A stretch of DNA of 64,000 nt from an uncultured Bacteroidia bacterium (GTDB taxonomy: Bacteria > Bacteroidota > Bacteroidia > Bacteroidales > UBA932): positions 1 through 64,000 of the forward strand of contig CACZCQ010000004.1 in assembly GCA_902779765.1 (NCBI GenBank). Direction: 5' to 3'. Position 1 is the stretch's first letter. Every line of letters begins with the position of its first letter. Below the pieces are notes generated by a model. It was given only the letters and a program-made list of their open reading frames with translations. It ran no database searches and was not told the DNA's origin. The position numbers and the translations under genes are program-made. Below are positions 1-64,000 of the stretch, one piece after another.

Positions 1-6
1 TTTCAG

Positions 7-2451
7 CTATTGCTTGAAGTTCTGGAAAGTCGTCCAGTTGCTGTTAGCCTCAGCCGTCGATTCCAGTTCATCGGGCAGATTGGTGAAAAGGTCCAGGCCT
101 GTCAATGATTCGATCCTGTCAACACTGACTGCGTGTGTCACGTAGTTATAATCACTGTCGGAACTGTCATATTCCTTGTGCTCGAACCAGAATGCGATGG
201 AAGACGCACTCGTCACCTTGCCGTTTTCCCACTTAACCTTCATTATAGCCTTCCAGTAATAATTAGGAACAGGCAAATTAGCTGGGGTAATATCGGTTGA
301 AGCAGCCTTAAGATACGTGATATCTTCATTACCTCCGACTGTCCTGTACACTGGTCCAGTCGCGACGTAAAGAGTATCGACCTTCCCCAACTCGTTCCTT
401 ACCGCTTTCTCAAGATTGCCCCAGACTGTTCCGTTGAACTTATTCTGAAGTTGCGGAGTCTGATTGGTAACATAATATGTCTGCTTGTTCATAAGGTCAT
501 CGGACTTACGGTCAGCATTCGGTACCTGATGTCCCCTGGAATACGCACTGTTACCATAGCTAGTCTGGTAACTGTTCTTCACGACATGGACCTGATAACT
601 TTCATCCAGGTCCAGATTGAAATACCAGCTGCTATGGCTGGCCGAACCGGATGTATGATCACTTGTCAATGGATACGCCACCCACATGGAAGCATACCAG
701 CTGTAGCTGTAATTATAGGAATAATTCCTCTCTTTACCTGAATAGAGGGCCTCTACGAAATCCTCATTCCCTGTCAGCGCCGGCAGTTCAAGCCATCCTT
801 GTGGCGCTTCCGGGACATATGCCTTCGCAGTAGTGAAGGATTTCACTTCACCGGTGAACTCCTTGTAGCGGTTCGAAGCCCTGTCCCAAACCTGCATCGT
901 CACCTGATAATAGTAGGTGGTCTCAGTTGAGAGTGATGTCAGGAGGGCCGAAATGGTTCCGGACTCCTGTGGAACGAAAGAATTGTCGTAGGCCATATTG
1001 GTAAGGGAAGAGGGATTAGTACCCCACTTGAAACCTACCTCCTGGGCGTTGAGCGGGCTCAGTTCGCTGAAGGTGGCATTCAATATAGCCGAAGCATTTG
1101 TAACCTTGGTTGCGTCCTTGGTAGTGAGAACCACCTGCGCAGGCCCGGTTATAGGTGCTGATTCCCCACCGACCCTCTTGTAGAGCTGGACAGCCTCCTG
1201 CTTTGATGAAGATGTATATGCACAGAAACGCGGATCTTGGGCGTTATACTGGATAATCCGTTGAGTATTTGCGAGATTCTTAATAATTGCATTTCCATCC
1301 GAATCCATCGAGAGTGTCCAGCGATAGTTGTCAGTGACTGACTCTGCAGTGGTGCTCATCAGGCTGTTCTTGCTCCCTGTATATCCCAGATAACCGCTAT
1401 TATTAAGGTCAAGTGTGTATCCGTTCCCGCTCTTGGCTATGGAGATATTGTATGCTTTGTAGTTATCCCAAGAGATTGTCTCATTGCTGATAATTACCTC
1501 GCCATGGGTACCTATATTGTCAGAGACTCCGGTCAGGACTTGACTACCTTCTTCATACACAATAAGATAATCTCCAGTCCAGTCCGTCGGGGCTGAAGTG
1601 ACCTTCTCATAGTTTGGAGACACCCACTCGAGTCCCTTCACGGTGCCGAGGTTCTTGATGGAACCGGACTCGAAGGCCGACTTCAAGGTTGCGGTCTTTA
1701 TGGCAGTGCATCCATCAGGATCGGTAAACTTCAGGGATATCTCACCACCGGCATTAGGAAGGACAACCATATAGTAAGTGCCATCCTCAAAGGAAGCCCC
1801 GTTGGCTTTGGCAAGGGTCACTGATTTAACCGTATTGCTTCCCGCGGCCGCGGTAGGAGTATCGCCATAGGTCACGACCACATCTCCGGCCAGAGGATAG
1901 GAAGAAGTCAACTCGACCGATGCAATCTTGTGTCCCCCGAGATTCGCCGAAGCGAGGGTGAACTTGGCAATGCTCATGACATTCACGAGCGAGAACTGGT
2001 CATAAGAATCCGCCTTTGCTGCAGAGATATTCATACCGTCCTCATAAGAGCCCGAAGTCGCCACCTGGGAGGAAGCGAGGGTCGTCTTGGCCGTCACGGT
2101 CGAACCACTCTTTGCGAAAGTCGTAGATCCTGAAAATGGCGACATCGCATAGAACTCCGTCGCCGTAGATGATACCTCTCCCGAGAAGGAGACGTTTGAG
2201 CCGGCCTCATCTGCCTTGAACTCCCGGTTCGCGCTGCCGTCATAGATGCTGATGGACTCACCCTTGGAGAATACGACCTTCTTCCCGTCCAGGGTCGTAC
2301 GGGTCTCTACCGTCCCGGCCTTGAAGGTTTTATGGACCAGGATCTCTTCCTTTGCAGGTTCGTCCTTTCCCACCTGCTCGAGTTCGACGACTGCGCAGCC
2401 AGCCATGAATGCCATGGTCGCCGGAATGAGGAATAATGCTAACTTTTTCAT
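7..2451 (-). CDS. Cys-lipoprotein with C-terminal DNA/RNA non-specific endonuclease (NucA/EndoG type)
   Basis: Predicted surface or periplasmic nuclease of 814 aa. An N-terminal lipoprotein signal ends in MAGC (Cys19). Residues about 40-290 resemble the fimbrillin-like N-termini of Bacteroidota lipoproteins. A middle beta-rich module (about 295-430) is also recognisable in the neighbouring lipoprotein at 2819-5284, and a fibronectin-like stretch follows. The last 250 residues carry the nuclease motif SRGHQVPNADR, with presumed catalytic His641, and the downstream NQTPQLQNKFN block typical of beta-beta-alpha-metal nucleases. An ATG at 2457 is possible, but the ATG at 2451 has a GGAGG seven bases upstream and starts directly at the signal peptide. 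It lies 16 bp after a 41-aa peptide gene and probably shares its transcript. Function as a scavenging nuclease is inferred from the family. Confidence 0.85.
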   Translation of the reverse strand: MKKLALFLIPATMAFMAGCAVVELEQVGKDEPAKEEILVHKTFKAGTVETRTTLDGKKVVFSKGESISIYDGSANREFKADEAGSNVSFSGEVSSTATEFYAMSPFSGSTTFAKSGSTVTAKTTLASSQVATSGSYEDGMNISAAKADSYDQFSLVNVMSIAKFTLASANLGGHKIASVELTSSYPLAGDVVVTYGDTPTAAAGSNTVKSVTLAKANGASFEDGTYYMVVLPNAGGEISLKFTDPDGCTAIKTATLKSAFESGSIKNLGTVKGLEWVSPNYEKVTSAPTDWTGDYLIVYEEGSQVLTGVSDNIGTHGEVIISNETISWDNYKAYNISIAKSGNGYTLDLNNSGYLGYTGSKNSLMSTTAESVTDNYRWTLSMDSDGNAIIKNLANTQRIIQYNAQDPRFCAYTSSSKQEAVQLYKRVGGESAPITGPAQVVLTTKDATKVTNASAILNATFSELSPLNAQEVGFKWGTNPSSLTNMAYDNSFVPQESGTISALLTSLSTETTYYYQVTMQVWDRASNRYKEFTGEVKSFTTAKAYVPEAPQGWLELPALTGNEDFVEALYSGKERNYSYNYSYSWYASMWVAYPLTSDHTSGSASHSSWYFNLDLDESYQVHVVKNSYQTSYGNSAYSRGHQVPNADRKSDDLMNKQTYYVTNQTPQLQNKFNGTVWGNLEKAVRNELGKVDTLYVATGPVYRTVGGNEDITYLKAASTDITPANLPVPNYYWKAIMKVKWENGKVTSASSIAFWFEHKEYDSSDSDYNYVTHAVSVDRIESLTGLDLFTNLPDELESTAEANSNWTTFQNFKQ

Positions 2452-2467
2452 CTTCATTCCTCCCCGG

Positions 2468-2593
2468 TTAGTTATTGAATATATCATCGTCATCCTCCTC
2501 GAACTCTCCTCCGCTGACGGTGAGTACATCCTGCATCGCCTTAAAGTACAACACCTCTGCTGAAGGTGTCTCGTAGGGCTGTTTCTTCTTCAT
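2468..2593 (-). CDS. Small acidic-tailed peptide, 41 aa, upstream of nuclease lipoprotein
   Basis: A complete ATG-to-TAA reading frame reads MKKKQPYETPSAEVL at its start and ends in an acidic tail (EFEEDDDDIFNN). Its stop is 16 bp before the lipoprotein start, so the two look co-transcribed. The head closely matches the peptide at 5301-5441: M-x-K-K-x-x-Y-E-[TA]-P-x-A-E. Two neighbouring genes sharing this motif and the same arrangement argue that it is real. Similar short proteins with a Lys-Lys start and a Y-x-x-P-x-x-E motif are common in Bacteroidota and generally have no known function. It has no signal peptide. It could be a precursor peptide, a leader that controls the downstream gene, or an acidic inhibitor of the nuclease; nothing here decides between these. 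Confidence 0.75.
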   Translation of the reverse strand: MKKKQPYETPSAEVLYFKAMQDVLTVSGGEFEEDDDDIFNN

Positions 2594-2818
2594 ATGCTAT
2601 TCGTTCACAATTTATTGTTGAGGGAAGCAATATCTTGCCCAAAATGCTCCCGTCTTGCCCTTTTCCAGTCTTCCGGTGTCATTCAGCCCCGGTTTTTGCT
2701 CCCTGGCCAACCATTGACGCCCCTTTCTTTAACAACATGGGCCCCGACTGGCCGGGGCCCATGAGAGTGATTAAATCATCGGGTGAGGAGCCTCTGAGGA
2801 TCCGCCCCCGAATCAGCT
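2594..2818. other. Spacer between two peptide-lipoprotein modules
   Basis: No further reading frame with coding character is visible. The part next to 2593 must hold the promoter and leader of the small-peptide operon on the minus strand, but I find no exact TAnnTTTG box. The distal part contains the strong hairpin at 2736-2763. Confidence 0.5.
2736..2763 (-). terminator. Strong GC hairpin, probable terminator of the 2819-5284 gene
   Basis: A perfect 10-bp stem (CATGGGCCCC / GGGGCCCATG) with an 8-base loop lies 55 bp past the stop of the upstream lipoprotein gene. The run after it on the minus strand (TTGTTAAAG) is only weakly T-rich, so termination efficiency is uncertain. Confidence 0.5.
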
Positions 2819-5284
2819 TCATTTGTTGTAAATAATCTCAATCGAATCAAACTGGAAATTCTTTCCACTTGCTAATGAGGAAATTCTGTATGGCGTATTC
2901 TCACTGTGTTCCGAAAGACTGAACACCATAGATTCACCCTTAACGGTATTTACAGCTGTGCTTACTGTTGCGCCTGCGGTAGTAAAGATGTTCACACTGA
3001 CGCCTGCCGCACAACCAGAACTATTCTTAACAGTTATGCTCTCGACATAATAGCCTTCTTTAGCAGGAATCTCAATATATGCTGAACTTGCAAATGATGT
3101 AGCTGTTTTGCCAAAGAACAAAGTCTTAGCCGAGCCATTAGTCATCATATAATATGCATTAGGCGCATTGATGATAATAGATTTCCCACCTATTGTGAAT
3201 TCAGTTGCACCACTAGTGGCAGTTCCAGTTTTATCCGGAAAATCAGAAGGATAATTGGCGATATTAGTGAAATCATAGGTGACAATTACCGAATTACCAC
3301 CGATACTCTTAAATGTCGCAGTAACAGTCACATTGCTGGCAGGCATGGTGAACTTGTTATTCGTCACTGTAACGACAGCATTATCGGCATCGACAACCGA
3401 CAATTCATCAAGCATATATCCAGAATTAGGAGTGACCGTAAGAGTAATCTCAGTCCCCTCAGTTGCAGTCGTAGAACTAACCGAGACGTTCCCATTCTGT
3501 GACTCTGAAACCGTAATGGTGTACTCTTCAACTGGTTCACCAGTTACTCCATTCAACGAATACAGATACGCTGCATTAGCTACTGTTTCCGGCGTATTAC
3601 GCTTGTAGTTCATCAACTTGCCATAAATAACCACCTCATCACCGACTTTAATGTCAGTCTGACCCGATTCATATTTCTTATTGCCGAGATAAAGGATACG
3701 GTAGCAATAGAACTCATTGACAGCAGTTCCATCGTCGGAAATATAGAAGGAAGCATTTCCAAAGGTTCCTCCTTCTGTATAAGTTCCTTTGCTTGCAATA
3801 CGGCTTATCTTGCCCTTTACATAGACATCCTCTGTTGCCTCATATTCAGTATTAGAAGTCCAAGTCAAATCCTTAACCTCATCAATTGCAGCCGCAACAT
3901 TGAAAGGATCTTCCTCTGTACCGCTACCAGCAGGTGCTACCACATCAGTATCTTCCGATACCCAAGAATAGGGATAGATGGTAACAGCATTCTCTCCAGA
4001 AGTATAACAAGAGAACAAACTGCTAGTAGCATTAAATCGCATATTATTGCGATTGCTGGATTTTTCAGCTATAATGGTATTTGTTCCATCGCCAACATTG
4101 GTGATCTCCCAGTAATAATCAGCAGTGGCTTCGGTCATTTCATCTGCTTTCAGTTGGTTAGTCTCCTTTGAAGCAGCCTTGAGATACAAACCATTGGCAT
4201 CTTGAATAGTATAGAAACCATTATAATCTCCCTCAGTGATTTTTGTAAATGTCATCTTGATAACATCGACATCAGTGGCTTTGATCGTCTTTTTGGAAAT
4301 ATCCATTTTAACGGGGAGAGCCTTAAGATTATTATTCCCGGATTCAAAAGCTTTGGCAGCAAATAAACCGTTATTATTCCCAGTAATAACCCATTCACCG
4401 GAAAAATCAGTATCAACAACCGGTTTCCCATAACCTTCAAGTTTCAATCCAAACGAGGAGAACTTGCCATTGGTGAAGTTGACGGTACCGAAGGATTTCA
4501 TATAGGTATACTTGTCAGTATAAACTCTGACAACCAGGTTATTACTTTGAGCAGGAATAGTGATGAAATAGACAGGGAATTCTCCTGTAGAACCCACAGC
4601 AATATCATCATATTTAAGAGTTATTACATTACCCTGACTCTGTCCAGCCATTGATGAACCATTATAATAACCGATCAGATTCTCGTCGGAAGTAATAACG
4701 ACTTTATTGACCTTCTCTCCCTCTACCATCTGCTTGAGAGTCATTTTATTGACAGTAACCGGGCGGTTAAAAATAAAAGTGCCTTCAATTTCTGTCTCAC
4801 CCTCAGGAATCTCTTCATCCTCGGAAACAAGGATGTCCGCCGTAGGATCAAAATTGTCTGCAAGAGGATTTTGGGTTGATTTTACCTTGGGTTTACGGGT
4901 ATCCTCACCTTCACTACCAGTCCATTCACTGGCAACGATAGCACGAAGAGTCGAACCCTCGGGAACGTCAGCCTTAATTGTGAGGACCTTCATATCGGAA
5001 GAGAACTCAAGAGTAGGATTCGGGACCTCCGTGAAATGCTCTTTATTTTCTGCGTCGGTAGTAACCTGAAGAAGTTTGAAATTATCCTTGTCCTCATCAG
5101 TCCATACGTATGACACAGACGTCGTACCTTCGACAGCTGCAGTCCTGGTCTCGCCAGCCTTCTCCGCCCTGAAAGTAACGGATACAAGATTATCAGAAGG
5201 ATCCTGGAAATCAGCTTCCTTCTGGCAGGAAGAAAGTGAGATGGCTGCAATAGCAGCAATTCCAAAATAGATAAGCTTTCTCAT
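2819..5284 (-). CDS. Large multidomain Cys-lipoprotein (fimbrillin-like N-terminus, OB-fold-like and bacterial-repeat modules)
   Basis: 821 aa. The start at 5284 follows an AGGAGG ribosome-binding site and begins a lipoprotein signal ending in LSSC (Cys20). In order I see a fimbrillin-like N-terminal region with the usual GETRT segment; a middle module ending NNMRFNATSSLFSCYTSG that parallels residues about 295-430 of the nuclease lipoprotein; an OB-fold-like segment (VYVKGKISRIASKG...); a bacterial-repeat module of the InlB/Flg_new type (SVSSTTATEGTEITLTVTP); and a C-terminal beta-sandwich-like domain. No catalytic motif is visible. It is probably displayed on the outer membrane for adhesion or binding. 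A 46-aa peptide gene ends 16 bp upstream, mirroring the arrangement at 7-2593. Confidence 0.75.
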   Translation of the reverse strand: MRKLIYFGIAAIAAISLSSCQKEADFQDPSDNLVSVTFRAEKAGETRTAAVEGTTSVSYVWTDEDKDNFKLLQVTTDAENKEHFTEVPNPTLEFSSDMKVLTIKADVPEGSTLRAIVASEWTGSEGEDTRKPKVKSTQNPLADNFDPTADILVSEDEEIPEGETEIEGTFIFNRPVTVNKMTLKQMVEGEKVNKVVITSDENLIGYYNGSSMAGQSQGNVITLKYDDIAVGSTGEFPVYFITIPAQSNNLVVRVYTDKYTYMKSFGTVNFTNGKFSSFGLKLEGYGKPVVDTDFSGEWVITGNNNGLFAAKAFESGNNNLKALPVKMDISKKTIKATDVDVIKMTFTKITEGDYNGFYTIQDANGLYLKAASKETNQLKADEMTEATADYYWEITNVGDGTNTIIAEKSSNRNNMRFNATSSLFSCYTSGENAVTIYPYSWVSEDTDVVAPAGSGTEEDPFNVAAAIDEVKDLTWTSNTEYEATEDVYVKGKISRIASKGTYTEGGTFGNASFYISDDGTAVNEFYCYRILYLGNKKYESGQTDIKVGDEVVIYGKLMNYKRNTPETVANAAYLYSLNGVTGEPVEEYTITVSESQNGNVSVSSTTATEGTEITLTVTPNSGYMLDELSVVDADNAVVTVTNNKFTMPASNVTVTATFKSIGGNSVIVTYDFTNIANYPSDFPDKTGTATSGATEFTIGGKSIIINAPNAYYMMTNGSAKTLFFGKTATSFASSAYIEIPAKEGYYVESITVKNSSGCAAGVSVNIFTTAGATVSTAVNTVKGESMVFSLSEHSENTPYRISSLASGKNFQFDSIEIIYNK

Positions 5285-5300
5285 TATTATTCCTCCTAAA

Positions 5301-5441
5301 TTAAAAATCACCTTGATCATCAACTTCATCATTCGGACCGGGACCTCCATTTACAGGACTATTGTTCTGCATCTGATTTGAATCGAGATTCAACTCGATC
5401 AGCTCCGCGTAGGGAGCTTCATAAAACATCTTCTTGTTCAT
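5301..5441 (-). CDS. Small acidic-tailed peptide, 46 aa, upstream of lipoprotein
   Basis: A complete ATG-to-TAA frame begins MNKKMFYEAPYAELIEL and ends NDEVDDQGDF. It shares the Lys-Lys, Y-E-x-P-x-A-E head and the acidic tail with the peptide at 2468-2593. The tail here also holds an NGGPGP segment. There is no signal peptide or transmembrane stretch. It sits 16 bp before the lipoprotein start and is separated from the kinase/peptidase/RRE/exporter operon only by the repeat-rich spacer at 5442-5935. That makes it a candidate substrate of the operon, which is inference only. Confidence 0.75.
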   Translation of the reverse strand: MNKKMFYEAPYAELIELNLDSNQMQNNSPVNGGPGPNDEVDDQGDF

Positions 5442-5504
5442 AATTCTGAATTTTGAATATTAATAATTAAACAAATTGCCTTTTTAAATGCCCTGGATTC
5501 CGTC

Positions 5505-5525
5505 TCTAATAGGTTCCCTATTAGA
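5505..5525. promoter_or_regulatory. Perfect inverted repeat TCTAATAG-N5-CTATTAGA
   Basis: The 8-bp arms are perfectly complementary around a 5-base centre, 64 bp upstream of the 46-aa peptide start. It could be an operator or a hairpin in the 5' leader. No binding protein can be assigned. Confidence 0.4.
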
Positions 5526-5713
5526 AGCAAACCAAAAATCGAGCAATTTTATAAAAAATAAGCGTCTTAAACAAATAAAATAATCCTCTTTGCAAAAGGT
5601 TTTGACTTATTGACAAAGAGGGAATTAGCGGGAATGCCCACGGGACCGCATAAGGGGGCGTTTTTTGCTGTCAACCGGTAACGAAATAAAATATCAACAA
5701 GGTTTTGAACCTG

Positions 5714-5734
5714 CCCCTTCGACAGGCTCAGGGA
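5714..5734. repeat. REP-like repeat, copy 1
   Basis: The sequence CCCTTCGACAGGCTCAGGGA sits in the spacer. It matches the copy at 5865 except for one base inside the shared core, and is imperfectly self-complementary (CCCT...AGGG). Confidence 0.5.
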
Positions 5735-5864
5735 GAGGGTATGGCTAAGGGGGCGGAGTAAAAGTCCGGGGAAAGTGATACTCCAAGGCCGGGGAAAGCG
5801 GCGGAATCCCGGCCGTGGGGTGTTAAAACGTACTCCGGGGCCGGGAAAACACAAGAAAACCCGG

Positions 5865-5886
5865 CCCTTCGACAAGCTCAGGGACC
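5865..5886. repeat. REP-like repeat, copy 2
   Basis: The sequence CCCTTCGACAAGCTCAGGGA is a near-identical second copy of the element at 5714, in the same orientation. Words of this kind recur in the intergenic DNA of many bacteria. No transposase gene is in the window. Confidence 0.5.
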
Positions 5887-5935
5887 GGGGATGGCACTAG
5901 GGACCGGTTGGTGAGCCGGTCGAACCACAGGGGCT

Positions 5936-7324
5936 TTATTTCACCTTGATCTTCAGGCACCAGATGTGCTCGCAGGGGAGCTTGCGGCGAAGAGATTCGG
6001 GGATGGTCACAACCACACCCTTGCCGTCGGGTGCGGCCTTCCACTTCAGAGTCTGCTTGGAGCCTAGCATGGTCACACCTCGCGATGAGACGGGTACAAA
6101 TGACGGGATAGAAACCTGGGACGGAATCTCGGCCGAAGCCTCATCCTCAGGGACATAGTATGCATACACATAATCCCCTTTCGCAGTATAATAGACCTGG
6201 CCGTCCTGGTAAGGAGCCACGGCCTTGGTGGCGTAAACACCCTCGGAATTGACCTGCATCCAGTCACCTATCTCATGGAGCCTTTCATAGGCCGTTTCCT
6301 CAAGCGTACCGTCCGGACGGGGGCCGACATTGAGAAGGAAGTTTCCGCCACGGGATATGATCTGAACGAGCATGGTCAGGATGGTGGCGGTGGACTTGTA
6401 CTCGAGATCGGGCCTGTATGACCAGCTGTAAGTCATTGTAACACAGGATTCCCAAGGATAGTCCAAAGCCTTTTCGGGGATGGTCTGTTCGGGAGTCTGG
6501 TAGTTCTCGTAGATCGAGCGTTCTCCCCTCGCGACCATGATCGTTCCGGGTTGGTTGCCTCTTACTACCTTAGCGAAGCGCTCCCAGTCGTATTTGGCTT
6601 CCTTGCTGTCATCAGTCACAGGCATGTCGTACCACATCAGCATTAGGTCGCCATATTCACCGGAAGTTAGCTCACCCAGCTGGGCAGCGATATAATCCTG
6701 GAAAGCAGCCCATTTCTCCGGATGGTTCGCGGCCGTGTAATTCGCCCTGGTGCTCTTAGGAGGGAATTTCCTCCACCAGAAATCGTCATTGTGCCAGTCG
6801 GGCATCGAGAAATATACACCGGCCTTTATATCGCGGGCACGGAAAGCATTGAAGACCTCCTTAGAAATATTTGCACGTGGATCGGAGTGGAAAGCACAGC
6901 CTTCATCGGTCACCTTGTAGTCGGTCTGATGGGTGTCGAACATGCAGAAACCGTCGTGGTGCTTGGTGGTGAATACGACATATTTCATACCCGCGTATTT
7001 TGCCGCGTCAGCCCATTTGCCAGGGTCGAATTCAGTAGGATTGAAGGTATCCTTGAGGTGCTCATATGCCTGCAGATATTCGAAATATGACATATTCCTC
7101 TCCGTCCTTGCCCTGTACTGCCAACTGATGTCGTCCGGAGCCAGGGACCAGGATTCGATGACCCCCCACTGGCTGTATGCACCCCAGTGGATGAACATAC
7201 CGAACTTGAGGTCCTGCCACTCGGCAAGGTTGGCCTTTACGTCCTCCTCGACAGGAGGGATGTACTGTGCGAACGAGTTCAGCGATATGAATATCGCCGC
7301 AAGGATGATGGTTGTCTTTTTCAT
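5936..7324 (-). CDS. Secreted alpha-L-fucosidase, GH29
   Basis: 462 aa with a Sec signal peptide (cleavage near NSFAQ, residue 20). It hydrolyses terminal alpha-L-fucose from glycans, presumably in the periplasm. Family hallmarks include FGMFIHWG near residue 41, TTKHHDGF near 119, and GDLMLMWYD, whose Asp233 is the expected nucleophile. Length fits compact GH29 enzymes without a large C-terminal domain. The gene begins 28 bp after the ABC exporter stop on the same strand, so it appears to be the last gene of the kinase-peptidase-RRE-ABC operon rather than part of a SusCD locus. That is an odd home for a fucosidase. Confidence 0.92.
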   Translation of the reverse strand: MKKTTIILAAIFISLNSFAQYIPPVEEDVKANLAEWQDLKFGMFIHWGAYSQWGVIESWSLAPDDISWQYRARTERNMSYFEYLQAYEHLKDTFNPTEFDPGKWADAAKYAGMKYVVFTTKHHDGFCMFDTHQTDYKVTDEGCAFHSDPRANISKEVFNAFRARDIKAGVYFSMPDWHNDDFWWRKFPPKSTRANYTAANHPEKWAAFQDYIAAQLGELTSGEYGDLMLMWYDMPVTDDSKEAKYDWERFAKVVRGNQPGTIMVARGERSIYENYQTPEQTIPEKALDYPWESCVTMTYSWSYRPDLEYKSTATILTMLVQIISRGGNFLLNVGPRPDGTLEETAYERLHEIGDWMQVNSEGVYATKAVAPYQDGQVYYTAKGDYVYAYYVPEDEASAEIPSQVSIPSFVPVSSRGVTMLGSKQTLKWKAAPDGKGVVVTIPESLRRKLPCEHIWCLKIKVK

Positions 7325-7352
7325 TACTATCGTGTTATTAATCAGTATCTGT

Positions 7353-9020
7353 TCAGCACTCCGACAGGTTCACGACATCGTCGGCGATGCGAATCGCAGC
7401 GGGACGGTGCGAGATGAACACAATGGTCTTGGAGCCTGCCAGGTTCGTATGGATGCTGTCCAGTAGACGTTCCTCGGTCTCCGTGTCAAGGGCGGAGGTA
7501 GCCTCGTCCAGGATCATTACCCCTCCCCTGTGCAGGAGGGCACGGGCAATGGCTATCCTCTGGCACTGGCCTTCAGACAGACCGGTCCCGCTCTCCCCGC
7601 AGACGGTATCCAACCCGTCAGGAAGGTCGAGCACGAATTCAGCCGCTGAAACCTTCAGGGCCTTGATTATCTGGTCATCGGTCGCATCTTCATTTACCAG
7701 CAGCATATTCTCACGGATCGTTCCGCTCATCAGGCTGTTGCCCTGGGGAACGTAGGTGAAATTGCACCGTGTATCGACGTCTGCCGAATGAGCCCGGTTT
7801 CCCTGGCCATAGAGGCTTACAGTACCCGATGATGGCTTAAGAAGACCGAGCATCAGGCGCGTCAGGGTACTCTTTCCAACTCCCGTGGGACCTGCGATGA
7901 CGGTCAGGCTGCCGGGCTTGAAATCGTAGGAGAAGTGATTGAGAATCAGACGCCCCTGCCCTTCGGCATGATCAGGAGCAGGGTTAGTGTACGCAAACGA
8001 TACATCGTTGACCTTTATTCCGGGAGCACCCTCATAAAGTACGTCACCATGATATTTCTCGACCTTGAGGTCCTCGAGTTCAAGCAAGCGTTCGACGGAT
8101 GTCAGGGCCTTGATGAAGGCCGGGATCTGGCTCCCAAGACCGGCTATAGGTCTCTGGACCTGGCTTACCAGCTGCAGGAAGGCGGTCATCATACCGTAGG
8201 TCACTGCCCCGGACTTAATACCGAATATGCCCCAAAGGAAGGCGGCGGCATAGCCGCCCATGAATCCCAGGCTCATGAAACCGCGGGCCACCGCGTTGTA
8301 ATTCAGCCGGGTAACTGTCAGCTTCATCACGCGGTTCTGGAGACCGTCGAGCCGCGAGACTATGTTGCCCACACCGAAAAGCGTAAGCACCAGCACACGG
8401 TTCTGGAGATTCTCCTGTTCCAGCTGCTGGACCTCGCTGTCTATCTTACGGATGTCCGATGTCAACTCACGGATCTTTCCGAAATACATCTTCGAACCGA
8501 TCACCGCCGCAGCCATAAGGATAATCAGCACCCATAGCAGAGACGGAGCCATCGTCAGCAGGTATACGGATGCTGCCACCAGTTGGCAGACAGTTATGAT
8601 CACTTCCGGGAAACTGCTGCAGATCAAGTCGGTAAGGACACGGATATCCTCTTCCAGGCGGTTGATGGTATCTCCGGACCTGAAAGCCTCACGTCCGTTC
8701 CAACGGGAATTCAGGACATGGGCGAACAAGCCAAGCCTGAGCTGGTTCCTGGTCTTTATGGAATTATATGCACCCCAATAGTTTGAGGAGAGACCGCATA
8801 TGATCTGGACCAGGATGATGCCGATCATGATGAAGACATGTGTCTTGAGGTCGGCATCGCTTACACCTGTGGCGATATCCACCAGGCGCTTGCAGATCCA
8901 AACGAAGGACAGGGAGGCCCAGATACGCACCAGGCCGATGAGGATCGTAACCAGATCCCTGCCCAGCACGGGCTTCGACATACGCCAAAGGCCCTTCATA
9001 CATGTCTTGAAATCCTTCAT
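7353..9020 (-). CDS. ABC exporter half-transporter (fused permease and ATPase)
   Basis: 555 aa. A type I exporter membrane domain with about six helices (residues 15-300) precedes a nucleotide-binding domain with Walker A GPTGVGKST (377-385), a VPQGN Q-loop, an LSEGQCQR signature and a Walker B/D-loop (MILDEATSALD). There is no N-terminal C39 peptidase domain, so leader removal would have to be done by another protein. The gene begins 17 bp after the PqqD-like gene. Together with the upstream RRE, peptidase and kinase genes this suggests export of a modified peptide or lipid-like product. The transport direction follows from the family; the cargo is unknown. Confidence 0.9.
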   Translation of the reverse strand: MKDFKTCMKGLWRMSKPVLGRDLVTILIGLVRIWASLSFVWICKRLVDIATGVSDADLKTHVFIMIGIILVQIICGLSSNYWGAYNSIKTRNQLRLGLFAHVLNSRWNGREAFRSGDTINRLEEDIRVLTDLICSSFPEVIITVCQLVAASVYLLTMAPSLLWVLIILMAAAVIGSKMYFGKIRELTSDIRKIDSEVQQLEQENLQNRVLVLTLFGVGNIVSRLDGLQNRVMKLTVTRLNYNAVARGFMSLGFMGGYAAAFLWGIFGIKSGAVTYGMMTAFLQLVSQVQRPIAGLGSQIPAFIKALTSVERLLELEDLKVEKYHGDVLYEGAPGIKVNDVSFAYTNPAPDHAEGQGRLILNHFSYDFKPGSLTVIAGPTGVGKSTLTRLMLGLLKPSSGTVSLYGQGNRAHSADVDTRCNFTYVPQGNSLMSGTIRENMLLVNEDATDDQIIKALKVSAAEFVLDLPDGLDTVCGESGTGLSEGQCQRIAIARALLHRGGVMILDEATSALDTETEERLLDSIHTNLAGSKTIVFISHRPAAIRIADDVVNLSEC

Positions 9021-9037
9021 TCCGGAAAGCGATAGGC

Positions 9038-9307
9038 TTATTCAGAAACTATCCCTGCCTCGATCCACTTGGCGGCAATCGCGGCTGCATCGGCGGCCGC
9101 ACGCTCTTCCTCCACCTCGTAATTGTCGGTGAGAAGCTTGGTAAGGTCCTCCACGGTGAAATCCTTCCCTTCGACATTCTCCCAAAGGAAAGCGGCAGTC
9201 GAATTCAGGGAAATCATCTTGTTGAAGTTGATCTGGGATATTCCCTCCCCTATGACGATAAATTCCTCGCCGAGGGGTCTGAGTACGAATCCATCAATTA
9301 TCTTCAT
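9038..9307 (-). CDS. PqqD-family protein (RiPP recognition element)
   Basis: 89 aa. The PqqD fold is recognised from a strand-rich N-terminus (MKIIDGFVLRPLGEEFIVI), the central SLNSTAAFLWENVEG segment, and a helical tail. Such domains bind leader peptides of ribosomally made, modified peptides and hand them to modifying enzymes. The start at 9307 overlaps the stop of the peptidase gene (ATGA), giving translational coupling, and fits the family N-terminus; longer upstream starts lie inside the peptidase gene. It lies between the Sec11-like peptidase and the ABC exporter. Confidence 0.85.
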   Translation of the reverse strand: MKIIDGFVLRPLGEEFIVIGEGISQINFNKMISLNSTAAFLWENVEGKDFTVEDLTKLLTDNYEVEEERAAADAAAIAAKWIEAGIVSE

Positions 9308-9753
9308 CGAATAACTCTTTTGTAAATTGCCAATATATATCTCCGGAAGGGTCTCAGCAAACGCCATGCCTTCCCTTTCCCGGGCTTGACGATCCGGCCT
9401 CCCGCTTTCCGGATCTCGGTCACCAGGCCGATAATGTCGGAATGACCGCAGTACTCCTTCCCATAGACGTTGCCGTCACCCATAAGGGTTATCGAGTCGC
9501 CTTCAACTGCAAAGACCCTGTGCATGATAAACCTGTCACCTATCTTTGCCAGGAGGATATCTCCGATTTCCGCCGGCCTGTCGAGCCTCGTAAGGACGAC
9601 CTCGTCCCTGCCGTTCCTTATGAACGGGAGCATGCTGTTGCCCTTGGGAGTGATCACCACCTCCCTGCCCTCCTTGAGCAAGTCATCGACAAGGGCGAAA
9701 TAGTTATCGTCCCCTATGGTCTTCCTGTCAGATGACTGCGGGGCGCTATACAT
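9304..9753 (-). CDS. S24/S26-fold peptidase, soluble Sec11/SipW-like
   Basis: 149 aa. The motif KGNSMLPFIRNGRD contains the presumed nucleophile Ser40. MHRV supplies His78 where Lys is found in classical LepB, and MGDGN supplies Asp93. That Ser-His-Asp pattern is the one seen in SipW/Sec11-type signal peptidases. Unlike those enzymes it lacks an N-terminal membrane anchor and ends in a basic amphipathic tail (RPFRRYILAIYKRVIR), so it may act on a cytoplasmic peptide or dock to the membrane or exporter. It overlaps the kinase gene by 8 bp and the PqqD gene by 4 bp. Leader-peptide cleavage is inferred from context. Confidence 0.82.
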   Translation of the reverse strand: MYSAPQSSDRKTIGDDNYFALVDDLLKEGREVVITPKGNSMLPFIRNGRDEVVLTRLDRPAEIGDILLAKIGDRFIMHRVFAVEGDSITLMGDGNVYGKEYCGHSDIIGLVTEIRKAGGRIVKPGKGKAWRLLRPFRRYILAIYKRVIR

Positions 9754-10630
9754 TCTTCAATACCTCGTTAGAACAAACAATGGCCGCTTCGTCATCCGGC
9801 AGGCAGTCCATGACATAGCAGGGAACGCTCTGGACGATGGAAGAGATGGTCGCGAACAAGCCGTCGCCGATGCTGCGTATAGCCCTGAGGCCGGAAGATG
9901 ACGAAGAAACCGATGCGAAGGACTCCGGAAGGTTCATCCTGTGGATCGCATCGTGGGGAGCACGGTTGATGCGCACGAATGCGCCAACCGGATAGTCTTC
10001 ATTGCGGTAACAGGGAGTCTTGCCGCTCCACGGGCTGCCATAGACGCGCGTTTCACCGTCGATGAACCGCACGATTGGATTATCGTCATTGAGGAGATGT
10101 GTTCCGGGAATATTCTTGAGCCAAAGGCTGCTGTGGGTGCTCTTTCCGGTGCCGCTCTTTCCAAGGAACAGGAAGCCGTGTCCGTCCTTGACGGTCACCG
10201 AAGCATGCATCTCAAGCGTGCCCATACCGGAGGTGCGGAATGCGTAAAGAAGCATCAGGGCATTGTTGATACAGAACCGCCTGGCCTTCTCCGCCTTCAG
10301 GCAAGCCTTGCTGAAATCCGAAGATACTTTCATCCAGCCACAGACCGGAACGTTGCCGAAAGGCGCCAGTTCAAAAACATACCCGTCCGGGATGGTGTAG
10401 ATATCAATCCTCTGCTCAAATTCCTCCGGAGTGGAGACATATAGCGGTTCCTTGCCGTCCACATCGAGATCCTGAACCAATTCGAGGGTGAATATCCTCT
10501 CCTCATCCCCTTCGAAAATGAAGGGAGCATAATTGTCAAGAGCAGACCACAAGGCCTCCTTCTCATCCATCCTGAGGGAGAAAATGTGTCCTGCAACCTT
10601 GAATGACCTTTCCTGCATCTGCGAATCCAT
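9746..10630 (-). CDS. HPr kinase/PEPCK-fold kinase, RiPP-cluster type
   Basis: 294 aa. A C-terminal nucleotide-binding fold has a P-loop GKSGTGKST (157-165), a metal-binding LLNDDNP (Asp182, Asp183) and a VYGSPWSGKT segment, as in HPr-kinase-like proteins that accompany PqqD and ABC genes in peptide clusters. In lasso-peptide systems related kinases phosphorylate the precursor. Automatic annotation often calls such proteins phosphoenolpyruvate carboxykinase, but length and motifs do not fit that enzyme. It is the first gene of the operon. A perfect TATATTTG box lies only 8 bp upstream of the ATG, so initiation may be near-leaderless, or at Met5 (10618). Confidence 0.85.
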   Translation of the reverse strand: MDSQMQERSFKVAGHIFSLRMDEKEALWSALDNYAPFIFEGDEERIFTLELVQDLDVDGKEPLYVSTPEEFEQRIDIYTIPDGYVFELAPFGNVPVCGWMKVSSDFSKACLKAEKARRFCINNALMLLYAFRTSGMGTLEMHASVTVKDGHGFLFLGKSGTGKSTHSSLWLKNIPGTHLLNDDNPIVRFIDGETRVYGSPWSGKTPCYRNEDYPVGAFVRINRAPHDAIHRMNLPESFASVSSSSSGLRAIRSIGDGLFATISSIVQSVPCYVMDCLPDDEAAIVCSNEVLKNV

Positions 10631-10638
10631 TTATTCTG

Positions 10639-10646
10639 CAAATATA
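10639..10646 (-). promoter_or_regulatory. -7 box TATATTTG for the kinase operon
   Basis: An exact match to the Bacteroidota -7 consensus TAnnTTTG read on the minus strand, ending 8 bp before the ATG at 10630. Confidence 0.6.
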
Positions 10647-10686
10647 TAAAAAAGTTGTACCTTTACCTTGGACTAATCCAGGACCC

Positions 10687-12213
10687 ATGAAAAAATACCT
10701 CTCCCTCATCATCGCCCTCACACTGTCCCTTACCCTCACGGCAAAGGACAACGAATGGTCCGTGCGCGAAAACCTTGACAAGGCGGAGGAGAGTCTCTCG
10801 AAGGATCCTGCCAAAGCGATCTATTACGGGGGGCAGGCCCTGACTGCAGCCACTGCCGCGCGCCAGCCGGAACTCGTAGCTGAAGCGCAGTATCTGATCG
10901 CCAACGCGTACATCAACATAGGCGACTACGTGACGAGTTATGAATATCTTGTCGAGGCGGAAAGGAACTGTCCTGAGTCTGACAGGAGGTTGAAGGGAGA
11001 CATCCTGCTAAGCATCAGCTATACCTACCAGAAGATCAAGGATTTCGACAGCGCGTTCAAGTATCTGGAGACCGCCCGAGGATTGTTCGTGGAGCTGGAT
11101 GATACGGTATCCATCGCACGGTGCGCCAACAACAAGGGCCTCATCTACATAGCCATCCCTGACAATGAAGAGGCCCGGAAGTGCTTCGAGGAATCCCTGA
11201 GACTTAACAGGTTGGTCGGAAACAGGACCGGCATAGCCCAGAACCTGAACAATATGTCCTTCATCGACGGTGATCCGATTACGACGATCGGCCAGCTCAA
11301 GGAAGCGATTGCTATCAACGAGTCCCTGGACAGGACCTGGGTCCTAGGAGAGAATTACAACAACCTGGGCTACCAGTACCGCAGGGCCGGGAACTCCGCC
11401 GCCGCACTGGATGCCTTGGCCAGGGCGAGGGCCTATGCCGATATGACCAACGCCAAGGAGTTGATAATGGACAACTTCCGGTACCGTTCCGAAGTATACG
11501 CCCAGAAGGGAGACTTCGCCCATGCATATTCCGACCTCAAAGCCCTCCTGGACAGGATAGAAAGCCAGGATATGACTGGCGGGCTCAAGAACATTGAGGT
11601 GAACCTGATGGAGAAGAACATCCAGGTCATACGCAAGGAGAAGGAGCAGAAGGAACGGGAATTCCGGATGAGAAGGAATATCGCTATAGCGGTCATTATC
11701 CTTCTTGCTGCCGTCTGTGCAGCCGTCGCATTGTCATACAGGATGTTCCGCAAAGCCAACAGGGCCCAGAAGGAGCTGATGCAGAAGGAATTGGACCTGA
11801 AGAAGAAGGAACTGGACAATTTCGCCATCTGGGTGAAGAGCCGCAACGAGATCCTGGCAGGGATACAGGAAAAGATCAAAGGGATCTACGGAATGGAGAC
11901 CTCGGAGGCAACCCTGCAGCTGAAGAAACTGAATTCCAACATCTCCCAGTTCAACAGGACGAATGACGAGGCGGAAAAGATGATTGACGACCTCAACTCT
12001 GGTTTCATCTCAAAGCTGTCCGAACTGTATCCGGACCTTTCCAAATCGGAACGCAGGCTCGCTTCCCTGCTGAAGATAGGGATGTCCTCCAAGGAGATTT
12101 CGCTGATAATGTCCATGGAACCCAAGTCAGTCGATATGGCCAGGTACCGCCTTCGCAAGAAACTGAACCTTTCTGCCAACGACAATCTCTGTGATTTCCT
12201 CGGAAAAATCTGA
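10687..12213 (+). CDS. TPR sensor-regulator with transmembrane segment and LuxR-type HTH
   Basis: 508 aa. A signal peptide (MKKYLSLIIALTLSLTLTAK) is followed by roughly six tetratricopeptide repeats (about 30-320), one transmembrane helix (about residues 340-360), a Lys/Glu-rich coiled coil and a C-terminal GerE-like helix-turn-helix (SKSERRLASLLKIGMSSKEI near 460). This layout belongs to membrane-spanning TPR regulators of Bacteroidota that sense through a periplasmic TPR domain and bind DNA inside. The ATG at 10687 begins the signal peptide; a longer frame from 10603 would overlap the divergent kinase gene. It lies immediately upstream of the SusC operon and is its likely regulator. Confidence 0.8.
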   Translation: MKKYLSLIIALTLSLTLTAKDNEWSVRENLDKAEESLSKDPAKAIYYGGQALTAATAARQPELVAEAQYLIANAYINIGDYVTSYEYLVEAERNCPESDRRLKGDILLSISYTYQKIKDFDSAFKYLETARGLFVELDDTVSIARCANNKGLIYIAIPDNEEARKCFEESLRLNRLVGNRTGIAQNLNNMSFIDGDPITTIGQLKEAIAINESLDRTWVLGENYNNLGYQYRRAGNSAAALDALARARAYADMTNAKELIMDNFRYRSEVYAQKGDFAHAYSDLKALLDRIESQDMTGGLKNIEVNLMEKNIQVIRKEKEQKEREFRMRRNIAIAVIILLAAVCAAVALSYRMFRKANRAQKELMQKELDLKKKELDNFAIWVKSRNEILAGIQEKIKGIYGMETSEATLQLKKLNSNISQFNRTNDEAEKMIDDLNSGFISKLSELYPDLSKSERRLASLLKIGMSSKEISLIMSMEPKSVDMARYRLRKKLNLSANDNLCDFLGKI

Positions 12214-12269
12214 TCCGTAGAGAAAGCATAATTATCAAGTTGTTGATTCTCAGCAACTGACATCAGTAA

Positions 12270-12312
12270 TTTGTAGAGATTAAAGTGTTCATACCCCCTC
12301 TTTTGTAGAGAT
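12270..12312 (+). promoter_or_regulatory. Direct repeats TTTGTAGAGAT, 32 bp apart; candidate operator
   Basis: Two identical 11-bp words start at 12270 and 12302, a spacing of three helical turns, and a partial copy GTAGAGA lies at 12217. They sit between the LuxR-type regulator gene and the SusC operon it probably controls. A tandem same-face site suits a dimeric helix-turn-helix protein, but binding is inferred. Confidence 0.5.
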
Positions 12313-12369
12313 GGGAGATATATCCTTTTCTTGGTGGCCCGGAACGTCGCTTATACCTTCGCCGTCGAA

Positions 12370-12386
12370 AGCCCGGCTGCCGGGCT
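12370..12386 (+). promoter_or_regulatory. Leader hairpin upstream of SusC
   Basis: A perfect 7-bp stem AGCCCGG/CCGGGCT with a 3-base loop lies 24 bp before the SusC ATG. It could affect translation or RNA stability. No T-run follows, so it is not a terminator. Confidence 0.4.
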
Positions 12387-12410
12387 GCCACTTAATTAAC
12401 GACGTAATTC

Positions 12411-15400
12411 ATGAAAAGGATTCTGTTAACCATCTTCCTGGCATTGGGAGCCATCCTTGCGCAAGCGCAGGACAAGATCAATGTCAAAGGACAAATCAAG
12501 GACGAGACAGGGGCCGGTGCACCCGGAGCCTACGTACTCGTCAAGGGCACGAGTCAAGGGACGAGCACTGACCTTGACGGTAACTACTCCATAGACGTGA
12601 CAAGAGGCGCCACGCTTGTCATCTCGCTGATCGGCTACAGGACGGTCGAGGCAGTCGCGGATTCGCAGACCCTGGACCTCACTCTGGTACCGGACGCCGA
12701 AATGCTGGAAGAAGTCGTAGCCATTGGATACGGAAGCCAGAAAAGGCAGGATGTATCCGGTGCGGTCGCTTCGGTCAGTTCCAGGAAACTTGAAAAGATC
12801 GCGACCGAAGATGCATCCACCGCTCTCCAGGGAATGGCTCCGGGTCTCTCGGTCAACTTCTCTTCCGGAGCTCCTGGAAGCGAACCTGTGATGATGGTCC
12901 GTGGAGTCACCTCCTGGGGATCGGACAACACTCCCCTTGTGATAATAGATGGTGTACCAGGCTCGATGTCGTACCTGAATCCGGAGGATATCAAGTCCAT
13001 TTCAGTGTTGAAAGACGCTGCCACACAGGCGATTTACGGAGCCAGGGCCGCAGCAGGGGTCATCCTGGTGGAGACAAAGCGCGGAGAGAGGGCTTTCGAG
13101 CCGAAGATCACGATGTCGGCATATTACGGAATCGACGACCTTCCCAAAAGGATGGAGATGTGCAATTCAGCCGAATTCGTCAAGGTGAGGCAGTGGGCCC
13201 TTGAAAATGCCGGAGAGCCTCAGGAAAGGTGGCCGGCCTATATCGCGGCCTACAAAGCGGACCCTTCCCGCTTCGCGGACACCGACTGGCAGAAGGAATA
13301 TTACCAAACTGGCGTATCACAGAAGTACGATGTCGGCTACGTGGCCGGCAACAGCAACATGAACGTTTCGTTCTCCGGTTATTATTCGAACATAAAGGGT
13401 ATCGCGGTGGCCACCGGTTCCGACAAATTCGGTTTCAGGCTCAACTCGGATGTGAGGCGCGGCCGCTGGCAGATCGGGGAATCCGTGAATTTCGGACACG
13501 AGGACATCATACCCGTCGAGAGCTCCGGCTTCGATACGATGTACCAGGTTACGAACATAGAGCCCCTGGTGTTCGTCTACGATGAAAGGAACGACGGCGG
13601 ATACGGCGGCGCGGTCGCCGGGATGGGCATGTCTGATGCGGGCAACCCCGTGGCATTCAACAGGCTGATCGACACCAGGCACCATTACGACGGACTCTCC
13701 GCCTCGGCATATATCTCATATTCCCCCGTCGAGGGCCTTGTATTCAAGTTCCAGGGCAGTGACAACCTCAATTTCTCACACACCAAGGCTTTCACCCCGA
13801 CCTACCAGATCGGTGCCTTGAAGCCCAACCCGGACGCATCCCTCAGCGAATCCAGAAGCATGAGCAACCGCTATCTGCTCGAACTCACGGCCAATTACGA
13901 CAGGACTTTCGGGGAAAGGCACAACGTGTCGGCCCTCCTGGGAGTCTCTCAGGAAGATTATATCTACAGTGACCTCAGCGGCTTTGCCAAGAAGTTCGAG
14001 AACAACCTTATGACGTATCTCGAACACGGGCAGAAGGATTTCGCCGTCGGTGGGGGCCGCAGCAGGTACGGACTTCGTTCAGCTTTCGGCCGTCTCGGAT
14101 ACAATTACGACAACCGATATATTGCAATGTTCTCAACCAGGTATGACGGTTCCTCCAGGTTCGCAGAAGGCAACAAGTGGGGTTTCTTCCCTTCCGTCTC
14201 CCTGGCCTGGAACATAGCGAAGGAGGATTTCTGGAGATCCCTTGCCGGAACGGTATCCACCTTCAAGCTGCGATTGAGTTACGGTGCCCTCGGCAACCAG
14301 GGGATCGGCAACTATCAGTACATACCCACTCTGACCTCGGCTACCAACAGCCTCAACTATCCTTTGGCGGGACTTGATGAAATCAGCCTCGGGTATGCGA
14401 TCACGAGCCTTCCCTCTCTCAACATCAAGTGGGAGTCGACATACACCTCCAATATCGGAGTGGACCTGGGATTCCTGGGCGGGAAGCTCCAGATGTCTGC
14501 GGACGCCTATCTCAAGGATACCCGTGACATGCTGTCCACCAAGGAGATAAGCAGCAGCACCGGTTTCTCGGCGATGCTCGTCAACGATGGAGAACTCAAG
14601 ACGCGTGGTTTCGAGTACCAGTTGGAATACCACGGGAACTCAGGCCGGGATTTCCAGTACGACCTGGACCTCAACCTTTCCCATTACAGGAGCAAGCTGG
14701 TGTCCATGTCCAATCCGGACTACCTGTATGAAAACGGTCCTGCCAGGACATACGTCGGCGCCGAGATCGGAGAATTCTGGGTATTCCAGACAGATGGACT
14801 GTTCAGGAGCCAGGAAGAAGTGGACATATTCAACAGGACCCACGGTCATGAGGATGAGACAGGGGCGTGGATCCCGCTTCAGCCTAGTGCCAGACCCGGC
14901 GACATACGCTTCGTGGACCAGAACGGAGACGGTCAGCTGGACAACGACGACAAAGTCATGGTCGGGACCGGCAATCCCAAACTCATCGTCGGATTCAACG
15001 CATACCTGAGGTACAAGTCCTTCGACCTGACGGCCCAGTTCTACGGCAACCTCGGAGCCAAGAGGTACAACTACACCAAGTACCAGCTCCAGAGGATGGA
15101 CCAGATTTTCAACTACGGCAAGGACGCCCTCGACTCCTGGAGACCGGACAACCCCGACACGGATATCCCGCGTGCGGTGATCGGAGACCCTAACGGGAAC
15201 AACAGGATTTCGGACAGGTTCGTGGAGAATGGAGACTACCTCAGGCTGAACAATCTCCAGATCGGATACAACCTGCCTGCCCGGGCCTGCAAAAAGATCG
15301 GTATTGACAACATGAGGATTTATGTAGGTGGCAGAAGGCTGTTCACACTCACACGCTACACCGGCTACGATGTTACCACGGGTGCCTCGAACGGCTCCAT

Positions 15401-15467
15401 GGGAGTTGACTACGGCGGATATCCCTTGTACCGGACCTATATGGCCGGAGTGAAATTCGGATTCTAA
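12411..15467 (+). CDS. SusC/RagA-family TonB-dependent outer-membrane transporter
   Basis: 1018 aa. After a signal peptide (cleavage near AQAQ) comes a carboxypeptidase-D-like regulatory domain (IKDETGAGAPGAYVLVKGTS), a plug domain with the SusC signature around residues 105-215 (LEEVVAIGYGSQKRQDVSG), and a 22-strand-type barrel to the C-terminus, which ends in Phe. It imports oligosaccharides or similar ligands with the SusD partner encoded 19 bp downstream. No N-terminal extension for anti-sigma signalling is present, which fits control by the upstream TPR-LuxR protein rather than an ECF sigma/anti-sigma pair. It is the first gene of a five-gene operon. Confidence 0.95.
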   Translation: MKRILLTIFLALGAILAQAQDKINVKGQIKDETGAGAPGAYVLVKGTSQGTSTDLDGNYSIDVTRGATLVISLIGYRTVEAVADSQTLDLTLVPDAEMLEEVVAIGYGSQKRQDVSGAVASVSSRKLEKIATEDASTALQGMAPGLSVNFSSGAPGSEPVMMVRGVTSWGSDNTPLVIIDGVPGSMSYLNPEDIKSISVLKDAATQAIYGARAAAGVILVETKRGERAFEPKITMSAYYGIDDLPKRMEMCNSAEFVKVRQWALENAGEPQERWPAYIAAYKADPSRFADTDWQKEYYQTGVSQKYDVGYVAGNSNMNVSFSGYYSNIKGIAVATGSDKFGFRLNSDVRRGRWQIGESVNFGHEDIIPVESSGFDTMYQVTNIEPLVFVYDERNDGGYGGAVAGMGMSDAGNPVAFNRLIDTRHHYDGLSASAYISYSPVEGLVFKFQGSDNLNFSHTKAFTPTYQIGALKPNPDASLSESRSMSNRYLLELTANYDRTFGERHNVSALLGVSQEDYIYSDLSGFAKKFENNLMTYLEHGQKDFAVGGGRSRYGLRSAFGRLGYNYDNRYIAMFSTRYDGSSRFAEGNKWGFFPSVSLAWNIAKEDFWRSLAGTVSTFKLRLSYGALGNQGIGNYQYIPTLTSATNSLNYPLAGLDEISLGYAITSLPSLNIKWESTYTSNIGVDLGFLGGKLQMSADAYLKDTRDMLSTKEISSSTGFSAMLVNDGELKTRGFEYQLEYHGNSGRDFQYDLDLNLSHYRSKLVSMSNPDYLYENGPARTYVGAEIGEFWVFQTDGLFRSQEEVDIFNRTHGHEDETGAWIPLQPSARPGDIRFVDQNGDGQLDNDDKVMVGTGNPKLIVGFNAYLRYKSFDLTAQFYGNLGAKRYNYTKYQLQRMDQIFNYGKDALDSWRPDNPDTDIPRAVIGDPNGNNRISDRFVENGDYLRLNNLQIGYNLPARACKKIGIDNMRIYVGGRRLFTLTRYTGYDVTTGASNGSMGVDYGGYPLYRTYMAGVKFGF

Positions 15468-15486
15468 TCACCTGATTTACAAAGAG

Positions 15487-17001
15487 ATGAAAACAATATA
15501 CAAAATAATGCTGCTGGCCGTTGCAATGACGGCCGCGTCCTGCAGCGGGTTCCTGGACGAGAAGAGCAACCCGAACTACCTGACCCCTGATTCATTCTGG
15601 CATTCCGAGGCTGACATAAACAAAGGTCTCACGGCTGCATATTCAGCCCTTCAGCCGGCCAGATACTGGGCTGCGACGGTCGACCGCTTCCTCGTCACTG
15701 ACAACATGAGGAGCGACGAAGTCGTGTACCGCCCCGATGTTGCCGAGTGGATCCAGATCGCTACTTTCACAAACGACCTTACCAATTACGTCACCGATGA
15801 CGAATGGAAGAACCTCTACAGCGGCATCAACTACTGCAACCAGTGCGTGTCGAACATTCCGGGCATCGAAGGCCTGGACCAGACCGTATTGAACAGGTCC
15901 CTGTCGGAAGCGAGATTCCTGAGGGCGTATTACTATTTCAGGCTGCTCCGCAATTTCGGTGAGAGGATTCCTCTGTTCACGAAGCAGATAGAGGGACTTG
16001 AGGAAGAGTACTTCCCCCCTCAGAGCGCACCCGGAGTCATCAAGGGATTCATCGAGCAGGAGCTTTCCGAAGTCCAGGAATATCTGCCAGAATCCTGGGA
16101 GGCCGCCAATGCAGGGAGAGCCACCAGATATGCAGCACAGGGGGTTCTGGCGCAGTATTACATGTTCACCAACCAGCTTCCAAAAGCGGAAGTGGAACTG
16201 AAGAAGATCATATCCTCCGGCAGGTTCGGTCTGCTCGAGAATTACGGCGACCTCTTCGACGGCCTGCACAAGAACTCCAGGGAATCCATTTTCGAAATCC
16301 AGTTCTGCGGCAACCGGGAAGGCGGCAAGAGGGAGCATAACCAGATGGCCGAGCATCTCTCGCCAGGAGACCTTGACGGCGGCTACGAAGAGGCATACCC
16401 TTCGAATTGGCTGTTCGAGACTTTGAAGAAGGACATAACCACCGATGGGAAATACAGCCCAAGGGTGTATGCGACCATCCTGTTCAACGACCCGGATACC
16501 AGGTACTTCCTCCTTCCGGAAGGTGCCGCCTGGACCGACTATCTGCCGGCGGAATCCATCTACTGGCACAAGTTCAACACCTGGGATCCTTCCCTGAGTT
16601 CCGACTGGTACTACAGCGCGTTCAATATCCCTGTCCTGCGTTATGCCGATGTCCTTCTGATGTACGCCGAGTGCCTTAACGATGCCGGCAACCAGGAGGA
16701 GGCCGTGAGATACATCAACATGGTCAGGCAAAGGGCGCACGTCCCCCCTCTGGAAGGCGGAATGAGCAAGGCACAGGTCCTCAGACATCTTCAGGATGTG
16801 GAGCGTCCCTGCGAACTTGCCTTCGAGGGAATCAGATGGTATGACCTGATCCGCTGGGGTATCGTCGCAGACGCCCTCAAGGAGCACGGTAAGCTGCACG
16901 TCGAGAACTTCATCCCTTCCAAGCACACACTTTATCCTATACCCCACAAGGAATTCCTGCTGAATCCCGAGTGGGAGCAAAACCCCAATTTCGCTAAATA
17001 G
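15487..17001 (+). CDS. SusD/RagB-family nutrient-binding lipoprotein
   Basis: 504 aa surface lipoprotein with a signal ending TAASC. The SusD fold is evident from the N-terminal FLDEKSNPNYLTPDSFW block, a helical TPR-like core (EARFLRAYYYFRLLRNFGERIPL) and the C-terminal RGH-like AFEGIRWYDLIRWG region. It caps the SusC barrel and binds the imported glycan. Its gene follows SusC by 19 bp and precedes the LysO fragments by 19 bp in the same operon. Confidence 0.95.
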   Translation: MKTIYKIMLLAVAMTAASCSGFLDEKSNPNYLTPDSFWHSEADINKGLTAAYSALQPARYWAATVDRFLVTDNMRSDEVVYRPDVAEWIQIATFTNDLTNYVTDDEWKNLYSGINYCNQCVSNIPGIEGLDQTVLNRSLSEARFLRAYYYFRLLRNFGERIPLFTKQIEGLEEEYFPPQSAPGVIKGFIEQELSEVQEYLPESWEAANAGRATRYAAQGVLAQYYMFTNQLPKAEVELKKIISSGRFGLLENYGDLFDGLHKNSRESIFEIQFCGNREGGKREHNQMAEHLSPGDLDGGYEEAYPSNWLFETLKKDITTDGKYSPRVYATILFNDPDTRYFLLPEGAAWTDYLPAESIYWHKFNTWDPSLSSDWYYSAFNIPVLRYADVLLMYAECLNDAGNQEEAVRYINMVRQRAHVPPLEGGMSKAQVLRHLQDVERPCELAFEGIRWYDLIRWGIVADALKEHGKLHVENFIPSKHTLYPIPHKEFLLNPEWEQNPNFAK

Positions 17002-17020
17002 TTGGTAATAGTTGGTCATA

Positions 17021-17291
17021 ATGTTAAGAGTCGCCATTGTCATGCTTTCGGGAGTCGCGGTGGGGATAGCGTTCCGCCGCAATCCGATAAGGTTCATATC
17101 AAAGGTCATAACCGTACTCATCTGGGTCCTGCTCTTCCTGCTTGGAGTGGAAGTAGGAGGTAATCCCCTGATCATGGGGAGCATGCATGACCTGGGTATG
17201 GAGGCGTTGATACTGACCCTGGCAGGATTGTCCGGGAGCATGGCGATGGCTTGGGGTTTATGGAGAATCGTCTCACGGGGAGACAGGAGCG

Positions 17292-17302
<11 letters not shown>
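17021..17302 (+). CDS. LysO-family lysine exporter, N-terminal component
   Basis: 93 aa, with about three transmembrane helices (MLRVAIVMLSGVAVGIAF; LIWVLLFLLGVEVG; LILTLAGLSGSMAMAWG). It corresponds to the N-terminal part of LysO/YbjE (DUF340) lysine exporters, which in Bacteroidota is often encoded separately from the rest. The ATG at 17021 is preferred over a TTG nine bases upstream. Its 3' end overlaps the next gene by 11 bp. It lies inside a SusCD/beta-galactosidase operon, an unexpected place for an amino-acid exporter. Confidence 0.8.
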
Positions 17303-20946
<3,644 letters not shown>

Positions 20947-20956
20947 TCCAAAAAAG

Positions 20957-20988
20957 TTTTTGAAATAGGTGGCGTTGTTGTAAATTTG
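20957..20988 (+). promoter_or_regulatory. Promoter of cation:proton antiporter
   Basis: A -33-like TTTTTG at 20957-20962 is followed after 18 bp by an exact -7 box TAAATTTG at 20981-20988, 27 bp before the ATG. Confidence 0.6.
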
Positions 20989-21015
20989 TAAGAAGCAAAC
21001 AGCAACTATGCACCT

Positions 21016-23298
21016 ATGTCAGAAGAACTGAACCTGGTCAGGGACCTTGCGGTCATACTGATTTCAGCCGGAATATTCACCATCATATCCAAAGCCCTTA
21101 AGCAGCCGCTTATCCTCGGCTACATCATCGCCGGATTCCTGATCGGACCGAACATCAGTTTCTTCCCGGGTATTTCCAGCCAGGAGACCGTTCACCAGTG
21201 GTCCGAAATCGGAATCATCTTCCTGATGTTCGGTCTCGGCCTCGAATTCAGCTTCAAGAAGCTGATGAAGGTCGGTTCGAGCGCCATCGTGACCGCGCTG
21301 GTGAAATTCGTCGGCGTGTTCATAATCGGATTCGTCACGGCCCAGGCGCTCAGCTGGAGCTTTATGGAAAGCGTATTCCTGGGAGGTCTGCTGTCCATGT
21401 CATCGACGATGGTCGTAATAAAGACCTACGACGACATGGGCCTTAAAGACAAATCCTTCGCCGGGATGGTTTTCGGCACACTCGTGGTCGAGGACCTGAT
21501 AGCCATCCTCCTTATGGTGCTGCTTTCCACCATGGCGGTTTCAAAGTCATTCGCAGGGAAGGAACTGGTAATGAATATCGCCAAGCTGGTATTCTTCCTG
21601 CTGCTTTGGTTCCTGGTCGGCATATTCGTGATTCCAACCATCCTCAAGAAGGCCAGGAAATTCATCAACGATGAGATCCTCCTTATCGTGAGCTTAGGCC
21701 TTTGCTTTTCAATGGTAGCCCTGGCCACGGCCGTCGGATTCTCCTCCGCGCTGGGTGCATTCGTAATGGGTTCAATCCTAGCGGAAACAGTTGAAAGCGA
21801 GCATATTGACCATATAGTCGAACCGATCAAGAACCTATTCGGCGCGATTTTCTTCGTTTCGGTGGGTATGATGGTCTCCCCCGCCGTGATCGCCGAACAC
21901 TGGGGGCTGATCCTGCTGATCGCGGTAATAGTTGTCATAACCCATATCGTGTTCGCAGGATCCGGTATCATCCTGACGGGCAACGGCCTGTACAATTCGG
22001 TTCACACGGGATTCAGCCTGGCCCAGCTCGGTGAGTTCGGATTCATCCTGGCAGGAGTCGGATGTACCCTTGGCGTTATGCGGGAGTTCATATATCCGGT
22101 AATCATCGCGGTGTCCGTAATAACCACCTTTACGACGCCGTACATGATGAAACTGGCGGGGCCCACCTACGGAATGCTTCAGAAGAAACTCCCATCCTCC
22201 TGGCTGGAGCGCCTTTCTTCTTCGCCGAACAATTCCTCCATCCACACCGCAGCCGAGGACAATGAGTGGAAGAAACTCCTCACGGCATACTTTACCAGGA
22301 TCCTGCTTTACGGCGTCATAATCATAGCAATATTCATCGGGTCCAAGTTATACCTCGCACCCCTGGTGGACAAGGTCCTGCCTTCGGTCGGCGACAGGGT
22401 CCGCAAATACCTGGAAGCCGGAGTTACCCTTCTGGCTATGGCTCCATTCCTCTTCGGAATGGGCGTACATTCCGGGTCAATCAGCAAGAGCGCACCTAAG
22501 CTGATCAAAGAGAAGCAGAGCAATATCTGGCCGATTACCGGCCTGGTCTTCGCCAGGTCGTTCCTGGTCATCGGAATCATCCTTGGAGTCCTTTCCTCGT
22601 ATTTCCATCTGGCGGGATGGACAGTGCTGGCAATCATGCTTGCAGGAATCGTGTTCATATTCATGGCCAGGAAATCCATGCACAGGTATTCCGCCCTTGA
22701 GAAGCTGTTCCTCCAGAACTATAACGAAAGGGAGGAAAGTGAAAGGCGCCGCAGGCCTGTGAGCTCGTCCGTACGCCAGAAGCTGTCTACCTACGATGTC
22801 CGGACTGAGGCAATCAGGATCGCACAGGAGTCAATGCTGGCCGGAATGAAATTGAAGGACCTGCCTTTGAGAGACAGGTCGGGGGCCAATATCATCAAGA
22901 TTACGAGGGGGACGAAGAGCATCACCATCCCCTCCGGCGAAGTCGAGATATTCCCGGGAGACGTACTTCTGGCTGTCGGTACCACCGACCAGCTTGAGAG
23001 GCTCAGGAATATGATTTCAGACTCAGTTCCGGACACGCCCCTCGAAACCGGCGACGACGGCTTCCGCATAGAGCCGCACGTACTCACCGAAGACTCCTTC
23101 CTGACGGGTAAAACCCTTCGCAGCGCTGCCTTGAGGAAGTATCAGTGCATGGTCATAAGCCTTCTGAGGGGTGACCGGTTCATCACCAATCCCGAACCGG
23201 ACCTGGTCTTCCAGAAGGGCGACACCGTATGGGTCGCAGGAAATATTGCCAATATCGAAGCCGGATGGGCTGACGGGGAATCCGGGATCAAAGTTTGA
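21016..23298 (+). CDS. CPA2-family cation:proton antiporter with RCK_C domains
   Basis: 760 aa. About 12 transmembrane helices of the Na/H-exchanger (Kef/YbaL-like) type occupy residues 1-380, with GLGLEFSFKKL near 72 and the SSALGAFVMGSILAET block near 245. Two or three further helices follow (about 425-560), then a cytoplasmic tail with two TrkA-C (RCK_C) modules near 590-665 and 690-755. It probably exchanges K+ or Na+ for H+ at the inner membrane with gating by a ligand on the RCK_C domains. No complete NAD-binding TrkA-N domain is seen. It converges on and overlaps the next gene by 11 bp. Confidence 0.88.
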   Translation: MSEELNLVRDLAVILISAGIFTIISKALKQPLILGYIIAGFLIGPNISFFPGISSQETVHQWSEIGIIFLMFGLGLEFSFKKLMKVGSSAIVTALVKFVGVFIIGFVTAQALSWSFMESVFLGGLLSMSSTMVVIKTYDDMGLKDKSFAGMVFGTLVVEDLIAILLMVLLSTMAVSKSFAGKELVMNIAKLVFFLLLWFLVGIFVIPTILKKARKFINDEILLIVSLGLCFSMVALATAVGFSSALGAFVMGSILAETVESEHIDHIVEPIKNLFGAIFFVSVGMMVSPAVIAEHWGLILLIAVIVVITHIVFAGSGIILTGNGLYNSVHTGFSLAQLGEFGFILAGVGCTLGVMREFIYPVIIAVSVITTFTTPYMMKLAGPTYGMLQKKLPSSWLERLSSSPNNSSIHTAAEDNEWKKLLTAYFTRILLYGVIIIAIFIGSKLYLAPLVDKVLPSVGDRVRKYLEAGVTLLAMAPFLFGMGVHSGSISKSAPKLIKEKQSNIWPITGLVFARSFLVIGIILGVLSSYFHLAGWTVLAIMLAGIVFIFMARKSMHRYSALEKLFLQNYNEREESERRRRPVSSSVRQKLSTYDVRTEAIRIAQESMLAGMKLKDLPLRDRSGANIIKITRGTKSITIPSGEVEIFPGDVLLAVGTTDQLERLRNMISDSVPDTPLETGDDGFRIEPHVLTEDSFLTGKTLRSAALRKYQCMVISLLRGDRFITNPEPDLVFQKGDTVWVAGNIANIEAGWADGESGIKV

Positions 23299-24088
23299 CG
23301 ACCTCGCGGTCGAGATAGGGACGGAGTTCATTCCAGGGGACCTTGGCCTCAACTACTCCCTGGGCATAACTGGCGATAACGTATGGCTGGAAATACCAGG
23401 TTATCCCATCTTCGGACACGCCGAAGTATCCGTTAGGCACCATCCCGTCTTCCTCCATCATGCAGTATGTGGAGCCGGGATCGTCCGGAGAACCCCAGTC
23501 CTTCTGGAGCGCCGCCTTGATAAGCTCCGAGACGGGCTCTTCATATCCATCGATGAACATCATGTCCTCCTCCACTTCCTCGCCCGTCTTGAGATTGATA
23601 ACGTGCGGGATCAGGGACTGCATCCCGTGTGCACCGCCAAGGTAGTTCTCCGAATAGACCATATAGGTCTGAAGGTCGCCGTATGATTCCGCGAAACTGC
23701 CGGTGACCGTATAAGCCCAGTTGAATATCCAGGGAGAATCCTCATCCGCCTCGTAGGTCTCGCCGGCGTCTTTCTTGTAATCCTCGACCAGCCGGTCGGC
23801 ATAGTCCTTGGACGCCTGCGCCAGATCCACCCCGTCATACTCATCGCCGTAACAGAAGCGGACTATGAGATTGTTGATCCTGGCACACAGGGCCTTGCCT
23901 CCCTCGAATGTTTCCAGATACTCCACACCCTGGCTCACAGTCACTCCGGCGGAGTCCGACTGTTCAAGGACATGCTCGACCTCGCTATCGTAGGTCCTAA
24001 TGACTGTCTCTCCCCTCTTGCAGGAGACTATGGATATGGCGACCAGGATTGATGCAGCGGCCAGGAGACGGGATGTTCTCATATTCAT
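23288..24088 (-). CDS. DUF3298-domain (RsiV-like) lipoprotein
   Basis: 266 aa. A lipoprotein signal ends SIVSC. The middle contains a DUF4163/PdaC-like region and the C-terminal part a DUF3298 domain (MMFIDGYEEPVSELIKAALQ, followed by PYVIASYAQG near the end). In RsiV this domain binds lysozyme, but here there is no anti-sigma segment, so the role is unknown. Its 3' end overlaps the convergent antiporter gene. The divergent NhaC promoter lies at its 5' side. Confidence 0.75.
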   Translation of the reverse strand: MNMRTSRLLAAASILVAISIVSCKRGETVIRTYDSEVEHVLEQSDSAGVTVSQGVEYLETFEGGKALCARINNLIVRFCYGDEYDGVDLAQASKDYADRLVEDYKKDAGETYEADEDSPWIFNWAYTVTGSFAESYGDLQTYMVYSENYLGGAHGMQSLIPHVINLKTGEEVEEDMMFIDGYEEPVSELIKAALQKDWGSPDDPGSTYCMMEEDGMVPNGYFGVSEDGITWYFQPYVIASYAQGVVEAKVPWNELRPYLDREVVKL

Positions 24089-24130
24089 GGATTTGATTAC
24101 ACAATAATAGTTAATTATTCCTTAAAATCC

Positions 24131-24138
24131 TATCTTTG
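24131..24138 (+). promoter_or_regulatory. -7 box TATCTTTG of nhaC-like gene
   Basis: Exact TAnnTTTG box, 17 bp before the ATG at 24156. An A+T-rich palindromic stretch (AATAAT...ATTATT) lies just upstream; no TTTG -33 box is obvious. Confidence 0.6.
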
Positions 24139-24155
24139 CAACGACTTGACAAAAG

Positions 24156-25451
24156 ATGGCTGAAAAGAACCCCGCAAAAAAGAAGATGAACGGCTGGCTC
24201 GCCCTGAGCCCGCTCGCCGTATTCCTTATCACGTATCTGGTAACCTCCATTGTCTGCCGTGACTTTTACAAGGTTCCGGTTTCTTCGGCATTCGTGCTTG
24301 CTTCAATCTACGCGATGCTGATTACGAAGGGACCCGTCAACGAGAGGATCGGAGTATTCTCATCGGGCGCCGGAGACAGGAACGTCCTGCTGATGATCTG
24401 GATATTCGTCCTTGCGGGAGCGTTCGCCTCCGTAGCCAAGTCGATCGGAAGCGTTGAGGCCACTGTCAACCTGACGCTAAGGATCCTGCCGGGGAAATTC
24501 ATACTGGCGGGACTGTTCCTGGCCGCCTGCTTCATCTCGATGTCCATTGGTACCAGTGTCGGCACCATAGTCGCCCTTGTGCCTATTGCTTCAGGGATAG
24601 CATCCCAGGCCGACATCTCCCTGCCGCTGATAACGGCGCTGATCGTGGGAGGGGCCTTCTTCGGAGACAACCTGTCCTTCATCTCGGATACGACCATCGC
24701 GGCCACGACCACCCAGGGATGCTCGATGGCCGATAAGTTCAAGGCCAATATCTGGATAGCAGGGCCTGCCGCCCTTATCGTCACGGTCCTGTACGTAGTG
24801 ATCGGCTTCAATCTCAACATAACTCCCGAGATAGAATCGATCGATCCGCTAAAGCTGATCCCATACCTCTCCGTAATCATACTCGCCATCTGCGGAGTCA
24901 ACGTCCTGGTGGTACTCACGATAGGCCTGTTCCTCTGTGCGGTGATAGGTCTTACTGACGGGCTGACCTGGACCGGGTTCCTCGGCAGTGTCGGTGACGG
25001 TATCGCAGGCATGGGAGACCTGATCATAGTCACCATGCTAGCCGGTGGCATGCTTGAACTCATCCGCCACAATGGAGGCATTGAGTTCATAATCAATGGA
25101 TTGACAAAGGGAATCAAAGGCAAGAGAGGTGCGGAATTCAGTATCGCAGGACTTGTAGGCCTGTCGAATATCTGCACTGCCAACAATACCATAGCTATCC
25201 TCACCACCGGCAATATCGCCAAGGATATTTCCGAGAGGTTCAAAGTCGATCCACGCAAGTCGGCCAGCATACTGGACACCTTCTCCTGCGCCGTGCAGGG
25301 CCTGCTGCCCTATGGGGCGCAGCTTCTGATGGTGTCGGGATTCACCGGCATATCGGCCACGCAGATCATCCCGAACCTGTTCTATCCTTTCGTCCTGCTT
25401 GGAGTCGCATGCATTTCGATACTTCTCCGTCTTCCAAGGCGTTTCTCATAA
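24156..25451 (+). CDS. NhaC-family Na+/H+ antiporter
   Basis: 431 aa, about 11-12 transmembrane helices. The family core is visible in SMSIGTSVGTIVALVPIASG near residue 130, GGAFFGDNLSFISDTTIAAT near 165-185, and GLSNICTANNTIAILTTG near 330. It exchanges Na+ (or an organic acid, in some relatives) for protons across the inner membrane. It precedes a dicarboxylate/amino-acid:cation symporter gene by 13 bp, so the two may be one transcript linking Na+ extrusion to Na+-coupled uptake. Confidence 0.88.
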   Translation: MAEKNPAKKKMNGWLALSPLAVFLITYLVTSIVCRDFYKVPVSSAFVLASIYAMLITKGPVNERIGVFSSGAGDRNVLLMIWIFVLAGAFASVAKSIGSVEATVNLTLRILPGKFILAGLFLAACFISMSIGTSVGTIVALVPIASGIASQADISLPLITALIVGGAFFGDNLSFISDTTIAATTTQGCSMADKFKANIWIAGPAALIVTVLYVVIGFNLNITPEIESIDPLKLIPYLSVIILAICGVNVLVVLTIGLFLCAVIGLTDGLTWTGFLGSVGDGIAGMGDLIIVTMLAGGMLELIRHNGGIEFIINGLTKGIKGKRGAEFSIAGLVGLSNICTANNTIAILTTGNIAKDISERFKVDPRKSASILDTFSCAVQGLLPYGAQLLMVSGFTGISATQIIPNLFYPFVLLGVACISILLRLPRRFS

Positions 25452-25464
25452 TTGACAGCACACC

Positions 25465-26646
25465 ATGACCTCGAACAAGAAATTCCATCTTGGACTACTC
25501 CCACGCATCATCATCGCGATCATCCTGGGCATCGTCTTCGGTCTCTTCCTTCCGAAGTCCGCCGTCCGCCTGTTCGTAACCTTCAACAGCATATTCAGCA
25601 ATTTCCTGCAATTCCTGATTCCGCTGATCATCATAGGTCTGGTTACGCCAGCCATCTCCGACATAGGCAAGGGCGCGGGAAAGTTGCTCCTGATTACGGT
25701 CCTGATCGCCTATTGCGACACCGTCTTCTCCGGGTTGCTTTCATACGGTACGAGCGTGTGCGTATTCCCTAAACTCATTGGGAACACCGGTGCCTCGACA
25801 GTTTCGGAGTTCGAGAACATCGAGCCTTTCTTCACGATCCAGATACCCCCGATGGTCGATGTCATGGCTTCACTCGTCTTCGCCTTCACCCTCGGCCTGG
25901 GCATGGCCTTTTTCGGCTCCCCTCACCTCAAGAGATTCGCTGACGAGTTCAAGGATATCGTGGTCAAGACCATAGAGGTCGTGATCATCCCGCTGCTGCC
26001 CATTTACATATTCGGCATCTTCCTCAGCATGACCCATACAGGCCAGGCCATGCAGGTCATCAAGGTGTTCATCTCCATCATCGGAGTGATCTTCCTGCTC
26101 CATGTCTTCCTCCTGGTGCTCCAATACTGCATAGCCGGAGGAATCATCGGCAGGAATCCTTTCAGGTTGCTCGGCAAGATGCTGCCCGCCTATTTCACCG
26201 CCCTCGGCACATCATCATCCGCCGCCACGATTCCCGTGACGCTGAAATGCGCCAGGAAGAACGGTGTCAGTGAAGAGATCGCCGGATTTACGATTCCGCT
26301 CTGCGCAACCATCCATCTTTCAGGAAGCTGCCTCAAGATCACGGCCTGTGCCGTAGCCCTCATGATGATGCAGGGGATGCAGTTCGACTTCTGGATGTTC
26401 CTCGGTTTCATAATGATGCTGGGAGTGATGATGGTCGCTGCCCCGGGAGTTCCGGGAGGCGCCATAATGGCAGCACTCGGAGTGCTGGCCACCATGCTTG
26501 GCTTCGGAGAACAGGAGCAGGCCCTGATGATCGCTCTCTACATCACGATGGACAACTTCGGTACCGCCTGCAACGTCACCGGAGACGGAGCTATCGCCCT
26601 TGTCATCGACAAGATATTCCATAAGAAAAAGGCGGACACTGAATAA
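25465..26646 (+). CDS. Dicarboxylate/amino acid:cation symporter (DAACS family)
   Basis: 393 aa. The family serine-rich hairpin is clear (ALGTSSSAATIPVTL near residue 250), followed by GFTIPLCATIHLSGS and the C-terminal DNFGTACNVTGDGA that corresponds to the substrate/Na+ site region of GltPh-like carriers. It imports acidic or neutral amino acids or C4-dicarboxylates with Na+ or H+; the exact substrate cannot be read. The NhaC gene immediately upstream could supply the sodium gradient. A hairpin terminator overlaps its stop codon. Confidence 0.88.
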   Translation: MTSNKKFHLGLLPRIIIAIILGIVFGLFLPKSAVRLFVTFNSIFSNFLQFLIPLIIIGLVTPAISDIGKGAGKLLLITVLIAYCDTVFSGLLSYGTSVCVFPKLIGNTGASTVSEFENIEPFFTIQIPPMVDVMASLVFAFTLGLGMAFFGSPHLKRFADEFKDIVVKTIEVVIIPLLPIYIFGIFLSMTHTGQAMQVIKVFISIIGVIFLLHVFLLVLQYCIAGGIIGRNPFRLLGKMLPAYFTALGTSSSAATIPVTLKCARKNGVSEEIAGFTIPLCATIHLSGSCLKITACAVALMMMQGMQFDFWMFLGFIMMLGVMMVAAPGVPGGAIMAALGVLATMLGFGEQEQALMIALYITMDNFGTACNVTGDGAIALVIDKIFHKKKADTE

Positions 26647-26656
26647 GTGCCGCCTT
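26631..26656. terminator. Bidirectional terminator hairpin between convergent genes
   Basis: GGCGG(A)CACT pairs with AGTGCCGCC around a GAATA loop, a 9-bp stem with one bulged base, overlapping the TAA of the symporter. Read on the minus strand it is followed by TTTTTC, so it should stop transcripts from the DUF4890 gene. On the plus strand the tail is only TTCCC. Confidence 0.65.
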
Positions 26657-26686
26657 CCCTATTATCGTAGTCCCATCAGGGACCGG

Positions 26687-27319
26687 TTAATCCCATTCTC
26701 CTCCTCCGCCGGAGTTTCCTCCGCCGAAGCCGCCTCTATTGGATCCGCCGAATCCGCCCCTGCCAGGTCCGCCGGCACCGCCGGGGCCACCGAAGCCACC
26801 CCTTCCGGGTCCTCCGGGGCCATAGCCTCCGGGACGTCCCTGACCCTGCTGACGACGGTTCATGTTCTCCTTCCAGGTCTTGAACTGATCCTCGGTCAGG
26901 ATTTCCTTGAGCTCGTTCTCATAGGCCTCCCTTGCAGCCTGCATCTCATCGACCTGCCCTTCAGCTTCCTTGTCCTTCTTTGCTTTCCTGGCCTTCCTTG
27001 CCTCCTTGCCGGTTGCCTTTTCAGTCTCATTGCCTTCCTGGCCTACATTGGCCTCCTCCGGCCTCTCACGGCGGGCACGTCCCATTCCGGGGCCTCCCTG
27101 ACCGGGGCGCAGTGCGTTGGGATACTTCTGGTTCAATTCGAGAAGCTTCTCAGCCTGGGTCTCATTGAGGCCAAGTTCCCGAACCATCCAATCCGTACGC
27201 ATCTTGATAAGGGTGGCCTCATCGGGCCTCTGGAAACCCTGCCCACGGTTCTCCCACTGGGCGAAAGCGCTGACACAAAGGAGCAGCGCAGCGGTAATTA
27301 CCAATAAAGTCTTTTTCAT
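26687..27319 (-). CDS. Secreted DUF4890/Spy-like protein with Gly-rich tail
   Basis: 210 aa with a Sec signal peptide (cleavage after VSAFA, near residue 20). Two LTxxQ-like motifs (LGLNETQAEKLLELN near 50; ILTEDQFKTWKENM near 140) flank a Lys/Glu-rich helix, as in periplasmic Spy/CpxP-type and DUF4890 proteins. The last 55 residues are almost purely Gly, Pro, Arg and Phe (GGPGRGGFGG repeats). A chaperone-like periplasmic role is possible from the family; the low-complexity tail is unusual and may differ between strains. Confidence 0.75.
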   Translation of the reverse strand: MKKTLLVITAALLLCVSAFAQWENRGQGFQRPDEATLIKMRTDWMVRELGLNETQAEKLLELNQKYPNALRPGQGGPGMGRARRERPEEANVGQEGNETEKATGKEARKARKAKKDKEAEGQVDEMQAAREAYENELKEILTEDQFKTWKENMNRRQQGQGRPGGYGPGGPGRGGFGGPGGAGGPGRGGFGGSNRGGFGGGNSGGGGEWD

Positions 27320-27405
27320 GATATCCTGTTTATTGTTAAATGTTTATCTGCATTTTTAGACAGGATTACCCGCCCGGGGTTTAATCCCAGAACCGATTTT
27401 TGGTG

Positions 27406-28230
27406 CTAGGAATACATCTTCCCTATTATCCGGAGGACGAATGACTGGGGGAACCGCCTTATCGCCCAGACAAGGAGGCTGTATATGAAAGTCGGGGTTA
27501 CTTCAGGTTTCATCCTCCTGCGGCGGAGCTGCCTGACGATGGCACGGCCGATGACTTCCGGCTTCATCCCGTTTACCTCATCCTTCGTCATTGCCTCCAG
27601 ACCTTTCAAGGTCTTCAAGAAATACGGGGAATCAGCATCCTGAGCCTTGACGGCAACTTTCCTGGCTGCCGTAAAGCCAGTCTTCACGTCTCCCGGCATG
27701 ACCGAACAGCATTGGATACCGAAATCCTTAGTCTCGATGGCAAGGGCCTTGGTAAGATTCAGGATACCGGCCTTGACCGCTGAATAGAATCCCTGGTAAG
27801 GAAGAGGGGCAACGGCGGCCACGGAAGACACCGTCACCACCCGGCCATGGCCTTGCTTCCTGAATATGGGAAGGCATGCATCGATAGTCTTCACCACTCC
27901 GTAGAAAGTGGTCCTGAACTGGGCTTCAACCTCCTCGATGGAAGTCTCTTCCACAGGTCCGGCTATTCCGTTGCCGGCATTACAAACAACGGCATCCAGC
28001 CTGCCTTGTTCGGAAATGATACGGTCCACGACGGTTGCAACGGCGGTGGCATCATTGACATCCATGACCACCGGGTGCATATGCTTACCTTCGGAATATC
28101 CTTCCGGGGCCTTACCGCTCCTCGAAGCTGCATAGACGGTCATTCCTGCGTCGCACATCAACCTGGCTGCAGCACCGCCAATTCCGCTGCTGCCTCCTGT
28201 AATCAGAACTACCTTTACGTCTCCTTTCAT
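27406..28230 (-). CDS. Short-chain dehydrogenase/reductase (SDR)
   Basis: 274 aa classical SDR. The cofactor motif TGGSSGIG lies at residues 11-18, CNAGNGIAG near 85, and the catalytic Ser-Tyr-Lys set in VSSVAAVAPLPYQGFYSAVKAG (split here by PLPYQGFYSAVK) near 135-155. A C-terminal basic helix follows. It reduces or oxidises an unknown carbonyl or alcohol with NAD(P)(H). A perfect -7 box ends only 4 bp before the ATG, so the mRNA is probably leaderless. It diverges from the metal ATPase gene. Confidence 0.88.
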   Translation of the reverse strand: MKGDVKVVLITGGSSGIGGAAARLMCDAGMTVYAASRSGKAPEGYSEGKHMHPVVMDVNDATAVATVVDRIISEQGRLDAVVCNAGNGIAGPVEETSIEEVEAQFRTTFYGVVKTIDACLPIFRKQGHGRVVTVSSVAAVAPLPYQGFYSAVKAGILNLTKALAIETKDFGIQCCSVMPGDVKTGFTAARKVAVKAQDADSPYFLKTLKGLEAMTKDEVNGMKPEVIGRAIVRQLRRRRMKPEVTPTFIYSLLVWAIRRFPQSFVLRIIGKMYS

Positions 28231-28234
28231 ATTC

Positions 28235-28242
28235 CAAAGATA
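28235..28242 (-). promoter_or_regulatory. -7 box TATCTTTG of SDR gene
   Basis: Exact TAnnTTTG box on the minus strand, with only 4 bp between it and the ATG at 28230, implying transcription starts at or next to the start codon. Confidence 0.6.
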
Positions 28243-28302
28243 GCAAATAATTCACTTTGCAACCCGGTTGCATCTTTTTCTCCCGACCTTTGCCACTGGA
28301 AG

Positions 28303-28426
28303 TGAAAGACATTTCGTCCCAGAACCACTGCCACCCTCGGCACGTTAAGAGGGGGGACCGGAGCGGAACGAAGTGAAGCGAGCGGTGGGGTCGCGAAGCG
28401 ACGGTTCAGGGATGAAATGTCTTTCA
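28303..28426 (+). other. Structured 5' element upstream of metal ATPase (18-bp closing stem)
   Basis: Arms 28303-28320 and 28409-28426 pair over 18 bp, with a single G-U wobble if read as plus-strand RNA. They enclose 88 bases that hold a GTCGC-GAA-GCGAC hairpin (28390-28402) and a TGCC...GGCA hairpin near 28329. The element ends 25 bp before the P-type ATPase ATG. It could be a cis-acting leader (for example metal- or attenuation-dependent) or a mobile intergenic repeat. I do not recognise a known riboswitch class. Confidence 0.5.
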
Positions 28427-28451
28427 TCGGCTAAAGGTAATAGTTATTCAA

Positions 28452-30335
28452 ATGGAAAAGGAGAATAAGGAAAGATTGATCAAGATCGTCGCAAGTGCGG
28501 TTCTGCTTGTGGCGGCGATCGTCGTGAGCAAGGTTTGCAACCTGAAACTGTGGCAGGAACTGCTGATATTCCTGGTGCCATATCTCATAGTAGGCTGGGA
28601 AACCCTTTCTGAGGCGGCGGAAAAGCTTTTCCATGGCGAACTGCTGGACGAGGACTTCCTGATGGGCATCGCGACCCTCGGTGCCCTGTGCATAGGCTTC
28701 CTTCCGGGAGCAGAGAGCCAGTTCCCGGAGGCAGTGTTCGTGATGCTTTTCTTCCAGGTCGGCGAATTCTTCGAAGAGATGGCTGAAGGCAGGAGCAGGG
28801 ATTCCATTTCCGCCCTGATGGACATCAGGCCTGACACCGCCAACGTCGAGAGGGACGGAACGGTAACAACGGTCTTCCCCGCCGAGGTCGCGATAGGAGA
28901 AACAATAGTCGTAAAGCCTGGAGAGAAGGTCCCGATGGACGGAATCGTCATCGAGGGAAGCTCAAGCCTGGATACCGTAGCCCTTACCGGCGAAAGTGTG
29001 CCGCGCGGTATAGGTCCCGGGGACGAAATGCTTTCCGGATGCGTGAACCTGAGCGGAGTCATCCGCGCCAGGGTCACCAAGTCGTTCGGGGAATCGACGG
29101 CTTCGAAGATAATAGACCTGGTCGAAAACGCCTCCGCCAACAAATCCGGCAGCGAAAGTTTCATCACACGGTTCGCCAAGGTATACACCCCGATCGTAGT
29201 GGCCGCGGCTGTACTGCTGGCCATCCTTCCTCCGCTGTTGTCGGGAGATTTCTCCGGCAATATCGCGAAATGGCTCTACCGCGCGCTCACCTTCCTGATC
29301 GTTTCCTGCCCGTGCGCCCTGGTTGTCTCGATTCCGCTGGCATTCTTCGGTGGCATAGGCGGAGCTTCCAGGAAGGGCATCCTTGTCAAAGGATCGAATT
29401 ACCTTGAAGCCCTTGCAAAACTGGATACCGTGGTATTCGACAAGACGGGCACATTGACGGAAGGAGTGTTCGAGGTGACCGCGGTACATCCGGAAAAACT
29501 GTCCGGGAAGGAACTGCTGCATCTCGCCGCCCACGTGGAGCGGTACTCCACTCACCCGATAGCCGCTTCCCTGCGGAATGCCTATCCTGAAGATAATGAC
29601 GACTGCATCATCGAAGGGATGGAGGAAGTCGCCGGTCACGGAGTCAAGGCGATGGTCAACGGTCAGGAAGTCATGGTAGGGAATGCATCGATGATGGAGG
29701 CCGCAGGAGTGGAGTGGAAGCCATGCGAGAGGACTGGGACGATAGTCCACGTATGCGTGGACGGAGTATACGCCGGTCATATAGTAGTGTCCGACAGGAT
29801 AAAGGAAGATGCTGCAGGAGCCGTCGCATCCCTGAAGGAATTGGGAGTCACTAGGACGGTGATGCTTACCGGAGACAAGGAAGAAGTGGCCGCGGAAGTG
29901 GCTTCAGCAGCAGGAGTCGATGATTATCTCGCCGGCCTTCTGCCGGAAGACAAGGTGAACGCCGTACAGGAACTGCTGGCCGGTGTCGGCCAGGGGAAGA
30001 AGCTTGCCTTCGTAGGAGACGGAATCAACGATGCCCCGGTCCTGGCCAGGGCGGATGTCGGAATAGCGATGGGGGCCCTGGGATCTGATGCGGCGATCGA
30101 AGCTGCCGACGTAGTCCTTATGGACGACAAGCCTTCAAAGCTAGCTGATGGGGTGAAAATAGCACGCAAGACGCTCGGAATCGCCCGCCAGAACACCTTC
30201 TTCTCTATATTCATCAAGGTCCTGGTGCTGCTGCTGGCAATTCCGGGAGTTGCCACGATGTGGATGGCGGTTCTGGCTGACGTAGGCGTACTCGTCCTGG
30301 CGGTACTTAATTCCACCAGGGCGCTGAAAGCCTGA
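28452..30335 (+). CDS. Heavy-metal-translocating P1B-type ATPase (probable Zn/Cd/Co class)
   Basis: 627 aa. It exports soft or transition metal ions using ATP. The membrane motif SCPCAL gives metal ligands Cys286 and Cys288. The phosphorylated Asp330 lies in FDKTGTLTEG, the actuator TGES near residue 180, and the hinge GDGINDAPVLARADVG near 522. It has no N-terminal Cys-x-x-Cys HMA domain. The sequence resembles ZntA/CadA-like pumps more than CopA, but metal specificity is not secure. A Fur-family regulator is encoded 0.7 kb downstream on the other strand, and a structured element precedes the gene. Confidence 0.92.
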   Translation: MEKENKERLIKIVASAVLLVAAIVVSKVCNLKLWQELLIFLVPYLIVGWETLSEAAEKLFHGELLDEDFLMGIATLGALCIGFLPGAESQFPEAVFVMLFFQVGEFFEEMAEGRSRDSISALMDIRPDTANVERDGTVTTVFPAEVAIGETIVVKPGEKVPMDGIVIEGSSSLDTVALTGESVPRGIGPGDEMLSGCVNLSGVIRARVTKSFGESTASKIIDLVENASANKSGSESFITRFAKVYTPIVVAAAVLLAILPPLLSGDFSGNIAKWLYRALTFLIVSCPCALVVSIPLAFFGGIGGASRKGILVKGSNYLEALAKLDTVVFDKTGTLTEGVFEVTAVHPEKLSGKELLHLAAHVERYSTHPIAASLRNAYPEDNDDCIIEGMEEVAGHGVKAMVNGQEVMVGNASMMEAAGVEWKPCERTGTIVHVCVDGVYAGHIVVSDRIKEDAAGAVASLKELGVTRTVMLTGDKEEVAAEVASAAGVDDYLAGLLPEDKVNAVQELLAGVGQGKKLAFVGDGINDAPVLARADVGIAMGALGSDAAIEAADVVLMDDKPSKLADGVKIARKTLGIARQNTFFSIFIKVLVLLLAIPGVATMWMAVLADVGVLVLAVLNSTRALKA

Positions 30336-30351
30336 TTACGATAAGCGCCGT

Positions 30352-30978
30352 TTACTTCCTGTACCCTACAGGATGGTTGATAAGGAGTTCCATGCCTTCT
30401 CCAAGGCCGAGCTCCTTTTTAAGTGTTTCCTGGTCCATCATAGCACGGGGTACGGTGGAAAGCCCCAAAGCCTCACAGGCCAGGCAGATGTTCTGTGAAA
30501 CGTAGCCGCAATCCACAGCCCCGAAAGTAGCGGTCCTGGGTCCCGGGCGGTTGTACTTGTTGAGATCCGCGACGAGGAGAAGGAACATAGGGGCGTCTCC
30601 GATATTACCCTGTCCGGCGGCGACATCCTTGCGAAGGTCCTTGTCACTCAGTTTGACCAGGCAGTTGTCCTTGGCGATATACTCATAGGCTCCGTCGTTA
30701 CGGCATACATAGACTCGGATCTCCTGGGTGTTCATTGCCGTAGGAGCGGTGAGCCTGCCATCCTCGCGGTTAATTCCGCGGGCTGCCCACAGCAGGTCGG
30801 AAAGGGTCTGGTCAGGAACGGGATCCGTCTTGAAATCCCTGACGGAAGCCCTCTGCTGAAGGGCCTGGTAAAGGGTCATTCCGGCATCCTTGCGGGGAGC
30901 GGGAAGATTGACCTTGTCCTGGGCGCATGCTCCGAAGGTAAGGATGGCAGCGACGATAGCTACAACTAACTTTTTCAT
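30352..30978 (-). CDS. Secreted SagB/nitroreductase-family protein
   Basis: 208 aa with an N-terminal signal peptide (cleavage near GACAQ). The remainder is a single nitroreductase-fold domain: QQRASVRDFKTDPVPDQTL near residue 47, LLWAARGINREDGRLTAPTA near 72, and GAVDCGYVSQNICLACEALGL near 152. Such proteins bind FMN and reduce or oxidise small organic molecules; SagB members dehydrogenate azolines. Export of a nitroreductase-like protein is uncommon. The gene follows the Fur-family gene by 43 bp on the same strand, so it may be controlled by it. Confidence 0.8.
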   Translation of the reverse strand: MKKLVVAIVAAILTFGACAQDKVNLPAPRKDAGMTLYQALQQRASVRDFKTDPVPDQTLSDLLWAARGINREDGRLTAPTAMNTQEIRVYVCRNDGAYEYIAKDNCLVKLSDKDLRKDVAAGQGNIGDAPMFLLLVADLNKYNRPGPRTATFGAVDCGYVSQNICLACEALGLSTVPRAMMDQETLKKELGLGEGMELLINHPVGYRK

Positions 30979-31021
30979 ATCAATACGTTAATTACCTGCA
31001 ATATACGATTATTCCTGAAAA

Positions 31022-31447
31022 TCATACCCGGTGGTGACCCGAGCATTCCGGACAGATTCCCTTCACGAGATAATTGCTGGTCCGGGAATCGTAGCCCTTG
31101 GGCAGGACCACGGGTGGTATATGGATGTCGTCAAGGCAGAAGGTCCTGTGGCATCTCTCGCAATAGAAATGTACGTGGGTGTCTTCATCGTGATCAGGGT
31201 CGTGGCTGAGACACAATTCGTACCGGATTCCTTCCATGTCTTCGATGGAATGGACGAGATGATGCTCCTTGAATGTGTTCAGGCAGCGGAATATACCGGA
31301 CTTGTCGATCGACCCTATGCTGTCCTCCAGTTCCATCAGGCTCAGCGGCCTGCCCGCATCGTCAAGCGCCTCGGCCACCAGCAAGCGGTTTGCGGTAACC
31401 TTGACTCCATGTTCCACCAGGAACTTCTCGACATCGGACTTTGACAT
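31022..31447 (-). CDS. Fur-family metal-responsive transcriptional regulator
   Basis: 141 aa. A winged helix-turn-helix (about 1-80, with VTANRLLVAEALDDAGRPLS) precedes a dimerisation/metal domain carrying HDPDHDEDTHVHFYCERCHR and C-terminal CPECSGHH. These supply the structural CxxC...CxxC zinc site and a His-rich sensory site. Which metal it senses (Fe, Zn, Mn) or whether it senses peroxide is not clear. The ATG at 31447 is preferred to a TTG nine bases upstream because it lies 6 bp after a perfect -7 box. The neighbouring metal ATPase and nitroreductase are possible targets. Confidence 0.88.
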   Translation of the reverse strand: MSKSDVEKFLVEHGVKVTANRLLVAEALDDAGRPLSLMELEDSIGSIDKSGIFRCLNTFKEHHLVHSIEDMEGIRYELCLSHDPDHDEDTHVHFYCERCHRTFCLDDIHIPPVVLPKGYDSRTSNYLVKGICPECSGHHRV

Positions 31448-31453
31448 AGTAAA

Positions 31454-31461
31454 CAAATATA
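31454..31461 (-). promoter_or_regulatory. -7 box TATATTTG of fur-like gene
   Basis: Exact TAnnTTTG match on the minus strand, ending 6 bp before the ATG at 31447. This leaves almost no room for a leader. Confidence 0.6.
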
Positions 31462-31473
31462 ATAAAAACAGAA

Positions 31474-31507
31474 AAAATGCATAGACAAAAATTCATCTAT
31501 GCATTTT
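31474..31507 (-). terminator. Rho-independent terminator after codB
   Basis: A perfect 12-bp stem (AAAATGCATAGA / TCTATGCATTTT) with a 10-base loop lies 22 bp past the codB stop. On the minus strand it is followed by TTTTTTCTGTTTTT. Confidence 0.8.
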
Positions 31508-31528
31508 ACGCAAGAGGTTATGTACGCT

Positions 31529-32788
31529 CTATTTCTTCTCTATGGCCTGACCGATGAAGTAGCAGCAGGCTGCGACTGCCATACCGTTGATTGAAGGGAT
31601 TCCCCACTTCACAAGGTTGGCGACTACGGCGCCGAGGATTACTCCGAGGACAGCAGCCCAGTTGACCTGACGCTTCGGCACATTGTCGTCCATATACTCC
31701 TTCCTGTGGGAGAAGTAGCTGCAGATCAGGATTATACCGACAGGAGGAAGGGTGCAGTTGAGCACATTGAGCCAGTCGCAGAAATTCCAGTAAAGCCACA
31801 CTGCCGCAAGGGTGCCGATCAGACCTCCGAGAAGGACCATGGTCTTCTTGGAAAGGCCGAATATATTCGACAGACCGAGGCCTGAGGTGTAGAGGGCATT
31901 GTCATTGGTTGTCCAGATATTCAGGCCGAGGACCAGGATGGCAATGTAGAACAGGTTGAGGTTGAGCATGACCTCGAAGATGTCGTTACCGCCGACATAG
32001 ATGCTGGATACGGCGCCGAAGAAGAACATCAGGGAGTTGCCTATAAAGAAGGCGACCACGGTCACGATAAGGCCGATCTTAGGGGTCTTGGCAAACCTGG
32101 CGAAGTTAGGCGTTGCCGTACCTCCAGACACGAAACTACCGATGACAAGTCCCGCACCGGCGATTATGCCGAGGTCCTTGGTTCCCTTGGCGAACTGCTC
32201 CACGAGACCTGCGTCTCCCCTGCTGACCGCGAGGATCATGGCCACGGTACCGAGGATGGCGACAAGCGGAACGGCGATGTAGCTGATGATCGTGAGGCTC
32301 TTGATGCCATAGTAAGCACTGGCAGTCATCAGGATACCTGCGATCAGGACCAGGAGATATCCCTGCCAGGGCATGCTGTCGGGGGTAACCTCAAGACCCA
32401 TGATTTCCTTTGCCACGGGGATGGCGAACATCGCAAGACCGACACCGAACCAACCGATCTGCGTGAATGAGATCATCGCACTGGGAAGGTAGCTGCCCTT
32501 CTCACCGAAGCTCCGGCGGGCAAGCATATCGAGTGTAAGGCCGCTTTCTGCGCCGATCCATCCAAGAGTCCCGGTATAGGCTCCGAGGATGAGACCTCCA
32601 AGGAGGAGTGCCCAGATAAAACCGGAAAAATCCAATCCGGCGGCAAGGTTCTGTCCTGCCCACATGGAGGCGGAGAAGAAGGTGAAGCCAAGCATCACCA
32701 TGAACATGCTGAGGGTGCTCTTGCGACCCGACGCATCGACGCGACTGTTAGTGTAGTCGATGTCGACCTTTTGGTTTTGTTTACTCAT
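31529..32788 (-). CDS. codB: Cytosine permease CodB-family (NCS1) transporter
   Basis: 419 aa, about 12 transmembrane helices. NCS1/CodB hallmarks are visible in the N-terminal MLGFTFFSASMWAGQNLAAG near residue 34, the AESGLTLDMLARRSFG helix near 80, and NIWTTNDNALYTSGLG near 292. It should import cytosine or a related nucleobase with a cation. Its start overlaps the stop of the phosphoribosyltransferase-like gene by 8 bp, a tight coupling suggesting that the imported base is converted by that enzyme. No cytosine deaminase gene is in the window. A strong terminator follows. Confidence 0.85.
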   Translation of the reverse strand: MSKQNQKVDIDYTNSRVDASGRKSTLSMFMVMLGFTFFSASMWAGQNLAAGLDFSGFIWALLLGGLILGAYTGTLGWIGAESGLTLDMLARRSFGEKGSYLPSAMISFTQIGWFGVGLAMFAIPVAKEIMGLEVTPDSMPWQGYLLVLIAGILMTASAYYGIKSLTIISYIAVPLVAILGTVAMILAVSRGDAGLVEQFAKGTKDLGIIAGAGLVIGSFVSGGTATPNFARFAKTPKIGLIVTVVAFFIGNSLMFFFGAVSSIYVGGNDIFEVMLNLNLFYIAILVLGLNIWTTNDNALYTSGLGLSNIFGLSKKTMVLLGGLIGTLAAVWLYWNFCDWLNVLNCTLPPVGIILICSYFSHRKEYMDDNVPKRQVNWAAVLGVILGAVVANLVKWGIPSINGMAVAACCYFIGQAIEKK

Positions 32789-33854
32789 ATCCCTTTAGAG
32801 TTTGTTTGATTTGTTCAAGCCTTGTTGTCGCGACTTCCTTGAGAGTCAGTGCCTTGGCCTTTGCCAGGAACACCCTTTCGTCGCTGTAAAGGACGCTTTG
32901 GTCACCCAGTTCTGTGAAATGCGTGACCCTGAGCCAATCTTCGTATGAAATGGGAGCCTGGTATCCCAAACGCTCCTGGGTCAGGTCCATAATGTCCACT
33001 TTCGATGAGGCCTCAAGCACCCTGTCCCAATATTCGATCACCTCGTGGTAATGGTCTGGAATCTCGTACCTCCTTGCACCGCCGTCATAGATTATGCACT
33101 TCTCGTACAATGAATATGAATGCGCGACCACATATTCCCGGAACTCGGGGCTGACAATCCCGTCTCCCCAGTAGAAGTCGATGTCCGCGACCTGGAAACC
33201 CAGTACCCCAGGATCCTGATAGACATTGAATATCCCCTCGTAAAAGAAGCAGGAGAAGCCTTCGAAGCCGGGAGAGAAACTGAGGATCTTGTCAGTCAGG
33301 TCCTCCATCAGGTCGATGGCATTCGAGCCTCCGATGGTGAAGAAAACGATCTTCCTGAAACTGCCGCCGTGGGAGCGGAACCATTCAATCACGTGCTCCA
33401 TGCACATCCTCAGGGTAGCACCCGACGCGATGATGTCGCCCACCATCAGGACGCAGTCCTTGCAGGTACGTACTTTCTGGTAACGGACATCCAGGCCCTT
33501 GATCACGTCGTCCTCGATAATCCTCTCACAGGATAGGAAATCCATGTTGGTTACCCTCAGGCCAGCCCTGAATGCACATTCTTCGATGGGATAGTTCAAT
33601 CCGCCGCGGAGGATCGTGAGGATATTCACGTCTCCGCCCACTCCGTTGTCCACCAGATACTGCATTCCGCGCATCGTAGCGGGAACCATGCTTTGATAGG
33701 ATCCGAACCCTACGACCTCCGGAGAGGCCATAAGCCTGCGGGTACCGTCGCCGCTGACTATAAGGTACTCATTCCTGAGTCCTTGCTGCCGCAGCTTGTA
33801 GACACTTTGATGCCCGGTCTTCATGAGGACCGCATCATCCAGATTATGTTTCAT
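32781..33854 (-). CDS. Phosphoribosyltransferase-domain protein coupled to CodB
   Basis: 357 aa. A type I phosphoribosyltransferase core is recognisable from the PRPP loop CVLMVGDIIASGATLR (residues 134-149) and a preceding ILRGGLNYP element (81-89) like the first substrate loop of uracil/xanthine-type PRTs. It is much longer than uracil or xanthine PRT (about 160-210 aa), with about 150 extra C-terminal residues of unknown fold rich in aromatic and acidic residues. Because it overlaps codB, salvage of an imported pyrimidine or purine base is the simplest reading, but substrate and the role of the extension are unknown. Confidence 0.7.
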   Translation of the reverse strand: MKHNLDDAVLMKTGHQSVYKLRQQGLRNEYLIVSGDGTRRLMASPEVVGFGSYQSMVPATMRGMQYLVDNGVGGDVNILTILRGGLNYPIEECAFRAGLRVTNMDFLSCERIIEDDVIKGLDVRYQKVRTCKDCVLMVGDIIASGATLRMCMEHVIEWFRSHGGSFRKIVFFTIGGSNAIDLMEDLTDKILSFSPGFEGFSCFFYEGIFNVYQDPGVLGFQVADIDFYWGDGIVSPEFREYVVAHSYSLYEKCIIYDGGARRYEIPDHYHEVIEYWDRVLEASSKVDIMDLTQERLGYQAPISYEDWLRVTHFTELGDQSVLYSDERVFLAKAKALTLKEVATTRLEQIKQTLKGYE

Positions 33855-33884
33855 TGGTAAATCCGATTAGTCCTAACCGGGATA

Positions 33885-33892
33885 CAAATTTA
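33885..33892 (-). promoter_or_regulatory. -7 box TAAATTTG of PRT-codB operon
   Basis: Exact TAnnTTTG match on the minus strand, 30 bp upstream of the ATG at 33854, in the 150-bp divergent spacer. Confidence 0.6.
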
Positions 33893-34004
33893 AACAAAAA
33901 GACCTATCGCCGCCAGTGTTCCCAAAAGAGGTTACCAACATAGTTATCAACCGTTATGACTTAAGATATTTTTCGTATATTAGCGTGATATAAACTGAAG
34001 AAGT

Positions 34005-35129
34005 ATGCCGATATCCATTAAGGAAGTAACTGACAAGAAAGGACTTAAGAGTTTTGTACGTTTCCCGAATGAACTGTATGCCGGCAACCGGTATTATGTT
34101 CCCCAGATAGAATCTATGGAAATCGACACCCTCACGCCGGAAAAAAACAGGGCGTTCGAGGTCTGCGAAGGCAAGTACTGGCTAGCCCTTGACGATAACG
34201 GGAAGGTAGTCGGCAGGATTGCTGGAATCATAAATCACAAGTACAACCAGAAAGTAGGCAGCAGGATCTGCCGTTTCGGATGGATTGATTTCATCGAGTC
34301 GCAGGAAGTCGTAAGCGCTCTCCTCGCCAAGGTGGAGGAATATGCCAGGTCGAAGGGCATGGATGTGGTCGAAGGCCCTGTGGGGTTCCTCGAATTCGAC
34401 ATTTCCGGGGTGCTGGTGGAGGGTTTCGACCAGGTCCCTACGGCATACGGAAAGTACAATTATCCTTACTATGAGCCGCTTATCCTCAATGAAGGCTATG
34501 CCAAGGAGACTGATTTCGTAGAATACAGGATCACGGTCCCGGACAACATCGACAGGTACGTACGGTTCGCGGAGATGGTAGCTGACCGGTATAACCTGAA
34601 GCAGGCCGAATTCTCTTCCAAGAAAGAACTGGTCAGGAAATATGCCGACGGGATATTCGAGGTCATGAATTCCTGTTATGCGAACCTGCACGGATTCTCC
34701 GAACTCTCCCCTGCCCAGTGCGAGGATCTCAAGGACCAGTTCCTCCCCAACCTCAACCTTGACTATGTGTCAGTTATCCTGGACAAGGATGACAAGGTCA
34801 TCGGTTTCGGAGTCACCCTGCCTTCTCTCTCACTGGCGCTTCAGAAGGCGAAGGGTCACATGTTCCCCTTCGGTTTCATACACATACTCAGAGCACTGAA
34901 GAAAAACGACACCATAGACGCCCTGCTCATCGCTATTCTTGAGGAATACCAGGACAAGGGCGTGAACGCAATGATCATCTCCAGGATCGGCGAGGGAATG
35001 CACAGGAACGGGATCAAGTACGTCGAGAGCACCCGCGAACTGGAGGACAACCACAATGTCCAGAACCTCTGGGGACGGTTTGAACACCATCTCCATAAGA
35101 GGGCGAGGATTTACGTCAAGCACCTCTAA
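34005..35129 (+). CDS. GNAT-superfamily acyltransferase-like protein of a lipid operon
   Basis: 374 aa, cytoplasmic, no signal peptide. The N-terminal half has the GNAT-like pattern of a beta-hairpin (KYWLALDDNGKVVGRIAGI near residue 57) and helix; the C-terminal half again resembles a GNAT fold (SVILDKDDKVIGFGVTLPSL near 256). This suggests a tandem-GNAT protein in which one copy may be inactive. It starts an operon with a CDP-alcohol phosphatidyltransferase (21 bp gap) and a PlsC-like acyltransferase. A role in N-acylating an amino-acid or aminolipid head group is plausible from context, but I cannot identify the substrate. Confidence 0.7.
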   Translation: MPISIKEVTDKKGLKSFVRFPNELYAGNRYYVPQIESMEIDTLTPEKNRAFEVCEGKYWLALDDNGKVVGRIAGIINHKYNQKVGSRICRFGWIDFIESQEVVSALLAKVEEYARSKGMDVVEGPVGFLEFDISGVLVEGFDQVPTAYGKYNYPYYEPLILNEGYAKETDFVEYRITVPDNIDRYVRFAEMVADRYNLKQAEFSSKKELVRKYADGIFEVMNSCYANLHGFSELSPAQCEDLKDQFLPNLNLDYVSVILDKDDKVIGFGVTLPSLSLALQKAKGHMFPFGFIHILRALKKNDTIDALLIAILEEYQDKGVNAMIISRIGEGMHRNGIKYVESTRELEDNHNVQNLWGRFEHHLHKRARIYVKHL

Positions 35130-35150
35130 TAACCCATAAACTGCCCAATC

Positions 35151-35855
35151 ATGGTAGACAAGAAAGCAGTCAGAATCCAGACTTCGATACTGAACGGACT
35201 TGAAAAGAAAGCACTTGTATGGATGGCTGAAAGGATGCCACGCTGGATCGTTTCCGACACCCTGACCATCATAGGAATCTTCGGTTCCGTGATGATCGCA
35301 GCCGGTTTCCTTCTCTCCAACTCCAACATCAACTGGCTTTGGCTCAGTATCGCAGGATTCATAGTCAACTGGTACGGAGATTCCCTTGACGGGACTCTTG
35401 CCAGGGTACGCAACACACAGAGGCCCATCTACGGGTACTATCTCGACCACACCGTCGACATCATCAACGAAGCCTTGATGTTCATCGGCATCGGGCTCTC
35501 ATATCTTATGAGGCTGGACATCGCCCTCATGATATTCATCCTATATCTCTGCCTCACCCTGAACGTCAGCATCAACGCCCACCTCAAGAGCGAGTTCAAG
35601 CTGACCTACGGCAAGATGGGACCTACTGAATTCAGGGTAATCGCCTGCCTGCTCATCCTGGCTATCATCTATATCGCTCCCATCAGGGAATTCTGCACGA
35701 CACTGGAACTGTTTGGAAGGAAGATAAGGCTCGCCAGCCTTGACATCGCAGGACTTGTTATCCTTGCAGTCCTCACCACCATCTACATTTCTGCTGTCAT
35801 TTCGGATGCCAAGGGCTATTCGATAATGGATCCCCTTCCGAAGTCCAAGGAGTAG
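35151..35855 (+). CDS. CDP-alcohol phosphatidyltransferase-family membrane enzyme
   Basis: 234 aa, about six transmembrane helices. The catalytic motif D-G-x2-A-R-x(8-9)-G-x3-D-x3-D is complete: Asp80, Gly81, Ala84, Arg85, Gly95, Asp99 and Asp103. Such enzymes transfer a phosphatidyl group from CDP-diacylglycerol to an alcohol (inositol, glycerol-phosphate, serine) or an analogous CDP-alcohol to a lipid. The acceptor cannot be read from sequence. It sits between the GNAT-like and PlsC-like genes, 2 bp from the latter, so the three probably build one lipid. Confidence 0.88.
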   Translation: MVDKKAVRIQTSILNGLEKKALVWMAERMPRWIVSDTLTIIGIFGSVMIAAGFLLSNSNINWLWLSIAGFIVNWYGDSLDGTLARVRNTQRPIYGYYLDHTVDIINEALMFIGIGLSYLMRLDIALMIFILYLCLTLNVSINAHLKSEFKLTYGKMGPTEFRVIACLLILAIIYIAPIREFCTTLELFGRKIRLASLDIAGLVILAVLTTIYISAVISDAKGYSIMDPLPKSKE

Positions 35856-35857
35856 AC

Positions 35858-36721
35858 ATGCCACTGCTTCCCGTCAGCGAATTGGAAAGACTTGCCCCTG
35901 TTTTCAGGGGAAAGGCCGGTAACGCTTTCGGTGAATTCCTGAGAAGGATCCTCGGGATAAAGACCCTATCCGATCTCAATGACAGGATCTCTGACAGGAA
36001 GGGGCCCGACTTTGCCGGAGCCCTCCTTGAGGAGTTGGGCATAGACTACAAGCTCGGTGGCTCGGATAAGCTGCGGAATCTTCCGGAAGGAGCATTCATC
36101 ACCGTGAGCAACCATCCATACGGTAGCATGGACGGGATCATCCTCGTAGACCTGATCGGACACCTGCGTCCTGATTTCAAGGTGATGGTCAATGAATTCC
36201 TGGACATGATCGAATCGCTCCGGCCGACCTGGATCGCCGTGAATCCGAAGAATGACCTGCAGAACGAGGTTACAGGAAAGAATATCCGTGCGGTGAAGCA
36301 GGTGTTCAAGAACCTGAAAGATGGGCACCCTGTCGGCTTCTTCCCCTCCGGTGCGGTGTCCGACCTCAGGCTGAAGGATTTTACGGTAAGGGACCGTGAA
36401 TGGCAGGAGTCCGTGCTCCGGCTCATCCAGAAGGCCAAGGTCCCCATCGTCCCTGTCCGTTTCTTCGACCGCAATTCCAGATGGTTCTATTTCCTCGGCC
36501 TGATAGACTGGAAGATACGCCTTCTCCGGCTCCCTCATGAAGTGATCAACAAGAAGGGCAGGAGGATCAGGGTCGGAATAGGTGATATCCTGACGGTTGA
36601 GGAACAGCTCCGCCATCCCGATCCGGATGATTTCGGGAAGTGGCTGCGGGAAAGCGTATACGGGATGGAGCACACTTCCGACTACATTATGTACAGTGAT
36701 TACAAGTCCGGGCGTTTTTAG
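35858..36721 (+). CDS. PlsC-like lysophospholipid/aminolipid O-acyltransferase
   Basis: 287 aa. The acyltransferase motif reads SNHPYGSMDG (His86, Asp92), with five rather than four residues between His and Asp. This spacing is familiar from the NHPxGGxDG variant in amino-acid-lipid acyltransferases (GlsA/OlsA-like). A second block FFPSGAVSDLR near residue 165 and a PIVPVRFFDRNSRWFYFLG segment near 195 complete the fold. It transfers an acyl chain to a hydroxyl of a lysolipid or acyl-amino acid. It is the last gene of the lipid operon; glycine-lipid-type synthesis is a hypothesis. Confidence 0.8.
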   Translation: MPLLPVSELERLAPVFRGKAGNAFGEFLRRILGIKTLSDLNDRISDRKGPDFAGALLEELGIDYKLGGSDKLRNLPEGAFITVSNHPYGSMDGIILVDLIGHLRPDFKVMVNEFLDMIESLRPTWIAVNPKNDLQNEVTGKNIRAVKQVFKNLKDGHPVGFFPSGAVSDLRLKDFTVRDREWQESVLRLIQKAKVPIVPVRFFDRNSRWFYFLGLIDWKIRLLRLPHEVINKKGRRIRVGIGDILTVEEQLRHPDPDDFGKWLRESVYGMEHTSDYIMYSDYKSGRF

Positions 36722-36754
36722 AGCTTTTTTTTGGTATACTTCGGTTAAAAGTGT

Positions 36755-36762
36755 TATATTTG
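36755..36762 (+). promoter_or_regulatory. -7 box TATATTTG of tRNA-Ala
   Basis: Exact TAnnTTTG match 9 bp before the tRNA 5' end, with a TTTTTTTTGG -33-like stretch around 36725-36734. Confidence 0.65.
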
Positions 36763-36771
36763 CAGGCCTTT

Positions 36772-36844
36772 GGGGTATTAGCTCAGCTGGTAGAGCGCCA
36801 GGTTCGCAATCTGGAGGTCAGGAGTTCGATCCTCCTATGCTCCA
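36772..36844 (+). tRNA. tRNA-Ala (anticodon CGC)
   Basis: A full cloverleaf of 73 nt with acceptor GGGGUAU/AUGCUCC. The G3-U70 pair is the alanine identity element. Anticodon loop TTCGCAA reads CGC, the T-arm is AGGAG/CTCCT and the discriminator is A. The CCA end is not encoded. It reads GCG codons. The hydB start lies only 40 bp downstream with no terminator between, so read-through into hydBAC is possible. Confidence 0.93.
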
Positions 36845-36884
36845 CAAAAACACATATTGATAACAAAACCATAACACTATCTCA

Positions 36885-38792
36885 ATGAGAACACTATCCG
36901 TGGATGACCTTGAGGCCATCAAACAAAAGGCGGAGCATGTGCTATCTATCAGGGAACAAAGCAACTCACAGACTTCTGAGGAGAGTTGCGGTCTTGAGAA
37001 GGGAACCGAACATCTGCAGGTCCTCTGTTGTGGCGGCACCGGTTGCAAGGCATCCGAGAGTGCCTTGATCGCAGAAAATCTGAAAGCATCCATCAAAATG
37101 CACGGCATCGAAGACAAGGTCGATGTCATCACCACCGGCTGCTTCGGATTCTGCGAAAAGGGTCCCATCGTCAAGGTCATCCCCGACAACACATTCTACA
37201 CCCAGGTGAAACCCGCCGACGCCGAAGAAATCGTCACCGAGCACCTTATTGCCGGAAGGAAAGTCGAAAGGCTGCTTTACATGGACCCGGAGACGAAGAA
37301 GCACATCAGCGACTCCAAACACATGAACTTCTATGGCAAGCAGGTCAGGATCGCACTGCGCAACTGCGGTTTCATCGATCCCGAGAACATAGAAGAATAT
37401 ATTGCCAGGGACGGATACCGTGCCCTAGCCGATTGCCTCCACAATCTCACGCCCGAGCAGGTAATCGAGAAGATAAAGGCTTCAGGTCTTCGCGGACGCG
37501 GAGGTGCAGGCTTCCCCACCGGAAAGAAATGGGAATTCTGCCGTGCCTACGAAGCTGACGCCAAGTATGTGGTCTGCAATGCAGATGAAGGTGACCCCGG
37601 AGCATTCATGGACCGCTCGATCATGGAAGGAGACCCGAATTCCATCATCGAGGCGATGATCATCTGCGGTTACTGCATCGGCTCCAGCAACGGACTCATC
37701 TATATAAGGGCTGAATATCCCCTCGCCGTCAACAGGCTCAAGATAGCCATTTCACAGGCCCGTGAATACGGTTTCCTCGGGAAGGACATCCTTGGATCCG
37801 GTTTCGACTTCGACATCGACATCCGCTACGGTGCAGGCGCATTCGTCTGCGGAGAGGAAACCGCCCTCATCCATTCCATGGAAGGAAGACGCGGAGAGCC
37901 TACCCTCAAACCGCCCTTCCCTGCCGAATCCGGCTACCTCGGCAAGCCTACCAATGTCAACAATGTCGAAACCCTTGCCAACGTTCCCGTGATACTCACC
38001 AAGGGACCGGAGTGGTTCTCTTCCATAGGTACCGAGAAATCCAAGGGTACGAAAGTGTTCGCACTTGCCGGGAAGATCAATAACGTCGGTCTTATCGAAG
38101 TGCCCATGGGTACCACGCTCCGCGAAATCATCTACGACATCGGAGGCGGTGTGAAGAACGGGAAGAAATTCAAGGCCGTACAGACGGGAGGACCTTCAGG
38201 AGGCTGCCTCACCGAGAAGCATCTGGATATTCCCATCGACTACGAAAGCCTGACTGCAGCCGGTTCCATGATGGGTTCCGGCGGAATGATCGTCATGGAC
38301 GAGGACGACTGCATGGTGTCAATCGCCAAGTTCTATCTCGAATTCATAGTCGCGGAATCCTGCGGAAAATGCACCCCCTGCCGCATAGGCAACAAGAGGA
38401 TGCTCGAGATACTGACCAGGATAACCGAAGGGAAGGGCGAAATGAAGGATCTCGACAGGCTCAAGGAGCTTGCCGAGGTCATCAAGGACACAGCCCTCTG
38501 CGGCCTTGGCCAGACTTCCCCGAACCCTGTGCTCTCCACGCTCAACAACTTCTACGACGAATATGTCGAGCATGTCAAGAAGCACAAGTGCCGTGCAAAG
38601 AAGTGCAAGGCCCTGTTGACATATACCATCAATCCCGAGGTTTGCCGCGGTTGCGGGATCTGCGCCAAGGACTGCCCCGCTTCGGCAATCATGGGAGATG
38701 TCCGCAAGCCGCATGTCATCAACCCTTACCTCTGCATTCGCTGCGGAATGTGCATGTCACGCTGCCATTTCGGCGCCATTTCGGTATTCTAA
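36885..38792 (+). CDS. hydB: [FeFe]-hydrogenase beta subunit HydB (NuoF-like, NAD(P)H/FMN)
   Basis: 635 aa. In order it has an N-terminal thioredoxin-like [2Fe-2S] domain (CCGGTGC...TTGCFGFCEKGP), a NuoF core with FMN and NAD sites (RGRGGAGFPTGKKWEF near residue 205, CNADEGDPGAFMDRS near 233), a [4Fe-4S] site (SCGKCTPCRIGNKRM near 495), and a C-terminal 2[4Fe-4S] ferredoxin (CRGCGICAKDCP, CIRCGMCMSRCH). It is the flavin-bearing subunit of trimeric electron-bifurcating hydrogenases, which couple NADH and reduced ferredoxin oxidation to H2 production. It is followed 12 bp later by hydA. Confidence 0.93.
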   Translation: MRTLSVDDLEAIKQKAEHVLSIREQSNSQTSEESCGLEKGTEHLQVLCCGGTGCKASESALIAENLKASIKMHGIEDKVDVITTGCFGFCEKGPIVKVIPDNTFYTQVKPADAEEIVTEHLIAGRKVERLLYMDPETKKHISDSKHMNFYGKQVRIALRNCGFIDPENIEEYIARDGYRALADCLHNLTPEQVIEKIKASGLRGRGGAGFPTGKKWEFCRAYEADAKYVVCNADEGDPGAFMDRSIMEGDPNSIIEAMIICGYCIGSSNGLIYIRAEYPLAVNRLKIAISQAREYGFLGKDILGSGFDFDIDIRYGAGAFVCGEETALIHSMEGRRGEPTLKPPFPAESGYLGKPTNVNNVETLANVPVILTKGPEWFSSIGTEKSKGTKVFALAGKINNVGLIEVPMGTTLREIIYDIGGGVKNGKKFKAVQTGGPSGGCLTEKHLDIPIDYESLTAAGSMMGSGGMIVMDEDDCMVSIAKFYLEFIVAESCGKCTPCRIGNKRMLEILTRITEGKGEMKDLDRLKELAEVIKDTALCGLGQTSPNPVLSTLNNFYDEYVEHVKKHKCRAKKCKALLTYTINPEVCRGCGICAKDCPASAIMGDVRKPHVINPYLCIRCGMCMSRCHFGAISVF

Positions 38793-38804
38793 CAGCAGAC
38801 AGCC

Positions 38805-40565
38805 ATGGAAAACATCAATCTTACCATAGACAACCATCAGGTGTCCGTACCCAAGGGGACGATGATCCTCGAAGCTGCGGCATCAATAGGAATAGATATC
38901 CCTACCCTGTGCCATCTCGACCTCAAGGGTACCTGCGTACAGAACAGGCCGGCTTCCTGCCGCCTCTGCGTAGTAGAGATCCAGGGCCGTAGGAACCTCG
39001 CTCCCGCCTGCGCCACCAAGTGCATGCCGGACATGGTCGTACGCACCAATTCCATGAGGGTCATCAAGGCAAGGAAGACCATCGCCGAACTGATCCTCTC
39101 CGACCATCCGAACGACTGCCTCACCTGTCCCAAGTGCGGTGAGTGCGAACTTCAGAGACTCATCACCCGGCTGAACATCACCGAGATGCCTTTCGCGGGC
39201 GGAGAGATGTCCCAGAGGAAGAAAGAGCTGACCCCTTCGATAATGAGGAACATGGACAAGTGCATATACTGCCGCCGCTGCGAAAGCGTATGCAACAATG
39301 TCCAGACGGTAGGAGCCCTCGGCGCTGTCCGCCGCGGCTTCAACACCACCATCGCTCCCACCTTCGACAAGATGGTCAAGGATACCAACTGCACCTACTG
39401 CGGACAGTGCGTAGCGGTCTGCCCTACCGGAGCATTGACTGAGCACGACAACACCGACCAGCTGATGAACGACCTCTGCGATCCCGACAAGATCGTGGTC
39501 GCCCAGCCGGCTCCGGCGGTCAGGGCCGCCCTCGGCGAAGAGTTCGGAATGGCACCCGGCACCCTTGTGACCGGCAAGCTCGCCACAGCTCTCAGGGAAC
39601 TCGGCTTCGACTACGTTTTCGACACGGATTTCGCCGCCGACCTGACGATAATGGAGGAAGGAGCCGAAATACTCGAGCGCCTGAAGAAATTCCTCGCCGG
39701 AGACAAGGATGTCAAGCTTCCTATCATGACTTCCTGCTGCCCTGCCTGGGTCAACTTCTATGAGCACGAATATCCCGACCTTCTGGAGTACCCGTCATCC
39801 GCGCGTTCTCCCCAGCAGATGTTCGGTCCCATCGCCAAGACCTACTGGGCCGAAAAGATGGGCATCCCGAAAGAGAAACTGGTCGTAGTCTCCATCATGC
39901 CCTGCCTCGCCAAGAAATACGAGGTCACCCGTGAGGAACTCAAGCATGACGGCATGCCCGATGTCGACTACTCCATCTCGACAAGGGAACTCGCAAGGAT
40001 ATTGAAGAGGGCTAACATCGGCTTCGCTGACCTTCCTGACGGAGATTTCGACAGCCCTCTCGGCGAATCCACCGGTGCCAGCGTCATATTCGGAACCACA
40101 GGAGGCGTCCTTGAGGCCGCTCTCCGTACCGTTTATGAAGTCTACACGGGGAAGACCCTTCCAAAGATGGAATTCACCGAAGTCCGCGGCCTGGAAGGCA
40201 TCAGGGAGGCAACCGTCGACCTGGACGGATTCCCCCTCAAGGTCTGTATCGCCCATACCCTCGGCAATGCCCGAAAGATCATGGACAAGCTTCGCGCCGG
40301 CGAACTCGACTACCACGTGGTGGAAGTCATGGCATGCCCCGGAGGCTGCATCGGCGGAGGTGGCCAGCCCTATCATCACGGCCACATCGAAATCCTGCAG
40401 GCAAGGCAGAAGGCCCTCTACGCAGAGGACGCTTCCAAGCCCATCCGCAAGAGCCACGAGAATCCCGACATCCAGAAGCTCTACAAGGAATTCCTCGGTG
40501 CACCACTGAGCGTGAAATCAGAGGAACTTCTGCACACACATTATATTGATAAATCCATTAAGTAA
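38805..40565 (+). CDS. hydA: [FeFe]-hydrogenase catalytic subunit HydA (trimeric, group A3-like)
   Basis: 586 aa. The N-terminal [2Fe-2S] domain (CHLDLKGTC...CRLCVVE) is followed by a His/Cys cluster region, two [4Fe-4S] clusters (CIYCRRCESVC, CTYCGQCVAVCP) and the H-cluster domain. The three H-cluster signatures are present: TSCCPAW (Cys311), MPCLAKKYE (Cys367) and MACPGGCIGGGGQP (Cys511, Cys515). The conserved proton-path Cys312 is retained, indicating an active H2-forming enzyme. The small C-terminal domain is present. It works with HydB and HydC in the cytoplasm to recycle NADH and ferredoxin during fermentation. Confidence 0.95.
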   Translation: MENINLTIDNHQVSVPKGTMILEAAASIGIDIPTLCHLDLKGTCVQNRPASCRLCVVEIQGRRNLAPACATKCMPDMVVRTNSMRVIKARKTIAELILSDHPNDCLTCPKCGECELQRLITRLNITEMPFAGGEMSQRKKELTPSIMRNMDKCIYCRRCESVCNNVQTVGALGAVRRGFNTTIAPTFDKMVKDTNCTYCGQCVAVCPTGALTEHDNTDQLMNDLCDPDKIVVAQPAPAVRAALGEEFGMAPGTLVTGKLATALRELGFDYVFDTDFAADLTIMEEGAEILERLKKFLAGDKDVKLPIMTSCCPAWVNFYEHEYPDLLEYPSSARSPQQMFGPIAKTYWAEKMGIPKEKLVVVSIMPCLAKKYEVTREELKHDGMPDVDYSISTRELARILKRANIGFADLPDGDFDSPLGESTGASVIFGTTGGVLEAALRTVYEVYTGKTLPKMEFTEVRGLEGIREATVDLDGFPLKVCIAHTLGNARKIMDKLRAGELDYHVVEVMACPGGCIGGGGQPYHHGHIEILQARQKALYAEDASKPIRKSHENPDIQKLYKEFLGAPLSVKSEELLHTHYIDKSIK

Positions 40566-40585
40566 CCTGGTTAAACGAATTGATT

Positions 40586-41065
40586 ATGGCAGAAATAAAA
40601 TTATCATGCGAAGCTGTCAAGCAGGTTGAGGAAATCTGCGCGAAACACGGCAACAAACCGGGTGAACTGATCAATATCCTGCATGAATGCCAGGGTTTAC
40701 ACGGTTATCTTCCTGAAGAGATGCAGAGGATCATTGCCAGGAAGCTGGGGATCCCCGCCTCGCAGGTTTACGGAGTCGTGACCTTCTATTCGTTCTTCAC
40801 GATGACCCCCAAGGGACGTCATCCGATTTCGGTCTGCCTGGGTACCGCCTGCTATGTCCGCGGTTCCGACAAACTTCTCGAGGAACTGAAGAGAGTTCTC
40901 GGCATAGATGTTGGAGAGACGACACCTGACGGCAAATTCTCCCTCGACTGTCTCCGATGCGTCGGGGCATGCGGTCTCGCACCAGTGATGCTGGTCGGTG
41001 ACAAAGTCTACGGGAAGATGGAGCCGCAGAACATAAGGAAGGTCCTGGAAGAATTCAACGACTAA
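40586..41065 (+). CDS. hydC: Hydrogenase gamma subunit HydC (NuoE-like [2Fe-2S])
   Basis: 159 aa. The NuoE fold with its thioredoxin-like [2Fe-2S] domain is seen: QGLHGYLPEEMQRIIARKLG, YGVVTFYSFFTMTPKGRH, and the four cysteines in CLGTACYVRG and CLRCVGACGLAP. It passes electrons between HydB and the other subunits. The ATG at 40586 is used; an in-frame TTG six bases upstream is less likely. It is 20 bp from hydA and 12 bp from the following lipoprotein gene. Confidence 0.92.
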   Translation: MAEIKLSCEAVKQVEEICAKHGNKPGELINILHECQGLHGYLPEEMQRIIARKLGIPASQVYGVVTFYSFFTMTPKGRHPISVCLGTACYVRGSDKLLEELKRVLGIDVGETTPDGKFSLDCLRCVGACGLAPVMLVGDKVYGKMEPQNIRKVLEEFND

Positions 41066-41077
41066 CAGATATTCAAT

Positions 41078-41569
41078 ATGAAAAAGACACTTTTTGCATT
41101 CCTGACGGGAGTTTTGTTAATTCCCATTCTCGTTTCCTGCGGTTCTGCAGGCCCCGAAAGGGTTTCGGCGCTCGTATCCCTGGAAGGCAAGCCTAAGGGC
41201 ATGATCGTCAAATACAAGGCTGCGATCGACAAGAAATCAGTGGATAAAGGTACTTATACGATCAGGGGGCAGGAAGTGGCCACGGTATTTGTTTCAGACG
41301 TCAATCCTTTCTCGAAAGAGGACGCGCCTTCGGTAAAGACTGACAATTCCCTCAAGGGCAAGGGTGGCAGGTATGCGGTGATCCTTCTCAAGAACGATCC
41401 TTCAGCCGCCACTTCTTCCGAAATTGATGTAAAGACCATCGACATCGTGAATATTCCCAAAGTCGACATCCGTGTACAGCAGGTCGCCGACATCAAGACA
41501 CTTGAAGGGAAGACCGTCAAGGCTTGGAAAAAGCCATTGAAGGCTGAAGAGCAGTTCCCTATGCGATGA
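41078..41569 (+). CDS. Small Cys-lipoprotein of unknown function following hydC
   Basis: 163 aa with a lipoprotein signal (PILVSC, Cys21). The mature part is basic and beta-rich with no recognised motif. A long KYKAAIDKKSVDKG stretch and repeated Val/Ile strands suggest a compact beta domain. It begins 12 bp after hydC and lacks its own visible promoter, so it is probably expressed with the hydrogenase, yet it must sit outside the cytoplasm. I do not recognise the family. Confidence 0.7.
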   Translation: MKKTLFAFLTGVLLIPILVSCGSAGPERVSALVSLEGKPKGMIVKYKAAIDKKSVDKGTYTIRGQEVATVFVSDVNPFSKEDAPSVKTDNSLKGKGGRYAVILLKNDPSAATSSEIDVKTIDIVNIPKVDIRVQQVADIKTLEGKTVKAWKKPLKAEEQFPMR

Positions 41570-41578
41570 AATCGATGA

Positions 41579-42751
41579 TTATCCGGGAAGGCTGACCTTC
41601 CCGAGGATTCCTGTCAAATACGCCAGGGCTACCCCATAGTTTGTCATGGGAACGCCCTGGTGTTTTGCTTTTTCCACCCTTGACATCAGGTGCCTGCGGG
41701 AGAATACGCAGCCTCCACAATGTATGATGAGCGAATATGGCGTCAGGTCTTCAGGGAAATCATGGCCTGAAACGATCTCGATATTGAGTCCGGGCCTCAG
41801 CATCGAAGGTATCTTCACCCTGCCTATGTCCTCTCCGTCCGGAATATGGGAACACGATTCCGCTATCAGAACCCTGTCCCCGGGAGAGAGGGCGCCGATT
41901 GCAGAGGCACTTTTCACGAAATAATCAAGGTCGCCCTTGTAAGCCGCCATCAGGATGGAGAACGAGGTCAGTTTCGTCCCTTCCGGCACGAGGGGGGCGA
42001 CCGCCTTGAATACGGAAGAATCTGCTATTATGAGTTCAGGAGCCTCCCTGAAACTCTCAAGAGCCTGTTTCAGAGAATCCGGAGTGCAGCTCAGTGAAAT
42101 GCATCCGCCGTCCAGCAGCTCCCTTATCGCCATCGCCTGAGGCATGATCAAGCGGCCCCTGGGGGCCTCCGAGTCCTGCGGCATCACAAGGATGACCCGG
42201 TCTCCGGGTGATACCATACCTCCGAGCAATGAACGGCTGCCGAAATCCTGCGGCACCTTGTCCAGGATAGCCTTGACCAATCCGTCCTTCCCGGTGCCAT
42301 CCAGGGCGCTGACCGGCACGGTCCGGACACCGGTAACGACGTTCTTTGCGGCGACACCCTTATCTGTCTTGTTCAAGGCGACCACGAACGGGGTCCCGGC
42401 ACCTTTCAGACGTGCTATCACGTCTTTTTCCAGGTCCAGGCCATCCTCCACGCTTCCATCCACTACAAGGACCACCACATCCGAAACCGGGATCAAACGG
42501 TTGGCAGCGGATGACCTCAACGATCCGAGCGCCCCATCGTCGTCCAGGCCCGCCGTATCAAGCAGGACACACGGCCCCAATCCCGGGATTTCCAGGGCTT
42601 TCCGTACAGGATCCGTAGTGGTTCCCGGAATATCTGAAACTATGGACACGGCCTGCCCGGCCAGCATGTTTACGAGCGATGACTTGCCTGCATTACGACG
42701 GCCTACGAAGGCGATGTGGAGCCTTTCAGAAGATGGTGTATTGTTTTTCAT
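41579..42751 (-). CDS. hydF: [FeFe]-hydrogenase maturation GTPase HydF
   Basis: 390 aa. The GTPase domain has G1 GRRNAGKSSL near residue 17, a TTTDP switch region, DTAGLDD and NKTD. The C-terminal half carries the iron-sulfur ligands typical of HydF, CSH near 295 and HCGGC about 50 residues later (the C-x-H...H-C-x-x-C set). HydF is the scaffold on which the [2Fe] subcluster is completed before transfer to HydA. It is the last gene of the glpK-glpF-hydG-hydF row, 2 bp after hydG. Confidence 0.93.
   Translation of the reverse strand: MKNNTPSSERLHIAFVGRRNAGKSSLVNMLAGQAVSIVSDIPGTTTDPVRKALEIPGLGPCVLLDTAGLDDDGALGSLRSSAANRLIPVSDVVVLVVDGSVEDGLDLEKDVIARLKGAGTPFVVALNKTDKGVAAKNVVTGVRTVPVSALDGTGKDGLVKAILDKVPQDFGSRSLLGGMVSPGDRVILVMPQDSEAPRGRLIMPQAMAIRELLDGGCISLSCTPDSLKQALESFREAPELIIADSSVFKAVAPLVPEGTKLTSFSILMAAYKGDLDYFVKSASAIGALSPGDRVLIAESCSHIPDGEDIGRVKIPSMLRPGLNIEIVSGHDFPEDLTPYSLIIHCGGCVFSRRHLMSRVEKAKHQGVPMTNYGVALAYLTGILGKVSLPG
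41584..41603. terminator. Hairpin at the convergent end of hydF and the lipoprotein gene
   Basis: A perfect 8-bp stem CGGGAAGG/CCTTCCCG with a CTGA loop, just inside the hydF 3' end and 15 bp after the lipoprotein stop. No T-run follows on either strand, so termination is uncertain. Confidence 0.35.
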
Positions 42752-42753
42752 TG

Positions 42754-44172
42754 TCAGAACCTGAAATCCCTGCCTCCCTGCCTGATTTCCTCGAGATACT
42801 TGAGCGCTCTGGACCTTACCGGCTCCGGAACCTTTTCCATCTCCCTGTGGATAAGCTTCCGTCCTCGGTTTCGGGTATCCTCGGAAGCATAGTCGATAAG
42901 ATATTCCTCAAGCGTCATAAGGGCGTTGGGAGTGCAGCAATGGTGGATCTTACCTGCCTTGACCAATGACATGAAACGGTCGCCCGTCCTTCCGGCGCGG
43001 TAGCAAGCAGTACAGAATGAAGGGATATAATCCATTCCGATCAGCCAGTTGATCACTTCGTCCAGGGTACGCATGTCATGGACGTCGAACTGAGCGGTTT
43101 CGTCATGGCGTTCCGGCGTAGTATAACCTCCGACTGAAGTGCGTGACCCTCCGCTTATCTGTGAAATTCCGAGGTCGAGCACTCGTTCGCGGACTCTGCG
43201 GGACTCGCGGGTAGAGATGATCATACCCGTGTAGGGTGCAGCTATCCTTATGACCGCCACGATCTTGCAGAAGATGTCGTCGGGAAGTACATTCGGGAAA
43301 TCATCCAGGCTGATATCCTCCGCCGGGCATAGCCTTGGAACGCTGATGGTATGCGGACCGACTCCGAACCGGGCTTCCAGATGCTCGGCGTGCATAAGCT
43401 GGCCTACCAGTTCATACCTGTAGTTATTCAGTCCGTAGAGGACTCCGCATCCTACGTCGTCGCAGCCTCCGAGCTGGGCCCGGTCCATCGCTTCTGTGTG
43501 GTAAGCATAGTCGCTCTTCGGGCCTGTGGGATGCAAGGCTTCGTAATTCTTCCTGTCATAGGTTTCCTGGAACAGGATATAAGTACCTATGCCGGCCTCA
43601 TGGAGCCTGCGGTAGTTCTCCACTGTCGTAGCGGCGATGTTGACGTTCAGGCGTCTGATCGAACCGTTGCCGGACTTGGTCGAGTAGATGGTCTTAATGG
43701 ACTCGAGGATATACTCGATCGGGTTGTGGACCGGGTCCTCCCCCGCCTCAACCGCAAGTCTCTTGTGCCCCATGTCCTCCAGGGCACGGACTTCCGCCGC
43801 AATCTCTTCCTGGGAGAGTTTCTTCCTCGGTATCTCGCGGTTCTTGCCGTGGTAAGGGCAGTAGACACAGCCGTTGACGCAATAGTTCGACAGGTAGAGG
43901 GGGGCGAAAAGGACTATCCTGTTGCCGTACAAGGCCTCCTTGATCTCCCGGGCCAGGGAGAACAACCTCTCGTTCAGCTCCGGGATGTCGCAATCCATAA
44001 GCACGGCCGCCTCGCGGTGGGTAAGACCTTTGAGCGAGGCAGCCTTGTTCAAGATGCTTTCAATAAGGGACCTGTTTCCTTTGTTCTTTCCGGAATACTC
44101 GAGGGTATCCCGGATTTCTTCGTCGCAGATGAATTCCTCCGCGTGTTCGGATTTAGGATTATATGATGGCAT
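42754..44172 (-). CDS. hydG: [FeFe]-hydrogenase maturase HydG (radical SAM tyrosine lyase)
   Basis: 472 aa. The radical-SAM cluster motif C-x3-C-x2-C is at Cys98, Cys102 and Cys105 (NYCVNGCVYC). The C-terminal CTACYRAG...HHCC matches the C-x2-C-x22-C site of the second (dangler-iron) cluster that separates HydG from ThiH. It cleaves tyrosine to supply CO and cyanide ligands for the H-cluster. It lies between glpF (15 bp upstream) and hydF (2 bp downstream). HydE, the third maturase, is not encoded in this window. Confidence 0.94.
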   Translation of the reverse strand: MPSYNPKSEHAEEFICDEEIRDTLEYSGKNKGNRSLIESILNKAASLKGLTHREAAVLMDCDIPELNERLFSLAREIKEALYGNRIVLFAPLYLSNYCVNGCVYCPYHGKNREIPRKKLSQEEIAAEVRALEDMGHKRLAVEAGEDPVHNPIEYILESIKTIYSTKSGNGSIRRLNVNIAATTVENYRRLHEAGIGTYILFQETYDRKNYEALHPTGPKSDYAYHTEAMDRAQLGGCDDVGCGVLYGLNNYRYELVGQLMHAEHLEARFGVGPHTISVPRLCPAEDISLDDFPNVLPDDIFCKIVAVIRIAAPYTGMIISTRESRRVRERVLDLGISQISGGSRTSVGGYTTPERHDETAQFDVHDMRTLDEVINWLIGMDYIPSFCTACYRAGRTGDRFMSLVKAGKIHHCCTPNALMTLEEYLIDYASEDTRNRGRKLIHREMEKVPEPVRSRALKYLEEIRQGGRDFRF

Positions 44173-44187
44173 GTCAATCCTCCTGCA

Positions 44188-44925
44188 TCAGAAAACCAGC
44201 AGGAACAGTCCCGCCGCAATGGCTCCTCCGACCATAGGGCCGACAAGGGGAACCCAGCTGTAATTCCAGCCGCTTCCACCCTTACCCTTGATGGGAAGGA
44301 TCATATGGGCGAAACGGGGAGGGATATCCCTGGCAGGGTTGATAGCATATCCTGTGGTTCCTCCGAGAGACATTCCGATCGCCACGATGAGGCAGGCTAC
44401 GGGTATGGCACCAAGGCTTCCCATACCGACCTCAGGGGTATTACCGGTTGTGGCGAAGCAGAGGATGATGAATACCAGGACAAAGGCTCCTATGGTCTCT
44501 GAAAGGAAATTCCTCCATTTATTGGGAATTGCAGGGATGGTGCAGAACGTAGACAGGATAACCTCGGGAGAATCCGATGTAGCATCGTAATGATCCTTGA
44601 AGTAAAGGTATACCAGAACCGCTCCGCAGAAGCCGCCCAGCATCTGTGCGACGCAATACGGGAGGACGGCGGACCAGGCGAACTTGCCGGCGAGGGCAAG
44701 TCCCACGCTGACCGCAGGATTGAGGTGCGCTCCTGAATAAGGACCGCTGACGAATACTCCCATCATGACCGCGAGACCCCAGGCTATGGTCACGACTATC
44801 CAGCCGGCACCCTTGGCCTTTGACTTGTTCAAGCTGACATTGGCGCAGACCCCGTCACCCATCAGGATCAGGATCATCGTGCCCAGGAATTCAAATACAC
44901 ATTTCTGAAACAGAGAGATTTCCAT
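44188..44925 (-). CDS. glpF: Glycerol facilitator (MIP/aquaporin family)
   Basis: 245 aa with six transmembrane segments and two NPA boxes: HLNPAVS (Asn69) and INPARD (Asn196). The Asp after the second NPAR marks aquaglyceroporins rather than water channels. A nonstandard extra loop lies near residues 108-140. It admits glycerol across the inner membrane to be trapped by GlpK, whose gene is 18 bp upstream in the same direction. Confidence 0.9.
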   Translation of the reverse strand: MEISLFQKCVFEFLGTMILILMGDGVCANVSLNKSKAKGAGWIVVTIAWGLAVMMGVFVSGPYSGAHLNPAVSVGLALAGKFAWSAVLPYCVAQMLGGFCGAVLVYLYFKDHYDATSDSPEVILSTFCTIPAIPNKWRNFLSETIGAFVLVFIILCFATTGNTPEVGMGSLGAIPVACLIVAIGMSLGGTTGYAINPARDIPPRFAHMILPIKGKGGSGWNYSWVPLVGPMVGGAIAAGLFLLVF

Positions 44926-44943
44926 ATCGCTATAGTTTTAGAA

Positions 44944-46425
44944 TCATTTTCTTGAAAGACATCTTTCGACGGCATCCTTCCAGCCGGTCTTCTTCTCGGC
45001 GACTTCCTCGATGGAGGCCTGGGGTGTGAAGGTCCTGTCGACCTGCCACTGGCTCTTGATCTCGTCCAGCCCGCTCCAGAATCCGACTGCAAGACCGGCC
45101 AGGTAGCAGGCACCCAATGCCGTTGTCTCGGTCACCCTGGGCCTGATGACGCAGGTGTCAAGGATATCCGACTGGAACTGCATCATAAGGTTGTCTGCAG
45201 AGGCCCCTCCGTCCACCTTGAGTTCGGCGATCGGGACTCCTACATCATTCTCCATGGCCTTTACGATGTCCATAGTCTGGAATGCGATTCCCTCCAGGGT
45301 CGCCCTGGCGATATGTGCGGCAGTGGTACCTCGGGTTATTCCGATGATCCCACCCTTTGCGTTGGGATCCCAGTACGGGGCTCCAAGGCCTGTCAGGGCA
45401 GGCACGAAATATACCCCGCCGCTGTCAGGAACCGTCGAAGCGAGAGCCTCGATCTCGGAGGACGACTTGATAATCCCGAGGCCGTCGCGAAGCCACTGGA
45501 CGGCGGATCCGCCTACGAATATGCTGCCTTCAAGGGCATAGTTGACTTCGTTACCAATCTTCCAGGCAACGGTCGTGAGAAGGTTGTTACGGGACATTAC
45601 CGGAGACTCTCCCGTATTCATAAGCAGGAAACATCCCGTCCCATAAGTGTTCTTGACGGCACCCGGATCGGTACACATCTGCCCGAACAGGGCGGACTGC
45701 TGGTCCCCGGCGATTCCGCCGATCGGAACGGGGCTGCCGAAGATCACGGCATCGTCATATACCTCGCTGCTCGAACAGACCTTGGGCAGCATGGACTCGG
45801 GAATACCGAACAACTCGAGGAGTTCGCTGTCCCAATCCAGGCTGTGGATATTGAACAGCATCGTCCTGGCGGCATTCGTGACATCCGTCACGTGCGTCCT
45901 GCCGCCGGTCAGGTTCCAGACCAGCCAGGAATCTACGGTTCCGAAACGGAGTTCTCCCCTTTCGGCCCTTTCCCTGGCTCCCGGAACGTTCTCCAGGATC
46001 CAGCGAACCTTGGTGGCGCTGAAATATGCATCTATGATCAGTCCGGTCTTGGCCCTGATCACATCGGTCAGGCCTTTGGCCTTGAGGGTATCGCAATAAG
46101 GCGCTGTACGGCGGTCCTGCCAGACTATGGCGTTATGGACCGGGAGTCCGGTGACGGCGTCCCACACGATGGTGGTCTCACGCTGGTTGGTAATACCTAT
46201 GGCGGCCAGGTCTTCTCCCCCTATCCCTATCTTCTTCAAAGCCTCGACGGCCACTTCGCGCTCGGAGGACCAGATCTCCATGGGATCGTGCTCGACGAGT
46301 CCCGGACTGGGAAAATACTGGGTGAATTCCTTCTGTGCAACTGACTTTATCGTACCGGCCTTGTCAAAGACTATGGCTCGGGATGAACTGGTGCCCTGGT
46401 CAAGGGCCAAGATGTATTGCTTCAT
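44944..46425 (-). CDS. glpK: Glycerol kinase
   Basis: 493 aa, the usual length. FGGY-kinase hallmarks are [15 protein letters not shown] at the N-terminus, [13 protein letters not shown] near residue 80, and [14 protein letters not shown] and [12 protein letters not shown] near 245-270. It phosphorylates glycerol to glycerol-3-phosphate in the cytoplasm. It is the first gene of a four-gene row with glpF, hydG and hydF. A near-consensus -7 box (TATCTTTA) lies about 20 bp upstream. No glycerol-3-phosphate dehydrogenase gene is adjacent. Confidence 0.95.
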
Positions 46426-46527
46426 AATGCGGTTATAATTCCATTAAAGATACGGAAAAATGGTTATGTTGACAAATCAACGGAGGGATTTTGCCAACAA
46501 TTCTTCACAAATGGATGAACAGGATGC

Positions 46528-47220
46528 TTAATATGCCTCAGAGTAGATCTGACCGTTATGTGGGGCCGGGATGCCACCACCCAGGGCGAACAGGCCTGCG
46601 ACGGTCACGAATGTGAAACCACGACGCTGAAGCTCAGGAATGATGACTTTAAGGGTCTCGATTGTCTGGTCATTATCCTTGAAATCGTGCAAAAGGATTA
46701 TGTCACCGTCCGAGACGCCCGTTAGAATCGCATCGATACGCTGTTCTGTCGCAACTTCCTTGTTCCAGTCGCTGAGGTCGAAACCATAGATGAAGCAAAG
46801 GTCCGTGAGGTTGTGCATCGTATCATTATGCTCGATATATGGCGGACGGAAGAACCTTGGGGCGACTCCGACTGCATTCTCGATCAGTCTGGAGGTCCGC
46901 TCGATCTCGTCACGCATTTCTGCAGAAGTTAGTTCCAGCATATGCCTGTGATTCTGGGAATGGTTCTCGATGTCACAGCCCAGCGCCTTCGCGCGCCTCA
47001 GAACTGGTATAGTCTCCTCATTGATATTGCAGCCGTTCACGAAGAATGATCCCGGAACGCCATAGGTCTCCATCACGTCGAGGGCCTGCATCGTAGTGGT
47101 GGTGTTGGGGCCGTCGTCAAAGCTCAGGGCGACATATTTCCTGACACCCGCCGTATCCGACTGGCCAAGCAATGCCACAGCGTATAACAATGATGCAATA
47201 AGTAGTAATATCTTCTTCAT
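46528..47220 (-). CDS. Secreted polysaccharide deacetylase (NodB/CE4)
   Basis: 230 aa with a signal peptide ending near LLGQS. The NodB motifs are in order: SFDDGP (Asp35, Asp36), HSQNH (His87 and His91, zinc ligands), RPPY (residues 125-128), and DWNK and ILLHD near the C-terminus. It removes N-acetyl groups from GlcNAc or MurNAc polymers in the periplasm or at the surface, for example peptidoglycan. It stands alone, followed by the glpK promoter region and preceded by a structured spacer. Confidence 0.9.
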   Translation of the reverse strand: MKKILLLIASLLYAVALLGQSDTAGVRKYVALSFDDGPNTTTTMQALDVMETYGVPGSFFVNGCNINEETIPVLRRAKALGCDIENHSQNHRHMLELTSAEMRDEIERTSRLIENAVGVAPRFFRPPYIEHNDTMHNLTDLCFIYGFDLSDWNKEVATEQRIDAILTGVSDGDIILLHDFKDNDQTIETLKVIIPELQRRGFTFVTVAGLFALGGGIPAPHNGQIYSEAY

Positions 47221-47307
47221 GATTGGCAGCAGTTATCATGTATAAAGATACTCACTTTCTGCCATTATTCGTGAGGTTTTCAGAATTCCTTACGGCGTTT
47301 TACACCA

Positions 47308-47457
47308 ACCTGAAATTTGCCTGCCCGGGTAGAATGCCATTGAACTGCCTCTGTGGCACATTGGCTGGGCAGGCAAGCCAATTTGGCCTCGCCAGCCCGG
47401 CAGACCAGCGTCTGGAGCTTATTCAAGGCCGGTTACCCGGGCAGGTGAATTTCGGGT
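47308..47457 (+). ncRNA. Candidate structured RNA: 24-bp closing stem enclosing several hairpins
   Basis: Arms 47308-47331 and 47434-47457 are complementary at all 24 positions in plus-strand RNA, with three G-U wobbles; on the minus strand those three would be A-C mismatches. The 102 enclosed bases form at least four small hairpins: TGCCA/TGGCA (47335-47358), ATTGGCT/AGCCAAT (47360-47382), TGGC/GCCA (47384-47394) and CAGAC/GTCTG (47401-47414). I do not recognise a known family. It may be a regulatory RNA or a mobile palindromic repeat. No promoter is assigned. Confidence 0.45.
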
Positions 47458-47482
47458 ATACCACCAGGAGGTTAGATTCGGA

Positions 47483-47591
47483 GGTGCAAAGCACCGACAG
47501 AAGGGGGACGGCGAAGCCGTGCGGGGGAATCCTTTCCCCCGTCCCCTGGGGGTGCAGGGGGATGGAAGGATCGGTGCGAAGCACCTGATCC
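47483..47591. repeat. Row of GAA/AAA-triloop hairpins
   Basis: Four compact hairpins: GGTGC-AAA-GCACC (47483-47495), ACGGC-GAA-GCCGT (47508-47520), GGGGGAA...TTCCCCC (47523-47540) and GGATCGGTGC-GAA-GCACCTGATCC with one bulge (47568-47591). The first and last share the GGTGC/GCACC stem. A similar GTCGC-GAA-GCGAC hairpin lies at 28390. They look like dispersed intergenic repeats. Confidence 0.45.
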
Positions 47592-47603
47592 TGAACGAAG
47601 CGC

Positions 47604-47631
47604 AAAAAAGCCGGCGCGGAAGCGTCGGCTT
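47604..47631 (-). terminator. Terminator of the tRNA-Val-Pro-Ser transcript
   Basis: On the minus strand a 10-bp stem (AAGCCGACGC/GCGCCGGCTT, one mismatch) with a TTCC loop is followed by TTTTTT. It starts 6 bp after the tRNA-Ser 3' end. Confidence 0.75.
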
Positions 47632-47637
47632 GGGTTG

Positions 47638-47722
47638 CGGTGAGTGAGGGATTCGAACCCCCGGTACGTTGCCGTACACCTGTTTTCGAGGCAGGCTCCT
47701 TCAACCACTCGGACAACTCACC
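47638..47722 (-). tRNA. tRNA-Ser (anticodon CGA)
   Basis: 85-nt class II tRNA with a long variable arm (GTACGGCAACGTAC), acceptor GGTGAGT/ACTCACC, discriminator G and anticodon loop CTCGAAA. The last anticodon-stem pair is a C-A mismatch. It reads UCG. CCA is not encoded. It is the third gene of a minus-strand tRNA cluster. Confidence 0.92.
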
Positions 47723-47771
47723 TTTGATAATTAAAGGGCATGGACGGAAAGGACTCCCTCGACCATACCCT

Positions 47772-47847
47772 TGGTCTGGATGACTGGACTTGAACCAGCG
47801 ACCTCCTGGTCCCTAACCAGGTGCGCTACCAACTGCGCTACATCCAG
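47772..47847 (-). tRNA. tRNA-Pro (anticodon AGG)
   Basis: 76 nt including an encoded CCA (73 nt without). Acceptor CTGGATG/CATCCAG starts with C1-G72, a proline hallmark, and the discriminator is A. The anticodon stem CCTGG/CCAGG holds loop TTAGGGA, giving AGG with G37. An A34 proline tRNA is unusual in bacteria and would need inosine modification to read more than CCU. Confidence 0.88.
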
Positions 47848-47859
47848 ATAAATTTCCTC

Positions 47860-47937
47860 TGGTAGGGACGATCGGGCTCGAACCGATGACCTCTTCAATG
47901 TGACTGAAGCGCTCTGAACCGACTGAGCTACGCCCCT
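47860..47937 (-). tRNA. tRNA-Val (anticodon CAC)
   Basis: 78 nt with CCA (75 without). Acceptor AGGGGCG/CGTCCCT begins with A1-U72, the D-arm is GCTC/GAGC, the anticodon stem CTTCA/TGAAG holds loop GTCACAT, and the T-arm is ATCGG/CCGAT. Anticodon CAC reads GUG. It is the promoter-proximal member of the cluster. Confidence 0.88.
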
Positions 47938-47956
47938 GATTTCGCAAATGCGGATG

Positions 47957-47964
47957 CAAAGATA
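47957..47964 (-). promoter_or_regulatory. -7 box TATCTTTG of the tRNA cluster
   Basis: Exact TAnnTTTG match on the minus strand, 19 bp upstream of the tRNA-Val 5' end, in the divergent spacer. Confidence 0.65.
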
Positions 47965-47985
47965 AGAAAAATTCAAAAAATAATC

Positions 47986-47993
47986 TATCTTTA
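47986..47993 (+). promoter_or_regulatory. -7-like box TATCTTTA of the GHL10-like gene
   Basis: One mismatch to TAnnTTTG. It ends on the first base of an in-frame ATG at 47993, which argues that translation instead begins at the ATG at 48017. Confidence 0.45.
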
Positions 47994-48016
47994 TGAAAAA
48001 TATCATCCAACATCTC

Positions 48017-49105
48017 ATGAAAACTATAAAAGTCCTGTTTGTTGCAGTTACGATTGCAATCCTGGCCGCATGCTCCGGCAAGGAAGCCAAGGCCCCTGTC
48101 TATGTCTGTGAAGGGATCAACGCCCGAACCGACATGGAAGAACTCTCGGAGAGATTCCGTTTCTGGAAATCCAACGGAGTCGTAGGAGTATGCATGGGTT
48201 GTGACGATCCCGACGTGATACGCGAAGCCTCGGCACGCGCCCATGCAGAAGGACTTGAATACCACGCCTGGATAGGAGCCATGACCCGCGGAGGCAAGCC
48301 GCACGGCTGGTATACCGTAAACCGCCTTGGACAGCCTTCCGACGAGAATCCACCTTATGTTCCTTATTATACGACACTTGACCCGGCGGATCCGGATGTC
48401 AGGGAGTACCTGACCGGAATGTATTCGGAGATAGCCGGGCTGCCGGACGTCGACTACGTCCAACTGGACTATATCCGCTACGCCGACGTCATCCTGTCCC
48501 GCGGGCTCTGGGACAAGTACGGACTCGTGATGGACGAGGAATATGCTCCCGCGGACTACTGCTACTGCAATGACTGCGTGGCGGAGTTCAAGGAACTGAC
48601 TGGAATCGATATCCGAGAGGTTGAAGATCCTTCCAAGGTCAAGGAGTGGGCGCAGTTCCGCTGCGACAAGGTAACAGAACTGGTCAACATGATAGTCGAT
48701 GCGGTCCACGCAAAGGGCAAGAAAGTCAGCGCAGACGTATTCCCGGGCCCCATGTCCCACGCATACTGGATGGTCCGCCAGGAGTGGAGCAAATGGAATG
48801 TGGACATGCTTTTCCCGATGAACTACAACGACTTCTATATGGAAGGTCCTGAATGGCTAGCAACCATAGTCAAGGAGGAGGTCGGTTCCGCTCCCGAAGG
48901 AGTACCGGTCATGAGCGGCCTTTTCATCTGCCCGGACTGGCAGAACAAGGACAAGGTGGTCGATCCCGAAAACTCGGGACTGCTGCCTTCCGAGATGGAG
49001 ACAGCAGTCCGTGGTTCGCTGGATAACGGAGCAGCAGGCATCTGCCTCTTCACTCCCGGCAGGATGTCACAGGAGCATTGGGATGCCCTTGCCAAGTCGT
49101 TATGA
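48017..49105 (+). CDS. GHL10-like putative glycoside hydrolase lipoprotein
   Basis: 362 aa from the ATG at 48017, giving a 19-residue lipoprotein signal ending LAAC; a start at 47993 would overlap the promoter box. The rest is a TIM-barrel-like domain: GINARTDMEELSERFRFWKS at the N-terminus, VDYVQLDYIRYADV near residue 150 (the D-Y-x-R-Y signature of glycosyl-hydrolase-like family 10/13 proteins), and VSADVFPGPMSHA near 235. A CYCNDC motif near 180 hints at a bound metal. It probably cleaves a polysaccharide at the cell surface. Substrate and activity are unproven for the family. Confidence 0.75.
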   Translation: MKTIKVLFVAVTIAILAACSGKEAKAPVYVCEGINARTDMEELSERFRFWKSNGVVGVCMGCDDPDVIREASARAHAEGLEYHAWIGAMTRGGKPHGWYTVNRLGQPSDENPPYVPYYTTLDPADPDVREYLTGMYSEIAGLPDVDYVQLDYIRYADVILSRGLWDKYGLVMDEEYAPADYCYCNDCVAEFKELTGIDIREVEDPSKVKEWAQFRCDKVTELVNMIVDAVHAKGKKVSADVFPGPMSHAYWMVRQEWSKWNVDMLFPMNYNDFYMEGPEWLATIVKEEVGSAPEGVPVMSGLFICPDWQNKDKVVDPENSGLLPSEMETAVRGSLDNGAAGICLFTPGRMSQEHWDALAKSL

Positions 49106-50044
49106 TCAGTCGTGTAATCCTTTCTTCTTCAAATAATTGATCAAGTAATCCGGACGGTCGCTCTGGAAGACCTTGGCACCAAGGTCGAGGAGCCTTCCAT
49201 AGGCTGCCTCGGCTTCCTCCGGACTCTGGAATGCCCTGTCATCGTCGTTGTAGCCGCAAAGGGATCCCCAGATAGAATTGATCCATATCTTCGAGCCTGC
49301 GTCCTGAAGGGCCTTGGTGTATGATTCCACGGCAGGGATATCCTGGGTGAAACAGACTTCGAACATCACCGGCATCTCACCGCCATCGAGCCAGGGGTCG
49401 ATGGTGGGAGCAGTACCGTCCCTTACAACCGTCACGATAGGCATGTAAACGATTCCGGCTTCCTTGCACTGTTCCATGGCTTCCGAGCAGGCCTGGCGTG
49501 TTCCTCCGGACTTGAAGATGATCTGCTCGACACATCCGACCTTGCGGGCGACCTCGAGGACCTGGGGGAAATATGACCAGCCGTGGTCTACATTGACCAG
49601 GATCCTGTCCTTGCATACGGTAAGGGCCTCCTCGAGGGTCGGCATACGAAGGGAATCCGTGGTCACTCCGTGCGCCCTCTTCAGTTTCAACGTCTTGATC
49701 GAGTCAAGCGTGAAGGAGGATACCGGTCCCCTGCCGTTGGTGGTACGGTTGACTGTTCCGTCATGGCAGAGCACGAGTACGCTGTCCGAAGTCATGGCGA
49801 CATCGAGCTCCATAATGTCCACACCCATCTTGATCACGGATTCGATGGCAGGGATCGAGTTCTCCGGATAATTGCGCCAATCCCCTCTGTGGGATGCGAC
49901 CAGAACCTTCTTGGAAGCGGGGTCCTGCAATATGGCAAGGGCCCTGGCAGCCCGCTCGTTCTCCTTGACAGGTGCGTGGCAGGAAACTGCCAGGAGGACG
50001 ACGGAGGAAAGAATGAATAATTCAGGATATTTCATATCAATCAT
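49106..50044 (-). CDS. Glycerophosphodiester phosphodiesterase-family lipoprotein
   Basis: 312 aa with a lipoprotein-like signal (LLAVSC near residue 22). GDPD motifs: ASHRGDWRNYPENS near 52, GVDIMELDVAMTSD near 75, and LCHDGTVNRTTNG near 92, giving the catalytic His pair and metal-binding Glu/Asp. It hydrolyses deacylated phospholipids such as glycerophosphoethanolamine or glycerophosphoinositol to glycerol-3-phosphate and an alcohol, outside the cytoplasm. The start overlaps the upstream stop (TAATG), making it the last gene of a five-gene operon. Confidence 0.88.
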   Translation of the reverse strand: MIDMKYPELFILSSVVLLAVSCHAPVKENERAARALAILQDPASKKVLVASHRGDWRNYPENSIPAIESVIKMGVDIMELDVAMTSDSVLVLCHDGTVNRTTNGRGPVSSFTLDSIKTLKLKRAHGVTTDSLRMPTLEEALTVCKDRILVNVDHGWSYFPQVLEVARKVGCVEQIIFKSGGTRQACSEAMEQCKEAGIVYMPIVTVVRDGTAPTIDPWLDGGEMPVMFEVCFTQDIPAVESYTKALQDAGSKIWINSIWGSLCGYNDDDRAFQSPEEAEAAYGRLLDLGAKVFQSDRPDYLINYLKKKGLHD

Positions 50045-50910
50045 TATCTTACGGGTTTGACATATTTGGATACTGCCGCTTCTATCTCTTCGGCCCTCAG
50101 GTCACGGCCCAGGACCGTTCCGTCAGGGCCTATGAGGATGATCAGGGGAATTCCGCGGGAACCGTAGAAGGTACCGTTGAGCCTCTCTTCGGAATACAGC
50201 TGAGGCCAGGTGATTCCGTGTTCTTCCATGGCCTTGGCGGCCTTGTCCATCTTGTCCGCCACATCGATTCCGATGATTTCGAACTGGGGACCGCAGTACT
50301 TCTCATATACTGCCTTCAGGAACGGGACTTCACCTATGCACCAGGGGCACCAGGATGCCCAGAAATCAAGGATGACGTATTTCCCCTTCCCTACATAATC
50401 AGACAGCCTTGCCGTGGTTCCATCCGCTAGGGCTGCCTCGAAATCGGCGAACATCTTCCCTTCTGCCGTGGCAGCGAGGGCCTCGTTCCGGGCAATGACG
50501 GTGGCTATGATGCCGCTGTCCTTCATCAAGGATGTGTCAACCTTGGCTGCCAGTTTCTCGATCTGTCCATTGTCGAGATAGTTGATGGCAGCCTCGAAGG
50601 CCTTCGCACCGGCAGCATTATCGGCATTGTCATCGATAATTCCCAACAGGTAATCCACCTTCCTGGCATTGACCTCCGCCGAATTGGCCATAATCCTGTG
50701 GTCTGCCAACCCCATCGAGAGCTTGGTTGTGTCCATGAAAGCCTTTTCGAAGGCCCTTGTCTCGTCAGCGAATTCCTTGATGGCAGATTCCATCTCGGTG
50801 ATAATTGCATCTACTTCTTCCTGGGTCTTTTTCTTCGGCCCGCAGGCGACGATTGCGCAGCAGAGCGCTGACAGCGCCGCGACTGCAAACAATGAACTGA
50901 AATGTCTCAT
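50044..50910 (-). CDS. TlpA-like thioredoxin-domain lipoprotein
   Basis: 288 aa. The signal ends IVAC. Residues about 25-140 form a helical N-terminal region without known motif. A TlpA/ResA-like thioredoxin domain follows, with active site WCPWC (Cys188, Cys191) and a GSRGIPLIILIGPDG segment containing the cis-Pro. It should reduce or exchange disulfides of exported proteins. The bulky Trp between the cysteines is uncommon but seen in relatives. The start overlaps the HD gene by 4 bp (ATGA). Confidence 0.85.
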   Translation of the reverse strand: MRHFSSLFAVAALSALCCAIVACGPKKKTQEEVDAIITEMESAIKEFADETRAFEKAFMDTTKLSMGLADHRIMANSAEVNARKVDYLLGIIDDNADNAAGAKAFEAAINYLDNGQIEKLAAKVDTSLMKDSGIIATVIARNEALAATAEGKMFADFEAALADGTTARLSDYVGKGKYVILDFWASWCPWCIGEVPFLKAVYEKYCGPQFEIIGIDVADKMDKAAKAMEEHGITWPQLYSEERLNGTFYGSRGIPLIILIGPDGTVLGRDLRAEEIEAAVSKYVKPVR

Positions 50911-51560
50911 GACTTATGGTTTATTTGATTCGTTTCTTCATCGAATATCCTTTCGAAAGTCTCCCTCAGCCTCGGAAGGTCGTTGATTATGGTACGAAGT
51001 TCTTCCAGCCTGACGGCATTGCGCGATTCGGGAATGAACAGCTTTAGGTAACCGCCATAATCGTATTTCTCGTGCATATGGTCGAGGAAACGCCTCCAAT
51101 GGCCCTCCCTGTCCAATTCCGGATAATGCTCGAAACCGAACTGAACCGTACGGCGGAGTATTTTCAGGGGGATTATATCGCGGTCAGCCTCGGCGATTAT
51201 CCTGCCATATATGCTCCTTGGTTCGACCCCGTTGGATGCCCTGTGGTCCTCAGCTGCCTGGGCGATGGTCTCAACCTGTTCCGGAGAGAAAAAGCCGGCC
51301 AAGAAAGGATCTTTCCTTATAATCCTTCCGGAAGCCAGGTGATGTGTCTCCCTGCCTTCGACGAGTCCGGTGTCGTGGAAGGCAGCGGCGGCATAGACCA
51401 TATCCACGTCAACATCATAATGCTCCGATAGTTCCAGTGCGGCAGAGATGACGCTTCGGGCATGATCCTCCCGATGTGCCAGGTCGAATGAAGCGTAACG
51501 GGGAATCACCTCGTCTTCCACATACCGCGTCAGGTTCTCATCTATCTTTTTGGCAGCCAT
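50907..51560 (-). CDS. HD-domain phosphohydrolase
   Basis: 217 aa. Metal ligands of the HD superfamily are His33 (REDHARSV), His62-Asp63 (AFHDTG), His108-like (EDHRA) and a later Asp (AEADRD). It hydrolyses an unknown nucleotide or phosphate ester in the cytoplasm. The start at 51560 (MAAKKIDEN) is 1 bp after the inositol-monophosphatase-like gene; the longer frame upstream runs inside that gene and is discarded. It is the third gene of a tightly packed operon. Confidence 0.82.
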   Translation of the reverse strand: MAAKKIDENLTRYVEDEVIPRYASFDLAHREDHARSVISAALELSEHYDVDVDMVYAAAAFHDTGLVEGRETHHLASGRIIRKDPFLAGFFSPEQVETIAQAAEDHRASNGVEPRSIYGRIIAEADRDIIPLKILRRTVQFGFEHYPELDREGHWRRFLDHMHEKYDYGGYLKLFIPESRNAVRLEELRTIINDLPRLRETFERIFDEETNQINHKS

Positions 51561-51561
51561 C

Positions 51562-52350
51562 TCAATAAGGTAATTCTGACAGGTATCTGCCGACGGTGGA
51601 AACCAACTCCCTGCAGCTGTCTTCCCTGTTGGATCCAATGACCATGGATGGCTTGAAAGGGTCCAGCCTCTCACCTCCGAATCCGCACACGACTCCGCCC
51701 GCTTCCTTGACGATCAGTCCTCCCGCCGCAAAATCCCAGGGCTGGAGCCTCATCTCGAAATACAACTCCACGTAGCCGGCCGCCATGAGGCAGAGCTCGA
51801 TGGCAGCCGATCCGTAACGCCTGAAATCATTGCTGCGCATGTACACATCGTAGATTATATCGGAGCATGTCCTGGCGAATTCCTTGCGGTAGGTGCTCAT
51901 TGCTGTGCAGAACAGGCCATCCTCGAACGGGCGGTCCGAAACTTTGATACGGTGGCCGTTGCAGAAGGCCCCTGAACCCTTCTCTGCATGATAAAGCTCA
52001 TCCCTCCACGGACTGTAGACTACGCCGGCACAGACTTCTCCGTTACGGGCAAGCGCCACGCTGATACAGCAGTCCTGCATGGACCTTGCATAGTTTGCTG
52101 TACCGTCAATCGGATCTATGATCCAGATATATTCATGCGAGATGTCATCAAGGTCCTCCTCCTCACAGAGGAACCCGCTTCCGGGAATCAATTCGGCCAG
52201 GCGCCCGACCAGGAAGTGCTGTACGGCCAGGTCTGACGATGTGACGAGGTTGGCTGATGAGCCTTTCTCCATCACTTCGAATCCGGAGCGGACCATCAGG
52301 CCGGCGGCCTCGCGGACTGTCTCTATTATCTTGTCGGTAATCATTTTCAT
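51562..52350 (-). CDS. Inositol-monophosphatase-family phosphatase
   Basis: 262 aa from the ATG at 52350, which overlaps the upstream stop (ATGA). The family metal site is complete: CEEEDL near residue 62, DPIDGTANY (Asp79, Asp82) and WDFAAGGLIVKEAGG near 205. It removes phosphate from inositol-1-phosphate, 3'-phosphoadenosine phosphate, fructose-1,6-bisphosphate or similar; the sequence does not settle which. Pairing with a GDPD gene in the same operon would fit phosphoinositol turnover. Confidence 0.88.
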   Translation of the reverse strand: MKMITDKIIETVREAAGLMVRSGFEVMEKGSSANLVTSSDLAVQHFLVGRLAELIPGSGFLCEEEDLDDISHEYIWIIDPIDGTANYARSMQDCCISVALARNGEVCAGVVYSPWRDELYHAEKGSGAFCNGHRIKVSDRPFEDGLFCTAMSTYRKEFARTCSDIIYDVYMRSNDFRRYGSAAIELCLMAAGYVELYFEMRLQPWDFAAGGLIVKEAGGVVCGFGGERLDPFKPSMVIGSNREDSCRELVSTVGRYLSELPY

Positions 52351-53588
52351 TTCAGCTTGGTAATCCATCGGGATATATCTTCCAGGACTTCCGGGGAGAC
52401 GGTCTCTTCGATGTCCTTGTATTCGAACGGTTGTCCGGTGACACAATGCTGGAACAGATGGTTCAGGCCGGGATAAACCTTGACCTCAGTATATTTCGAT
52501 ACGTATTTCCCGCGACGGGTCCTGGGCAGGTTGCTTTCTATAGAAGGAATATTCACAGCAGCTTCCACCTGGACGTCCCTGTCTCCGTTCAGGATCAGCG
52601 CCGGACAACGGATACCGTTTATGTCGGCTGCAGGATCATAGTCTATGGAATAATCCAGCCAGGGACTGTTCTGGGACTTTACCGAGGCACGGACAAACTC
52701 CTTGGTGACCGTCATGGGAGATCCAGCCTGACGCAGGGCGTTCAGATTCTGCAAAAGTAGTATGCTGTCGCCCTGGACACCGGGGCCGGCCAGGCTGACA
52801 ATGAAATCAGTCCGCCCCCTGGAGGCAAGCATGAATGCGATCCCTCCTCCTTCGCTGTGGCCGATCACTCCTATCTTCCTGAACTTCCCGAGCGAGCGGA
52901 GATAATCCAAGCCGGCGGAAGCATCCTTCATGAAGTCCTCGGTCGTGGCGTTGGCCGCATCTCCGGTCGAAGCTCCCGCTCCCCTGTCATCATATCTCAG
53001 GGTCGCGATCCCGTTCCTTGCAAGGTAGTCGGCAATCACCAGGAAAGGCTTGTGTCCGAACAGCTCCTCATCACGGTTCTGAAGACCGCTTCCGGATACC
53101 ATCAATGCCACTGGGACCTTTTTCCTGGCGTTCCACCCTTCGGGGTAAACCAGGGTCCCGGACAGGACGGCATCGCCATTGGAGAAAGAAACGTCTTCCA
53201 ATCTGTACGGGAAAGGAGGCTCCGGAGTCTGCGGGCGGTTCCTCACGAACTCACCCGGAGTAAGGACCAAGGGCATGCTCAGGCCCCTCTGCGAGAATCT
53301 TCCTACGATCTTGCCATCCAGAAGCTTTCCCGAGAAAGCCATGTCGAGCTGCCTGTTGGAAATGCTGACCGAGTCCGCCGATACGAATCTGACTTCTGCA
53401 GGGATATCCTTTGCTCCCTGGTCCGGGCTGTCCATGGTGCATACGTCCCCGTCGAAATGGAAAACAACCGCCAGTTTCGAAGAGACGAAATCAAGTTCTC
53501 CCTTCCATGAGCCTTTGATACCCTGGGCCACTGAAAAAGGAGCGGCCAGCAGGAATACAGGCACGAAAATGGCTAGAAAACGATTCAT
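52347..53588 (-). CDS. Secreted alpha/beta-hydrolase (dienelactone-hydrolase/acyl-peptidase-like)
   Basis: 413 aa with a signal peptide (MNRFLAIFVPVFLLAAPFS). A beta-rich N-terminal domain (about 25-140) precedes an alpha/beta-hydrolase fold with oxyanion strand VALMVSGSGLQNRDE, nucleophile elbow GHSEGGG (Ser near residue 248), acid Asp in ILNGDRDVQV and terminal His in YPGLNHLFQH. It probably acts as an esterase or acylase outside the cytoplasm. The start at 53588 opens the signal peptide; an upstream extension is not supported. First gene of the five-gene operon. Confidence 0.87.
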   Translation of the reverse strand: MNRFLAIFVPVFLLAAPFSVAQGIKGSWKGELDFVSSKLAVVFHFDGDVCTMDSPDQGAKDIPAEVRFVSADSVSISNRQLDMAFSGKLLDGKIVGRFSQRGLSMPLVLTPGEFVRNRPQTPEPPFPYRLEDVSFSNGDAVLSGTLVYPEGWNARKKVPVALMVSGSGLQNRDEELFGHKPFLVIADYLARNGIATLRYDDRGAGASTGDAANATTEDFMKDASAGLDYLRSLGKFRKIGVIGHSEGGGIAFMLASRGRTDFIVSLAGPGVQGDSILLLQNLNALRQAGSPMTVTKEFVRASVKSQNSPWLDYSIDYDPAADINGIRCPALILNGDRDVQVEAAVNIPSIESNLPRTRRGKYVSKYTEVKVYPGLNHLFQHCVTGQPFEYKDIEETVSPEVLEDISRWITKLK

Positions 53589-53647
53589 GTCATCCCAATT
53601 TATGATTATTTGCAAGATACGAATTTTTACAATTGGAATGAATAACG

Positions 53648-53655
53648 TACTTTTG
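53648..53655 (+). promoter_or_regulatory. -7 box TACTTTTG of the FMN-binding gene
   Basis: Exact TAnnTTTG match, 4 bp before the ATG at 53660. A TTGG at 53634-53637 may be the -33 region, although its spacing is short. Confidence 0.6.
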
Positions 53656-53659
53656 CACC

Positions 53660-54058
53660 ATGAAAAAAACGATAGCTTTATTTGCATTCTCAGTTCTCTT
53701 CGCCTTCTTCGGCCTGATCCTGTCAGCACAGGACAAGGATTCATGCAGGAAGGTACTCGGTAACGGGACGGTGGTGATAAACACTACAAGTCTCTGCGAG
53801 GATGTCGATGGCTTCATGGGTCCTACACCGGTCGAGATTCGTATCAGGAAAGACACCATCATAGACATCACCCCGCTTCCTAACGAAGAGACGCCTGCAT
53901 ATTTCCGTGAAGCTACGAAACTGTTCAGGAAATGGATCGGCCTGACTCCCTCCAAAGCACTAGCAGTAGAGGTCGATGCAGTCTCCGGTGCAACATTCTC
54001 ATCCGATGCCCTGATCGAGAACGTCAAGGCAGGACTCAAGAAAGCGGTAGAAAAATAA
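53660..54058 (+). CDS. Secreted FMN-binding-domain protein
   Basis: 132 aa with a signal peptide (cleavage near ILSAQ, residue 24). The rest is a lone FMN_bind domain as in RnfG/NqrC, with VSGATFSSDALIENVK; Thr112 of the SGAT motif is the usual site of covalent FMN attachment by ApbE. It likely acts as a periplasmic flavin electron carrier. It precedes a BaiN-like flavoprotein gene by 16 bp. The -7 box is almost on the start codon. Confidence 0.85.
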   Translation: MKKTIALFAFSVLFAFFGLILSAQDKDSCRKVLGNGTVVINTTSLCEDVDGFMGPTPVEIRIRKDTIIDITPLPNEETPAYFREATKLFRKWIGLTPSKALAVEVDAVSGATFSSDALIENVKAGLKKAVEK

Positions 54059-54074
54059 TCACCTCCATCCAAGG

Positions 54075-55259
54075 ATGAAAGTCGCGATTGTCGGAGCCGG
54101 TGCTGCCGGATGCTTCTGCGCCATCGAACTCGGGCGCAGGCTCCCGTCGGCCAGCATCGACATATTCGAGAGCGGAAGGAAGCCCCTTGCCAAGGTTGCG
54201 GTAACCGGCGGTGGCAGGTGCAACCTCACGAACTCTTTCGAAGGAATATCTTCCCTGAATGAAGCATATCCGCGCGGTGACAAACTAATGAGGAAGGTGT
54301 TCTCGACCTTTGACTACAAGGACACTTGGGACTGGTTCGTGAACGAAGGGGTGGAACTGGTCCTTCAGGAAGACAGGTGCGTATTCCCGGCCTCGCAGGA
54401 TGCGATGCAGATAGTGAACCTGCTGACCCTCAGGATGAAACATCTGGGGGTAAAGGTGCACACTGGCAGAAGGATCGAGTCGGTCAAGCCTCTTCTCGAT
54501 GAATATGAAGCCGTGGTCGTAACCACCGGAGGATGCCCCGGAAAGGAAGGCTATGGAATGTTCGAAGGACTTGACCTCGAACTTGTTCCACCTGTTCCTT
54601 CCCTGTTCACGTTCAACATCCCTTCTGATCCGGTACGGGAGCTTATGGGAACTGTTGTCGAGAATGTGACCGCCTCCCTGGCAGGAACGAGATACAAGGC
54701 TTCAGGACCGCTCCTGATAACCCATTGGGGAATGAGCGGTCCCGCCATCCTTAAACTCTCTTCATATGCCGCGCGCCACCTTGCCGAAACAGGATACGAT
54801 GCCACCCTTCTGGTCAACTGGGCCGGTGGGAATGACCACGATTCCATCAAATCGGAACTGCTCTCCATCGCGGCAAACAATCCTATGAAGATGATCTCCA
54901 ACTACCACCCGGAATACCTTCCGTCTAGGCTGTGGTCCTATCTGCTTTCCAAGGTCAAGGTAAGGGAAGAAGCCCGATGGGCGGAAGTCGGACCGAAAGG
55001 GATGAACAGGCTGGCCGAAGTCCTCGCCAACGACGCGTACCATATCAAGGGCCAGAGCCGCTTCAAGGAAGAATTCGTCACCTGCGGCGGGGTCTCCCTC
55101 AACAGCATAAACAATAAAACCCTGGAGTGCAAGAAGCATCCAGGGCTCTATTTCGCCGGAGAAATACTCGATGTTGACGCGATTACCGGAGGTTTCAATC
55201 TCCAGGCCGCATGGTCAACAGGTTATCTCGCGGCAGTCAGTATAGCTCAAAAAGCCTGA
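54075..55259 (+). CDS. HI0933/BaiN-family NAD(P)/FAD-dependent oxidoreductase
   Basis: 394 aa cytoplasmic flavoprotein. An N-terminal dinucleotide motif VGAGAAGCFCAIELG, VTGGGRCNLTNS near residue 42, a substrate-domain segment PLLITHWGMSGPAILKLSSY near 215, and the C-terminal FAGEILDVDAITGGFNLQAA FAD-binding block are all present. BaiN relatives reduce C=C bonds in bile-acid intermediates, but most members have no known substrate. It shares a transcript with the secreted FMN-binding protein. Confidence 0.9.
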   Translation: MKVAIVGAGAAGCFCAIELGRRLPSASIDIFESGRKPLAKVAVTGGGRCNLTNSFEGISSLNEAYPRGDKLMRKVFSTFDYKDTWDWFVNEGVELVLQEDRCVFPASQDAMQIVNLLTLRMKHLGVKVHTGRRIESVKPLLDEYEAVVVTTGGCPGKEGYGMFEGLDLELVPPVPSLFTFNIPSDPVRELMGTVVENVTASLAGTRYKASGPLLITHWGMSGPAILKLSSYAARHLAETGYDATLLVNWAGGNDHDSIKSELLSIAANNPMKMISNYHPEYLPSRLWSYLLSKVKVREEARWAEVGPKGMNRLAEVLANDAYHIKGQSRFKEEFVTCGGVSLNSINNKTLECKKHPGLYFAGEILDVDAITGGFNLQAAWSTGYLAAVSIAQKA

Positions 55260-56921
55260 TTACTGTCCCTTCATAGGATTCTGGTCAGCTGAAGTAACTG
55301 CCTCGTTGTTGGCAATCTCCATCTGAGGGATCTGGCAGAGGAAACGGTAGTCGTTGGAAGGGATGGTACCCTGAGGCTGAGTGTCAGCACCATTGTAGCC
55401 GTCAAGCTCGGTCAGGCCCCAAGGGAAGTGGCCGGCATAGTTGTTGGCCGCGCTGGCACCGTAACGGACAAGGGGCCTCTGGAGGCGGAGCAGGTCATAG
55501 GAACCTGTGACACCTTCACCGAGGAGTTCCTTGCGGCGCTCTACGTAAATAGCCTCGAGCAGATCGTTACCTGAAGCCTTGGTCGGGTTCTTGACCTGAC
55601 GGGCATTCTGAAGCCTGTTGAGGAGTTCCTGGGCATTGCCGAGACCGGTCTCGTGAGCGGCAGCCTCAGCCATGATCAGCAGCATCTCGGAGCCACGCAT
55701 CATAGGAACGGAAATCCCGTAGCAGTGGTTACCGTTGGTGTGGGCCTCGTAAGTACCGTCACCATAGGATTTGAGCTTATTGTATGCCCACTTGGCATTG
55801 ACACGGTCATGGAGAGCGTTGGCGGAACGATGCCAGAACATGACGTTCATCTCGTCTTCGTCAGTAACACCCTCGGTCTTGTCGCACTTGGTGCCACGAT
55901 AGTCGGTGTTGTCGCCCTCGAAGAGCTTTACATAGGAATCATCCACGAAGATGTCGAGGAAGTGGTACATAGGGCCATCATTCAGTCCCTCACCGTAGCT
56001 GGGATCGAAATTGAACCAGTTGTTGAACACGGTGTTGGAGCTGACATTCGTCAGGTTGGTGTACTTGACACCCCAGACCAGTTCGGCGCAACCGTCTTCC
56101 ATCAGATGATCCATTCCGCTGCACCACTGCTCCTTGCTCATGAGAGTTCCATACTTGTCATAGACCTTCTTGGCCTCGGCGAAAGCACCGCTCCAGTTGC
56201 CCATCACCTGATAGACACGGGCGAGCATTCCGGCAGCCACGGAAGCGTCGACCTCCCACTTCTCAGCACGGTTGAAGCCGGCGAGCTTGGCCTCGGCATC
56301 CTTCAGGTCTTCCACGACCTGGTCATAGCACTGTCCCACGGTTGAGAAACCCATATCGGGCTCATCGTCGGGATGGAGACGAAGGATAACTCCCCTCTTG
56401 TCCTTGGCGATGGCGTAGGTCTGCTGATAGTTCAACAGAAGATGGAAATATGCGAAGGCACGCATAGCCTTGGCCTGGCCGACCAGGATGTTCTTCTCAG
56501 AGTCGGTACCGGATGCCTCAGGTGCAGCGTCGATGATGATGTTGGACATATTGATGATGTTGTACATCTTCGACCAAATGTTGCTGGCGCCGCTGGCAGC
56601 CTCCCTCCTTGAGGGTTTGAACTCATAGATCGGTTCAGGAGAGGCACCGTACCACTCATTGACGGTGACATCCGATCCCATCATATCATAATACATCAGG
56701 AAACCGCTGACTCCCTGATAGCTGGCACCGGTCTGGCTTTCACCGGCACCCATGAGGAAAGCCTTGTAGGTGGCGGTCAAAACCTGGTTCAAACCGGCCG
56801 CGCTGGTAGTGAACGTGCTGGAATCGACCTTGGTTGCGTCGTGAGTAGTCAGTTGATCCTCACAACTGCAGAGCATGAGCACCGAGAAGACACAAGCGAT
56901 AGAAATAAATATCTTTTTCAT
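55260..56921 (-). CDS. SusD/RagB-family nutrient-binding lipoprotein (second pair)
   Basis: 553 aa. The ATG at 56921 follows AAGGAGA and opens a lipoprotein signal ending LMLCSC. SusD features are the N-terminal TTSAAGLNQVLTATYKAF, the LVGQAKAMRAFAYFHLLLNY helix near 150, and a C-terminal YVERRKELLGEGVTGSYDLLRL block corresponding to the RGH-like region. It pairs with the SusC encoded immediately upstream. No enzyme gene is adjacent, so the substrate is unknown. Confidence 0.93.
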   Translation of the reverse strand: MKKIFISIACVFSVLMLCSCEDQLTTHDATKVDSSTFTTSAAGLNQVLTATYKAFLMGAGESQTGASYQGVSGFLMYYDMMGSDVTVNEWYGASPEPIYEFKPSRREAASGASNIWSKMYNIINMSNIIIDAAPEASGTDSEKNILVGQAKAMRAFAYFHLLLNYQQTYAIAKDKRGVILRLHPDDEPDMGFSTVGQCYDQVVEDLKDAEAKLAGFNRAEKWEVDASVAAGMLARVYQVMGNWSGAFAEAKKVYDKYGTLMSKEQWCSGMDHLMEDGCAELVWGVKYTNLTNVSSNTVFNNWFNFDPSYGEGLNDGPMYHFLDIFVDDSYVKLFEGDNTDYRGTKCDKTEGVTDEDEMNVMFWHRSANALHDRVNAKWAYNKLKSYGDGTYEAHTNGNHCYGISVPMMRGSEMLLIMAEAAAHETGLGNAQELLNRLQNARQVKNPTKASGNDLLEAIYVERRKELLGEGVTGSYDLLRLQRPLVRYGASAANNYAGHFPWGLTELDGYNGADTQPQGTIPSNDYRFLCQIPQMEIANNEAVTSADQNPMKGQ

Positions 56922-56941
56922 AATATTTGTCTCCTTATTCA

Positions 56942-59900
56942 TTAGAAAGTGATCTGTACACCACCCATATAGACTCTCCTGGAGCTCTGGACACCGTTGT
57001 CAGTGACGGCGTTACCGTTGTAGTTGTTACCGAGGATACCGGTCTCAGGATCGATATGACGCTTTGCGGCAGCACCGAAAGTCAGGAGGTTGTCACCAGA
57101 AACATAGATGCGGACATTGGAGATGCCGACCTTCTGGAGGATGTTCTTGGGAAGAGTATAGCCGAGAGCGGCGTTACGCAGACGGATATAGTTGTTGTCA
57201 AGGAGCAGGAAGGTGGAGTTCTTTCTGTTGTCTCCTGCCTTCTCGTTGCTCCAACGAGGATACTTCGCGTTGTCGCCGGGTTTCATCCAAGCGTAAGGTG
57301 CGACGACATCCTCCATCAGACCGACACCGGTACGCATCGTACCAGCCTCGCAGAAGATATAGTCGAACAGTTTGGCGCCGAACGATCCATACCACATGAA
57401 GGAGAGATCGAAGTTGCCCCACTTGAAGCTGTTGGTAATGGAACCGAAAGCCTTAGGGATAGCGGTACCGCTCCACTCGTAGTCCTCTTCAGTGATATCG
57501 GAGTAGTTGGTGGTGATGCTGCCATCGTGCTTCCTGTATGAGAGGAGACCCGTCTGGGGATCGACTCCTGCGAACTGAGGCATATAGAACTCATAGAGGG
57601 AGTGGCCTTCCTCGAGACGGTAGGAAGCTACACGGTTGTTGTAGGTGTAGGCACCGCTGGGCAGATAGGTCAACTCATTCTTGAGTGTAGAGAAGTTGGC
57701 ATCGACGCTCCACATGAAGTTCCTGGTCTGTACGGGAATGACCCCGAGGGTGATCTCGATACCGGAGTTCTTGACGTTACCGAGGTTGGTGTTGTAACCG
57801 GTAGCGTCACCGACCTGTGCGGAGATAGGGAGCTCAAGATAGTAGAGCAGGTCCTTGGAACCTCTTACATAATACTCAACCGTACCGGTCAGTCTGTTAC
57901 GCAGCAAGCTGAAGTCGACACCGACGTTGAACTGCTGGTTCTTCTCCCACTTCAGTTCCGGAGTTGCGACCGTAGAAGGCTTGTAACCGGCGACACCATA
58001 AAGGTTGTCGGATGAGTAGTATGACTGGTATGCATAGTTGATAAGGCCGCCGGCAGATCCGTTGGAGGAACTGCGTGAATACAGACGGTCGTTACCGGAG
58101 GTACCGTAGCTTGAACGGACCACGAGGTTGTCGATCCAAGGGATATCCTTGATGAACGGCTCGTTGCTGACCCTCCAGGAAGCACCTACCGACCAGAAGT
58201 TACCCCAACGGCTCTCGGGAGAGAACCTGGAGGAACCGTCACGGCGGAAGGATCCGGAGAGGAAGTACTTGTTCTTGTAGTTGTAGTCAACCTTGCCGAG
58301 GAAGGAAAGGAGGGCGTACTTGGTAAGATCGGAATCAGCAGCCCAGTTCTCGGTGGTGGAAGCAAGTTCCATCTGGCCGACTGACATGATACCGGCACCG
58401 TATGCATAGTTGTAATACAGGTCGTACTGATAGTACTCGTGACCGACCATAGCATTGAAGTTGTGGTCGCCGAAGCTCTTGTCCCAGGTCAAGATGTTGT
58501 TCCAAGTGGCTGACATCGTGTGATCGGTCTGCCTTTCGGCATCTCCACCAGTGGTCTTGACAGTAACTCCGTACGGAGGGATCTGGTCGGGATCATGGAC
58601 AGCCGATCCATAGTAGAACCTCTCAGCCAGGTTGTTGTCGAGGCTGATGGACGAACGGAAATTAAAGCCGGCGGGCAGTTTGATATTGACGAAATACTTG
58701 GCGGAGATAGTCGAGTAAGCACGGCTGGTGAAGGACTCGTCGTTGTAGTTGTCCCAGTAGTCACCGCGTGTTACGGCCGGCATTCCGAAGTAGTTGGCAT
58801 TGTGGTGCGCCCAGTCGTACATCCTCTCACCGGTCTTGGCCGAATATACCCAGTCGGTATTGTCGTCGTTACGCAGCCAGACGGAGTTGAGGGAAGTATG
58901 GAAGTTGAGCATACGGTTGTAACCCAGATAGTTCTGGCGGGCATAGCTATAAGCGATGCTACCGCCCATGGAGAGCCACTTGTTGATCTCGCTCTCGACG
59001 TTGGCACGGAATGAATAGCGCTTGTAGTAGTCCCTGTTGGCATATCCGTTGTCATCCAGATAACCGGCGGAGATGAAGTAATTGGTCTTGCCGTTGGCGG
59101 AGGTACCGCTGACATCCAGGCCGATATCCTGGCGGAGCTTGTAGGAGAACACGATATCGTTCCACTCCCAGTCAGACTTGTCCCAGATATACTTCAGGTC
59201 AGGATTGATGTAACCGTTACCGTTGCCGTCATGAAGGACGAACTTGTCGGCGCTTCCGGGCCACTGGAAAGGAGTGACATACCAAGTCTGGCCAGCAGAG
59301 TTCACTGAAGGGTTGACACTCAGCGAAACTGCGTTGGCAGATGCATAATCACCGGCAGTCTTGGGATCGGCGCCATGGAGATAGACCTGGTCGTTGTAGA
59401 GAGCCTTCCAGTTGTTGTAAAGCTGCTCCTTAGGATCAGCCTTTGTCATCCACGGAACTGCAGCGTCCGAAGTACCCCAGGCAGCGCGGAAGTTCACGAC
59501 CGGCTTCCCGCTCTTACCTTTCTTGGTGGTGATCACAATAACACCGTTAGCTGCACGGGATCCGTAAAGGGAGGATGCGGCAGCGTCCTTCAGCACGGTC
59601 ATGGACTCGATATCCGAAGGATTGATTGAGTTGAGGGAGCCGTCGTACGGCATTCCGTCTACGACATACAGAGGGGTGGTGATACCGGACATGGCGGAGA
59701 TACCACGGATCTGGATGCGGGGGTTACCACCAGGGTTACCTTCGTTGTTGACGATCTGCACACCGGCAGACATACCCTGCATGGCCTCCAGGAAACCGGT
59801 ACCGGAAATCTTCTCGAGCTGGTCGGACTTGACCACGCTGGCAGATCCGGTAAAGCTTGATTTCTTGGAGGTACCGTAAGCTACGAAGAGGACCTCGTCA

Positions 59901-60235
59901 AGAAGAAGAGTGTCATCGAGGACGACGTTCAGTGTGGCCTGACCGGTGTAGGGAATCTCCTGAGAGGCATATCCCACATAGGAAACCACGAGAACGTCAC
60001 CAGACTTGACACCCGAGAGGGTGAACTTACCGTCAGCATCAGTGATTGCACCGTTAGTCGTTCCCTTGACTGTGACATAGGCTCCGGAAACCGGACCCAT
60101 CTTGTCGGAAACGACACCAGTTACAGGTCTTGCTTGCTGAAGGGAAGTTGATGCCTGAACCTTGGCCGCGTTCAGCTCAATGGAGCCGAACAGAGCTGCG
60201 CAAACGCATGCGGCCAAAAAGAATCTTTTACTCAT
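56942..60235 (-). CDS. SusC/RagA-family TonB-dependent transporter (second pair)
   Basis: 1097 aa. After the signal peptide come a carboxypeptidase-D-like domain (VSDKMGPVSGAYVTVKGTTN), a short TonB box region (LLDEVLFVAYGTSKKSSF), the plug with IQIRGISAM near 175 and a long barrel ending in Phe. The coding strand is unusually regular in codon choice, hinting at high expression. A TAAATTTG -7 box lies about 70 bp upstream. The SusD gene follows by 20 bp. No regulator or glycosidase gene flanks this pair, so it may import something other than a glycan. Confidence 0.94.
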   Translation of the reverse strand: MSKRFFLAACVCAALFGSIELNAAKVQASTSLQQARPVTGVVSDKMGPVSGAYVTVKGTTNGAITDADGKFTLSGVKSGDVLVVSYVGYASQEIPYTGQATLNVVLDDTLLLDEVLFVAYGTSKKSSFTGSASVVKSDQLEKISGTGFLEAMQGMSAGVQIVNNEGNPGGNPRIQIRGISAMSGITTPLYVVDGMPYDGSLNSINPSDIESMTVLKDAAASSLYGSRAANGVIVITTKKGKSGKPVVNFRAAWGTSDAAVPWMTKADPKEQLYNNWKALYNDQVYLHGADPKTAGDYASANAVSLSVNPSVNSAGQTWYVTPFQWPGSADKFVLHDGNGNGYINPDLKYIWDKSDWEWNDIVFSYKLRQDIGLDVSGTSANGKTNYFISAGYLDDNGYANRDYYKRYSFRANVESEINKWLSMGGSIAYSYARQNYLGYNRMLNFHTSLNSVWLRNDDNTDWVYSAKTGERMYDWAHHNANYFGMPAVTRGDYWDNYNDESFTSRAYSTISAKYFVNIKLPAGFNFRSSISLDNNLAERFYYGSAVHDPDQIPPYGVTVKTTGGDAERQTDHTMSATWNNILTWDKSFGDHNFNAMVGHEYYQYDLYYNYAYGAGIMSVGQMELASTTENWAADSDLTKYALLSFLGKVDYNYKNKYFLSGSFRRDGSSRFSPESRWGNFWSVGASWRVSNEPFIKDIPWIDNLVVRSSYGTSGNDRLYSRSSSNGSAGGLINYAYQSYYSSDNLYGVAGYKPSTVATPELKWEKNQQFNVGVDFSLLRNRLTGTVEYYVRGSKDLLYYLELPISAQVGDATGYNTNLGNVKNSGIEITLGVIPVQTRNFMWSVDANFSTLKNELTYLPSGAYTYNNRVASYRLEEGHSLYEFYMPQFAGVDPQTGLLSYRKHDGSITTNYSDITEEDYEWSGTAIPKAFGSITNSFKWGNFDLSFMWYGSFGAKLFDYIFCEAGTMRTGVGLMEDVVAPYAWMKPGDNAKYPRWSNEKAGDNRKNSTFLLLDNNYIRLRNAALGYTLPKNILQKVGISNVRIYVSGDNLLTFGAAAKRHIDPETGILGNNYNGNAVTDNGVQSSRRVYMGGVQITF

Positions 60236-60304
60236 AGCATTAACTTTAAATATGGTTAAACGAAATTGCTGCCCTGTAAAATAGTTTGAAGCACATTTCT
60301 AACG

Positions 60305-60312
60305 CAAATTTA
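60305..60312 (-). promoter_or_regulatory. -7 box TAAATTTG of the second SusC gene
   Basis: Exact TAnnTTTG match on the minus strand, 69 bp upstream of the SusC ATG, in the 163-bp divergent spacer. Confidence 0.6.
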
Positions 60313-60373
60313 TCAAATTGGGGAAAATATACAAGCATCTATCCGTATTAATCGCAGACGTCGAGTTTTTACC

Positions 60374-60381
60374 TATATTTG
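60374..60381 (+). promoter_or_regulatory. -7 box TATATTTG of the MATE operon
   Basis: Exact TAnnTTTG match, 17 bp before the ATG at 60399. Because it lies inside a longer in-frame reading frame from 60318, it supports the 60399 start. Confidence 0.65.
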
Positions 60382-60398
60382 TATATTTAAACGCTCCC

Positions 60399-61808
60399 AT
60401 GCCAGATTCAAGGAAAGACATACTTCTCGGAATGATCCGGAACGGAGAAGCCATGACAATCAGGCAGCAGTTCCAGCTTGCAGTCATGCTCAGCCTGCCC
60501 GCAATCCTGGCCCAGACATCATCAATGCTCATGCAGTATATCGATGCCGGCATGGTCGGAAGGCTGGGAGCCAACCCTTCCGCTTCGATAGGCCTGATTT
60601 CCACCAGCACTTGGATCCTGGGCGGATTCACGGCCGGCGCCTGTTCCGGATTCTCTGTCCAGGTAGCCCACCTCTGCGGTGCCAAGGATTTCAGGGGGGC
60701 AAGGAGCGTTCTCCGGCAGGGACTTACCTCAGTCCTGATCCTCAGCCTTTTCCTGTGCCTGATCGGCATTTCGATCAGCGGTCCGCTTCCCCGATGGCTC
60801 GGTGGCGGTCCCGAAATAATATCGGACGCATCTAAATATTTCCTGATATTCTCGGCATTCATCCCGATCGGTGCTGTCGGATGGGCGGCGAGCGCCATGC
60901 TCCAGGCCAGCGGCAACATGAAGATACCCAGTATCATGTACACGGGGATGTGTGTGCTGGATGTCGTGTTCAATTACATATTCATTTTTATCTGCGACAT
61001 GGGAGTCGCCGGCGCTGCGCTGGGCACAGGCCTGTCCGAACTGGTCACTTCGGCCTTTGCGGTATGGTATGTCCTGTTCAGGTCCAAGGAATTGACTATC
61101 AAGGGAGAACACGGAACTTTCAGCCCACAGGCAAAGACAATCAGGAATGCCTGGGGTATAACCGCCCCCATGTGGCTGCAGAACATCGTGATGCGAGGGG
61201 CATACGTTATGAGCACCGTGATAGTGGCCCCGTTAGGAGCGATTGCCATCGCTGCCAATGCCTTCGCAATCACAGCGGAGAGCTTCTGCTATATGCCCGC
61301 ATACGGAATCGAGGAAGCCTCCACTACCCTTATTGGACAGAGTCTCGGGGCCAACAGGAGAGCGATCGCCAAGCGGTTCTCCAGGATCACCATGACGATG
61401 GGAGCCGCCATAATGTCTTTCCTGGCGATCCTTATGTATATTTTCGCACCCCAGCTGATGGGACTGCTGAGCGTGGACCCTCAGGTTGTAGAATTGGGAG
61501 CAACCGTTCTGAGGATAGAGGCGTTCGCCGAGACGATGTATGCATTCTCGATAGTAGGATACGGATGCTGTGTAGGAGCCGGTGACACCCTTATGCCGAG
61601 CATGATGAATTTCTGCAGCATGTGGATCGTCAGGATCGGACTGGCAGCCATCCTGACCCCGAAACTCGGGCTCAAGGGTTACTGGATTGCGATGTGCATC
61701 GAACTCAACCTGAGAGGGATCCTCTTCCTGTGGCGCCTCAGCGGGGAGAAGTGGATGAAGCATAAGCTGATAGTAAAGGAACCCGAGCTGGAACCAATTG
61801 AAATATAA
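60399..61808 (+). CDS. MATE-family multidrug/metabolite efflux transporter
   Basis: 469 aa with 12 transmembrane helices. MATE features are QFQLAVMLSLPAILAQTSSM at helix 1, the ISTSTWILGGFTAGACSGFSVQVA region, and the second-half repeat beginning near residue 235 (WGITAPMWLQNIVMRGAYVM). It exports drugs or metabolites in exchange for Na+ or H+. The start at 60399 is chosen because a promoter box lies between it and an earlier in-frame ATG. It heads a plus-strand operon with the DUF3737 gene 6 bp downstream. Confidence 0.9.
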   Translation: MPDSRKDILLGMIRNGEAMTIRQQFQLAVMLSLPAILAQTSSMLMQYIDAGMVGRLGANPSASIGLISTSTWILGGFTAGACSGFSVQVAHLCGAKDFRGARSVLRQGLTSVLILSLFLCLIGISISGPLPRWLGGGPEIISDASKYFLIFSAFIPIGAVGWAASAMLQASGNMKIPSIMYTGMCVLDVVFNYIFIFICDMGVAGAALGTGLSELVTSAFAVWYVLFRSKELTIKGEHGTFSPQAKTIRNAWGITAPMWLQNIVMRGAYVMSTVIVAPLGAIAIAANAFAITAESFCYMPAYGIEEASTTLIGQSLGANRRAIAKRFSRITMTMGAAIMSFLAILMYIFAPQLMGLLSVDPQVVELGATVLRIEAFAETMYAFSIVGYGCCVGAGDTLMPSMMNFCSMWIVRIGLAAILTPKLGLKGYWIAMCIELNLRGILFLWRLSGEKWMKHKLIVKEPELEPIEI

Positions 61809-61814
61809 TACCAT

Positions 61815-62660
61815 ATGGAAAAGATAATAAATCAGGAATTCGGCGGTGAGAGGCCGCTCTACTGTAAAAAAGACCTTTATCTGGAGAACGTTGTGATCCA
61901 CCCCGGGGAATCCGGGCTGAAGGAGACTGCGAACATAACTGCGGTCAAATGCCGTTTTGAAGGTAAGTATCCCCTGTGGGAATGCGACGGTTTCGTCGTA
62001 AGGGACAGCATACTCACAGTCGGTGCCCGATCAGGACTCTGGTACTCCCGCAACGGCGAACTATACGACACCATCATCGACGCCCCCAAGACTTTCAGGA
62101 GGATGGACGGGATAAAGATGAGGAACTGCTGGATCCCGGGAGGTTCCGAGACTTTCTGGGACTGCAGCAACATCGATGTCGAGGATTGCGTGATCGAGAG
62201 GGCTGACTATGTGTTCATGCACTGTGAGAACATCAAACTGAACAATGTCAAGCTGCAGGGCAACTACGGGTTCCAGTACGCGAAGAACGTGGAAATCCAC
62301 AACAGTGTCCTCAACTCCAAGGATTCCTTCTGGGAGGCCGAGAACATCGAGATCTACGACTCCGTGATCAACGGCGAATACCTTGCCTGGTACTCGAAGA
62401 ATGTCAGGCTCGTCCGCTGCCATATCACCGAGACCCAGCCCCTGTGCTACTGCGACGGCCTGGTCATGGAGGACTGCACCTTCGGCTCCGACTGCGACCT
62501 CGCTTTCGAATACTCCGAGGTGGAGGCAACCGTGAAGGGGCATGTCGTATCGATCAAGAACCCCCGCACCGGCCATATCCACGCAGGCAGCATCGGGGAA
62601 ATAATAATCGACGGGAACATCAAGGCTCCCGGCAATTGCGTTATCACACAAGACGAATAA
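61815..62660 (+). CDS. DUF3737 right-handed beta-helix-like protein
   Basis: 281 aa, cytoplasmic, no signal peptide. Repeating short strands of roughly 20 residues (for example CWIPGGSETFWDCSNIDVED, then ADYVFMHCENIKLNN) suggest a solenoid of pectate-lyase-like beta-helix type, as in DUF3737 proteins. These occur widely in gut anaerobes and have no established activity. It lies between the MATE gene (6 bp gap) and the histidine phosphatase gene (TAATG overlap). Confidence 0.85.
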   Translation: MEKIINQEFGGERPLYCKKDLYLENVVIHPGESGLKETANITAVKCRFEGKYPLWECDGFVVRDSILTVGARSGLWYSRNGELYDTIIDAPKTFRRMDGIKMRNCWIPGGSETFWDCSNIDVEDCVIERADYVFMHCENIKLNNVKLQGNYGFQYAKNVEIHNSVLNSKDSFWEAENIEIYDSVINGEYLAWYSKNVRLVRCHITETQPLCYCDGLVMEDCTFGSDCDLAFEYSEVEATVKGHVVSIKNPRTGHIHAGSIGEIIIDGNIKAPGNCVITQDE

Positions 62661-62665
62661 TGACC

Positions 62666-63910
62666 ATGAAGAGAATCCTGTCCATAGCGGTGGCCCTCCT
62701 GGCCATCCTGACCGGTGCTTCGGCGCAGAACAGATATACCCTCAAGGAAGTCGTGATACTGAGCCGCCACAACATCCGCTCTCCCCTTTCGGGAGGTGGG
62801 AGCGTCCTAAGCAGGATCACTCCTCACCAGTGGCACGAATGGACCGCTCCTCCCAGCCACCTCACAAGGAAGGGCGGAGTCATGGAAACCATGATGGGGC
62901 AGTATTTCGGAATATGGCTCCAGGATGAAGGCCTGTTCGACGGCTCCCCCGCTCCGGGCGAAGTCCATTTCTATGCGAACAGCATGCAGCGTACCCTGGC
63001 CACGGCCAGATACTTCCTCGCGGGCTTCATGCCCACGGAGGACATAGTCATCCAGCACAGGTTCGCACCGAGCAGGATGGACCCGGTATTCAATCCCAGG
63101 CTTACCAGCGATTCTCCCGAATTCAGGGAAGATGCCATGAAGCAGATCGAAGCGTTCGGAGGAAGGAAGGGACTGGCCGGTGTCAACAGGAACCTGAAGG
63201 AGTCGTTCAGGTTGCTGGAGAAGGTCCTCGATATGAAGGATGCCCCTGCGGCAGCCGGAGATACTGTTTCATTCGGATTCGACGACACCGTCATCACCCT
63301 CGGGATGCTGGAGGAACCCGGCATGAAAGGTTCCCTCAAGATGGCGAATTCCGCGGCTGACGCCCTCATACTCCAGTACTATGAGGAGCCGGATGACCTC
63401 AAGGCATCATTCGGCCATGATCTCAGCAGGGAGGATTGGGAAAAGATAGCGTTGATAAAGGATGTGTACGGCGACTTGCTGTTCACTTCACCCGCGGTCG
63501 CTGCCAATGTCGCCTTCCCCCTCCTGCGCTACATCAGGGACGAGCTTACCACTCCCGGGAGGAAGCTCTCCTTCCTCTGCGGACATGATTCGAACATAGG
63601 CAGCGTTACCGCCGCTCTCGGCGTCAGCGAGTATTCCCTGCCGGGGACCATCGAGAGGAAGACCCCCATCGGAAGCAAACTGGTCTTCGAGAAATGGGAA
63701 CGCGATGACGGGAAAATGTTCGCCAGGGTGAACCTGGTTTACCAGAGCACCGACGACATCCGGGCATGCAGGATGGCTTCCAATGAATATCCGCCCATAT
63801 CCTACCCCCTGTCCTTCGACGGCCTTGAAGCCGATGCAGACGGATATATCCCGTTTGACGACCTTGTCGCAAGGTTCGACAGTTCCATAGCAGATTACAG
63901 GAAATACTGA
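62666..63910 (+). CDS. Secreted histidine-type acid phosphatase (phytase/glucose-1-phosphatase clade)
   Basis: 414 aa with a signal peptide (cleavage near TGASAQ). The histidine-phosphatase branch-2 motif reads LSRHNIRSPL, with Asn where many relatives have Gly. The distal motif is LCGHDSNIG in place of the canonical HD. It hydrolyses phosphomonoesters such as phytate or sugar phosphates in the periplasm. An ATG at 62660 overlaps the upstream stop (TAATG); the ATG at 62666 starts the signal peptide proper. It is followed 7 bp later by another secreted-enzyme gene. Confidence 0.87.
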   Translation: MKRILSIAVALLAILTGASAQNRYTLKEVVILSRHNIRSPLSGGGSVLSRITPHQWHEWTAPPSHLTRKGGVMETMMGQYFGIWLQDEGLFDGSPAPGEVHFYANSMQRTLATARYFLAGFMPTEDIVIQHRFAPSRMDPVFNPRLTSDSPEFREDAMKQIEAFGGRKGLAGVNRNLKESFRLLEKVLDMKDAPAAAGDTVSFGFDDTVITLGMLEEPGMKGSLKMANSAADALILQYYEEPDDLKASFGHDLSREDWEKIALIKDVYGDLLFTSPAVAANVAFPLLRYIRDELTTPGRKLSFLCGHDSNIGSVTAALGVSEYSLPGTIERKTPIGSKLVFEKWERDDGKMFARVNLVYQSTDDIRACRMASNEYPPISYPLSFDGLEADADGYIPFDDLVARFDSSIADYRKY

Positions 63911-63917
63911 TTCACAG

Positions 63918-64000
63918 ATGAGACGGTCCACAAGAACCTTGGCGCTGGCATTTGCCTTCATTACACTGAGTGCCACATACAACACAGCAGACGCCTGTAC
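63918..64000 (+). CDS. Start of a secreted, probable choloylglycine hydrolase/linear amide C-N hydrolase (partial)
   Basis: Only the first 27 codons are in the window. They encode a signal peptide followed by ADACT. In the Ntn-type choloylglycine hydrolase/penicillin V acylase family, the Cys in this position becomes the N-terminal nucleophile after processing, so the product may be a bile-salt hydrolase-like or acylase enzyme. The assignment rests on that short motif and the operon setting only. The gene runs off the window end. Confidence 0.5.
   Translation, partial: MRRSTRTLALAFAFITLSATYNTADAC

Follow-up and report, generated by a model that had tools for sequence, protein, structure and literature searches.

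A probable Bacteroidota counterpart of the linear polyphosphorylated peptide systems, with putative precursor peptides encoded ahead of lipoprotein genes

We find that a compact gene cassette and two small peptides, encoded in a stretch of DNA from an uncultured, gut-type Bacteroidia bacterium of the order Bacteroidales (contig CACZCQ010000004.1, positions 1 to 64,000; the whole 64,000-nt stretch is called the window below), probably represent a Bacteroidota version of the LPP-type RiPP system. LPPs are linear polyphosphorylated peptides, encoded by lppA-K-B-S-D-N in Paenibacillus alginolyticus (Popov et al., Nat Commun 2026, PMC13381572), and that work describes them as confined to Bacillota and of unknown role. 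The LPP-like machine, so far described only in Bacillota, is present across numerous families of the order to which the window belongs and, beyond that order, in a single genome (G497), and we infer that phosphorylation, cleavage and export of these peptides take place in Bacteroidota.

The cassette comprises four genes, all on the minus strand, for a putative HprK-like peptide kinase of 294 aa (9746..10630), a soluble S24/S26 (Sec11/SipW-like) peptidase of 149 aa that is the putative leader peptidase (9304..9753), a PqqD-type RiPP recognition element (RRE) of 89 aa (9038..9307) and an MsbA-like ABC exporter of 555 aa (7353..9020). As the initial annotation had described, these reading frames overlap or nearly abut, by 8 nt between kinase and peptidase and by 4 nt between peptidase and PqqD, with the exporter 17 nt further on. 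Pfam bears out the PqqD-type protein (PF05402, 1.2e-15), the S26-type peptidase (Peptidase_S24, 9.3e-8) and an ABC exporter without a protease of its own (ABC_membrane and ABC_tran, each about 5e-26, and no peptidase domain among its Pfam matches); the top NCBIfam model of the exporter is MsbA (4e-63, under that model's own cut-off). The proposal of an HPr-kinase-like enzyme holds for its motifs, since H142, the Walker A sequence SGTGKST (159-165), D182-D183 and PWSGKTPCY (200-208) are invariant in all 39 aligned sequences, but not for its profile scores, which are all under the curated cut-offs (weak Pfam matches to PEPCK_ATP, 8e-4, and Hpr_kinase_C, 0.14; NCBIfam ScmC, 1.3e-5). Judged by its motifs, the protein looks like an HprK-like kinase. 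Matches of the kinase profile to CDK7 in the PDB (4e-4) were rejected as chance, as their alignments cross the Walker A region without matching Walker A.

In the peptidase, S40, H78 and D93 are invariant in 18/18 same-genus sequences; the protein is weakly similar to LexA (0.003) and SEC11A/C (0.04) in the PDB, and in NCBIfam it scores best with the models of signal peptidase I from archaea and bacteria (0.001, under cut-off). The PqqD profile matches the lasso RRE TfuB1 (6jx3_B) in the PDB with an E-value of 1e-4, no LppB sequence being among its PDB matches, and residues N35, Y63, A70 and D73 are invariant in 29/29 sequences (the window and 28 homologues from 29 order-level loci). Neither macrolactam cyclase C nor cysteine peptidase B2 was found among the nine window proteins scanned with Pfam, in agreement with the initial claim that a lasso cyclase is missing. 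The window cassette lacks an NTP-transferase (NTase) gene; the genome has two PF14907 genes elsewhere, outside the cassette, and by eye their surroundings resemble polysaccharide loci.

The two putative precursor peptides are also encoded on the minus strand, peptide 1 (46 aa) at 5301..5441 with a YEAP motif within 5403-5423, and peptide 2 (41 aa) at 2468..2593 with a YETP motif within 2555-2575. In the window, perfect matches to the back-translated motif TAYGARNNNCCNNNNGCNGAR number exactly two, both within these peptides, and with one mismatch allowed there are four, against 0.55 expected, a number reached in 0 of 100 shuffles. The two extra matches are not peptide genes, and at one of them, 17853-17873, a small-ORF scan found no small ORF. 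A third peptide at 23525 was considered and rejected, as the site falls inside a 266-aa lipoprotein-like ORF. We also rejected a chance likeness of the two heads: a profile made from both picks up small ORFs built alike in numerous genomes of the genus, and because of this family evidence, together with the shuffles, the common head noted initially for the two 41-46 aa peptides is not a coincidence. Searches of the peptides against PHROGs, Pfam and NCBIfam returned nothing or chance-level E-values, and a search for plasmid-borne homologues gave no match for peptide 1.

Both peptides are paired with lipoprotein genes on the same strand, an arrangement missed by the earlier reading. The partner of peptide 1 (2819..5284; lipobox SLSSC, by eye; Flg_new_2, 4.8e-17) starts at 5284, 16 nt from the peptide stop, while that of peptide 2 (7..2457), which has a C-terminal DNA/RNA non-specific endonuclease domain (Endonuclease_NS, 2.2e-34), starts at 2457 or 2451, 10 or 16 nt away. 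The cassette is separated from peptide 1 by an alpha-L-fucosidase gene (5936-7324) plus some 500 bp. A check for invertible promoters found no inverted repeats of at least 14 nt in 5200-6000 or 2400-2900, so phase variation is unsupported in the window.

In other genomes the peptides form a family, mostly of about 40-60 aa and often with several precursors per genome, with a YxxP leader and acidic tails almost without Lys/Arg. A Ser is found 16 residues past the motif Pro (P+16) in 51 of 74 distinct peptides and within P+14..17 in 67 of them, compared with 21.5 ± 3.9 in shuffled tails; of the 28 peptides first detected by a profile that stops at P+15, 24 have Ser at P+15..17. Peptide 2 of the window has its Ser at P+17, and peptide 1 has Ser at P+11 and P+18, with none at P+14..17. 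Third codon positions are variable at Y, P, E and S, and therefore selection acts on the protein. The 74 heads gave no convincing match in Pfam or NCBIfam (best E 0.045), so that pipelines relying on these libraries would leave the peptides unnamed.

A lipoprotein gene lies directly 3' of 66 of the 74 peptides (within -60 to +150 nt), against a background of 9/123, and the nearest plausible Met of the lipoprotein lies a median of 15 nt from the peptide stop (67 measured). No common Pfam family was seen among 65 partner lipoproteins (out of 70, with five duplicates, fragments or doubtful starts left out), Mfa_like_1 and LRR_5 occurring in three each. ORFs flanking the peptide loci (85 of 102, 17 mostly short or odd ones having been dropped by hand) are mixed, with Phage_integrase in 4, PDDEXK_2 transposase in 3 and TPR_2 in 5.

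The proposed link between peptides and cassette is supported by their co-occurrence. At order level, a cassette-type PqqD is present in 10/10 genomes with a peptide found by profile A3 (25 rows) and in 14/15 found by profile A6 (74 rows), the latter against 31/392 overall (p 2e-16, kinship ignored); for the order outside the genus, A6 gives 11/12 against 27/388 (p 2e-13, kinship ignored). In a phylum sample from outside the order, G497 is the sole genome of 227 with a peptide and also the sole one with PqqD at E <= 1e-12; PqqD matches at E <= 1e-3 occur in 10/227, two of them, at 1.4e-12 and 1.8e-12, just above the stricter cut-off. When the samples from outside the genus are pooled, PqqD is present in 12 of the 13 genomes with a peptide, against 28/615 overall (Fisher p = 7e-17, kinship ignored), the opposite of peptides occurring mostly in cassette-less genomes. 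G250 has a peptide and no detected cassette PqqD. At E <= 0.01 no peptide was found in 17 of the 31 order-level PqqD genomes, nor in 19 of 73 within the genus, where peptide matches also occur in 6 of 19 PqqD-negative genomes (completeness 55-91%).

Peptide and cassette moreover stand side by side in four genomes outside the genus, from at least two families. The gene order is peptide-lipoprotein-HprK-S26-PqqD-NTase-ABC in L201 and HprK-S26-PqqD-NTase-peptide-lipoprotein in L200; in L202 the peptide (profile match, E 0.005) adjoins the HprK gene and is not ahead of a lipoprotein gene; and in L323, the cultured Proteiniphilum acetatigenes, both form one run of seven genes, identified through their homology with cassette genes, in which no cyclase C or B2 peptidase is seen. 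The initial annotation placed the peptides downstream of the cassette, which is true in the window, but in relatives they are mostly away from it: in the locus DNA examined, a peptide was found at the cassette in 1/18 relatives' loci (L029, ahead of a lipoprotein-like gene) and in 6/80 loci of a second set. Loci from 20 genomes were compared, out of the 27 in the order but outside the genus that have PqqD at E <= 1e-12. Within 6 kb of PqqD, 17 of them have HprK, 18 have S26, 11 have NTase and 12 have ABC, and the complete set of five is present in 7; for three examples the NTase was identified as PF14907.

We suggest that the PqqD-type RRE would first bind the peptide leader via Y-x-x-P, while the residues after this motif contribute a beta strand, as lasso and LPP structures and the invariant pocket residues indicate. 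The HprK-like kinase would then phosphorylate a Ser that begins the core or lies close to its start, most often the one at P+16, a step suggested by the conserved Ser position and by LppK. The soluble Ser-His(-Asp) peptidase would presumably remove the RRE-presented leader near E-x-x-[IFV]-[ACLM]-x-S, after which the MsbA-like transporter would export a short, linear, acidic peptide poor in Lys/Arg. The cut may fall ahead of [ACLM]-x-S, as LppA with its core AQS would suggest, or behind x-S, where the signal-peptidase rule would put it. One cassette may serve several precursors, mostly in trans, and the mature peptide presumably acts on or with the co-encoded surface-type lipoprotein. Recognition, phosphorylation, cleavage and export had been proposed at the outset, and this reading matches a Bacillota system of the same protein types that has been studied by experiment (PMC13381572).

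An unlikely variant is that the cassette only recognises, cuts and exports an unphosphorylated signal, the HprK-like protein doing other work such as regulation. It would fit the 3 of 20 PqqD-keeping order-level loci in which this protein was undetected (one of them, L217, a 5.3 kb contig) and the lack of a Ser at the expected place in peptide 1, but the window's kinase and peptidase genes overlap or abut each other and in many relatives' loci the two stand side by side, and the Bacillota counterpart phosphorylates its precursor (PMC13381572). We give slightly less credence to another precursor being the true substrate, with YxxP peptides co-occurring since the lineages rich in the one are also rich in the other. 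Most cassettes indeed have no peptide nearby (the 1/18 and 6/80 loci above) and many PqqD-positive genomes no detected one; against this stand the four side-by-side genomes from at least two families outside the genus, and YxxP is the known RRE-binding motif (PMC13381572).

The tight spacing to the lipoprotein start (66/74; median 15 nt) would also be expected if the peptides were cis-acting upstream ORFs setting lipoprotein translation while the cassette processes something else. This seems slightly more improbable still, as the motif is conserved as protein while third codon positions vary freely, the Ser is conserved past the leader, the peptides co-occur with the RRE, and the L202 peptide adjoins HprK instead of a lipoprotein gene. 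Least credible, and by some distance, is a degenerate lasso-peptide cluster that has lost its cyclase: lasso systems likewise have a YxxP leader, a discrete RRE, an HprK-like kinase and an NTP-transferase (PMC13381572), but the leader peptidase differs, being of Ser-His type, the seven-gene run of L323 contains no cyclase, and the cassette persists in numerous families of the order and is therefore not in decay.

With the LPP-type system as our preferred reading, the regular lipoprotein partner gene gives a testable hypothesis for the role of the peptides. We entertain, tentatively and with more doubt than belief, that a whole repertoire of phosphorylated peptides is matured by one central cassette, every peptide being the dedicated ligand, assembly factor or cargo of a large, modular, in some cases fimbrillin-like surface lipoprotein made along with it, in a genome-wide set of pairs that is possibly switchable; if true, this would be the first clue to the purpose of LPP-type peptides. 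Proteiniphilum acetatigenes DSM 18083 is a cultured carrier with the whole set in one gene run.

SynChlorMet cassettes have radical SAM enzymes, whereas none, as initially claimed, was found among the nine window proteins scanned; the likeness to ScmC/ScmD (NCBIfam TIGR04249/TIGR04248) consists of the kinase (1.3e-5) and PqqD (0.033), both far under cut-offs. Paeninodin-type lasso systems have in common with the Bacteroidota systems a discrete RRE, an exporter, a [Y/W]xxP leader, which is WxxP in paeninodin, and, as far as the motifs tell, an HprK-like kinase, as well as the NTP transferase found in many relatives' cassettes (PMC13381572); they differ in that no B2 peptidase or C cyclase is present in the Bacteroidota operons read. 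The LPP system has five core parts (PMC13381572), and four have likely equivalents in the window, namely the putative HprK-like kinase, Ser-His(-Asp) peptidase, RRE and MsbA-like exporter; the NTP transferase is in the cassette of many relatives (11/20 order-level loci), not in that of the window, and is often missing from the Bacteroidota cassette. Further marks of LPPs are several phosphates on a single Ser, leader cleavage that depends on the RRE, and an LPP clade in the RRE tree. The Ser, His and Asp of the LPP SpI-like peptidase have counterparts in S40, H78 and D93, of which D93 may correspond to LppS D93, with a His-Asp spacing of 15 vs 25, and N35/D73 of the RRE match LppB N33/D70 by spacing alone. 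Both systems have a YxxP leader and a variable C terminus, and as in LPP no cyclase is found in the Bacteroidota operons read. The LPP precursor motif is YxxPxVLxHQxIxFETxxS, with YxxP as the RRE-binding part (PMC13381572); its HQ and FET parts are absent from the Bacteroidota peptides, which thus lack the full motif, and the Ser follows the Pro by 15 residues in LPP and by 16 in most Bacteroidota peptides. Unlike the Bacillota LPPs, the peptides described here belong to Bacteroidota hosts and have short, acidic tails; their genes usually lie in trans, a genome often has several of them, and the majority have a lipoprotein gene as partner.

All four minus-strand genes of the set claimed in the initial annotation are present and overlap or abut: they encode an HprK-like protein (9746-10630), a soluble S24/S26 peptidase (S26; 9304-9753), a PqqD-type RRE (9038-9307) and an ABC exporter without a peptidase domain (7353-9020). 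An alpha-L-fucosidase gene (5936-7324, minus strand) lies between this cassette and peptide 1 (5301-5441, minus strand), whose lipoprotein starts at 5284; the lipoprotein of peptide 2 (2468-2593, minus strand) starts at 2457 or 2451.

By eye, the intergenic stretch at 5600-5900, which separates peptide 1 from the fucosidase gene, holds two similar CCCTTCGACA[A/G]GCTCAGGGA copies and G/C-rich sequence and reads like a dispersed intergenic repeat, and a short palindrome upstream of peptide 1, TCTAATAGG-TTC-CCTATTAGA at about 5505-5525 (shorter than the repeat-search minimum), is perhaps a candidate regulator site. On the plus strand (10603-17001), a TPR protein gene (536 aa) is oriented divergently from the cassette and followed by genes that by eye are SusC-like (12411-15467) and SusD-like (15487-17001). 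The cassette of the close relative G087 (L134) likewise has beside it a TPR gene, 75% identical to the window's, and then a similar gene.

The cassette is a conserved unit. A peptidase search matched 20 of 41 genomes, counting the window's own; the window's genus, with 25 genomes, supplied 19 of these, and the 20th match is weak (1.8e-4). Within the genus, 82 of 101 genomes carry the cassette-type PqqD (E <= 1e-3). At the order level PqqD was found in 59 of 392 genomes, 31 of them at E <= 1e-12; 27 of these 31 are outside the genus, and of the 20 whose PqqD neighbourhoods (6 kb) were checked, 17 had HprK, 18 the peptidase, 12 the exporter and 11 an NTP_transf_5 (PF14907) homologue, while 7 had all five gene types together. 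A scan of titled records, from which the best 80 of 589 relatives were kept (including Candidatus Cryptobacteroides aphodequi, many rumen Bacteroidales MAGs and the cultured Proteiniphilum acetatigenes DSM 18083), gave loci with HprK in 74, S26 in 76, ABC in 72 and the NTP transferase in 7. By tblastn, no HprK was found in the same-genus cassettes L031 and L032 (genomes G013 and G003), which retain S26, PqqD and ABC, with an extra gene separating the last two. The window's own genome carries two PF14907 genes outside the window (C5:62915-63631 and C2:5301-6008; L220-L223), both adjoining, by eye, glycosyltransferase-, aminotransferase- and polysaccharide-type genes; one of the two may supply the NTP transferase absent from the window cassette.

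A profile of the two window heads (A2) matched 60 of 101 same-genus genomes at E <= 10, mostly in small ORFs, and a 25-row profile (A3) matched 84 of 101 at E <= 1, often several times per genome and often on contigs other than the cassette's, as an impression rather than a count. The 74 distinct peptides at E <= 0.01, both window peptides among them, have the consensus Y-E-A-P-x-[AT]-E-[VL]-[LIV]-E-[VL]-x-x-E-[GQ]-x-[IFV]-[CLA]-x-S. Within this set, pairwise identity is 0.35 in the head vs 0.10 in the tail. Tails are short, with a median length of 18 residues, and acidic: their 1,331 residues comprise 322 Asp+Glu vs 23 Lys+Arg, and roughly a single Cys. An aromatic residue stands within the last four positions in 53 of 74 peptides, and Lys, Arg and Cys are nearly absent from tails. 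Counting from the leader-motif Pro (P), Ser is at P+16 in 51 of 74 and somewhere in P+14..17 in 67 of 74, vs 21.5 +/- 3.9 (maximum 36) in 1,000 tail shuffles. Because the A3 profile spans the Ser position, we repeated the count on peptides from loci first found with a shorter profile ending at P+15, keeping those that also cleared the A3 threshold; Ser stands at P+15..17 in 24 of 28, and in 13 of 14 outside the genus, though the latter were found with A3. Window peptide 1 is an exception to this rule, with Ser at P+11 and P+18. A third family member, on another contig of the window's genome, likewise lies upstream of a lipoprotein gene.

Peptide and lipoprotein are a pair. A same-strand lipoprotein starts within -60..+150 nt of the peptide stop in 66 of 74 cases vs 9 of 123 background ORFs at the same loci; the 8 misses include window peptide 2, since the filter rejects its lipoprotein's signal, and one at a contig end. 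With a slightly different filter, 67 lipoprotein starts lay a median of 15 nt past the peptide stop, with one overlap. The partners share an N-terminal pattern in majority columns (lipobox, T-K, W, YP), and their domains vary: endonuclease, BACON (2e-4), leucine-rich repeats, and fimbrillin-like in 3 of 65. Peptide loci repeatedly show a DNA/RNA non-specific endonuclease domain, in 2 of 85 flanking ORFs (for example L059 1663-3045) and in the window lipoprotein at 7-2457. Tyrosine-recombinase-like ORFs adjoin the pairs by eye in L140, L144, L149, L069 and L072, Phage_integrase occurs in 4 of 85 flanking ORFs, and the recombinase-like ORFs perhaps allow the pairs to switch or move.

Peptide and cassette belong together, as had been proposed. 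Within the genus, peptides (E <= 0.01) occur in 54 of 73 strong-PqqD genomes vs 6 of 19 without PqqD (p = 0.001, kinship ignored; nine weak-PqqD genomes, five with peptides, excluded), and at completeness >= 90% in 29 of 36 vs 1 of 5 (p = 0.014, kinship ignored). At the order level all 10 genomes with A3 peptides carry PqqD at 2e-18 or better. With A6, a profile from 74 peptides including the first order-level ones, PqqD (E <= 1e-12) is in 14 of 15 peptide genomes vs 31 of 392 overall, and outside the genus in 11 of 12 vs 27 of 388; the sole peptide genome without a strong PqqD, G250, has a peptide that looks real. Of 227 genomes sampled from the phylum, all outside the window's order as judged by the listing's kinship order, G497 alone has peptides, two, each with a lipoprotein-like gene downstream, and is also the sole genome with PqqD at E <= 1e-12 (two further at 1.4e-12 and 1.8e-12; 10 of 227 at E <= 1e-3). 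Pooled outside the genus, PqqD is in 12 of 13 peptide genomes vs 28 of 615 (p = 7e-17, kinship ignored).

Physical linkage leads to the same conclusion. Outside the genus, G306 has one run of peptide-lipoprotein-HprK-S26-PqqD-NTP transferase-ABC, G403 has HprK-S26-PqqD-NTP transferase-peptide-lipoprotein, and in G119, of one family with G306, a peptide (E 1.3 with A3, 0.005 with A6) adjoins HprK; P. acetatigenes (L323 7312-13035) has peptide, lipoprotein, HprK, S26, PqqD, NTP transferase and ABC. Within the genus, the pair lies 2.2 kb from the cassette in G087 and 5.8 kb in G105. Against this, within the sequence examined, only one (L029) of 18 further cassette loci in the genus had a family member, as did 6 of the 80 loci from the best 80 of 589 relatives.

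According to Popov et al. (PMC13381572), the systems for linear polyphosphorylated peptides (LPPs) in Bacillota comprise an SpI-like peptidase LppS (S29, H68, D93), a discrete RRE LppB, an HprK-like LppK, an NTP transferase LppN and an MsbA-like LppD; leader cleavage is RRE-dependent, and the precursor, with the motif YxxPxVLxHQxIxFETxxS, receives several phosphorylations on core Ser3, 15 residues past the motif Pro. Four of these five LPP parts are present in the window cassette, and all five in some relatives. LppB D70 holds the Tyr and N33 the Pro kink, and by spacing these correspond to D73 and N35 of the cassette RRE, which all 29 of 29 sequences share; where the LppA core starts AQS, peptides of L158, L168, L161 and L102 read AQS and others A-x-S. 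These likenesses are anatomical; binding, phosphorylation, cleavage and export in Bacteroidota are putative. The RRE profile also matches the lasso RRE TfuB1 (6jx3), and YxxP is named as the lasso RRE motif in PMC12710340. The system is not a lasso system: neither a cyclase nor a B2 was found among the operons read. Since the Bacteroidota peptides lack the full LPP leader consensus and the window cassette lacks the NTP transferase, we do not file it as a strict LPP but call it a Bacteroidota LPP-like variant. Searches of an open-access library, which excludes subscription papers and most preprints, listed no title or abstract start that reports such a system in Bacteroidota. Relative to PMC13381572, in which LPPs are stated to be restricted to Bacillota, what is new is the host phylum, Bacteroidota, precursors that are mostly in trans and often multi-copy, and the lipoprotein partner.
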